Source of the DNA: Lachnospiraceae bacterium
GTDB taxonomy: Bacteria > Bacillota > Clostridia > Lachnospirales > Lachnospiraceae
Assembly: GCA_013316825.1 (NCBI GenBank)
Contig: WSLY01000013.1
Location: forward strand, 29,861 to 65,500
Length of the DNA: 35,640 nt
Reading direction: 5' to 3'
Shown here: positions 1-35,640 of the stretch, piece by piece
How the letters are laid out: each line of letters starts with the position of its first letter
Position numbering within the stretch: the stretch's first letter is position 1
Notes under the pieces: generated by a model
The model's input: only the letters and a program-made list of their open reading frames with translations
Told to the model about the DNA's origin: nothing
Database searches by the model: none
Program-made: the position numbers and the translations under genes

Positions 1-251
1 CCCACTCCCACCGACATACCGAAGCCGATAGAAAAAATCAGGTAATGAATGGAGCCCGTACAGCCGATTCCGCCAAGCTCATTGCTTCCTACAAATTTAC
101 CCACCACGATGGAATCGACCAGATTATATACCTGCTGAAAAATATTGCCCAAAAGCATGGGAACCGTAAAGGCAAGCAGCAGTCTTGCCGGACTCCCCTC
201 CGTCATGTCCAATGTGCCGTTCTTTGTTTTTGTTTCCTCTGCCGGCTGCAT
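1..251 (-). CDS. MATE family efflux transporter, C-terminal part beyond the window
   Basis: Reading the minus strand from an ATG at 251 gives an open frame that runs off the window edge, covering about the first 83 residues. The protein has a short polar N-terminus, then GSPARLLLAFTVPMLLGNIF, QQVYNLVDSIVVGKFVG and a GIGCTGSIHYLIFSIGFG stretch. These are typical of the first two helices of MATE (multi-antimicrobial extrusion) cation antiporters, in which a Q-x-x-Y-N-x-x-D motif follows the first helix. A ribosome-binding site AGGAG lies about 7 bases upstream. The gene starts 20 bases after the glycyl radical enzyme stop, so the two are probably cotranscribed. The transported substrate cannot be predicted; it may simply be a neighbouring drug or metabolite exporter. 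Confidence 0.85.
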   Translation of the reverse strand, partial: MQPAEETKTKNGTLDMTEGSPARLLLAFTVPMLLGNIFQQVYNLVDSIVVGKFVGSNELGGIGCTGSIHYLIFSIGFGMSVGV

Positions 252-271
252 GTTTTTTCTCCTTCTGTTTC

Positions 272-2470
272 CTAATACATAGTCCGCGACGCTATTTCCC
301 TCTGCACATCCGGCGCCAGCGTTACAAAACGTGCGGAAAATCCGCCTACCCGCACCATAATATGCCCGTATGCCTCAGGTCTTTCCATGGCATTCTGCAA
401 ATCGCCCCGTCCCAGCACATTAATCATCGCCTGCTGTCCGCCGCACTTAAAATACGTGCGCAGAACCTGCGACGCCGCCTCACCGCCTCCGTCAAAAAAC
501 TCCTTGGAGAAGGTCATATTCTGCACGGCGCCTGCATGAATGTCGGTGCGCAGCTTCGTCAGCGAATTGAGCATGGCTGTCACGCCGTTTACATCAGTGC
601 CGCCGGCAGGGTTGTTACCGTTTGCCATCGGCTCGCCTGCACGCCTGCCATCCGCAGATGCCCCTGTAAAACGCCCCAAAATCGTGTTTGCTTCATTGTT
701 GATAATCACGACCATATAGGAATGCAGACCTGCCATGTCCTTTAACCCGCGCACGGTTTCACACACGAATTCATGGAAGTCTGCGGCAAAGCTGTCCACC
801 TCCTCCAAATCATTTCCATATTTGGCTGCATCCAAAAGCAGTCTGCGCACGTCCTCGTACCCGGCAAAATCTGCCTTTAACGCGGCAAGCAGCGTTTCCC
901 GCTTAATCCACTTTTTGTCATAAACCAAGTCCTTTATGGCATACAGGCTGTTTGCCGTATTGGTATTGCCATAGGTCTCCAGCGTGCCGCCCAGATAACG
1001 GACACCGCCTGAGAGCAGCGCCTTGTTGCGCTCCATACAGTCCTTCATCAACATGCTGATATACAAAAATGCGCCCTTCTCCCCGCATTTGTCGTATTCC
1101 AGCCGCTCCTGACGCGCCAGTATTTCAAAATAATAGACAAGCTGCTTTTTATACGCCTCATACAGCTCCTCAAAGCTGTCAAAGTCCGTCAGGCTGCCCA
1201 GTTTCAGCCCCAGCTCCTTGTTCTCCCTGATGTCCCAGCCGTTAAAAAGCGTTGCCTCCAGCGCCTTCAGCAAATTGATAATCCCATTGGGAGAGCCGAT
1301 GCTTGTTTTGTTCAGCACATATTCCCCGCATCCAAAGAACACATAATCCTCCGCCTCCTGTTCTGATACGCCGAATGCCTTTTGCACCGAGGGGATATTG
1401 ACGTCGTCATTGTAGAGCATGGGATAAATTTTACCTTCCCCGATTACCTCCAGCGCTTTTTGCCAGAGCGCAGGATTCTGTCCCTCATAAAAACGCAGCG
1501 ACAACTGCGGCTCCGCCTCCGCCACAATGCGGGATGCCTCCATCGCCAGCATTGCAAAATCGTCTGCGGCAGGCTCATTGTGCCTGCCCCGCCCGCCTAT
1601 GATAATCCTGCCGTGGAAAACGGTCTTTCTTGCATCCACCAGCCTCCACAAATCGCACAGATAACAAAGCGCTTCCTCCCGCGTCAGGCGTCCCGCCTGC
1701 AAATCCCGCTCCAGATAATCGCCCAGATAATCGTCCATTCTGCCATAATTTAATACGCCGCTTATCAGGCTGTAAAGCCATGCAAGCTGCAGCGCTTCCA
1801 AAAAGGTTTCCGGCGCTTTTCCTGCCGCCGCCTTGAGCGCTTTTGACAGCGCAGTTTTTCGCTGTCCCGCCGCCTGCTCCCCGTACCGCATACATACGTC
1901 CGACAACGCATTTAGCGCAATCCGGCAAGCCTCGTAAAGCGCTGTGCCCTCGCCCCTTTCCGCCGCCTTTTTCTCATAATGGGCAATTTCCTGCCGCATA
2001 CCGTCAAGCCCCAAGGAAAGCAGCTTATCATAGTCCATATACGCGCCCACCACCCGATATAAGGGAAATGCAATCTGAGAATGCTCCCAATAAATATCCT
2101 CCGGCATGGCGCGCTTTATCTCCTCCGGATACGACTGTCTGATTTGATATCTGGTTTCCTGTGTCCGCCAGTATGCAAGCAGCTCCTTTACCTCCTCAAC
2201 CTGCTCCTCTGTGGCGCCCTCCGCCTGCAGCGCCTCCATCGCGCGGACCTCATCATAAAAATAGCCGACGCTTCTGCCTAAAAGAGGCTCGTTGGAAAAG
2301 CCCACCGGCAGCACGCGCATCCTGCCTGCTACGCATTCCTCCTGTCTCAACGGCAGAAAAGCATAGCGGCTCATCACCTCCACGCACCGCGCTTCCCGTA
2401 TGGCTGCGCTTTCTTCCTGATTTTCCTTGTAAACCTTTGTAAATTCTGTCACATATTCATAAAATGTCAT
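272..2470 (-). CDS. Glycyl radical enzyme (pyruvate formate-lyase superfamily), substrate unknown
   Basis: The product is a 732-residue enzyme of the PFL/glycyl radical superfamily, which performs radical C-C, C-O or C-N cleavage in anaerobes. The C-terminal motif RVGGFSARF sits 22 residues before the end, with Gly710 as the predicted radical site. The active-site loop reads FFGCGEY, giving thiyl Cys381 and Glu383. There is only one cysteine here, unlike the Cys-Cys pair of true pyruvate formate-lyase, so a dehydratase, lyase or decarboxylase-like reaction is more likely. The C-terminal domain also has the typical DGRRAGEP and LNSLTKL segments. I placed the start at 2470 because AAAGGA lies just upstream. 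A TTG at 2509 in frame would add 13 residues without a site. The activase is divergent across a shared operator. The length is shorter than most characterised diol dehydratases (about 780 to 850 residues). Substrate unknown. Confidence 0.92.
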   Translation of the reverse strand: MTFYEYVTEFTKVYKENQEESAAIREARCVEVMSRYAFLPLRQEECVAGRMRVLPVGFSNEPLLGRSVGYFYDEVRAMEALQAEGATEEQVEEVKELLAYWRTQETRYQIRQSYPEEIKRAMPEDIYWEHSQIAFPLYRVVGAYMDYDKLLSLGLDGMRQEIAHYEKKAAERGEGTALYEACRIALNALSDVCMRYGEQAAGQRKTALSKALKAAAGKAPETFLEALQLAWLYSLISGVLNYGRMDDYLGDYLERDLQAGRLTREEALCYLCDLWRLVDARKTVFHGRIIIGGRGRHNEPAADDFAMLAMEASRIVAEAEPQLSLRFYEGQNPALWQKALEVIGEGKIYPMLYNDDVNIPSVQKAFGVSEQEAEDYVFFGCGEYVLNKTSIGSPNGIINLLKALEATLFNGWDIRENKELGLKLGSLTDFDSFEELYEAYKKQLVYYFEILARQERLEYDKCGEKGAFLYISMLMKDCMERNKALLSGGVRYLGGTLETYGNTNTANSLYAIKDLVYDKKWIKRETLLAALKADFAGYEDVRRLLLDAAKYGNDLEEVDSFAADFHEFVCETVRGLKDMAGLHSYMVVIINNEANTILGRFTGASADGRRAGEPMANGNNPAGGTDVNGVTAMLNSLTKLRTDIHAGAVQNMTFSKEFFDGGGEAASQVLRTYFKCGGQQAMINVLGRGDLQNAMERPEAYGHIMVRVGGFSARFVTLAPDVQREIASRTMY

Positions 2471-2502
2471 GTTTTTTCCTTTCTGCGCTTCTCTGCCCCT
2501 CA

Positions 2503-2531
2503 TTGACAAGCCGCCGATATTATATTATGAT
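2503..2531 (+). promoter_or_regulatory. Sigma-A promoter for the glycyl radical activase
   Basis: TTGACA at 2503-2508 and TATGAT at 2526-2531 are separated by exactly 17 bases. This is a near-consensus housekeeping promoter pointing at the activase gene. The palindromic operator begins 7 bases downstream of the -10 box, so it would cover the transcription start, the classical repressor position. Confidence 0.75.
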
Positions 2532-2537
2532 TGATAC

Positions 2538-2549
2538 GTAAACGTTTAC
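2538..2549. promoter_or_regulatory. LacI-family operator, perfect palindrome
   Basis: GTAAACGTTTAC is a perfect 12-base palindrome with the central CG characteristic of LacI/GalR-family operators. It lies between the divergent activase (plus) and glycyl radical enzyme (minus). On the minus strand, ATGAGTAAACG recurs unchanged at the promoter near 14001-14016, which argues for a shared regulator. The lacI gene in this window is the obvious candidate. A CcpA-type cre site is an alternative reading. Confidence 0.72.
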
Positions 2550-2599
2550 TCATTGTCCGGCATACACCGGACAGACACACAAACAAAGGGGGTATCTCC

Positions 2600-3481
2600 A
2601 TGGGGATGCTGTTTGATATCCAACGCTGCTGTTACCATGACGGTCCCGGCATTCGGACTACGGTTTTTTTTAAAGGCTGCCAACTAAGCTGCGCGTGGTG
2701 CCACAATCCGGAATCCCTTTCTATGGCGCCTCAGCTTTCCTATACTGACAGGCTCTGCACACACTGCGGCAGATGTGCCGAAATCTGTCCTGAGAAAGTA
2801 CATCAGGTGACCCAAACAACGCATACCGTTGATTTTTCCTCCTGCCTTTCCTGCGGCAGATGCAGCGCCGTCTGTCCCGCAAAAGCCCTAAAGATATTTG
2901 GCTTTACAATGTCCGCCGGCGAAGTTATGCATACCGTGCGAAAGGATAAGGCGTACTATGCCGCCAGCGGCGGCGGCATTACCGTCTCAGGCGGGGAACC
3001 CACCCTGCAGCCGGATTTTTTGGAAGAGCTTCTCCGTCTCGCAAAAGCGGAAGACATCCACACCTGCTTAGAAACCAACGGCTATATCCCCAAAGCAATA
3101 CTGTCCCGTCTGCTTCCCCTGACAGACCTCTTCCTGCTCGACTATAAAATCACCGACAAAGAGGACTTGTTTTCTTACACCCATGCCGGCGGAACGCTCT
3201 GGGAAGATACCCTGCGGCGGCTGAACGACAACAAAAAACCGGTATGGCTGCGGCTCCCCATTATCCCCCGCATCAATGATACCAAAGAGCATATCGCCGG
3301 CGCTATCCGCATAAAGCGGCTTTTTCCCTGCATCACCAAAGTTGAAATCATGCCCTACCACTCCATCGGCGCTGCCAAATGGGAACAGCTTGGCATGTGC
3401 TATTCTTTAAAAACGCTGCCTGATGCCACCAAAGAACAGCAGGCGCGTTGGAATGCGTGGCTGCATGACCTTCTGCAGTAA
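2600..3481 (+). CDS. Glycyl radical enzyme activating enzyme (radical SAM)
   Basis: The product is a 293-residue radical SAM protein that generates the glycyl radical on its partner using S-adenosylmethionine and a 4Fe-4S cluster. The SAM-cluster motif is CQLSCAWC, Cys27, Cys31 and Cys34. It is followed by two ferredoxin-type clusters (Cys53, 56, 59, 63 and Cys82, 85, 88, 92), the arrangement of GRE activases other than the short PflA type. GITVSGGEPTLQ carries the GGE SAM-binding motif. The start at 2600 is chosen because GGGGG lies 7 bases before it; upstream codons in the same frame run through the promoter and operator. It is the only clear plus-strand gene in the window. Its partner is almost certainly the divergent enzyme ending at 272. 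Confidence 0.93.
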   Translation: MGMLFDIQRCCYHDGPGIRTTVFFKGCQLSCAWCHNPESLSMAPQLSYTDRLCTHCGRCAEICPEKVHQVTQTTHTVDFSSCLSCGRCSAVCPAKALKIFGFTMSAGEVMHTVRKDKAYYAASGGGITVSGGEPTLQPDFLEELLRLAKAEDIHTCLETNGYIPKAILSRLLPLTDLFLLDYKITDKEDLFSYTHAGGTLWEDTLRRLNDNKKPVWLRLPIIPRINDTKEHIAGAIRIKRLFPCITKVEIMPYHSIGAAKWEQLGMCYSLKTLPDATKEQQARWNAWLHDLLQ

Positions 3482-3483
3482 AA

Positions 3484-3523
3484 GCGGGTGTGTTTACAGC
3501 ACCTTACCGCATTCTTCTTTTTT
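3484..3523 (+). terminator. Weak candidate terminator after the activase
   Basis: Immediately after the activase stop, GCGGGTG can pair imperfectly with CACCTTACCGC, and a T-rich run (attcttctttttt) follows. The stem has a three-base bulge and a 9-base loop. The sequence also overlaps the 3' end of the convergent GH43 gene. It is plausible but weak. Confidence 0.28.
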
Positions 3524-4477
3524 CAGACAAGGCGCCGGCCTCTCTTTGTCCGAAACCTGTCTGTTTTCCGTATAAGGAAACCCCTCTTCGTCCCAGTACA
3601 GCTTTTCCATGCAAAGGACTCTCTTCGTGCCGCCGTCCGCCAAAAACATATGCTGTCTGTCCACCGCATGAAGCACCAGCCATATCTCGCCGGTATCGTC
3701 CGTAAAAAAGCTGCCGTTACCCGGTCCGATAAAGCGCCCCCTTCCATCCTCTGACCTGCCCACTACCAGAAGCGCTTTCTGGTCCTTGTTCTCCTCCGTC
3801 ACCGGCCGTCCTTCCCTATCCAGATATGGTCCCTGCAAATGCCTGCTTCTGGCACATACCAAATGATAGGAGGTCGCCTCTCCATCCGTACAGGTTCCAA
3901 GAGAACCCAGCAGATAGTAATATCCGCCGTGCGGTATCACGCACACCCCCTCGTACCCGGGCGCTATCAGGACGGCGCCGCCGCACAAGGAAAGCCCGTC
4001 CTCTGACAAGGGAAAGAGACAAGTTCCCTGCTCGTAATTGCCGCAGACCAGATACCATCCGCCCTCCTCATCCTTTACAGGATAAGGGTCGATTGCCCAA
4101 ATTCCCAGCGCATCCTCAGGCGCTATCAAGAATCCGGCATCCGTGAAGGGTCCTTTGGGCGACGCCGCCCATGCACATCCGATGCGGGGTTTTTCCTCCC
4201 CGTCCATCAGCGTATAATACAGCACATAGCGCTCCTTGATTTTTGCAATCTCGCACGCCCACAGCCTCTTTCCGCCCTTCCATGACGGGCAGGCGTTGAA
4301 TACGCTGCCCTCTAAGCGCCAATGCACCATGTCGGGAGAGCTTAATATGGGAATCTCTAAGACCTTTCCATCCTCCCACAAATCCGGCGTCCCGTAGCAA
4401 TACATGCTTCCGTCTTCTCCGCGCAAAACGGAGGGGTCAGGAAAAGATTCCTTCCATAAGGGATTTTGGTAAAGCAT
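3494..4477 (-). CDS. Glycoside hydrolase family 43-type enzyme
   Basis: This 327-residue protein has the five-bladed propeller signature of GH43, a family of beta-xylosidases, alpha-L-arabinofuranosidases and related exo-enzymes. FPDPSVLR holds the predicted general base Asp14. AIDPYPV holds the pKa-modulating Asp130. GYEGVCVIPHGGYYYLLGS holds the predicted acid Glu176. SSPDMVHWRLEG and ASPKGPF are typical blade motifs. There is no signal peptide, so it should work in the cytoplasm on imported saccharides. The start at 4477 follows AAAGGAG at good spacing. A longer frame up to 4561 runs through a palindromic, probably noncoding region. It lies downstream of the ROK kinase with a gap of about 240 bases, so cotranscription is uncertain. 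Substrate preference cannot be told from sequence alone. Confidence 0.88.
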   Translation of the reverse strand: MLYQNPLWKESFPDPSVLRGEDGSMYCYGTPDLWEDGKVLEIPILSSPDMVHWRLEGSVFNACPSWKGGKRLWACEIAKIKERYVLYYTLMDGEEKPRIGCAWAASPKGPFTDAGFLIAPEDALGIWAIDPYPVKDEEGGWYLVCGNYEQGTCLFPLSEDGLSLCGGAVLIAPGYEGVCVIPHGGYYYLLGSLGTCTDGEATSYHLVCARSRHLQGPYLDREGRPVTEENKDQKALLVVGRSEDGRGRFIGPGNGSFFTDDTGEIWLVLHAVDRQHMFLADGGTKRVLCMEKLYWDEEGFPYTENRQVSDKERPAPCLKKEECGKVL

Positions 4478-4510
4478 ATATGCGCTCCTTTCTTTCCTCT
4501 TTATATTTTC

Positions 4511-4646
4511 GGGCAGGACTTTTGACACCCTAATCATCGTAGGTGACTGCGAAACTCTCATTTTCTAGTACCGAATTGTGTAACTTGTATATTCTATAAG
4601 CAGACCCTTGATTGCCGTTGGTGTCAAAGTCATGCGGGCATGACTT
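4511..4646. repeat. Inverted-repeat and palindrome region, possible small dispersed element
   Basis: The roughly 240-base gap between ROK and GH43 holds no convincing gene. Two arms face each other: GGGCAGGACTTTTGACACC at 4511-4529 and GGTGTCAAAGTCATGC at 4620-4635. They are complementary over about 16 bases with one indel. The right arm merges into a palindrome, AAGTCATG, CGGG, CATGACTT at 4627-4646, an 8-base-pair stem with a four-base loop. This could be a miniature inverted-repeat element, a folded RNA leader for GH43, or a terminator-like structure. No long T-run follows the stem on either strand. Confidence 0.4.
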
Positions 4647-4719
4647 GCGCCATACTTTGGCAGCTTACGTACCACTACGGTAATCTTGGAGGGAGAGCGC
4701 GTCTGCGTTAGATTGTCCG

Positions 4720-5628
4720 CTATTCTTCCTTCCACTTTTTCCATCCGTAAATCCCTGCTCCTATCACTCCGTTTTCCTGATTTGCATTGGAATACAGAAA
4801 CCTTAAGTTTTCCGCCGGATAAGGCTTGCGGGTGTGTTTATGGATATTTTCCTTTAAAAGATGCAGCGGAAAATCCCGCATCTGCAGCAGTCCGCCGCCT
4901 AAAATCACATAGTCGGGATCTAAAATATTAATCTCCGTCGCCACGGGTACCGCCATTGCTTCCACCTGCTTTTTCAGTTCCGGCATGTTTCGATGCCTCG
5001 CATAGATTTCTTTGATTTTTGTATCCTGAAACCGTACGGCGCACAGCTCCTCCAAGGCTTTGCCGCCGCCTATGGGCTCGATACAGCCTGTATTGCCGCA
5101 GCCGCAGGGCACGTCGGCATATAGCTGCGGGATATGTCCAAGCTCACCTGCTACCCCGTTGCGTCCGCAAAGCAGGTCGCCGCCCATATAAATACTGTTC
5201 CCGATTCCGGTTCCAAAATAAATTCCAATGACCGTGGACTCTTCCTCCAGCTGAAAGCAATAAAGGTCATAAAGTAAAAGAAGGTTGACGTCCCTTTCCA
5301 GATAGACCGGCACCTGCAGGCTTTTTTCTAAAATATCCGCAACCTCCACATTGTCCATGCCCTCGATATTCGGTGTGGAAAGCAGCTTCCGCCTTGTGCG
5401 GTCCACTGTGGAGGGAAAACCCAAAGCCGCTGCCTTTATCAGAAAATGTTCCTTATGTATCTTCCTGTACTGGGCAAGCTTTTCTGACAGCCCTTCCATA
5501 AACCCGTGCTCCGCCAGCGCCTCCGTGCTCCATATCTGCTGCGCGTACACCTCGTATGCCCTGTCCACCAGCCCTATTCTGCAATTGGTTCCTCCGATAT
5601 CCAAACATAAGATAACTTCTCTTTGCAT
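4720..5628 (-). CDS. ROK family sugar kinase, D-allose-kinase-like
   Basis: The product is a 302-residue ROK (repressor, ORF, kinase) protein without an N-terminal helix-turn-helix, hence an enzyme rather than a repressor. DIGGTNCRIG at residues 10-19 is the ATP phosphate loop. ERDVN carries the predicted catalytic Asp113. GVAGELGH (Glu162, His165) precedes the zinc motif CGCGNTGC (Cys175, 177, 182). DPDYVILGGG is near the C-terminus. The STPNI and ERDVNLLLLYD segments resemble my recollection of E. coli AlsK, so allose or a related hexose such as fructose or mannose is possible. The start follows GGAG at 9 bases. It is separated from lacI by a terminator hairpin and an operator-like palindrome. 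Confidence 0.88.
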   Translation of the reverse strand: MQREVILCLDIGGTNCRIGLVDRAYEVYAQQIWSTEALAEHGFMEGLSEKLAQYRKIHKEHFLIKAAALGFPSTVDRTRRKLLSTPNIEGMDNVEVADILEKSLQVPVYLERDVNLLLLYDLYCFQLEEESTVIGIYFGTGIGNSIYMGGDLLCGRNGVAGELGHIPQLYADVPCGCGNTGCIEPIGGGKALEELCAVRFQDTKIKEIYARHRNMPELKKQVEAMAVPVATEINILDPDYVILGGGLLQMRDFPLHLLKENIHKHTRKPYPAENLRFLYSNANQENGVIGAGIYGWKKWKEE

Positions 5629-5643
5629 TGCTTTCGTCTCCTT

Positions 5644-5659
5644 GGTTAAACGTTTTCTC
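5644..5659. promoter_or_regulatory. Candidate LacI-type operator before the ROK kinase
   Basis: On the minus strand GAGAAAACGTTTAAC (5659 to 5645) closely matches GAGTAAACGTTTACG of the operator at 2538-2549 and contains the perfect 8-base core AAACGTTT. It lies in the short gap between the lacI terminator and the ROK start codon. No clear -35/-10 pair is visible around it, so its role (roadblock, operator or cre site) is open. Confidence 0.4.
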
Positions 5660-5665
5660 AACCCT

Positions 5666-5691
5666 GCAAAAGAAAGAGGTGCCGCCACCTC
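5666..5691 (-). terminator. Rho-independent terminator after lacI
   Basis: On the minus strand GAGGTG, GCGG, CACCTC forms a 6-base-pair stem with a four-base loop. It is followed by TTTCTTTT. It begins about 10 bases after the lacI stop codon. The stem is short, so partial read-through into the ROK kinase is likely. Confidence 0.55.
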
Positions 5692-5701
5692 CTTCTGTCT
5701 C

Positions 5702-6718
5702 CTATTCCGTTGTTCCTCTCGTCGATTCCCGCGGCACCAGATACACCGGCACCTTTACAATATTCTGCTCCACCTTATCCTGCCGCATAATCTTTAAAAG
5801 CTGTTCCACAACCCGCGCCCCCATCTCGTCCACCTGCTGATGTATTGTCGTGATGGGAACCCCGTTGAAGGCGGTAATGGAAATATCGTCATACCCGGCA
5901 AGCTTCACATCCTCCGGTATCCGGATACCCCGCTCCGTCAGAGCCTTGTAGCAGCCGACAGCCAGCCAGTCCGATGTGGCAAAAATGCCGTCATAGGCAA
6001 ATTCACCTGCCTCCAGCATACGCATCATTTCCTCATAAGCCGCCGCATAATGAAGCTGATCCAAATACACCACATGGATATCGTCCGCCTCCATCCCAGC
6101 TTCTAAAAGCGCTTTCACGTACCCTTCAAAACGATCCGCATAGCCGGATATCTTCTTGCGGCTTGTGAGGAGCAGGATATTCTTGCAGCCGCAGTCCAAA
6201 AGCTCCTTAGTCGCCAGATACCCGCCCTGTACATTGTCACTCTCCACCGTACAATAGTTTCCAAGCGCCTTGTCGGGAACGCGATCAATAAAAACAGTCG
6301 GCAAATCCCTGATGACATCCTGCATATCGGATATGCCCCCCGCTATGTAAATCAAGCTGCACACATTCTGCATTGCCATCATGTGTACCCGCTTACGCTC
6401 CTTGTCCTCATCCTCGTCCGTATTGCACAAAAACGTTTCATAGCCCTCTTGAAAGAGATTTTTCTCAATCTCATATACCAGCTTCATAAAAAACTCGTTG
6501 GTGATATCCGGTACGACAATCCCCACGTTTTTCATCTTCTGGGTGCGAAGCCCCTTTGCCACCAGATTGGGCACATAATTATTTTTTTTGATAATATCCA
6601 TAACACGCTTCTCTGTCTCCTGAGAATAGCGCCCGTTTTTGTTGATGATTCTTGAAACCGTCGCGATGGAAACTCCCGCCTGACTTGATATATCCTTGAT
6701 AGATATACTGTTTTTCAT
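5702..6718 (-). CDS. LacI family transcriptional regulator
   Basis: The product is a 338-residue regulator. Residues 3-25 (ISIKDISSQAGVSIATVSRI) form the LacI helix-turn-helix, and LVAKGLRTQKMKNVGIVVP covers the hinge and the start of the periplasmic-binding-like effector domain. The C-terminal half contains FATSDWLAVGCYKAL and AGYDDI, typical of sugar-sensing members. It has its own sigma-A promoter and sits amid the genes it likely controls. Candidate operators are the palindromes at 2538-2549, 14001-14012 and perhaps 5644-5659. Its own promoter lacks a matching palindrome, so strong autoregulation is not evident. Effector unknown; a sugar from the imported glycan is expected. Confidence 0.95.
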   Translation of the reverse strand: MKNSISIKDISSQAGVSIATVSRIINKNGRYSQETEKRVMDIIKKNNYVPNLVAKGLRTQKMKNVGIVVPDITNEFFMKLVYEIEKNLFQEGYETFLCNTDEDEDKERKRVHMMAMQNVCSLIYIAGGISDMQDVIRDLPTVFIDRVPDKALGNYCTVESDNVQGGYLATKELLDCGCKNILLLTSRKKISGYADRFEGYVKALLEAGMEADDIHVVYLDQLHYAAAYEEMMRMLEAGEFAYDGIFATSDWLAVGCYKALTERGIRIPEDVKLAGYDDISITAFNGVPITTIHQQVDEMGARVVEQLLKIMRQDKVEQNIVKVPVYLVPRESTRGTTE

Positions 6719-6751
6719 TTCCGCCCCGCCTTTGCAAAAGTCCTTTTATTT

Positions 6752-6780
6752 ATTATATCGTTATATCGCAGTAAAATCAA
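6752..6780 (-). promoter_or_regulatory. Sigma-A promoter for lacI
   Basis: On the minus strand TTGATT (6780-6775) and TATAAT (6757-6752) are spaced by exactly 17 bases, 34 bases upstream of the lacI start codon. A repeated CGATATAA lies across the spacer and -10. This gives lacI a transcript separate from the operon ending at 6796. Confidence 0.75.
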
Positions 6781-6795
6781 GGCTTTCTGTACTTT

Positions 6796-7854
6796 TTAAA
6801 CGCAATTTTCATATACTTCCCAAATAATATCGCGTTCCCTTGCAGTAAGCCGGTAAGACGGATTGCGCAGTCTTTCGTACAAATAAACAGCCGCCGCTTT
6901 CCTGTCTATTTTTGCCGGAGAAGCCTGTGCAAATTCCCTGAAATTATCCACGGTAATCTTTCTGACAGCTTCCTCTGGCAGACAAATTCCCTGCACCTGC
7001 TTATCCCATGCGGCAAATCTTTCTCCACTCTCTAAAAAGCTCTGCTCCATGCGGTTTACCACTTCCATATTGCGTGCCTCCTCCAGACTGCACGCATTGC
7101 AGTTATCCGTACCAAACTGTATCCGGTCCTGATATTTTAGGAAAAAATCTCTAAAGAGCGCCGGTCTCTCCGTAAAAGAAAAATACATCTCCGTACCCGC
7201 CGTAATATCCAGCCTGATATTGGGGAAACGTTCCATCAGCCCGCACAGCCGTTCATACTCATCTGCCAAAAACAAGAAATGTGCAAAGCACACCTTCAGC
7301 TTCGGGTACTTTTCCGCCATATCGACGGTTTCCGCAAGAATCTGCTCATAGGATGGATAACTGCCATCTCCATAATAGTACCCGCTTGCCGCCGCCCACT
7401 CCGGAATCTTTTCCGCCTGCCAGAACGACTTCGGGTCATTCACATGAACCAGCAGCGGCATCTGCAGCCTGCAAAGCGTCCGGTACAGGCTCTCATAGCG
7501 GACATCATTCTGCGCATATCCGAGCTTTTTCCGCTCGGTAGGCTTGTTTTCAATCATTTTAATACCGTCTAATCCTATTTGGTGCAGACGCTCCGCTTCT
7601 TTTCCAAAATCATAGGCAAAGCGGTAATGCAGACCGCCAAATGCATAATGTGACGGCGATAGAAGTTTGAAATAGATGGCAAGGGCGTTCTGCGCCGCGT
7701 CACCCATTCCCTCCACGCTCAAAAAAGCCGACTGCGTATAACCCAGCGCCGCCTGCCTTGCCGCCAGTGCTTCCGTCTCCCTGATGCCGCCTTCTATCAC
7801 ATGTATATGCCCGTCAATCCACTCTCTTTTCGCTCGCTTTTCCATTTCCGGCAT
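6796..7854 (-). CDS. Amidohydrolase-superfamily protein (TIM-barrel metal hydrolase)
   Basis: This 352-residue protein has the amidohydrolase metal ligands in order: His16-x-His18 in DGHIHV, His137 in LLVHVND, His192 in FAHFLF and Asp250 in FGTDN. A GIKM lysine near residue 99 could also take part. The layout fits the COG2159-like branch, which includes lactonases and decarboxylases acting on sugar acids or aromatics. It starts 3 bases after the isomerase stop, with AAAGGA before the ATG at 7854, so the two genes are translationally linked. A role in hydrolysing a sugar lactone or acyl-sugar is a guess from context. No signal peptide. The reaction is unknown. Confidence 0.8.
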   Translation of the reverse strand: MPEMEKRAKREWIDGHIHVIEGGIRETEALAARQAALGYTQSAFLSVEGMGDAAQNALAIYFKLLSPSHYAFGGLHYRFAYDFGKEAERLHQIGLDGIKMIENKPTERKKLGYAQNDVRYESLYRTLCRLQMPLLVHVNDPKSFWQAEKIPEWAAASGYYYGDGSYPSYEQILAETVDMAEKYPKLKVCFAHFLFLADEYERLCGLMERFPNIRLDITAGTEMYFSFTERPALFRDFFLKYQDRIQFGTDNCNACSLEEARNMEVVNRMEQSFLESGERFAAWDKQVQGICLPEEAVRKITVDNFREFAQASPAKIDRKAAAVYLYERLRNPSYRLTARERDIIWEVYENCV

Positions 7855-7857
7855 GTC

Positions 7858-8556
7858 TTATTCCTTTCCGGCGGCAGCAGACGGATACTCCTTGCACAAA
7901 AGGCGGTAAGGCTCTGTATCCTCCTCTATCCGGGGAAACCGCCCCGGCGCCTCTAAAAAGCAGTTGTCCGTATCGTCATCGTTACACATGCTGACCTCGC
8001 CCACAATCACGTCTCCGCTTCCCTTTTTTCCCCAAAAGGCATGATACAGCCGTTGGGTATAGGTGACGCTCTGCCCGGGAGAAAGTGCTAAGATGCTGCC
8101 CGCCGGAAGCGTAAGCTTTACGCCGTCAGACACAATTTCCACATCCCTTGCCGTATCCGGCTTTCCATCCTCTGTGGCATGATAAAGCTGCATTTCCAGA
8201 ATGCCGCCGCCCCTGTTTATAATATCCTCCATCTTGTACCAATGAAAATGCATGGGCGTGACCTGCCCCTCCCGCGCCACAAGCAGCTTTTCCGCGTAGG
8301 GCTTTGGGTACAGCGCCGCATTGCCCTGATTGCCGTTGCGCAGAGTCAATGCGGTAAGCCCGATTTTGTCAAAGTCACCGCACCCAAAATCCGTAATGTC
8401 CCAACCCAGCCGATTGTCCCTGATTTCCTGACATTCCTCTCCCTTTTGCGCCCACTCCTCCTTCGTCCATCCAAAGAAGGGCGGCAGTAAAATCTGATGC
8501 GCTTTTAACAACGCCTCTGTCTCTCTTATGATTTGGTTGATTCGTGAACGTTTCAA
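7858..8556 (-). CDS. D-lyxose isomerase family (D-lyxose/D-mannose ketol-isomerase)
   Basis: The product is a 232-residue cupin isomerase. The N-terminus MKRSRINQIIRETEALL and the metal-binding segment MHFHWYKMEDIINRGGG, with HxH and Glu ligands, match the D-lyxose isomerase family, which interconverts D-lyxose with D-xylulose and D-mannose with D-fructose. A later YHAFWG histidine completes the site. Start codon is TTG: its TTGA overlaps the GH38 stop, and a strong AAGGAGG lies 7 bases upstream inside the GH38 3' end. Tight coupling to an alpha-mannosidase suggests that free mannose is the physiological substrate, yielding fructose for one of the neighbouring kinases. That pathway is inference. 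Confidence 0.9.
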   Translation of the reverse strand: MKRSRINQIIRETEALLKAHQILLPPFFGWTKEEWAQKGEECQEIRDNRLGWDITDFGCGDFDKIGLTALTLRNGNQGNAALYPKPYAEKLLVAREGQVTPMHFHWYKMEDIINRGGGILEMQLYHATEDGKPDTARDVEIVSDGVKLTLPAGSILALSPGQSVTYTQRLYHAFWGKKGSGDVIVGEVSMCNDDDTDNCFLEAPGRFPRIEEDTEPYRLLCKEYPSAAAGKE

Positions 8557-11500
8557 TTCTTTCCCTCCTTTTTCCTGACAAGCAGGCTCTGTATCTCAAA
8601 GGCGTGAAAACAAATTTCCGCGCCGTCCGCCGTTCTGACAAAATCCGTCCGCCCTTCCCCCGACATATCCGCGTATGCTTCCATAGGTTCCTCTAACAGG
8701 TTGACAAGCCCTTCTGCCGTAAAGCCGTGCAGCCTAAGGCGCAGCCTTGTGCTGCCTCCCTTCGCTTCATAAAAACGCAGAATATAACCGTTTCCATCCT
8801 CCGCTGCTTTTACCGTCTCCAATACCACGCCGCAATCCTCTATCTCCAGAAAAGCAGGCATTTTTCCCTTGATCCCGTCTGCGCTTTCCCGCCTTCCTGA
8901 GACTTTGCTGCACAAAAGCGGTCCGTTCAGGCAATCGCTTTCTCTGATAACGCCGCCCTCCCACACGCCGCCTCCGTGGGGATAAACGGCATACGTAAAG
9001 CTGTGCCACCCGCAGTCGCCTTTTTCGCAGGGACAGTTCTGGCTTCTCAAAAGGCACAAATCTAAATTGTTGTCCCATATCTTGTAGCCGTATTTGCTGT
9101 CGGTAAGGAGCGCTAATCCGCCGTTTGCATCTTTTATGTCCACCCAGCCATGGGCACACACTTCAAACTTTGCCTCATCCCAGCTCGTATTGCGGTGCGT
9201 CGGTCTTTCTATGTGTCCAAACTGAATGCCGCATTCCGCTTTATCCGTCACCGCTTCCACAGGCCACGCCGTCCGAAGCATGGCATACTCCTCCTGCCAG
9301 TCCACACCGGTTTCAAAATCAATCCTTGCAGAAAAGGCGGAGAGCACGGCAGTCTGTGTAATCCGCGATTTTTTTCCGATTTCATAGGTAAAATGCAGCT
9401 TCTGGCACATTCCTTCCACCGTCTTATGGCAGCTTAAAAGCCGCGCCGGTTCAGGATCGCTCTTAAGATATGACTTGTTAATATCCCAGTGGGTCAGTTC
9501 ATCCGGATACAAATTCAGGCAGTTGCCCTCCTGTCCCTTTGGCAGAAGCTCCCTATCGTTTTGCTTGTCAAACAGGCTCACCACCGTTCCTCTGTCAGAA
9601 AATTGTGCCCGCACCCATTCATTTTCCAGTACATTGTCGTCTGCACTCTGCACCGAAAACGCTGATGCCTCCGCCCAGTCTATCACTTTGATTTCCATAG
9701 GCTTTAGGGTGACTGCCATTTCCCTTCCATCCCGTTCCATCCGCTCCGTCCGCGTAAAAGAAACCGGATTGATAACAAGAAGAGGCTCTTTTTCTCCCTG
9801 CACCATCATGCTTCCCAGCGCTTCCTGCGCCTTTTTTAACAGCTCCTCTGCCTCGAAATAAAGACGGGCATACCGCGCCTGCGTCTCCTCATACACCCTC
9901 TTGATTGCAGACCCGGGCAGACAGTCATGAAATTGATAGAGCAAAACCTCCTGCCAGCACGCTTTCAGCCAGCACGCAGGATAGGGAAGCCCGCAGATGC
10001 TTTCCGCCAGCACCGATACAAGCTCCAAATCATGCAACAGCACTTCCAGTCTTTTGTTCCATTTCTTCTGCGCCGCCATGGAAGTGTAAGTACCCTGATG
10101 CCGCTCAAAATACAGCTCTCCCCGCCAGCTTCTGTAACGGTCCGCATTCTCTGCAATCCTGTCAAAGAAATCTACCACAAAGGCATCCTGAAAGGGCGGA
10201 CAGCCCTTTAAGGAACGCATCCGTTTCCTTCTCTCCATATGCTCATAGCCGGGACCGCCGCCGCCGTCCCCCAATCCGTAGAGCATAAGCCCTTCGGGAC
10301 AGACGTCCTTGTCCGTATTGTGGTATTCTCCGTAGATTGCCATCTGGGGAACTGCCGCGCTGGTATAGCTGTTTTCCGGCAGCATATGGGTCAGCACTCT
10401 GCTGCCATCCAATCCGTACCACCAGAAGGTATACCGCGGAAACCGGTTCGTATCGTTCATGGAAAGCTTATTCGTTGTAAAATAGGGCACGCCGCTCTTG
10501 ACAAAAAGCTGCGGCAGCGCCGCACTGTAGCCAAACACATCCGGCAGAAACCCTACTCTCATATCAAACCCAAACTCTTCCCTGAAAAAACGCTTTCCGT
10601 ACAAAAGCTGTCTTACCAAGGACTCGCCAGACGGCAGATTGGTATCGCATTCCACAAAAAATGCGCCCACCACCTCCAGCCGCTTTTCCTTGATGCGCTT
10701 TTGCATTCTTTGATACAGCGCAGGATATTTTTCTTTCACCCACATATAAACAGGCGCCTGGCTCAAGGTAAATTTGTATTCGGGAAACCGATCCATCAAT
10801 TTCATGACTGTGGAAAGTGTTCTTGCGCATTTGCGGTAGGTCTCCCGCTCAGGCCACAAAAATAAAAGGTCTAAATGAGAATGTCCAATGGCAGAATAAG
10901 TCATGGAGGGCGACTCATTTTTGCGGGAAAGAATTTCCTGCAAAATAGAACGCACCTTTAACAGAGCGTCGGAGGGTATCGCAATCTGGCATTTTTTTGT
11001 ATGGTCCGTTTCCAAATCCGGCAGTATGGAAAGCTGCTCTCCTGCCTCGGCATAGGCATCCCTGCCCTTCATCAGCGCTTCCGTTCCCATGCCCGCCTGT
11101 AAAGTACCGTCCTCCTGTACTTCCCCCAGCGCTTCCTGCAGCACCAAAGCTGCCTCCTCTAATATCCCGCCCACTTCCTCTCCGTAGGCGTCGCCGTTTT
11201 CACATAGACCCACAAAAAGGCTCTGGCAGACCACCCAGTCGTAGAAAGCGTCTCTGCACAAATCGTCCACAAGGGCTATACATGCCTCTTTTACGCGTCC
11301 GTTGTTCTTGTACTGTCCTTCCACATCACAGCAGGTAAAGTCAATCCAGCAGTCCACCACGCCGTCCTTTGCGCAGTCTTCCATCTCAATGGTTCTCTTG
11401 CCCCAGAGTCCCAGCGGAAATTCGTTGCGGGAGGTGGCGCTGGTAAGTCCCTGCACAGGATTGCCGTCCTTATCCACCAAAAGCCCCTCCGCGGACACAT

Positions 11501-11762
11501 CGATAAGCACTGCCGCATGGCTTTCCCATGCTTCCTTTGGCACCCTGCCGGTAAAATGAAACCAGCCGCAGTCAAACAGATCGCCCCAATGGTCGCCGGG
11601 CTTTGGCGCCATATGCCTGCCGCTTTCTCTTTCCGAAAATGCTGCCGGTTCCTCTGTTATATAAGCTTCTATTGCCAAATCCGCAATCACATGGTATACG
11701 CCGTATTCCAGCTTTTCCCGATACGCCGTAAAGCGCTGCTCCTGTTCGCGAAATTTCTCCAT
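8553..11762 (-). CDS. GH38 alpha-mannosidase
   Basis: The product is a 1069-residue cytoplasmic alpha-mannosidase. The zinc-binding N-terminal catalytic motif GHSHLDLLFLWP holds His294, His296 and Asp298, and LPDVFGYSAALPQL holds the predicted nucleophile Asp408. Residues 1-280 form the ancillary domain found in bacterial GH38. The C-terminal third is the beta-sandwich region. There is no signal peptide, so it should trim imported alpha-mannosides. The start at 11762 lies 5 bases after the ribokinase stop, and the end overlaps the isomerase start by 4 bases, so all three are in one operon. Length and motif order are normal for the family. Linkage specificity is not predictable. Confidence 0.95.
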   Translation of the reverse strand: MEKFREQEQRFTAYREKLEYGVYHVIADLAIEAYITEEPAAFSERESGRHMAPKPGDHWGDLFDCGWFHFTGRVPKEAWESHAAVLIDVSAEGLLVDKDGNPVQGLTSATSRNEFPLGLWGKRTIEMEDCAKDGVVDCWIDFTCCDVEGQYKNNGRVKEACIALVDDLCRDAFYDWVVCQSLFVGLCENGDAYGEEVGGILEEAALVLQEALGEVQEDGTLQAGMGTEALMKGRDAYAEAGEQLSILPDLETDHTKKCQIAIPSDALLKVRSILQEILSRKNESPSMTYSAIGHSHLDLLFLWPERETYRKCARTLSTVMKLMDRFPEYKFTLSQAPVYMWVKEKYPALYQRMQKRIKEKRLEVVGAFFVECDTNLPSGESLVRQLLYGKRFFREEFGFDMRVGFLPDVFGYSAALPQLFVKSGVPYFTTNKLSMNDTNRFPRYTFWWYGLDGSRVLTHMLPENSYTSAAVPQMAIYGEYHNTDKDVCPEGLMLYGLGDGGGGPGYEHMERRKRMRSLKGCPPFQDAFVVDFFDRIAENADRYRSWRGELYFERHQGTYTSMAAQKKWNKRLEVLLHDLELVSVLAESICGLPYPACWLKACWQEVLLYQFHDCLPGSAIKRVYEETQARYARLYFEAEELLKKAQEALGSMMVQGEKEPLLVINPVSFTRTERMERDGREMAVTLKPMEIKVIDWAEASAFSVQSADDNVLENEWVRAQFSDRGTVVSLFDKQNDRELLPKGQEGNCLNLYPDELTHWDINKSYLKSDPEPARLLSCHKTVEGMCQKLHFTYEIGKKSRITQTAVLSAFSARIDFETGVDWQEEYAMLRTAWPVEAVTDKAECGIQFGHIERPTHRNTSWDEAKFEVCAHGWVDIKDANGGLALLTDSKYGYKIWDNNLDLCLLRSQNCPCEKGDCGWHSFTYAVYPHGGGVWEGGVIRESDCLNGPLLCSKVSGRRESADGIKGKMPAFLEIEDCGVVLETVKAAEDGNGYILRFYEAKGGSTRLRLRLHGFTAEGLVNLLEEPMEAYADMSGEGRTDFVRTADGAEICFHAFEIQSLLVRKKEGKN

Positions 11763-11767
11763 GACGC

Positions 11768-12667
11768 TTATTCCTCCGCCTTACAAAGCTTTGCCTGTTC
11801 TACCTCATGCTTATAAGGTATGGAAGGCGCCGCGCCTTTTTGGGATACCGCCAGCGCACTGGCGCGTGCCGCCATATCCAGCGCGCGGGCAGGATCCTTC
11901 GTCTCTGCCAGTGTACTCATAAAATATCCGGTAAAGGTGTCTCCCGCTGCCGTGGTATCCACCGTATTTACCTTGTAGATTCCCTGTTTGATACGCTGTG
12001 CGCCTTTTGCGTAGACGCTGCCCCGCCCGCCAAGAGTCAGTACAAACTCTGCATCGGGATATTTTTGTGTCAGCGCATCCAGTATGCCGTCCTCTTCGCT
12101 CCTGCCGGAAAGCTCCGTCCCCTCAATTTCATTGAGCAGGAAAACAGACACCTTCTCAAGAGGCAGCGCGCGTATGCTTTCGTTCATGGGAGAAGGATTC
12201 AGCACAATGGAAAGTCCCGCCGCATACGCCTTTTCCATAATTTCTCCTATCCTGCTAATCTCATTCTGGAGTATCAGGTAGTCGCCCGTCCCAAAATCCG
12301 CAAGCACACTGTCAATTTGTTCGGACGTCACGGCGCCGTTGGCTCCCGTATACAGGATAATCGAATTTTCTCCCGTCCTGTCCACCTGTATCACGGCATG
12401 TCCCGTCACCTCTTCTACCGTCCGCACATACCTTGTGTCCACACCCGCCTCACGCAGAGCCTGTATCAGGGGCGCGCCGTCCGCGCCGATATTGCCTGCG
12501 TGGAAAACCGAAGCACCGGCCTTGGCAATGGCAATGGACTGGTTGAGCCCCTTGCCGCCCGCAAACTTATCAAGCCGCGACGCAGCAAAGGTCTCCCCCT
12601 TGCGGATAAAGTGCTCCATCTGATAAACCATATCTAAATTCAGTGAACCAAAATTCAAAAAACGCAT
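11768..12667 (-). CDS. PfkB family sugar kinase, ribokinase-like
   Basis: This 299-residue kinase carries the PfkB signatures: FAGGKGLNQSIA at residues 35-46 (sugar-binding GG motif) and TVDTTAAGDTFTGYF, with catalytic Asp243 and the anion hole AAGD. The DTTAAGDTF form and the overall layout are those of ribokinase. The substrate could be ribose from the nucleoside-hydrolase-like protein, or fructose from the lyxose/mannose isomerase. AAAGGAG precedes the ATG. It lies 25 bases downstream of the lipoprotein gene and 5 bases upstream of GH38. Confidence 0.9.
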   Translation of the reverse strand: MRFLNFGSLNLDMVYQMEHFIRKGETFAASRLDKFAGGKGLNQSIAIAKAGASVFHAGNIGADGAPLIQALREAGVDTRYVRTVEEVTGHAVIQVDRTGENSIILYTGANGAVTSEQIDSVLADFGTGDYLILQNEISRIGEIMEKAYAAGLSIVLNPSPMNESIRALPLEKVSVFLLNEIEGTELSGRSEEDGILDALTQKYPDAEFVLTLGGRGSVYAKGAQRIKQGIYKVNTVDTTAAGDTFTGYFMSTLAETKDPARALDMAARASALAVSQKGAAPSIPYKHEVEQAKLCKAEE

Positions 12668-12692
12668 ATCCGCTCCTTTGTCCTGTTTCTCT

Positions 12693-13979
12693 TTACTCAG
12701 CCGTATTTACAAACACGGAAAGGTACGCGCTCACCCAGCCGCCCTCTGTGGTGGAAGGACAGTAGAAATACAGAACGTCGCCCTCGCTCATCGCCGCGTC
12801 GAAGCTGTATTCATTGGGCAGGGACGTAAATTCCGCTATCTCAAACTCGGACACTGTCTCTCCGTTCAACACCGCATAAAATTTTTCCGCGCTCTGGCTG
12901 CAGGGATTGAACGCATAGCCGCTGAATGTAAAGGTTCCATCCGCCGGCGCCTTGAATCCCAGCGCCATCATGGTCGCGCCGCTGCCCGGTGTGTTCATCT
13001 CCAGATATTCACCCTCCAGATAACCCACCGTGCCGATGCCCGTACCGTCCTCTGAAAACCATTCGTCGGCATCGTAATCCGTATCCCTGTACTCTACGGC
13101 AGGAACAAAGTCTGCGCCGTCCGTGGTAGAAGCATACAGCCATACGCCGTTTGCGCCCTCTGCATTTTCCTTATCAAACTCCTGATAAGCATTGTAAACC
13201 GCTTCCTTTGTAAAATCAGGCTCCACGCCCTTTACTTCCCTTTCTTCCACCTCGGGAACCGTATACACGGAATCATCCACGGGCTCATATACCATGGTAC
13301 AACCGATATACGCGCTCACCCAGCTGCTGTCGGTGGAATTACAGTAGATATAGAGCTTCTCGCCCTTTTCCATCTGCACGTCGGTAGGCGTCACATATGC
13401 GTAATTGTCCACGATTTCCGTCATATCCACGGAAAGCACCACCGTGCCGTCCTGCTTTTTAAAGGTAAACACATCGCAAGGCTGCCCCCACGGATTCCAC
13501 ACCTTAGCGGTAATCACGTACTTGCCCGCTGCCGGCGCCTCAAACGCCAGAACACCCATCTGATTGGAGAAGTCTTTGGAAACGCCGTCCGTATTTAACT
13601 CCAGAAAACCTTCTACATTGTCATTAAATCCAACGCCTATGTAGCTTCCCTCCCAAGGGTGCCAGCCTTTTACACTTGCATCCGGATATTCGTCATAGCT
13701 GCCGCAAGCGTCAAAGGTCTCGCCGTTATCTCCTGAAAAGTAGTACTGCCAAGGTCCGTTCTGTCCCTCTGCGACGTTAAAATCTGCCACGGAATCAAAG
13801 GTTGTACCTGCCTCCAGACCGCCTTCGTTCTCCGGCTCTGCCGTAGGCTCCGGTGACGTCGTCTCTTCCTGCGTGGGCTCCGGTGTGTTCCCTGTCGCAG
13901 GCTTATCCTGCTCCTTGCCGCAAGCGGCTAACGAACAAACCATAACTGCCGTCATTAATGTTACAAGTAACTTCTTCAT
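12693..13979 (-). CDS. Lipoprotein with two tandem beta-sandwich domains, unknown function
   Basis: I do not recognise a named family. Of 428 residues, the first 20 are a lipoprotein signal ending in lipobox LAAC. A Pro/Glu/Thr-rich linker to about residue 60 follows, as expected for a surface lipoprotein. Two similar domains follow, near 60-235 and 258-428. Both contain GPWQYY/GVWLYA near the start, a YIGVGF/GTVGYL plus LE(L/M)NT strand, GxLAFEAPAAG/ALGFKAPADG, and end in YIYCNSTDSSWVSAYIG / YFYCPSTTEGGWVSAYLS. The aromatic-rich jelly-roll pattern suggests carbohydrate binding. It is the first gene after the operator-controlled promoter at 14023-14051, so it should be highly expressed upon induction. 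Confidence 0.85.
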   Translation of the reverse strand: MKKLLVTLMTAVMVCSLAACGKEQDKPATGNTPEPTQEETTSPEPTAEPENEGGLEAGTTFDSVADFNVAEGQNGPWQYYFSGDNGETFDACGSYDEYPDASVKGWHPWEGSYIGVGFNDNVEGFLELNTDGVSKDFSNQMGVLAFEAPAAGKYVITAKVWNPWGQPCDVFTFKKQDGTVVLSVDMTEIVDNYAYVTPTDVQMEKGEKLYIYCNSTDSSWVSAYIGCTMVYEPVDDSVYTVPEVEEREVKGVEPDFTKEAVYNAYQEFDKENAEGANGVWLYASTTDGADFVPAVEYRDTDYDADEWFSEDGTGIGTVGYLEGEYLEMNTPGSGATMMALGFKAPADGTFTFSGYAFNPCSQSAEKFYAVLNGETVSEFEIAEFTSLPNEYSFDAAMSEGDVLYFYCPSTTEGGWVSAYLSVFVNTAE

Positions 13980-14000
13980 AAAATTCCCTCCTTTGTTTGC

Positions 14001-14012
14001 GTTATCGTTTAC
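14001..14012. promoter_or_regulatory. LacI-type operator before the lipoprotein operon
   Basis: On the minus strand the site reads GTAAACGATAAC, matching GTAAACGTTTAC at 2538-2549 in 10 of 12 positions. Together with the preceding ATGA it forms an identical 11-base core, ATGAGTAAACG. It lies about 10 bases downstream of the -10 box, over the likely start of transcription, so repression by the window's LacI protein is the simplest reading. Confidence 0.62.
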
Positions 14013-14022
14013 TCATGTATAA

Positions 14023-14051
14023 ATACTATCATATAAAGCTGCTTTTTGCAA
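14023..14051 (-). promoter_or_regulatory. Promoter for the lipoprotein, ribokinase and GH38 operon
   Basis: On the minus strand TTGCAA (14051-14046) and TAGTAT (14028-14023) are spaced by 17 bases. The palindromic core AAACGTTT also occurs at 14083-14090, in the end of the upstream kinase gene, and could be an auxiliary site. The promoter gives the lower half of the locus its own transcript, although no terminator separates it from the upstream genes. Confidence 0.65.
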
Positions 14052-14069
14052 TATGTTTCTCTGTTTTTC

Positions 14070-14966
14070 CTAATTTTCAAGAAAACGTTTCCACACCATG
14101 TCCGGCTGCAGCTCACCGGACAAACCGCCATACATGGTCACGCATATGCCGGACAGAATGGCGCCCAGCTTCAACATATCTGCCGGTGTTTTCTGCATCG
14201 CAGCGCCGGTAAGCACGCCTGCCGCAAAGCTGTCTCCTGCCCCGCAGGTATCCACGCACTCTCCTGCCCTGACCGCCGGCTGTTCATAGCTTTTTCCGCC
14301 GCAGAGCGCAATGCTTCCCGCCTCCCCCAGCGTCACAATCACATGCTCCACGCCTTGTGCAGCAAGCGCCTTTGCCGCCTGCCATGGGTCTTCCTTCTTT
14401 GTCAGACATTTCGCCTCTTCCTCATTTATCTTCAGATAGCGGCATGCTTTTGGCAGGCTTACTTCCTCTTTCGCCAGATCGCCGTAGGACACGTCCAGAC
14501 TAAGCGCCTTCCCATACCTGACGCAAAGCCTGTCTATGGGATAGTGGCGGCAGTAGCCTAAGTAGGTGTGAACGATATCCGCCTGCCTGATTTCCTCCTC
14601 CAAACGTTCTTCGGTCATGAAATCGCCGCCGCTCCCGCCATAGGATGCAAAGCAGCGGTCCTCATACGTACTCAGTACCGCGGAGACCGGCGTTGCCGTC
14701 GTCTTTTCCACCCCCGTATCCGCTATCTTTACACCGCTTTTCATCAAGGCTTCTTTTATCAGCCTGCCCGCAAAGTCTTCTCCAATGCCGGATAAAAAAC
14801 GGACGGGGACGCCCATACGCCCCAATGCAATGGGCGTATTTGCGCCGCCGCCCGCCTTCATTTCAAAATGCCGGCAGTAAATTTCTTCCCCATGCTTTGG
14901 CAGGCGTGGCAGCAAGCCAAAAATCATATCACAGCAGCTTTCTGCTATACACAACACCTTTTTCAT
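14070..14966 (-). CDS. PfkB family carbohydrate kinase
   Basis: The product is a 298-residue kinase with AGGGANTPIALGRMG at residues 38-52, the LKINEEEAKCL Mg/ATP region near 178-188, and CVDTCGAGDSFAAG with catalytic Asp245. It is less ribokinase-like than the other PfkB protein and closer in feel to fructokinase/2-keto-sugar kinases. The start is placed at 14966, after AAAGGCGGG; an in-frame codon at 15020 lies inside GH4. It starts 16 bases after the GH4 stop, so it should phosphorylate a sugar released by the upstream hydrolases, or supply GH4 with a phosphorylated substrate. Substrate not known. Confidence 0.88.
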   Translation of the reverse strand: MKKVLCIAESCCDMIFGLLPRLPKHGEEIYCRHFEMKAGGGANTPIALGRMGVPVRFLSGIGEDFAGRLIKEALMKSGVKIADTGVEKTTATPVSAVLSTYEDRCFASYGGSGGDFMTEERLEEEIRQADIVHTYLGYCRHYPIDRLCVRYGKALSLDVSYGDLAKEEVSLPKACRYLKINEEEAKCLTKKEDPWQAAKALAAQGVEHVIVTLGEAGSIALCGGKSYEQPAVRAGECVDTCGAGDSFAAGVLTGAAMQKTPADMLKLGAILSGICVTMYGGLSGELQPDMVWKRFLEN

Positions 14967-14982
14967 GGACTTTCCCGCCTTT

Positions 14983-16398
14983 CTATTTCCACTCTCCAAT
15001 CCACGGCAGATTATGCGCACAGTAAGCCTCCACCAGCTTGACCGCCAGCCCGTAATCGGCTACCAGCGGATGAATCGTGAGCGCCTCCACCGCCGCTTCC
15101 TTTGATTTTTTCCTGACTGCCTCAACCGTCAGCTTTTCATAGCGTTTGATGGTCTTCATCAAAAGCAGGTTGGAGGGGGCAATCTCCTCTCTGGAAAAAG
15201 ACATGGGCACCGCCCCATCCTTACCGATGGTACAGGTCACCTCCACCACATCATCCTCCGCCATGTCCAAAATCGCGCCGCGGTTTGGCACGCTGACCGC
15301 CAAATCAATGTTTCTGCCGTACTGCATACTGTCAATGTAGTTGAATACCACGCCTGCGTAGCCTTCGTAAACTTCCGTGGCGGGCGCTTTTCCTACAAGC
15401 GCAGGAATCCCCAGCTCAGACGGTTTCACAGGCTGCGCCGCTTCCTGCTTTTCTCCCAGCTCAAGCTGCATATAGCTGCCCTCCCTGCGCTGCATAAAAT
15501 CTCTGTAGATACGCAGACATGCTTCCGGCTCTTTTTCTATATCGTGCGCCCGAAGCGCCCCCATCATCTCATGGTTATTTCTGCAGATAAACTCGCCTCT
15601 GGATTCCTTTGCCGCAAGCAGATTTTGAAGCGCTCGCTCTTTGTGATAATAATAGTACAGATACCCGTTTGGAATCTCTCCTAAATGCCGCACCAGCTTC
15701 CTGTCAAAGTATTGGAACTGGTGGAAGCTTTCCACAAAGCCGTCATGGGAAAGAAGCGCCGGCAGAATATCCTCGCCCAAAAGCTCCACCCTGTTTGCCC
15801 ACGAGAGATGGTTGAGCCCGTAGACCTTTACCATCAGCTCGCAGGCGTTTACCTGAAGCGCCTCTGCCACGTCGATTTTGATGCCCGTGGCATTATCGCA
15901 GATGCCGATAATATTGCCGTATCCGCCATCGTAGAGCGCCTGCGTCACCAGTCCCGAAGGGTTGGTAAAATTAAATACGATTGCATCCGGCGCCGCGTAC
16001 TTTTCTACCAGCTCCATGTAGGAGAGCATGACGGGAATCGTGCGCACCGCATAGGAAAAGCCCCCTGCGCCGGTGGTCTCCTGTCCGATAAGCCCCAGAT
16101 TCAGCGCAATCCGCTCATCCTTTGCTCTCGCCTCGTCCTGTCCGACCCGCACGGTAGTCACAATATACTCTGCGCCGCGCACCGCCTCCACCGGATTGTC
16201 CGTAAGCGTCACGTTAAGCCCGCTTTTTTCCCTCTGTATCAGGTATCCGGCAATGCCGCCAAAATATGCAAGCTTTTCTGCATCGCTGTCCATGATGCAA
16301 AGTTCCCCGATGTCCATCTCTTTATAAAATTTCATCAGCGACTCTACAAAGTAGTAGGTTCTTACACTGCCGCCGCCAATCAACGCCATTTTTTTCAT
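14983..16398 (-). CDS. GH4 NAD/Mn-dependent glycosidase
   Basis: The product is a 471-residue GH4 enzyme, which uses NAD+ and a divalent metal in an oxidation-elimination mechanism. The Rossmann start IGGGSVRTYY is at residues 7-16. FNFTNPSG is at 142-149. GICDNATG holds metal ligand Cys167 and YGLNHLSW holds His197. QETTGAGGFSYAVRTIPV is the conserved loop. Most characterised members act on 6-phospho-glucosides delivered by phosphotransferase systems, but no PTS gene is in the window. Its ATG shares one base with the stop of the nucleoside-hydrolase-like gene (ATGA), showing translational coupling. Candidate activities are 6-phospho-glucosidase, alpha-galactosidase or another alpha-glycosidase of this family. 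Confidence 0.93.
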   Translation of the reverse strand: MKKMALIGGGSVRTYYFVESLMKFYKEMDIGELCIMDSDAEKLAYFGGIAGYLIQREKSGLNVTLTDNPVEAVRGAEYIVTTVRVGQDEARAKDERIALNLGLIGQETTGAGGFSYAVRTIPVMLSYMELVEKYAAPDAIVFNFTNPSGLVTQALYDGGYGNIIGICDNATGIKIDVAEALQVNACELMVKVYGLNHLSWANRVELLGEDILPALLSHDGFVESFHQFQYFDRKLVRHLGEIPNGYLYYYYHKERALQNLLAAKESRGEFICRNNHEMMGALRAHDIEKEPEACLRIYRDFMQRREGSYMQLELGEKQEAAQPVKPSELGIPALVGKAPATEVYEGYAGVVFNYIDSMQYGRNIDLAVSVPNRGAILDMAEDDVVEVTCTIGKDGAVPMSFSREEIAPSNLLLMKTIKRYEKLTVEAVRKKSKEAAVEALTIHPLVADYGLAVKLVEAYCAHNLPWIGEWK

Positions 16399-17270
16399 CA
16401 GAGAACCAGCCTCCCAATCAGACGCTCCTTAAAGAGCGCTTCCTTCACGTCTACCGCCGCCTGCACCGGCACGCCCTCTCCCCAGTCGCAGTCTATGGTA
16501 AGCCCTCTCGTATACTGCCCGCCGGTCTCTACCAAAACCTTCTTTTCCTCAAAAGTCAGTATGTCTTCCCAGAGCAGTACAGACAGCGCCAGCGGGTCAT
16601 GCAAAATGGGAAGGTAGCCGAAATTTTGTGTAAAAAGCTCCATCATTTCTCCCAGCAGGCTTGTGCGCGGATTGCCTGCCTGACAAATCCGCCCGATGTC
16701 CTCTTTTGTAAACCTGCAGCGATTCGTTACCTCCAGCCCTACCATGTGAATTTTTGCACCGCTCTCAAACACAATCCTTGCCGCCTCAGGGTCGCAGACA
16801 ATATTCCACTCCGGATGCGCCTTATCCAGCTCTCCGCCCATCATCACAATGTTTACCCTGTTCACAATGTCCGGCGCCTTTGCAATCGCAAGCGCCACGT
16901 TTGTCAGCGGGCCAATCGCCACAAGCGTCAGCTCCTCGTGCGCCCTCGCCATCTGCACAATAAAGTCGCAGGCGGCAGCACTTTCTTCCTCATCCACAGG
17001 CGCCGCCGTCTTGGAGCTGTTTGGGATGCGATTTTCATCCCACCAGCCAATCAGCGGCTTTTCTGCACCGGTGCGGACAGGGATATCCTCCCTGCCGTAC
17101 ACCTTAAGCATATGCTTTGTCACGCCGGCGCGCCATTCGTTTGCCAGATACACATTGGTGATGCCCACAATCTCAAGCTCAGGACTGTTTAGGGCAAGCG
17201 CCAGGGCAAGGGCGTCGTCCACATCGCCGCCTATATCCGTATCTATCAGAATTTTCTTTGTTTTTTCCAT
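16398..17270 (-). CDS. Inosine/uridine-preferring nucleoside hydrolase family protein
   Basis: This 290-residue protein starts with ILIDTDIGGDVDDALALA, the Ca2+-binding aspartate cluster of the family (Asp10, 12, 16, 18, 19). The loop is two residues longer than in the classical DTDPGxDDA form. AIGPLTNVALAIA, MMGGEL, CDPEAARIVFESG and LHDPLALS follow in the normal order. Classical members split ribonucleosides into base and ribose. Several relatives act on other ribosides, so the activity is open. It is unusual inside a glycan locus, though the ribokinase-like gene nearby could use ribose. It begins 9 bases after the GH106-like stop. Confidence 0.9.
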   Translation of the reverse strand: MEKTKKILIDTDIGGDVDDALALALALNSPELEIVGITNVYLANEWRAGVTKHMLKVYGREDIPVRTGAEKPLIGWWDENRIPNSSKTAAPVDEEESAAACDFIVQMARAHEELTLVAIGPLTNVALAIAKAPDIVNRVNIVMMGGELDKAHPEWNIVCDPEAARIVFESGAKIHMVGLEVTNRCRFTKEDIGRICQAGNPRTSLLGEMMELFTQNFGYLPILHDPLALSVLLWEDILTFEEKKVLVETGGQYTRGLTIDCDWGEGVPVQAAVDVKEALFKERLIGRLVL

Positions 17271-17279
17271 GCCGCCTCC

Positions 17280-20200
17280 TTAAAAGGGAATCTCATACTT
17301 ATCGTAAGGGGTAATCTTTGCCGCAAACAATCCGGAAGGATTTCTGGTGGACTCTAAAAGATTCATCAGGGTGTTGACTACCCCCAGCGTAATCTCGTTT
17401 TCGCCCGCCTTTACATACGCGCTGATGTCTGCCACGTAAGGCTTCCACAGGCAGGTTTTCACCGGCTGTCCATTGACCGAAACAAGCAGCACATCCTTTC
17501 CGATTTCGGCGGAGAGCATCAGCTTTTTGCCTGCCTGCTCAGGCGTCAGGTTTACCTTCGCGGTATAATAGCCCGTGCCTGAGTAGTAGGGAAGCTTCTT
17601 TTTTGTCCAGTCTCCCGCTTCCAGTTCTTTTATCATGGGCACGATAACCTCTTCGCCGTCCCGCTCTTCCACCGCAAAGCTGCCGATGATTTTCAGCAAA
17701 TCCGTCATGCCGTCGCTCTTCTTCGTCACCGTGAGCTTCACGGCAATCCAGTTGACACCTGCCGTAAAATAGGTATTCATGGGTACGGTGAGGATTTCCG
17801 CATCCAGATAGCTGCGCACAGGCGTATCCGTCACTTCTCTTGCATTGACATACAGGGTATAGCCTGTGCCCTTAAAGCCGTCAATCATCAGTTTCAAATC
17901 CTCGGGCACCACGTCGGCATGTACCTTCGTCACATACCACAAATCCACGGGATAGGTTTCCTCGTCTCTCTCCACGGGAAGCTGCATCTCCCACGCGCCC
18001 ATGCGCATGGTAAGCCAGTCGCTGTAGTCCGCCTTTCCGCCGGTAATTGCCGCTATGTCGTCATCCGCTTTTGCATACTGCACCCGCCATGCATCCGTGT
18101 TGAGGGAATTGGGCTTATCTATGGCAAAGTCAAAAGGACCATCCAACAAAATTTCTTCCAGCATATCTCCCGCAGGAACCGCAAGCTCCTTCTCCTGCCC
18201 GTCTACAGACAATGTCAGGCTGCCGCCAAAAAGCCTGCCATAGCCGCTCACGCTGCCGCTTCCATCTTCCTTCCTTATGATGTTTTCCAACATGATATCG
18301 GATTTGACCGCATGTACCGTATCCTGCTCCTCTGCAAAGGAGAAAAGCGCCGAACCAAAGGGCTCCATATGCACGGGAAGATAGGTCCATCCATCCGCTA
18401 TGCGGTATACCTTGGCACGCTCTATGCCGCCGTCCTCCAGATTCCATACCTCCGGCGTGTGTGCGCCTGCAAAGCCGACGGTAATATCCGCCGCTTCCTC
18501 CACGGGATTGACAAGGAAGAACATATCCTTTCCGTCCTTGACGCGATGCAGGTAAAATACCTCCTCGCTGTCAATCTCAATCTCCGGCGTCACGCAGGCA
18601 CGCATGGTCTTATCCAGCATCGCAAGTCCGCCGCAGTCGTCGTTTGCCTTGTAGCCCAAGCCTGTGGCAAATACCACTTTGCCTTTTCCGACGCTTCTCT
18701 CCATCAGCGTCTGTCCTTTTTCCTCACTCTGTAAAAAAGCTTTCCGCAGACTTGAAGGCTCCACGCCGAAAAGCGCTTCGATGCGTTTCTCCAAATCCGG
18801 TGCTTCCCCTTCAATGCTTTTGTAAGGGAGCAGGGCGTCTCCGCCCAGCCTGCCGCCGTCACGTACAAACTCTTCGATTTTGTCAAGGGTCTTCGCCTTG
18901 ATATGGGTGCATGGAGGCAGCATCAGCATTTCATATTTTTCGCCCTTGATGCAGATTTTTCCATCTTCAATCCGGCACTCGTCGCAGAGCACGTCCTCGT
19001 CAATATAATCAAAATCAATATGGAGGCGCAGCAGCCTGTCCGCCATATAATTAAAATCATTCTCAATGGTCTCGCTGATTTTATCTTGGACCTGAGAGGT
19101 ATAATTTGCCCAGATGGAGTTCATGGGATAGAGGATTGCCACCTTCGCCACATGGTCACCGCCGGAAAGCACATACCCCATCCTTGTCAGGTAATCATTG
19201 AAGAGCCCATACTGCTCCCACCATGTAAACTGGCAGAACATGGAAGGCGGCCAGTCCCTCTTGCGCTCGCCCTCTATGGTATAATGGAACCCGTGGGGAA
19301 TAAACTGGTTGACCCCCAGCACATACTCCCAGTCCGCAATCCATTTCATGCGCTCCATGGTGCAGTCCCAATAAGAGCCGCCCATGGACTCGGATACCAG
19401 ACGGACGCTGCCGTTCTGATGCGCTGCAGAGCTGGCAATTTTCAGCGCCACATGCTCGTTCTCCATTTCCCTTGTGCCGATTCTCGGATACAAATGATCC
19501 ACGCCGGTCATATCAAAGTGGCGCAGATGCTTAAAGAGGTTGCCGTCCACCCTTGCATGCAGGCGCAGGGATTCCTCATAGAGCAAATGCCCCGTAAATA
19601 CCATGTCATTGTCTTCACACCAGTCGGCAATCTGCTTAAAATATGCTTTCTCATACTGTGCCGTGAGGGTGCTCCAGAAGTCATAACGCACCTGCTCCGT
19701 GTTGCCGCCGCAGTCAAAAAACAACTTGGGCAGCTCCTTCTTTAAGTCATAGCCGTTGCGATCCCTGAAAATTTTAAGCATCTTCTTCGTCCAGGGAATG
19801 ACAAAATTATTCCTTCCCACCTCAAAATAGTCCATGGCAGGTTCATCCGTAAAAAAGCCCTTTACATCTTTGGAAAAATTCTCCCCAAGACTCGCCTTGT
19901 AGCGCTCGTGGGTATACTCCAGAAACTTCTTTGTGGTCTCCGGATTCAGCACATCCGCATACCATGTGCTCTTCCGCTCAATAAAGTAGAAAAGCTTCCA
20001 GGGCCCCTTCGGCGCCTCCCACGTGATAACCTTGTCAAAGGAAAGGGTGGGCATCAGATCAATCACCTCGTAATTGCCCTTCTCCATATCCTCCAGCTTA
20101 ATTGCACAGGCATACACCGGCTCCGACTGCTCTAAGTCGTTGTAACGGGAATCGGTTCCCTCCATAAAGGTAAAGAACTGCCCTGGAAGGTCGCCCTCCA

Positions 20201-20573
20201 CCAGCTCCAGATAGACGTTGGTAAGCTCCGGATAATCCTTCATTATCGTCTGTCCGCAAGTGCCGCTGGGCCAGTTGTACTCGTCATACACCCAAATCTG
20301 CAGCCCCAGCTCCTGCGCCTTCTCGATGGTAAATTTTACCCTGTCCAGCCAGTCCTCATTCATATAACCCAGTTCTTCCCGCACGCCGAATCTTGCGTGG
20401 ATGTACAGACCCGGGCAGCCCTTTTCTTTATATTCCCGAAGCTGGTATTCAATTTCCTCGTACTTCATCTCGCCGTTCCAAAACCAAAACGGCATGATGC
20501 CAAATTCCTTGCTGGGCGTTAAGAATTTCTCCTTGCTTAACGCTTCACCGCTCACCAGTTTATTGTATTCCAT
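17280..20573 (-). CDS. GH106-like glycoside hydrolase (alpha-L-rhamnosidase-related)
   Basis: The product is a 1097-residue cytoplasmic enzyme. MPFWFWNGEMKYEEI, GLYIHARFG and IWVYDEYNWPSGTCGQT (Asp97, Glu98) match the N-terminal TIM barrel of the GH106-related family. KGFFTDEPAMDYF supplies another acidic pair at 243-244. The C-terminal 300 residues look like a beta-sandwich with GTGYTLYVNAREV and GVNWIAVKLTV, resembling galactose-binding-like modules. No signal peptide. The start at 20573 follows AGGAG; the frame is open further to 20636, but those 21 residues overlap the preceding gene. Family members act on rhamnose-containing glycans; this one may have another specificity because the locus otherwise suggests mannose. 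Confidence 0.82.
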   Translation of the reverse strand: MEYNKLVSGEALSKEKFLTPSKEFGIMPFWFWNGEMKYEEIEYQLREYKEKGCPGLYIHARFGVREELGYMNEDWLDRVKFTIEKAQELGLQIWVYDEYNWPSGTCGQTIMKDYPELTNVYLELVEGDLPGQFFTFMEGTDSRYNDLEQSEPVYACAIKLEDMEKGNYEVIDLMPTLSFDKVITWEAPKGPWKLFYFIERKSTWYADVLNPETTKKFLEYTHERYKASLGENFSKDVKGFFTDEPAMDYFEVGRNNFVIPWTKKMLKIFRDRNGYDLKKELPKLFFDCGGNTEQVRYDFWSTLTAQYEKAYFKQIADWCEDNDMVFTGHLLYEESLRLHARVDGNLFKHLRHFDMTGVDHLYPRIGTREMENEHVALKIASSAAHQNGSVRLVSESMGGSYWDCTMERMKWIADWEYVLGVNQFIPHGFHYTIEGERKRDWPPSMFCQFTWWEQYGLFNDYLTRMGYVLSGGDHVAKVAILYPMNSIWANYTSQVQDKISETIENDFNYMADRLLRLHIDFDYIDEDVLCDECRIEDGKICIKGEKYEMLMLPPCTHIKAKTLDKIEEFVRDGGRLGGDALLPYKSIEGEAPDLEKRIEALFGVEPSSLRKAFLQSEEKGQTLMERSVGKGKVVFATGLGYKANDDCGGLAMLDKTMRACVTPEIEIDSEEVFYLHRVKDGKDMFFLVNPVEEAADITVGFAGAHTPEVWNLEDGGIERAKVYRIADGWTYLPVHMEPFGSALFSFAEEQDTVHAVKSDIMLENIIRKEDGSGSVSGYGRLFGGSLTLSVDGQEKELAVPAGDMLEEILLDGPFDFAIDKPNSLNTDAWRVQYAKADDDIAAITGGKADYSDWLTMRMGAWEMQLPVERDEETYPVDLWYVTKVHADVVPEDLKLMIDGFKGTGYTLYVNAREVTDTPVRSYLDAEILTVPMNTYFTAGVNWIAVKLTVTKKSDGMTDLLKIIGSFAVEERDGEEVIVPMIKELEAGDWTKKKLPYYSGTGYYTAKVNLTPEQAGKKLMLSAEIGKDVLLVSVNGQPVKTCLWKPYVADISAYVKAGENEITLGVVNTLMNLLESTRNPSGLFAAKITPYDKYEIPF

Positions 20574-20628
20574 CTCCACTCCTGTCCGCGCCTTCGCGCT
20601 CCTTTTCCTAAAATCTGCATTTCTGCCT

Positions 20629-22809
20629 CTACTCACATACTACTTCTACTACTGCATACAGGGGCATTTCCGGTATAAAAACTTCCAGCCTGTCGTCCTG
20701 CTTTTTGATATCGCAGGGCAGCTCGCCGCCCGCAAGGGACACACACCGTACTGCGCCCGCATGTTCGGGAAGCCTCGCCGTAAGCCGCACGCCCGCAAGG
20801 GGCAGTACCTTGTCCTCTCCATTGTCGTAATTATAATTTAAAAGATGAATGGTAAAAAAGCTGCCGTTTTTGTGACAATGCACGCCTGCAAAGCCCTGCT
20901 TCGCCTCATCCGCCACAGTCACCTTCACCTGTGCAATCCGTCCGTTCAACCCGTCGAATACTTTCTCAAATTGCGCCATTGCCTCTTTTCTGGATTCCGG
21001 ATTGTCACAGAAAATGACATTGTCGCAAGACAGGAGCCTCTCTGCAAAGGCAGGACTATTTTCTGCAGTTTTACCGAATACCAAAAGCTTTCCGCCCGCC
21101 TGCGCGTATTTTTCCAGCTCTTCCATCTGGTTTTTTGTAAGCACGCTGCACTCCGGCAGGACAATCAGCTCATACTGCTTCCAGTCTTCTGCGCTGACCC
21201 TGTCGGGGCGCACATCCTCGTCGCCGAACATCCGAACGTCGTAGACCGCCTGCTTTTCACTCATCAGCTTGATAACCTCCCAGAACGGCAGACGGGAAGC
21301 CTCCTCGCTGTCCATATCCACGGACTGATAAAACAGAATGCTCTCATCCTCCACCAGCTCGTTCGCACCGCCGGTTTTCGTCACTTCCCTCCAGTAATAG
21401 CTGGGGAAAGAATATGCTACCATGATTTTTGCGCCGCTGTCCTTGCTGTACCATGCATCATTGTCGCACAAAAAGCCCTGTACCTGCTCCGTCACTTCTC
21501 TCGGCGGATAGAACGCATCCTTTATGGTATTGCCCATCCAGCCGCCGTAGGGTACGCTCATATTGCAGCCGTAGACAGAGGCCTCCAACAGAAACAGCCT
21601 GTACAAGTCATAGCCCTTCCCGCGGTTTAGCATCTCAAGAAGCTGCGGCACAATGCCGCCGTAGGGATTTTCCGCCACAATCACCGGCTTATCGTTGGAA
21701 TAGCCGCTGATATAGCGGTACCAATGGGGCTGACGAAACAGCGTCTTTTCCATCTCGGTGATAATCACATCCACGGTATTTTCAAAGGGATAGTAGACCG
21801 GCATACAGTTGAAAAAGTTGCCCGATACCAGAATCTCTCTGTTTTGCGTTCTGCGCGCGTAATCTCTCGCATAATCCACAAGCTCCGTAAAATACTTTTT
21901 CACAGCGCGAAGCTGAAACTCATAGTACTCCCTGAACATAGGGGACTCATTGGGATGCGCCACGCCCAGCCCGAGCAGGTATTCCTGATAATCAAAATGC
22001 TCCAGATCGATGCTGTCATAAAAAATCGGAAGCTGCTTTTTCGCCTTCTTCTCCTTTAGGTACTCCCGAAACTGCTTTTTGCAGTCCTTGCAGAAACAGC
22101 CGCCGGCGCCCATGGAGGTGATTGGCAGCTCCGCCTCGTCGAGCTGGATGCCAGCCACGCCCGCATCAATCTGCAGCTTCATAATCTGCTTTAAATAATC
22201 CCTCCAGACCGGATTGTTGCGGCAGGTCTGGTAACAGGTTTTGGAATGGTTTTTTACCTCCACCCACTGCGCATGGACAGGCTCGCCCCACAGAGTTCTC
22301 GCCGCTACCTCCTCCTGCAAATCTGTCACCGGCTCTCCGTCGCTGTTTTTTATGCCCTCCGGATAATAATCCTTTAGGCTGGTCCGAAACAGCCCGTCAA
22401 ACTTTCCCGAGGCAAATTCGTTCAGCCCGTAGGTATCCCTGTGGCTTCCTTCCCTGATAACGTTAAACTGCCGCATGCTTTTACCGTCCGCAGATACCTC
22501 CACCGGAAACTCCCAGCCCTGCACCTCAAAGACGATTCCCATCACCTTGATACCGCGCTTATTGCATTCTGCAATAAATTCCGAATCATTCATATAGCCG
22601 TAAAAGCGCAGTCTGGGGTCCAGCTCCCCAAACGCCTCGTTTTCTAAATATGGGAGGGAAATAGAGCCCCCTCCCATGGCTGACCATACCAAAATGGTCG
22701 CCTTATATTTTTCCAAATCCTCCACCATCTGCATACTGCGAAAGGGGAGGCTTGGGTGGTAACAGTGATTGTCCCTGTACCACCCGTCAAAATAAACGCC
22801 TCTTTCCAT
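20629..22809 (-). CDS. Putative TIM-barrel glycoside hydrolase with amidotransferase-like domain
   Basis: I cannot assign a numbered GH family. The 726-residue product begins FDGWYRDNHCYHPSLPF. A (beta/alpha)8-like region follows with GVAGIQLDEAELPI (Asp224, Glu225) and a cysteine cluster GCFCKDC (Cys238, 240, 243), as in GH42-type beta-galactosidases and their relatives. Around residue 530-600, YELIVLPECSVLTKNQMEEL and AGGKLLVFGKT look like the class-I glutamine-amidotransferase-like trimerisation domain of such enzymes. The C-terminus is a small beta domain. The start follows GAGGAAA. No signal peptide. It sits 20 bases after the binding-protein gene, so it probably cuts the imported compound. 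Confidence 0.7.
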   Translation of the reverse strand: MERGVYFDGWYRDNHCYHPSLPFRSMQMVEDLEKYKATILVWSAMGGGSISLPYLENEAFGELDPRLRFYGYMNDSEFIAECNKRGIKVMGIVFEVQGWEFPVEVSADGKSMRQFNVIREGSHRDTYGLNEFASGKFDGLFRTSLKDYYPEGIKNSDGEPVTDLQEEVAARTLWGEPVHAQWVEVKNHSKTCYQTCRNNPVWRDYLKQIMKLQIDAGVAGIQLDEAELPITSMGAGGCFCKDCKKQFREYLKEKKAKKQLPIFYDSIDLEHFDYQEYLLGLGVAHPNESPMFREYYEFQLRAVKKYFTELVDYARDYARRTQNREILVSGNFFNCMPVYYPFENTVDVIITEMEKTLFRQPHWYRYISGYSNDKPVIVAENPYGGIVPQLLEMLNRGKGYDLYRLFLLEASVYGCNMSVPYGGWMGNTIKDAFYPPREVTEQVQGFLCDNDAWYSKDSGAKIMVAYSFPSYYWREVTKTGGANELVEDESILFYQSVDMDSEEASRLPFWEVIKLMSEKQAVYDVRMFGDEDVRPDRVSAEDWKQYELIVLPECSVLTKNQMEELEKYAQAGGKLLVFGKTAENSPAFAERLLSCDNVIFCDNPESRKEAMAQFEKVFDGLNGRIAQVKVTVADEAKQGFAGVHCHKNGSFFTIHLLNYNYDNGEDKVLPLAGVRLTARLPEHAGAVRCVSLAGGELPCDIKKQDDRLEVFIPEMPLYAVVEVVCE

Positions 22810-22828
22810 TTTTTCCTCGTTTCTGCAA

Positions 22829-24184
22829 TTAGTTGCCAAGCATCAAATTGATTTTTGAATTAATCTCCGGCTCCATGTTGGCGTTGATTGTCGCCGCAGG
22901 CACACCGTCGTTGATATAATTTACAATTGTGGCAATCGTGGTGCCGATATCGTTTAAGCACTTGTCATAAGCATAGACAAGCTCTACGTCGTCCGCATAA
23001 ATCATATCGTAGTTCTCCTGCCCAATGCGGTTTGCTTCCTTCTGGTCGCCTACCTCTTTCTGCAGCTCGTTGACAATCCTCATAAAAGCCACCGCACCTT
23101 CCGGATTTTTGGCTCCGGCAGGAACTGCCATCCCCTGCGGATATACCACCAGATTCTTACCTGAGTAATCGTCGCCTGTAGGGAAAGGTACCATACCTAC
23201 CTCAAAGGGCGTGTCCACGGGATATTCCTTGCCTCTTATCATTGCCATTGTGCCGTTGTCAAACCATCCCCACATGTCGTTTCCGTATACAAAGCTGTCC
23301 TTCAGCTCCACCAGATAATTCAGCGTATTCTGGCTCTCCACAGAATTCAGATTGGAAGTAACCGTGCCGTTTGCGGTATCCACATTTAACAGGGAGCCGC
23401 CGTTTGCGTACATAAAGGACAGTATGGTATCCTCATAGGAGCCGTAGCCAAGCTGGGAAGGCTCGCCATCCACTGTTTTTGTCAGACTCTTGCAGGCATC
23501 CCTGAAGGTACTCCAGTTCCAGTTGCCCTCTGCAAAGAGCTCGTCCGGCGCTTTCATGCCCTCTAAGTCAAACAAATCCCTGTTAAACATAATGTAGAAA
23601 GCATAGGGCTTTAAGGGAATGGCATATACGGATCCATTCCATGAAAACAGTTCCTTATCTACCTTGTAGTAGCTGTAATCCGCATCCGTGGTAAGGTCAT
23701 CCAAAGGGCTTACCACGCCGGAAAGAATCACGCTGTACATACTCTCGTCAAATACCTCGAAAAGGTCCGGGGCATCCCCTGCCTTCTGCAGCGCCAGCAC
23801 AGTTTCCAGCATATCTCCCCACGCTGCGTAAATTACGTTAACCTTGCCCCCGTATTTCTCCTCAAAATATGGAATTGCCTCTAAAATGGGATCGTATACA
23901 TTCTCGTTCTTTGAGGTATCGTATGCATACTGGTCCTGATTATACCAGTACACAATGGTAATATCCGGATTGCTCAAGGTTTCCGGCAGCCCTTCCGCAT
24001 CGCTTAAAAAACCAAGGTTTCCCTCTGTGTCCTCTCCGCCCGGTGCCGGACCTCCGTCTGTTTCCGGCGTGGGCGTTGTCCCCTGACTGTCCGGATTTGA
24101 CGCAGGCTTATCTCCGCAGGCGCTCAGCACGCACATGGACATCGCCAGCAACAGGGCAAGCAGCTTCTTCATTCTTTTCTTCAT
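22829..24184 (-). CDS. ABC transporter sugar-binding lipoprotein
   Basis: The product is a 451-residue family-1 extracellular solute-binding protein. The signal ends in lipobox VLSAC (Cys23). A Gly/Pro/Thr-rich linker to about residue 55 is followed by the two-lobed binding fold: ITIVYWYNQDQ, EEKYGGKVNVIYAAWGDM, LALQKAGDAPDLFEVFDES and YAIPLKPYAFYIMFNRDLF. It should deliver an oligosaccharide to the permeases encoded at 24659-26568. A strong AAAGGAGG site lies 7 bases before the ATG. The 57-base gap before it may hold a weak promoter, but I see no clear -35/-10 pair. Confidence 0.93.
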   Translation of the reverse strand: MKKRMKKLLALLLAMSMCVLSACGDKPASNPDSQGTTPTPETDGGPAPGGEDTEGNLGFLSDAEGLPETLSNPDITIVYWYNQDQYAYDTSKNENVYDPILEAIPYFEEKYGGKVNVIYAAWGDMLETVLALQKAGDAPDLFEVFDESMYSVILSGVVSPLDDLTTDADYSYYKVDKELFSWNGSVYAIPLKPYAFYIMFNRDLFDLEGMKAPDELFAEGNWNWSTFRDACKSLTKTVDGEPSQLGYGSYEDTILSFMYANGGSLLNVDTANGTVTSNLNSVESQNTLNYLVELKDSFVYGNDMWGWFDNGTMAMIRGKEYPVDTPFEVGMVPFPTGDDYSGKNLVVYPQGMAVPAGAKNPEGAVAFMRIVNELQKEVGDQKEANRIGQENYDMIYADDVELVYAYDKCLNDIGTTIATIVNYINDGVPAATINANMEPEINSKINLMLGN

Positions 24185-24241
24185 AACAAATCCTCCTTTA
24201 ATATAATGTATTTGTTGTAACGTGCTTATCCGGTACCAAGT

Positions 24242-24634
24242 TTATACACATATGTACCAGAACACTCCATATTTATCCAATACATCCGCGCTGCATTTAC
24301 TCCATGGCACTTCCCCTATTTCTCTTTGCGCGATGCCTTCTCTCATCAAATACTCGTATGCTTTCCTTACCTCACCTTCCGTAGCAAAATTAATCCCCAG
24401 ACTTGTAATCAGGCATGTTTTTGACGCAGCCAGCTTACGCATTTCAGGAATCAGACATTCGTTGTTGTGCTCGCTTATGGCAAAAATCGTTTGTCCATCC
24501 TTTTGTAACTCTGCGTGCATATAGGTCCCATCCGGATTCTTCACATTGTAGCCCAGCGTCATCCCAAAAGCCTCCTGATAAAACACAACTGCTTCCTTTG
24601 TATCTTTGATGTATAAAGTTGCACCTAGTGTCAT
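24242..24634 (-). CDS. VOC superfamily protein (glyoxalase/PhnB-like)
   Basis: This 130-residue protein has the paired beta-alpha-beta-beta-beta fold of vicinal oxygen chelate proteins: TLGATLYIKDTKEAVVFYQEAF, YMHAELQKDGQTIFAI and a closing VLDKYGVFWYICV. It is of the PhnB/3-demethylubiquinone-like type, often of unknown function. It is placed between permease and binding-protein genes of one ABC module, 24 bases after the permease stop with a strong AAGGAGGG site. The protein shows no obvious link to transport. It could detoxify methylglyoxal from sugar catabolism or bind a small ligand. Confidence 0.8.
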   Translation of the reverse strand: MTLGATLYIKDTKEAVVFYQEAFGMTLGYNVKNPDGTYMHAELQKDGQTIFAISEHNNECLIPEMRKLAASKTCLITSLGINFATEGEVRKAYEYLMREGIAQREIGEVPWSKCSADVLDKYGVFWYICV

Positions 24635-24658
24635 CGTATCACCCTCCTTATTCTCCTT

Positions 24659-25639
24659 TTACATACCCGTCAGACCGGAATTTTCAATGCCTTCGGAAAA
24701 CCGCTTCTGCAAGAACAGATACAGAATAATCAGCGGCACAATGGCAATCAGACACGCCGCCTGAATCTGGGTATTCGCCGTCTGTATATTTTCCATACCC
24801 GTTCCCATATTGTGCAGGTTTTCCAGCTTATTCTGGAAGCCCGCCAACGCCGTGGCAATGGTATCCTTCACGCGGATAAACATGGCAGGCGTATAATAGT
24901 CATTCCAGTTCCATACCACGGACAAAAGCAGCACGGAAATCACAATGTTCTTTGCCGTCGGCACGATAATTCTGGTAAAAGTACCAAACGCACTGCAGCC
25001 GTCGATTGCCGCAGCCTCCTGCAATTCCTTGGGCAGCCCTGTAAAAAACTGCCTGTAAATAAAGATAAAAATCCCGCTTTTTAACCCTACGCCCAGAAGG
25101 GAGGGCAATATCGTCACCCATGCCGTCCCTATCAGGTTCGGCGTATTTATGACGTCCGTCAGCTTATGAAGAAATCCAAGGATTCCCAAAAAATCAAAGT
25201 ACCGGTAGCTGGTGTAGAGGGAGGTGGAAATTACCTGCTGCGGTACGATAATGGTAAGGATAACCCCCGCAGAAACAAGCTTTTTTCCCTTAAAATCAAA
25301 TCTTGCCAGCCCATAGCCCACCATCATGCAGACCACTGTGGAAATCAATGCCGGAAGCAGCTCTATGATAAAGGTATTCCAGAGTATTTTTCCCACATCC
25401 ATGATGAGCAGCACAATCTTGAAATTTTCCAGTGTCAGGCTTTTGGGAAGCCAGATAACGGACGGGTCGTAATACTGCTCCACAGGCTTAAACGCGTTGC
25501 TTACCATATACAAAACCGGATAGAGCACCACATAGGCAAGCCCCAGCATAAAGAGCTGCCTTGCAACTGCCCAGACAAACCGAAAGGGTTTCACCACCTT
25601 AAGCCTGTGCATAAGCGTTTCCTTCGTCTCTTTTTTCAC
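24659..25639 (-). CDS. ABC sugar permease (MalG type), module B
   Basis: The product is a 326-residue inner-membrane permease with about six helices and the cytoplasmic coupling loop ELQEAAAIDGCSAFGTFTRI ahead of IVPTAKN (EAA motif). YPVLYMVSNAFKP is near the N-terminus, typical of the MalG/CUT1 partner. Start codon is GTG at 25639, preceded by AGGAGGT at about 6 bases; no nearer ATG fits. It starts 11 bases after the partner permease stop and should dimerise with it, energised by an ATPase encoded elsewhere. Confidence 0.93.
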   Translation of the reverse strand: MKKETKETLMHRLKVVKPFRFVWAVARQLFMLGLAYVVLYPVLYMVSNAFKPVEQYYDPSVIWLPKSLTLENFKIVLLIMDVGKILWNTFIIELLPALISTVVCMMVGYGLARFDFKGKKLVSAGVILTIIVPQQVISTSLYTSYRYFDFLGILGFLHKLTDVINTPNLIGTAWVTILPSLLGVGLKSGIFIFIYRQFFTGLPKELQEAAAIDGCSAFGTFTRIIVPTAKNIVISVLLLSVVWNWNDYYTPAMFIRVKDTIATALAGFQNKLENLHNMGTGMENIQTANTQIQAACLIAIVPLIILYLFLQKRFSEGIENSGLTGM

Positions 25640-25650
25640 GCTTCCACCTC

Positions 25651-26568
25651 CTAATTCTCAATTTTATTTGCCTTTCTCCCCAAAAGCAGCCACGCCAGCA
25701 GAAGGAAAAAAGCAATTACGATAAAATACAGCCACGCCATCGCCGAGCTCATACCAAACTTCATCGTCTGCCCAAAGCCCATATCCTGAATCGCCTTCAT
25801 CATGACATTACCGTCGGCGCTTCTGCCGTAAGCCGTACAGGAATCCACAATACTGTAAACAATATTTAAAAAGATAATGGGAGATATCTTGGGCACCGTA
25901 ATTTTCCAAAAAATATCCCAGCTTCCCGCGCCCTCTATCCGTGCCGCCTCGTAAGCGCTCTCCGGAATCTTCTGCAGCCCTGAAATATAGAGCAGAATCG
26001 GGACGCCGCAGTTGGTAATCATGGCATAGATGCTGTCTACGACTCCCATAATCAAGGTGATAACCTCCTGACTGACGCCGCCGCGGCTCATCAAGTCTGC
26101 AATGGAGCTGCCGTTCATATACGCATTGCCTGTGCCGCTAAGCCCCAGAGAGCCCACAACACTTCCCACCATGGAATACACCACGCCGCTTGTCATGATA
26201 ATGGGAAGAAAGAAAATAGCACGGTATACCGTTCTTCCTCTGAAATTCTGCACCAATACCACAGCGATAAACAAACTCAAAATGGTGCATACGGCTACCT
26301 GTGTCAGCATGTCCGCCGTCACGGTCCAGAGATTCATCAAGAATTTGCTGTCCTCTACAATCAAATACCTGAAATTATAGAGTCCTACAAACTTCGTTTC
26401 CATGCCGCCGGTTCCCATTGTCACGTCGTTTAAGGTATACCACATACTCTCCAGAAAGGGCTGCAGGAAAAAAATAATAAACCCTATCACCCATGGGAGC
26501 ACAAACAGATAACCTGCCCTCTGCTGCCTGCGAATCAGCTTTGAGGATTTTTTCCGTTTTCCTGCCAT
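25651..26568 (-). CDS. ABC sugar permease (MalF type), module B
   Basis: The product is a 305-residue permease. The N-terminus MAGKRKKSSKLIRRQQRAGY precedes helix 1 (LFVLPWVIGFIIFFLQPF). The EAA loop is SAYEAARIEGAGSWDIFWKI followed by TVPKISP. The start at 26568 overlaps the DUF5696 stop by one base (TGATG) and follows GGGAG. A longer frame to 26640 lies inside the DUF5696 gene and is unlikely to be used. The GSVVGSLGLSGTGNAYMNGS stretch is a typical extracellular insert of CUT1 MalF-like partners. Confidence 0.93.
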   Translation of the reverse strand: MAGKRKKSSKLIRRQQRAGYLFVLPWVIGFIIFFLQPFLESMWYTLNDVTMGTGGMETKFVGLYNFRYLIVEDSKFLMNLWTVTADMLTQVAVCTILSLFIAVVLVQNFRGRTVYRAIFFLPIIMTSGVVYSMVGSVVGSLGLSGTGNAYMNGSSIADLMSRGGVSQEVITLIMGVVDSIYAMITNCGVPILLYISGLQKIPESAYEAARIEGAGSWDIFWKITVPKISPIIFLNIVYSIVDSCTAYGRSADGNVMMKAIQDMGFGQTMKFGMSSAMAWLYFIVIAFFLLLAWLLLGRKANKIEN

Positions 26569-28895
26569 CAATATCCACTCCCTTCCGCATACGCTGTCGC
26601 AGCTCCCGATACCACAACCCCGCCGTCCTGCACCAGACAATAACCCTCTGCCGGAATCTGAAAACCGTCTGCCTCCGCAGCGTCACTACCGTAATTAACG
26701 TAGATGATGCTGCCGTTTTCGTAGGTTACCTTCCTTACCTCTTCAGACAAAATCGTATGTCCTGTTATGATACTCGTCTGCACACCGCTCAGCACTTCAT
26801 TTAACTCCCCATACTGCAGTCCCATATAGGATATCCAGTCACGGTAATCCGCCGAATACAGCTCGTCCGTTCTGGAGCCAATCAGCTCATCTACATTCTC
26901 TCCCACCAGCGCGTACAGGGGATATGCGCCGTATTCCATACAGGTAAGCGTCATATTCGCCGGATTGCTCGTCAAATTGGAGGCGCCAAGCGAATAGGAA
27001 ATATAACCGTGGAATACCATCTGGTAAAAAGGAATGCTTACATCCTCTATATCGTAGCCGCTGCTTTTTGCCGGCGTCTGTAAAATATGGCTTGCATACA
27101 CCGCAGCATACACGTTTGCACCGGTCAGCAGCAGATTATCCATACTTTCGCCCGCTTCCCTTACCGTCTCCGCAATCACGCTTGCCGCCTGCGTGCGCCC
27201 CATACCGCCTCTTCCCAGCTCCGAATAACACATCTGACCGATGGAATCCAACGCCAGATTGCCATATCCCTGCTTTATCATATTCTCCGCAAGGCGCGCA
27301 TAAAATGCAGGCAGCGCCGCCGGTCTGAGCAGATACCAAGAATCATAGCGGCTGTCAACTGTCGCTATATTCAGCCTGTACTCGTACTGCCTCTGCGCCG
27401 TATTCGCCACCGACTGCAGCACATCGCGATACCGGCTTACCCCTCTGCCCAGCTTATATACATTCATCAAATCCGCCGACAGGTACAGACCGCCGCCGTT
27501 CTGCGCAAGCCGCTCCTGCAGCGCTAAAAACGCCTTTTTGCTTCCCACCTTCTTCTCTGCTTTGGCATGTGTAGGGATTTTTCCGTAATAACTGTTGCTC
27601 ATCCAGTAATTGTACTTAAGGACGATATTTTCTATCCCCTCCGCTGCCGCCGCATCCAGAATTTTCTCCGCATCCGCTACGGTTGTCATGGCAATTTTCG
27701 TCTCCCTTGGGATGCCCAGAAAGGACTTTGTCTTTTCAATGTAACCGTAAAGCTCCAGATAAAGCGGAATGCTTTCCGACTCCTCCGTGCGCTTTACAAG
27801 ACCGCTCCCCGCAATCAGGTACTCCCTGTAGCACGCCGCCATATCTGCATATTCGGCCCTGCCATCCTCTAAAAACAGGTAGCTTACCTCAAAATCCTGC
27901 CAGGTCTCCGGCGATTTCTCCCCGATACCCACCGCCTTTTGTGTACCGTCCTTCTGCACCTGTATCACCGTTCCGGTCAGTCTGTAGGAGTATGTGCTCC
28001 AAACCGTGTTATACAGGGTATATTTTCCTGCCACATCCGCATTGACTGCCCCCCTGCCATCCCCTCCGGTGATAACCGCCAGAAAGCCGCCGCCGTTCTG
28101 ATGTACGCCAAAGACGGGAAGATACTGGTTTTGCGAGAGTGTGATGGTGGTTTCGGCCGCCTGCTTGTCGCTTGTGCCATTGTCAAAGCCGTAGAGCGTC
28201 TTTTGATACGTATTCGCCGCCGTCTTTGCATTGTTATAATAGATCAGGGCGCCGCTGCCGTCCGGCACCAGCATATACCCCTCCGCCTCCCTGCCGCCTG
28301 CGCCAAAAAAGGGCAGGAAATCTATGCTGTCAATCTTATTTGTGCCATATTCTATAATGCCATCCGCCAGAATCCTCGCGCTAAACCCATCCTCCCTGAG
28401 TGCATACCGCACCGGAATCCGAAATTCCTCATTGGGAAAATCAAAGAGAAAGATGATGGAGCCGTCCTCCTCCATGCGGTATGTCATCCCATCCTTTGCG
28501 ACGCTTGACATATAACCGCCGCATGACATGGACACGCTGCGCTCCGTGCTGTATTTCACCGTCACCACGGAAAGAAGCGCGTTTTTGTTGAACCCGCTGG
28601 CAAGCCCGTCTTCCCGCTTATCCACAGGGTTGGAATACCATGTGCGCCCTTCCTGTTTGTCCTCTACCGCCATCTCCCCGCTGCTCAAATCCGCATACAG
28701 AATAAAGCGTGCATTTTCGTCGATTTTAACCAGTCCTTCCGCCGACGCCGCGGGTAGAAATCCTTCCGTATAATCGATTGCCTCTTCTTCATCAAAGGCA
28801 TCCGGAACAGACGTCCCTTTTTGCTGTCCGCAGCCTGCCGTTGTCAGCAGAATGCCTGAAAGCAGCAGGCAGAATATCTTTTTTATTTTTTTCAT
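26568..28895 (-). CDS. DUF5696-type lipoprotein, possible surface glycosidase
   Basis: This 775-residue lipoprotein has lipobox TTAGC (Cys22) and resembles the DUF5696 proteins I know from sugar ABC loci of Bacillota. Residues ~50-360 are beta-rich, reminiscent of a galactose-mutarotase-like N-domain (VRYALREDGFSARILADG, YMLVPDGSGALIYYNN). Residues ~370-690 look like a TIM barrel: GIENIVLKYNYW, GGGLYLSADLMNVY, GYGNLALDSIGQ (Asp550) and IPFYQMVFHGYISYS. A small beta domain closes it (VTYENGSIIYVNYG). A sandwich-plus-barrel layout is that of several GH families, so a catalytic role outside the cell is plausible but unproven. Start at 28895 after GGGAG; its stop overlaps the next permease. Confidence 0.8.
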   Translation of the reverse strand: MKKIKKIFCLLLSGILLTTAGCGQQKGTSVPDAFDEEEAIDYTEGFLPAASAEGLVKIDENARFILYADLSSGEMAVEDKQEGRTWYSNPVDKREDGLASGFNKNALLSVVTVKYSTERSVSMSCGGYMSSVAKDGMTYRMEEDGSIIFLFDFPNEEFRIPVRYALREDGFSARILADGIIEYGTNKIDSIDFLPFFGAGGREAEGYMLVPDGSGALIYYNNAKTAANTYQKTLYGFDNGTSDKQAAETTITLSQNQYLPVFGVHQNGGGFLAVITGGDGRGAVNADVAGKYTLYNTVWSTYSYRLTGTVIQVQKDGTQKAVGIGEKSPETWQDFEVSYLFLEDGRAEYADMAACYREYLIAGSGLVKRTEESESIPLYLELYGYIEKTKSFLGIPRETKIAMTTVADAEKILDAAAAEGIENIVLKYNYWMSNSYYGKIPTHAKAEKKVGSKKAFLALQERLAQNGGGLYLSADLMNVYKLGRGVSRYRDVLQSVANTAQRQYEYRLNIATVDSRYDSWYLLRPAALPAFYARLAENMIKQGYGNLALDSIGQMCYSELGRGGMGRTQAASVIAETVREAGESMDNLLLTGANVYAAVYASHILQTPAKSSGYDIEDVSIPFYQMVFHGYISYSLGASNLTSNPANMTLTCMEYGAYPLYALVGENVDELIGSRTDELYSADYRDWISYMGLQYGELNEVLSGVQTSIITGHTILSEEVRKVTYENGSIIYVNYGSDAAEADGFQIPAEGYCLVQDGGVVVSGAATAYAEGSGY

Positions 28896-28934
28896 CCTTG
28901 CTCCCATCTGCGTGCCCTGACACGCCTTCTTCCC

Positions 28935-29561
28935 TCAAAGCCGAAAGGCAATTTCATTGTATATTGTCACCAAAAACACGTATATCTGCTGTACCAGACT
29001 GTACCCCAACAGCAACAAAAACAAAATTACCACAATGCCCGCCGCCGTCAGAAAAAGGTTTAAAACCACCTGTAAAAAAGTAAGCTGATGTACGTAGTAC
29101 TCTCCTAAAAGCAGAATCAAAAAGCTCCACAAAAGCCCGATAAAGCGGATTGCCTCTAAGAACGCATTCATCTCGTTGTTTACAAAGTTCGTCGCTATGA
29201 TATAAATCAGTTCAAACACCGTGTAAGGAACCAGCGTATAGGTAAGCATGATAAAAATGTGACGGCTCTTTCCCTCCGTAAACATAAGCGAGCTCACCGC
29301 CCAGTTTGCCACATAGCAGATGGCAAACCCTCCCATGGTAATGAGAAAAATGGACGGCACTGAAATCTTGTCGGGATTTGTCGTGTTAAAGATAAAACCC
29401 GTGAGCACCTCGTCAAACACATTCACCAGAAAGAAGGCTGCCAGAATGATACAGCAGACGGGCAGGCTTCCCTCATTGTTCCATTTCACCCTGTCAAAGC
29501 CGTTGACCGGATGAAACATGGTATATTTGCACTGCTTAAAGCCCTCCTTCAGCTTATTCAT
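28935..29561 (-). CDS. YIP1-type polytopic membrane protein
   Basis: This 208-residue protein has a short amphipathic N-terminus (MNKLKEGFKQCKYTMFHPVN, then GFDRVKW) and about five hydrophobic segments, including LPVCCIILAAFFLVNVF and FIGLLWSFLILLLGEYY. This is the layout of the bacterial Yip1 family, best known in eukaryotes from ER/Golgi trafficking proteins. The bacterial role is unknown. Its ATG overlaps the stop of the NHL/TPR gene by 4 bases (ATGA), and the DUF5696 gene follows within 40 bases. That fixed coupling suggests a complex of these three products at the membrane. Confidence 0.78.
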   Translation of the reverse strand: MNKLKEGFKQCKYTMFHPVNGFDRVKWNNEGSLPVCCIILAAFFLVNVFDEVLTGFIFNTTNPDKISVPSIFLITMGGFAICYVANWAVSSLMFTEGKSRHIFIMLTYTLVPYTVFELIYIIATNFVNNEMNAFLEAIRFIGLLWSFLILLLGEYYVHQLTFLQVVLNLFLTAAGIVVILFLLLLGYSLVQQIYVFLVTIYNEIAFRL

Positions 29562-30985
29562 GCGTTTGCTCCTTTCCGTTTTTTCCGATGCTTTGCAAAT
29601 ACCACCGCCGCTGCCGCTATCAGTGCCGCTGCCAGCACGATTGTGCCAAAGGAATCCCGCATCCTCTGCAGGGATGCCTCCTTATAGGCGTCTGAATAAT
29701 TTGCCCTGTCGTTTGCCAGCCGGTAATAGTACATCGCCCTGTCATACTCGCCAAGCTGATAATATGCTTTCCCCAGACCGGTATAGGCAAGCAGGTAATT
29801 GGAATTGCGCCGTACCACCTCCTGCCACGGCTCTATGCTCTCCTCATAAAGACCCTCGTTGTACAAATTGATTGCCGTCCGCACAAGCTTCCCAAACTGT
29901 GTCAGTTCAAACTCCGTGATGGTGTTTTTATCCGCATCCAACACATATATTTTTTCTTCTATCTGCACCATGGATACCGGCTTTTTGAAGAGCCCCACCT
30001 GATTACCCAGACCGCCAAAGGTAAACATCAGCTTTCCGTTTTCATCCATCTGATAGATAGTCCCCTCATTGGCCTCTATCAGCGTTATCACACCGCTTTC
30101 ATCCACTGTGACATCCCCGTAAAGTATCGATATCCTGCTTTTAAAGGGGAGCGTATCGATACCGAGGGGATTTAATTTTGTCAGTACGTTGGTGCTTTCT
30201 CCCCTGCTTTCGCTGCCTGCTGCCGTAGCATAAATATAACCGTCGGCGCCCAAAAAGAGATTGCCGTACTCGATAGGGTTAAATGCCTGCATGGTCGCCG
30301 CCGCCTTGTCGCTCAGAATACTTTTCCATACCTTCTGGACTCTGCGCTTCAGCGTCATTTCCACCTCATTCGCCCCAAAAAACTTAATAAATGAACCGTC
30401 CTGCTCCAAATAGACAATTCCCTGATAAACGCCCTTGCTCAGCACATAAATCCTGCCTGCCGCATCCACCACCACCTTGTGCGGCTGATAGTTAAAATTG
30501 TCCGGCAGTAGGGAGGATACCGGCGCGCCGAACACATTGCTTACCTGCCCTTCCCTGTCGCAGACCACAACCTCCTGCCTGCCCATTTCTGCAATATAAA
30601 CCTTCTCGCCTGCGGCATAGATTCCCTGCGGATTCACAAAGCTATATTCGCTGCCATCCTGCAGGGTAAGGCTCTCCCAGCATTTCACTGCCTGCAGGTT
30701 TCTATCAAGCACCACAATCCGCCGGTTTCCGGAATCCACAATATAGAGCTCGCCATACTCCGCACAGTAAAACATGTCGGAGGCGTCCTTGAAATCACCC
30801 AGCCCAAGCTGTGCGCCCCCGATGCTCCGCGTCGGCAGATAACCGTCGGGAGCCGGCGTCGCATTGCCCCATTTATCTATTGTATAAGTCTGATACGGCG
30901 CTTCCGCCGCCCGCACCGCCATGGGGGACAATAAAAGAACCATACCGCACAGCAGCGAAATAAATCGTTTTCCGTTTTTTTTCAT
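29558..30985 (-). CDS. Membrane-anchored NHL-repeat and TPR protein
   Basis: The 475-residue product is exported: MKKNGKRF, then ISLLCGMVLLLSPMAVRAA, is a type I signal peptide. Residues ~45-350 contain NHL/beta-propeller repeats (ELYIVDSGNRRIVVLDRN, VYIAEMGRQEVVVCDREG, KIYVLDADKNTITEFELTQ). Residues ~365-435 hold TPR-like helices (YNEGLYEESIEPWQEVV, YTGLGKAYYQLGEYDRAMYY). The end is a transmembrane helix (TIVLAAALIAAAAVVFA) with a KHRKKRK stop-transfer tail. The propeller should therefore face outside. Start chosen at 30985 behind GGAG; an upstream ATG at 31000 is inside that site. It probably acts as a scaffold or sensor for the surrounding transporter proteins. Confidence 0.82.
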   Translation of the reverse strand: MKKNGKRFISLLCGMVLLLSPMAVRAAEAPYQTYTIDKWGNATPAPDGYLPTRSIGGAQLGLGDFKDASDMFYCAEYGELYIVDSGNRRIVVLDRNLQAVKCWESLTLQDGSEYSFVNPQGIYAAGEKVYIAEMGRQEVVVCDREGQVSNVFGAPVSSLLPDNFNYQPHKVVVDAAGRIYVLSKGVYQGIVYLEQDGSFIKFFGANEVEMTLKRRVQKVWKSILSDKAAATMQAFNPIEYGNLFLGADGYIYATAAGSESRGESTNVLTKLNPLGIDTLPFKSRISILYGDVTVDESGVITLIEANEGTIYQMDENGKLMFTFGGLGNQVGLFKKPVSMVQIEEKIYVLDADKNTITEFELTQFGKLVRTAINLYNEGLYEESIEPWQEVVRRNSNYLLAYTGLGKAYYQLGEYDRAMYYYRLANDRANYSDAYKEASLQRMRDSFGTIVLAAALIAAAAVVFAKHRKKRKGANA

Positions 30986-31006
30986 ATCTTTTCTCCGCAT
31001 AATTTC

Positions 31007-31873
31007 CTAGCCTTTGATACCAGTCTGGGACATGGTTTCCATTACAGAGGACTGTGAAATGACAAAGACAGTCACAGGCGGTATCATCATAATCAGCGCC
31101 ACCGCCGCGCCCGCGCCGGCTCTCGCGATACCCGCCGAGGAGATGGACTGCATAACCGCCGTCAAAGTTTTCAGCGCTTCCTCATAAATATACTGTGATT
31201 CTCCCGTATTCCAAAGGTCCTTAAAGGTGAAAATCGTCAACGTCATCCACGCGGGGCGCACCAGCGGCATAATAAGCTTCCAGAAACAGACAAAATCACT
31301 GGCGCCATCCACCCGCGCCGCCTCCAGCATCTCATTTGGCACCGTAATCATAAACTGCCGCATCAGGAAAACGCCGAAGCTACCCGCCATAACCGGCAAA
31401 ATCAGGGACCAGTAGGTATTGATAAGCCCCAGCTTGCTGATGATGATATACAGGGGCGTCCTCGTCACCTCCGGACGAAACAGGATTGCCAGCACCACAA
31501 TCTGATAGTAGACGCCTATATACCGGCTCTTATTCTTCGCCAGAGGATACGCAGCCATGGAAGCAATGATGATATATGCCGCCGTGCCCGCCACCGCAAT
31601 AAACAGGCTGTTAAACAACGAACGCTCAAAGGGAATCCACGTTTCCTGCGTAATCTCTATCAAATCGCTGAAATTTGCCCATGTGGGATTCCTGACAAAA
31701 AACTTTGGCGGATACGCCAGTATTTCGTTCAAGGGCTTAAACGCCGTCACCAACACATATATGATGGGAAGCAGCATAAACGCGCCCGCCACGGCGAGAA
31801 ACGCAAATATGAAAAATGTACCTGCCTTGGAACGGCTCAGGGTTTTTCTTTTACTTCTCCGAATTCTTTTCAT
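31007..31873 (-). CDS. ABC sugar permease (MalG type), module A
   Basis: The product is a 288-residue permease with LLPIIYVLVTAFKPLNEI near the N-terminus and EAA loop EMLEAARVDGASDFVCFWKL followed by IMPLVRP. The first 18 residues are strongly basic (KRIRRSKRKTLSRSK). It ends with SSVMETMSQTGIKG, a typical CUT1 C-terminus. It starts 18 bases after the partner permease stop and is followed by the NHL/TPR gene within 22 bases. It is clearly different in sequence from the module B permeases, so it is not a recent duplication. Confidence 0.92.
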   Translation of the reverse strand: MKRIRRSKRKTLSRSKAGTFFIFAFLAVAGAFMLLPIIYVLVTAFKPLNEILAYPPKFFVRNPTWANFSDLIEITQETWIPFERSLFNSLFIAVAGTAAYIIIASMAAYPLAKNKSRYIGVYYQIVVLAILFRPEVTRTPLYIIISKLGLINTYWSLILPVMAGSFGVFLMRQFMITVPNEMLEAARVDGASDFVCFWKLIMPLVRPAWMTLTIFTFKDLWNTGESQYIYEEALKTLTAVMQSISSAGIARAGAGAAVALIMMIPPVTVFVISQSSVMETMSQTGIKG

Positions 31874-31891
31874 TTGTGTCTGCCCCTTTCC

Positions 31892-32803
31892 TTACGACCA
31901 CTTTGACAAAAGCTTGTTGACTGCTTTCCACATGATGAGCATCATGGCAAACAAGAATACCGCTACCGCGCAGGCATAGCCCATCTCAAATCTGACCTGT
32001 CCAAAGTCCAGTATGTGAAGCACCATCGTATGCGTCGCATAATCTGTACTGGGAAAGCCCGTCAGGTTCATGCATTCGTAGCCGACCGCAAAAGAGGTCG
32101 ATATCTGCATAACTGCGCCAAACAGAAGCTGGGGGCCCATCTGGGGAAGCGTTACGTACCAAAGCTCCGCAAACCGGTTTTTTACACCGTCAATTGCCGC
32201 CGCCTCAAAAAGCTCCCTGTCCATAGACTGCAAACCCGCTACAAAGGATAAAAAGCCCGTTCCCAAAGACAGCCACAGAATTACCACAATCACCACTACC
32301 ATCATGTATTTCGTATCCGTCAGCCACTGTATAGCGTCGTCTGTAATACCGAACTTTGTCAGCAGATTATTCAGCAGACCGTAGCTGTCGCCGGAAAAAA
32401 TGTAAGTCCAGACAAAATATACGTTGCCCGCCAATGACGGCAGATAGAATACCAGCGTCAGCACGGTTCTCACAAAACGATTGAACTCATTAATCAGCCA
32501 CGCCACCATAAAACTCAGGATATAGCTGATAGGACCCGTTATCATGGCGAAAATGGCAGTATTCTTTAACGCAATCAGAAACACATCGTCGTCAAAAAAC
32601 ATTCTGATATAATTGTCAAAGCCGACAAACGTAGGCGCGCTCAGCATATTAAAATACGTAAAGCTCAGCACGATTGCTGCCGCAATCGGCAAGATGGTAA
32701 ACAGGACAAACAGAATCGTAAAAGGCGCCAGAAATATCAGGCTGGAGCCCTGTTGCCGAAACCATTTTCTTATGCTGCCTTTTTTTGTTTTTTTACCGCT
32801 CAT
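31892..32803 (-). CDS. ABC sugar permease (MalF type), module A
   Basis: The product is a 303-residue permease. After a basic start (MSGKKTKKGSIRKWFRQQGS) comes helix 1, LIFLAPFTILFVLFTILPI. The EAA loop is ELFEAAAIDGVKNRFAELWY, then VTLPQMGPQ. I placed the start at 32803; the frame is open to 32923 but those 40 residues overlap the end of the binding-protein gene. The ribosome-binding site is weaker and farther than for neighbours (GAGAGG about 12 bases upstream), which may reduce translation unless coupled to the gene before it. Confidence 0.9.
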   Translation of the reverse strand: MSGKKTKKGSIRKWFRQQGSSLIFLAPFTILFVLFTILPIAAAIVLSFTYFNMLSAPTFVGFDNYIRMFFDDDVFLIALKNTAIFAMITGPISYILSFMVAWLINEFNRFVRTVLTLVFYLPSLAGNVYFVWTYIFSGDSYGLLNNLLTKFGITDDAIQWLTDTKYMMVVVIVVILWLSLGTGFLSFVAGLQSMDRELFEAAAIDGVKNRFAELWYVTLPQMGPQLLFGAVMQISTSFAVGYECMNLTGFPSTDYATHTMVLHILDFGQVRFEMGYACAVAVFLFAMMLIMWKAVNKLLSKWS

Positions 32804-32825
32804 AGATACCCGCTGCCTCTCTGTC

Positions 32826-35640
32826 TTAATAGTTAAATTCCTTCTGCTTGCGCTGCAGTTCCTTATTGATTTCAATATTGTATTTATACAGCGTTTCCCG
32901 CAGGTTACTGTTGCCGTACACAACGCCCCTGAAGGCGAACGCCAGATTGCGGGCGATATAATAGCTTCCCGGAATCTGCTCCACCGCTACCGTATTCTCT
33001 CGCTGTCTGCGGATGACCTCCGCCTGCGCGCTGTTCCACGGAAGATTTTCAAATGCCGCCAGATTGGCTGTCCCGTACCGCGCCGCTACGCCAAGGGTCT
33101 GTTCCACCTGCACGCCGAAATCACTCTGTGTTTCAGCGCTCACCCACCATTTTAAAAATGCATAGGCTTCGTCGGGGTACGCCGTGTCCGCCAGTGCAAT
33201 CGCCCCCGTGGAGGTTGACGTTTCTACATAATTGATGCCATCTTCACAGGGAGTCCCCGGCATCACCGCAATATCCCACAAACCGTTCAACTCGGGCGCC
33301 GCAGAATACAGATAATTCACCTGATTGTAGGGCTCAATCGCCAGCGCCATCTCTCCGCTTCTGAACCGGTTGAAAAAGTCAAACACAAGGGAAAGGCTGT
33401 ATTTGGTATATAAGCCCGTCCAACCGTCAAAGGCTGACAGCGCCTCGCCCGTGTGAAACATGGAGCTGCTCATATCCTCGCTGTAAAAGCGCCCTCCCTG
33501 CTGATACAAAAAGGTCTCAAAAATATTCTGGTTCTGCGGCACGCCTACCATGTAATTTTCATTTGCCAGAAGAATCACCTGCTCATAAAATTCATCCCAT
33601 GTGGCAGGCGGGCAAAGTCCAAGCTCTTCATAGATATCCGTGCGGTAGAACAGGACGTTAAAATTCTGCGTCTCCGGAAAGGCATAGCAGCCATCCTTAT
33701 ACCAGAAAGGCGTCACCGCGCTTGGGGTAAACTGTCCAATTACCTCTTCAAAATCGTCATATCGGCTTAAGTCTAAAAGCGCCCCCCTCATTGCCAGATT
33801 GACAGGCGTATCCACTGAGGTAAACAGCGCCACATCCGGTCCCTCTCCTGCAAGCACCGCCTGAACCAGTGTGTCGGATCCGCTTACAAGACTCACCTCC
33901 ACAGGAACCCCAGTCTGTACAGAAAAGGACTCGTCTATCAGTTTCTTTAAAAGGATTGCCTGATCCCTGCCGGATGACGCTCCTGTAGTCGTGATATCCG
34001 CCGTACTAATCCAGACGCGCAGCTTCTTATCGCCACCCGTTTCCGTTCCGCTTCCCGAAATGGCATTTGTCTCGCCGGCAAAAGAATCGAGAAACATGGA
34101 AAAGCGGTAAACAAGCTGCTTCCACGCGCCGCCTCCCACCTTAGGCTTGTCCATATCGGGTGAATATACCATAAATTTATCCATGGTAAGCGGCTGCGCC
34201 TGCATGTCAATCCGCCATGTGGCAAGATTGCTGATATTGCTCCTGAAGGTTTCAATCCGTTTTGCTATTTTTCCCGGTCTCTTCAGAAAATCCTTAAGCG
34301 TCTCCGCCATCTCTTTCAGCGTGGAAGCGCCTGCGCCGGAAAGCCCCTCCATGCCCTCTAAAACGCTATAATAATATTCCAGTCTTTCCTTGCAGTCCTG
34401 CAGGCCTTCCAGCAGTCCCGGAATGTTCTTTTCCAAATCAAAATCGCGGTTTAAATCAATGGTGATTCTGGTGCCATCCGCATTAAATCCGGTGACCTTA
34501 ATAATTTCCCTGTACCAGTGCTGCAGATCCTTTGTCACCGCTTCCACGCCCCGCAGCACCTCTGCCAGCTCTTCGTCCATGTCCGCTTTCATACCCAGCA
34601 CATGACGCCCCGCCGTCAGATATATCTTCATCGGCTCCCCATCCGCCGTAAGCTCCTTCACATACCAGCCCGACTGGTAGGGAAATTTCTGTCCTGCCAT
34701 CTCCTCGCAAAGGACGGAGCCGTCAATGCTTATCTCCCTGACAGAGTAAGCGTTGCTTTTTTCATTCTGCTTTACCTTGAAGGCAATGTAATAAAAACCA
34801 TCCTGCGGCACTTCAAACTCCCATGTAATTTCCTGTCCTACTTCCTTCCAGGTGTTCTTACCGATGGTATTGTAATATACTGCGCTCGCACTGGAGGGCG
34901 TCACGTGGACATTCGCCGTATCATAGGTAGCAAAAAGGGTAATGTCGTTTTTTAAATAGCTCTTCTCTGCCTCGTACTCCGCATAGTATCCGCTGCTGTC
35001 CGCAGCGCCTTCTGCCATCCAGCCCTGCAGCACCTCCTCGTAAGCCGCCGCTTTATCCGCATGTCCAAAGTGCAATGCTTTGAGCGCCACGCTTTCCTCT
35101 TTCAACATAAGAGTGACTGTATGCCGCCCCTCTGTAAGATAAAACTGCAAAGGACCCGGATATACCGTTGCGGAATCCGTAAGCCACTCCGTCTGCCATT
35201 CGTACTGCTCCATCAGAGCAGGTCTGACATCGCCGCCCCTTGCGTCTTTTGCAAAGGCATTATCCGCCATTCCAAAATAGGTTTCATCCAGAAACAGCCT
35301 GCGCAAGCTTACATTTTTTGCATTTTCAAACGGAATTTCGCCGTCCAGCAGCACGTCCAGCACAATATCATAGTTCTTTCCCGAAATACCGCAGTATGTA
35401 AGCGCAAGGTTATAAAGCCCTTCCTCCGCCACATCAAATTCCCATGTAACGCTGCCGCCTGCCGTATCCCAGTACAGACAGCCGTCCTCTCCCATATAAG
35501 AAGACAAATAGGCGCCGGAGCCTTCCTCAGACACAAAATCTGCCGCTGCTATCTCAAGCACGTCGGAGGCTTCCCTCTTTGCCTGCTTTGACGGTTTCCG
35601 CGAGCTGTTTGCGGGCAGCAGCATTGGACAGGCGATTTTA
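32826..35640 (-). CDS. Multidomain ABC solute-binding protein with two beta-sandwich modules, N-terminus beyond the window
   Basis: Numbering from the ATG at 35624 gives 932 residues, but the frame stays open to the window edge and no ribosome-binding site precedes that ATG, so the gene starts outside. Residues ~25-185 and ~215-350 are two similar beta-sandwich modules (WEFDVAEEGLYNLALTYCG / WEFEVPQDGFYYIAFKVK, and YLTEGRHTVTLML / YLTAGRHVLGMKAD), like carbohydrate-binding modules. Residues ~350-480 are helical. From ~533 (KLRVWISTADITTTG) to the end is a family-1 binding domain: VLAGEGPDVALFTSVDTP, YAFPETQNFNVLFYRTDIY, NGLWDIAVMPGTP. Ordinary sugar-binding proteins are about 420-550 residues. 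It feeds the two permeases encoded just downstream. Confidence 0.88.
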   Translation of the reverse strand, partial: KIACPMLLPANSSRKPSKQAKREASDVLEIAAADFVSEEGSGAYLSSYMGEDGCLYWDTAGGSVTWEFDVAEEGLYNLALTYCGISGKNYDIVLDVLLDGEIPFENAKNVSLRRLFLDETYFGMADNAFAKDARGGDVRPALMEQYEWQTEWLTDSATVYPGPLQFYLTEGRHTVTLMLKEESVALKALHFGHADKAAAYEEVLQGWMAEGAADSSGYYAEYEAEKSYLKNDITLFATYDTANVHVTPSSASAVYYNTIGKNTWKEVGQEITWEFEVPQDGFYYIAFKVKQNEKSNAYSVREISIDGSVLCEEMAGQKFPYQSGWYVKELTADGEPMKIYLTAGRHVLGMKADMDEELAEVLRGVEAVTKDLQHWYREIIKVTGFNADGTRITIDLNRDFDLEKNIPGLLEGLQDCKERLEYYYSVLEGMEGLSGAGASTLKEMAETLKDFLKRPGKIAKRIETFRSNISNLATWRIDMQAQPLTMDKFMVYSPDMDKPKVGGGAWKQLVYRFSMFLDSFAGETNAISGSGTETGGDKKLRVWISTADITTTGASSGRDQAILLKKLIDESFSVQTGVPVEVSLVSGSDTLVQAVLAGEGPDVALFTSVDTPVNLAMRGALLDLSRYDDFEEVIGQFTPSAVTPFWYKDGCYAFPETQNFNVLFYRTDIYEELGLCPPATWDEFYEQVILLANENYMVGVPQNQNIFETFLYQQGGRFYSEDMSSSMFHTGEALSAFDGWTGLYTKYSLSLVFDFFNRFRSGEMALAIEPYNQVNYLYSAAPELNGLWDIAVMPGTPCEDGINYVETSTSTGAIALADTAYPDEAYAFLKWWVSAETQSDFGVQVEQTLGVAARYGTANLAAFENLPWNSAQAEVIRRQRENTVAVEQIPGSYYIARNLAFAFRGVVYGNSNLRETLYKYNIEINKELQRKQKEFNY

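Follow-up and report, generated by a model that had tools for sequence, protein, structure and literature searches.

A conserved NHL/TPR, YIP1, and DUF5696 gene trio between two CUT1-type permease pairs: a candidate glycan uptake system of Bacillota

Gene Organization of the Locus

In the window analysed here, 35,640 nucleotides of a Lachnospiraceae contig, the ten genes of the locus all lie on the minus strand, and the spacing of neighbours varies between an overlap of 4 bases and a gap of 57. Module A consists of the binding protein SBPA (32826-35640; Pfam SBP_bac_1, 82.7 bits), the MalF-type permease P1A (31892-32803, its start read at 32803; BPD_transp_1, 40.2 bits), and the MalG-type permease P2A (31007-31873; BPD_transp_1, 31.1 bits). 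It is followed by a trio composed of an NHL/TPR protein (29558-31000), a YIP1 protein (28935-29561), and a DUF5696 protein with a lipobox (26568-28907; DUF5696, 565.7 bits). Module B comprises the MalF-type permease P1B (25651-26568), the MalG-type permease P2B (24659-25639; BPD_transp_1, 53.3 bits), and the binding protein SBPB, which has a lipobox (22829-24184; SBP_bac_1, 79.4 bits); a VOC/glyoxalase-fold gene (24242-24634; Glyoxalase, 26.2 bits) is positioned between P2B and SBPB. A preliminary description of this DNA had listed the ten genes in this order on one strand, and the coordinates and Pfam matches agree with it.

The NHL/TPR stop and the YIP1 start overlap by four bases (ATGA, 29558-29561), and the DUF5696 stop and the P1B start have one base in common (TGATG, 26568); both overlaps, reported earlier, were read in the sequence. 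From SBPA to SBPB, the remaining gaps measure 22, 18, 6, 27, 11, 24, and 57 bases. A promoter and terminator scan gave 27 versus 17.1 (sd 4.7) and 18 versus 14.5 (sd 4.1), respectively, and is neutral on the transcript. The window runs up to the last base of a 65500-base contig (base 65500), so that SBPA is cut by the contig end; 937 of its approximately 1000 residues are present and its start is lost.

Permeases, Binding Proteins, and ATPase

BPD_transp_1 was matched in all four permeases, with P1B falling just below the cut-off (25.2 versus 26.4 bits). Their best NCBIfam matches were UgpA/UgpE-like, all below the equivalog cut-offs (75.9 bits for the UgpA-like P1B). The EAA loop is kept in each of the four, and alignment of relatives revealed that its Glu (or Asp) and Gly are conserved (131 aligned relatives for P1A, 137 for P2A, 155 for P1B, and 151 for P2B), the only three exceptions lying at the P1B glycine. 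Loss of the P1B loop, as judged by a strict pattern, was ruled out by the same alignment. With SBP_bac_1 above its cut-off in both SBPA and SBPB, the locus thus has the binding proteins and the MalF/MalG-type, EAA-containing permeases of a CUT1 importer, the latter as two pairs instead of one. The same genome encodes a UgpC/MsmX-type ATPase on contig C37, with a score of 502.3 bits against NF008653 (cut-off 432).

Alignment with 10 relatives placed approximately 550 residues, forming N-terminal beta domains, ahead of the SBP_bac_1 domain of SBPA; this region gave weak CBM_35 and Golvesin matches below the Pfam cut-offs. P1A is the most conserved of the compared proteins (median identity 0.55) and SBPB the least conserved of nine (0.22).

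NHL/TPR and YIP1 Proteins

The NHL/TPR protein displays a signal peptide, a propeller, TPR, and a C-terminal membrane helix with a basic tail; its hydrophobic segments span residues 11-29 and 451-469. The NHL match (28.5 bits) is above the Pfam cut-off and the TPR matches are below theirs. The YIP1 protein, with five hydrophobic segments, belongs to PF04893 (36.4 bits; cut-off 28.6). The propeller was also present in the structure model of a relative in which the NHL/TPR and YIP1 parts are fused; the fold matches listed for that model were taken up by the propeller part and did not cover the YIP1 part.

The trio could be imagined as a sensor, with glycan bound on the outside by DUF5696 and the propeller and a signal passed by YIP1 to the importers or to a regulator, switching transport on. 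We regard such a role as very unlikely, as Pfam detected no signalling domain in the window YIP1 protein, the window NHL/TPR protein, or the fused L158 protein, and the regulators near the loci differ from one locus to another and are of kinds ordinary for sugar loci.

Conservation of Gene Order and Co-Occurrence

The gene order recurs across Bacillota in 174 distinct DUF5696 loci, more than expected by chance and with the exception of the VOC gene; the neighbourhood of the ten genes is not accidental. Counting only loci with the relevant side visible, YIP1 directly precedes DUF5696 in 173 of 173, and DUF5696 is followed by P1B in 172 of 172 and by P2B in 171 of 171. The trio had been expected to belong to ABC importer loci rather than to occur mostly elsewhere, and the permease after DUF5696 in every such locus bears this out. 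An NHL/TPR gene adjoins YIP1 on the side away from DUF5696 in 109/174 distinct loci, and the two are fused in another 60/174. Because of these natural fusions, uncut NHL and YIP1 search profiles merged; the profiles were therefore built from a training set cut at the domain border. The VOC gene, which had been counted with the set, does not figure among the conserved genes labelled in relatives and is absent between P2B and the binding protein in the near relatives L120, L122, and L126, so it falls outside the conserved nine.

DUF5696 was found in 37 of the 398 Bacillota genomes that were sampled; a single genome can have as many as 19 DUF5696 matches when fragments are counted. All 37 genomes also encode an NHL/TPR-YIP1 protein and an SBPA of approximately 1000 residues, in both cases with long matches. 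Across 48 within-genome pairs of paralogous loci, eight of the proteins diverge together (correlations of 0.59-0.86).

A single invariant locus appeared near universal in the first 137 loci and was abandoned when 40 more, many from distant families, were added. Among these were a second gene order and loci without module A, which narrowed the claim: the firm link of the trio is with P1B-P2B of module B, and module A (SBPA-P1A-P2A) is usually adjacent. Specifically, module A lies on the other side of the trio and module B in 5 loci, and it was not seen beside 10 loci in five genomes that carry SBPA elsewhere. Module A is a conserved partner that, in some genomes, may be common to several loci.

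These data allow us to weigh another arrangement, in which one glycan yields two products, each taken up by an ordinary CUT1 importer. The two importers would be linked by co-transcription only, the trio would be a surface glycan holder of its own, and there would be no joint complex. The EAA loops in each permease pair, the two binding proteins, and the five genomes with loci lacking an adjacent module A are all in line with it, and operon order alone would provide co-regulation. However, the trio stands directly before P1B in 172/172 loci, even where module A is on the other side or unseen, and SBPA is kept in all 37 DUF5696 genomes. Independent units consequently seem to us unlikely.

Fold and Catalytic Residues of DUF5696

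The structure model of the DUF5696 protein (pLDDT 91.2) matched the GH129/GH101 fold over residues 59-776, with NagBb (5wzn), ZgGH129 (5opq), and SpGH101 (5a55) as counterparts. The lipobox of the window protein agrees with its earlier designation as a lipoprotein; among relatives, a simple pattern found a lipobox in only 41/157. By Pfam, GH129 had no match in 41 genomes of the genus, and GH101 matched in 1 of 199 genomes of the phylum.

For comparison, we drew enzyme-like controls from two proteins (L030 and L031) and from 120 of their 2169 relatives, those that were listed. Both proteins score above the cut-off for GH101 and below it for GH129 (25.0 and 18.8 bits), and are hence called GH129/GH101-like. 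They also exceed the Pfam DUF5696 cut-off, so the family name covers enzyme-like and non-conserved proteins alike. Acids occupy both catalytic positions in 11 of 125 DUF5696 representatives, compared with 20/20 controls. The column of window residue D554, which is common to NagBb and ZgGH129, holds Asp or Glu in 41 of the 125 and Asp in all 20 controls. The protein thus shares the predicted fold of GH129/GH101 glycosidases, differs from them in that the catalytic pair is not conserved, and is encoded beside permeases in all loci seen.

Since the catalytic acids are mostly not conserved, DUF5696 is more likely a glycan binder than a cutter. The preliminary description had the machine perhaps cutting the glycan; cutting by DUF5696 is not supported by the comparison with the controls, and we rejected a cutting enzyme as the best reading. 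A surface glycosidase that has altered catalytic residues, is still active, and would cut the glycan before import could be argued from the GH129 fold, from other acids conserved in the family (D216, D242, D622, and E658), from the 11 representatives with both acids, and from ZgGH129, whose second catalytic residue also differs from that of NagBb (PMC5698469). Set against the D554 column, we find this very improbable. The 11 representatives with both acids, together with the four conserved acids, are also observations that count against calling the protein a dead glycosidase.

Discussion

We propose, with a probability of roughly 55%, that the nine-gene set forms one surface complex that holds a glycan and passes pieces of it to two importers. 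The physical complex, its substrate, and the transport itself are inferred. Judging from the polysaccharide enzyme genes that flank the loci, a polysaccharide would be shortened by neighbouring enzymes. In L128, for instance, the locus is flanked by GH32 genes. The predicted folds suggest that the chain could then be held near the membrane by DUF5696, a one-time glycosidase of the GH129 type, together with the SBPA beta domains. The low conservation of SBPB, the most variable part, points to a substrate-specific binder that would load P1B-P2B. The extracellular NHL/TPR propeller and the membrane-embedded YIP1 probably act as one scaffold, in keeping with their natural fusion, and the gene linkage suggests that this scaffold may tie DUF5696 to P1B-P2B by contact. 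On this scaffold, SBPA-P1A-P2A could serve as another importer or loader, one that is conserved. Finally, the EAA loops and the ATPase gene are consistent with an MsmX/UgpC-type ATPase encoded elsewhere driving both permease pairs.

The larger surface machine imagined at the outset thus stands as a multi-component system, given the permease linkage and the co-occurrence in all 37 genomes, and falls short in the cutting by DUF5696. The idea of glycan capture at the surface fits the GH129-fold protein, the weak CBM matches on SBPA, and the neighbouring polysaccharide enzymes. The one-complex reading draws on gene linkage, which by itself would suit co-regulation as well. The 10 loci of five genomes without module A alongside, and the position of the SBPA CBM matches below their cut-offs, count against one complex.

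Module A could alternatively be a shared ATP-driven motor, not a second importer, which pulls on a polysaccharide chain, kept in place by the propeller and the dead glycosidase, and feeds it to the substrate-specific importer B. This idea draws on the closer likeness among relatives of the module A permeases, compared with the module B ones, and on a possible sharing of module A by several trio and module B loci of one genome; we consider it quite unlikely. If true, such a motor would be a Gram-positive counterpart of SusCD made from ABC parts.

SusCD-type uptake in Bacteroidota joins a surface glycan binder to a transporter, a TonB-dependent channel. The idea is similar here, with a Gram-positive-type set built from ABC parts, and no Pfam match to a TonB-dependent channel occurred among the scanned window proteins. 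The alginate superchannel AlgM1M2SS of Sphingomonas is an ABC importer with one permease pair that is loaded with long polysaccharide by binding proteins; it is not known to have any NHL/TPR-YIP1-DUF5696 trio. Both it and the present system have ABC importers with binding proteins, and long-chain uptake is, in the present case, a proposal. DUF624/YesL-type membrane proteins adjoin sugar importers. Like these and bacterial YIP1 proteins, the YIP1 protein described here is small and polytopic, and its gene accompanies those of CUT1 permeases; what sets it apart is the linkage or fusion with a propeller of the NHL/TPR type.

Among CUT1 importers, Athe_0595-0598 of A. bescii takes up oligosaccharides with one permease pair, two binding proteins, and a shared MsmX/MsmK-type ATPase (PMC12838199). 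Our locus resembles it in its binding proteins, its MalF/MalG-type permeases, and the lack of an ATPase gene in the locus, and differs in its second permease pair and in the three additional protein families of the set. Within the parts of the open-access (PMC) literature that we searched, the gene set is undescribed and DUF5696 had no match by name. The set is likely a so far unnamed variant of the CUT1 sugar importer.

If the proposed complex is correct, it would represent a common means, found in 37/398 sampled Bacillota genomes, of holding complex glycans and importing them. A retired glycosidase would be its binding component, and a single scaffold would carry both ABC importers. The set raises the question of why a sugar importer has a second, more conserved permease pair. 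It would also provide a role for DUF5696 and for a bacterial YIP1 protein, and would help to annotate genomes with many DUF5696 matches.

Organization of the locus in the window

All ten genes were confirmed by sequence and profile matches on the minus strand in the claimed order: SBPA, P1A, P2A, NHL/TPR, YIP1, DUF5696, P1B, P2B, VOC and SBPB. The tight coupling proposed in the preliminary description also held, with junctions ranging from a 4-base overlap to a 57-base gap. Read from the sequence, gaps of 22 (SBPA to P1A), 18 (P1A to P2A) and 6 bases (P2A to NHL) precede a 4-base overlap, ATGA, between NHL and YIP1; a 27-base gap separates YIP1 from DUF5696, which overlaps P1B by 1 base (TGATG), and gaps of 11 (P1B to P2B), 24 (P2B to VOC) and 57 bases (VOC to SBPB) follow. 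The source genome is incomplete (72.98% complete, 56 contigs) and the window is the terminal stretch of contig C52, whose end cuts off the start of SBPA. The EAA loop is kept in all four permeases. A profile scan revealed no ATPase gene among the ten genes; a UgpC/MsmX-type ATPase gene (502.3 bits) lies on contig C37 of the same genome. In A. bescii, one ATPase of this type, MsmK, is considered to power the oligosaccharide importers (PMC12838199).

Conservation of gene order

Of the 61 genomes near the window, 31 gave a DUF5696 match, 29 of them above the family cut-off. The near set comprised 57 loci with flanks, from 64 long DUF5696 matches outside the window's own genome; the wider set comprised 79 loci with record titles, from the best 80 of 558 confirmed DUF5696 stretches. 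Hosts among these 79 loci were Paenibacillus, Cohnella, Neobacillus, Lederbergia and Halalkalibacter, together with MAGs of Lachnospiraceae, Oscillospiraceae and Clostridia, many from animal gut. From a survey of 398 Bacillota genomes, 37 of which (20 of 267 genera) matched DUF5696, 20 loci (one per genus) and 20 further loci were taken. The total was 177 loci, 174 of them distinct. The 57 near loci and the window served to train the profiles by which genes were labelled, and the distinction between A and B permeases depends on these profiles.

YIP1, or an NHL/TPR-YIP1 fusion (60 of 174 distinct loci), immediately precedes DUF5696 wherever that side is visible (173/173), and a separate YIP1 always has NHL immediately before it (109/109). 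DUF5696 is followed directly by P1B (172/172), and P2B comes next or next but one (171/171). The trio (NHL/TPR, YIP1, DUF5696) and module B (P1B-P2B) thus stand together in all visible distinct loci; module A (SBPA-P1A-P2A) usually adjoins them, but not always.

Several observations accompany these loci. At L215, which is also L142, NHL and YIP1 read as two ORFs, and the profile match spans both in one frame interrupted by a single TAG (G349:C40:12160-14262). One NHL-YIP1 protein of 683 residues (P0173) is assigned by its record name to a Spirochaetia bacterium, which hints that the set extends beyond Bacillota. In Paenibacillus taihuensis, a sortase gene lies upstream of SBPA on the same strand (L124:1847-2830). 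A DUF5696 piece at G100:C5:103998-104681 falls in a reported open frame of 24576 residues, perhaps masked sequence. Proteins of ~630 residues at L030:868-2751 and L031:748-2757 and their relatives (P0232-P0351), some publicly named 'DUF5696 domain-containing protein' (P0304, P0328, P0329), keep both GH129 catalytic residues (122/122); here the DUF5696 name probably conceals active GH129/GH101-type enzymes.

Co-occurrence and divergence of the components

Profiles for NHL/TPR-YIP1 and SBPA were searched against the same 398 genomes, with at most two candidates scored per genome. The former matched in 86. Every one of the 37 DUF5696 genomes has a long match, which in G453 is divided into two pieces on separate contigs; G302, lacking a DUF5696 match, has a 170-bit piece where an 8538-base contig ends, and the remaining 48 have NHL-type matches only (≤76 bits). 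SBPA matched in 45 genomes, including all 37 with DUF5696 (cut by a contig end in G163). Outside these, it is full length in G164 and G214, where the downstream contig end is 707 and 690 bases away, a 487-residue frame in G140, and matched by its SBP domain alone in five genomes of family f41. Paralogous systems co-diverge, with identity correlations of 0.59-0.86 among eight proteins (48 within-genome pairs, nine genomes, window's genus); since these are paralogues inside one genome, the species tree is not the cause.

Across the 77 loci in which all nine proteins are present, median identity between pairs was highest for the module A permeases (P1A 0.55, P2A 0.49), followed by P2B and P1B (both 0.38), SBPA (0.37), NHL (0.35), YIP1 (0.32) and DUF5696 (0.30), and lowest for SBPB (0.22), for which the nearest 380-650-residue binding protein was taken, some possibly mis-assigned. 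Such variation in SBPB is as expected for a part that would meet the substrate. Four or five tandem binding-protein genes lie downstream of P2B at L247 and at L210, which is also L248; this fits SBPB as an exchangeable substrate part.

Neighbouring enzymes

Adjoining the window locus are GH42-like (below cut-off), GH106, GH4, GH38 and GH43 genes, two PfkB kinases and a D-lyxose isomerase. Relatives of the GH42-like and GH106 genes follow the locus in L120 (78 and 81% identical) and L122 (63 and 64%), and one relative of the pair follows in each of L126 and L121. Our guess is that the window system's substrate is a rhamnose-containing plant glycan. At other loci, scanning 82 of 183 listed downstream genes yielded GH32N (9), GH26 (9), GH43 (5), GH9 (3), alginate lyase (2) and GH106 (2); 62 of 69 upstream genes included LacI (9), AraC (6) and histidine kinase (4). 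The transport set is therefore employed alongside enzymes for different polysaccharides.

Also in the window are a 428-residue ORF between the two PfkB kinases (12693-13979, minus strand), with no Pfam/NCBIfam match, and, at 272-3481, a gene for a pyruvate-formate-lyase-like glycyl radical enzyme adjoined by a divergent radical SAM activase gene.

A probable importer variant and the place of module A

The component families are already known; no description of the whole gene set was found in the open-access literature searched. By the similarity of its binding proteins and permeases, the system is assigned to the CUT1 type, and it likely acts as a sugar importer equipped with a unit for capture at the surface. 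Compared with CUT1 importers, it has a second permease pair and the trio, which set it apart as a new variant.

In 126 of the 174 distinct loci, a complete module A lies immediately upstream. It is upstream but truncated or partial in 16 and downstream in five (L212, L216, L217, L219, L243), and in 15 a contig edge hides it. Contig ends account only partly for incompleteness; in L070 and L211, SBPA/P1A are unrecognised or P2A is split. In the 12 loci where module A was not found in place, L066 carries SBPA-P1A at the usual position, with a P2A-type permease farther along, L164 has broken frames, and the other ten show no SBPA within the fetched flanks, one of them (L204) having P1A-P2A downstream together with a shorter binding protein. 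These ten belong to five genomes, in which DUF5696 matches (fragments included) and SBPA matches number 11 and 6 (G100), 10 and 4 (G122), 19 and 10 (G142), 10 and 4 (G195) and 8 and 4 (G225); the two numbers are equal in the other 11 genomes counted. Locus orders and these numbers together indicate that each locus carries the trio and module B as a single unit, and that module A occurs at the level of the genome, where in some cases several loci may share it. If module A does drive module B, this would lift the system beyond a variant of the CUT1 importer.
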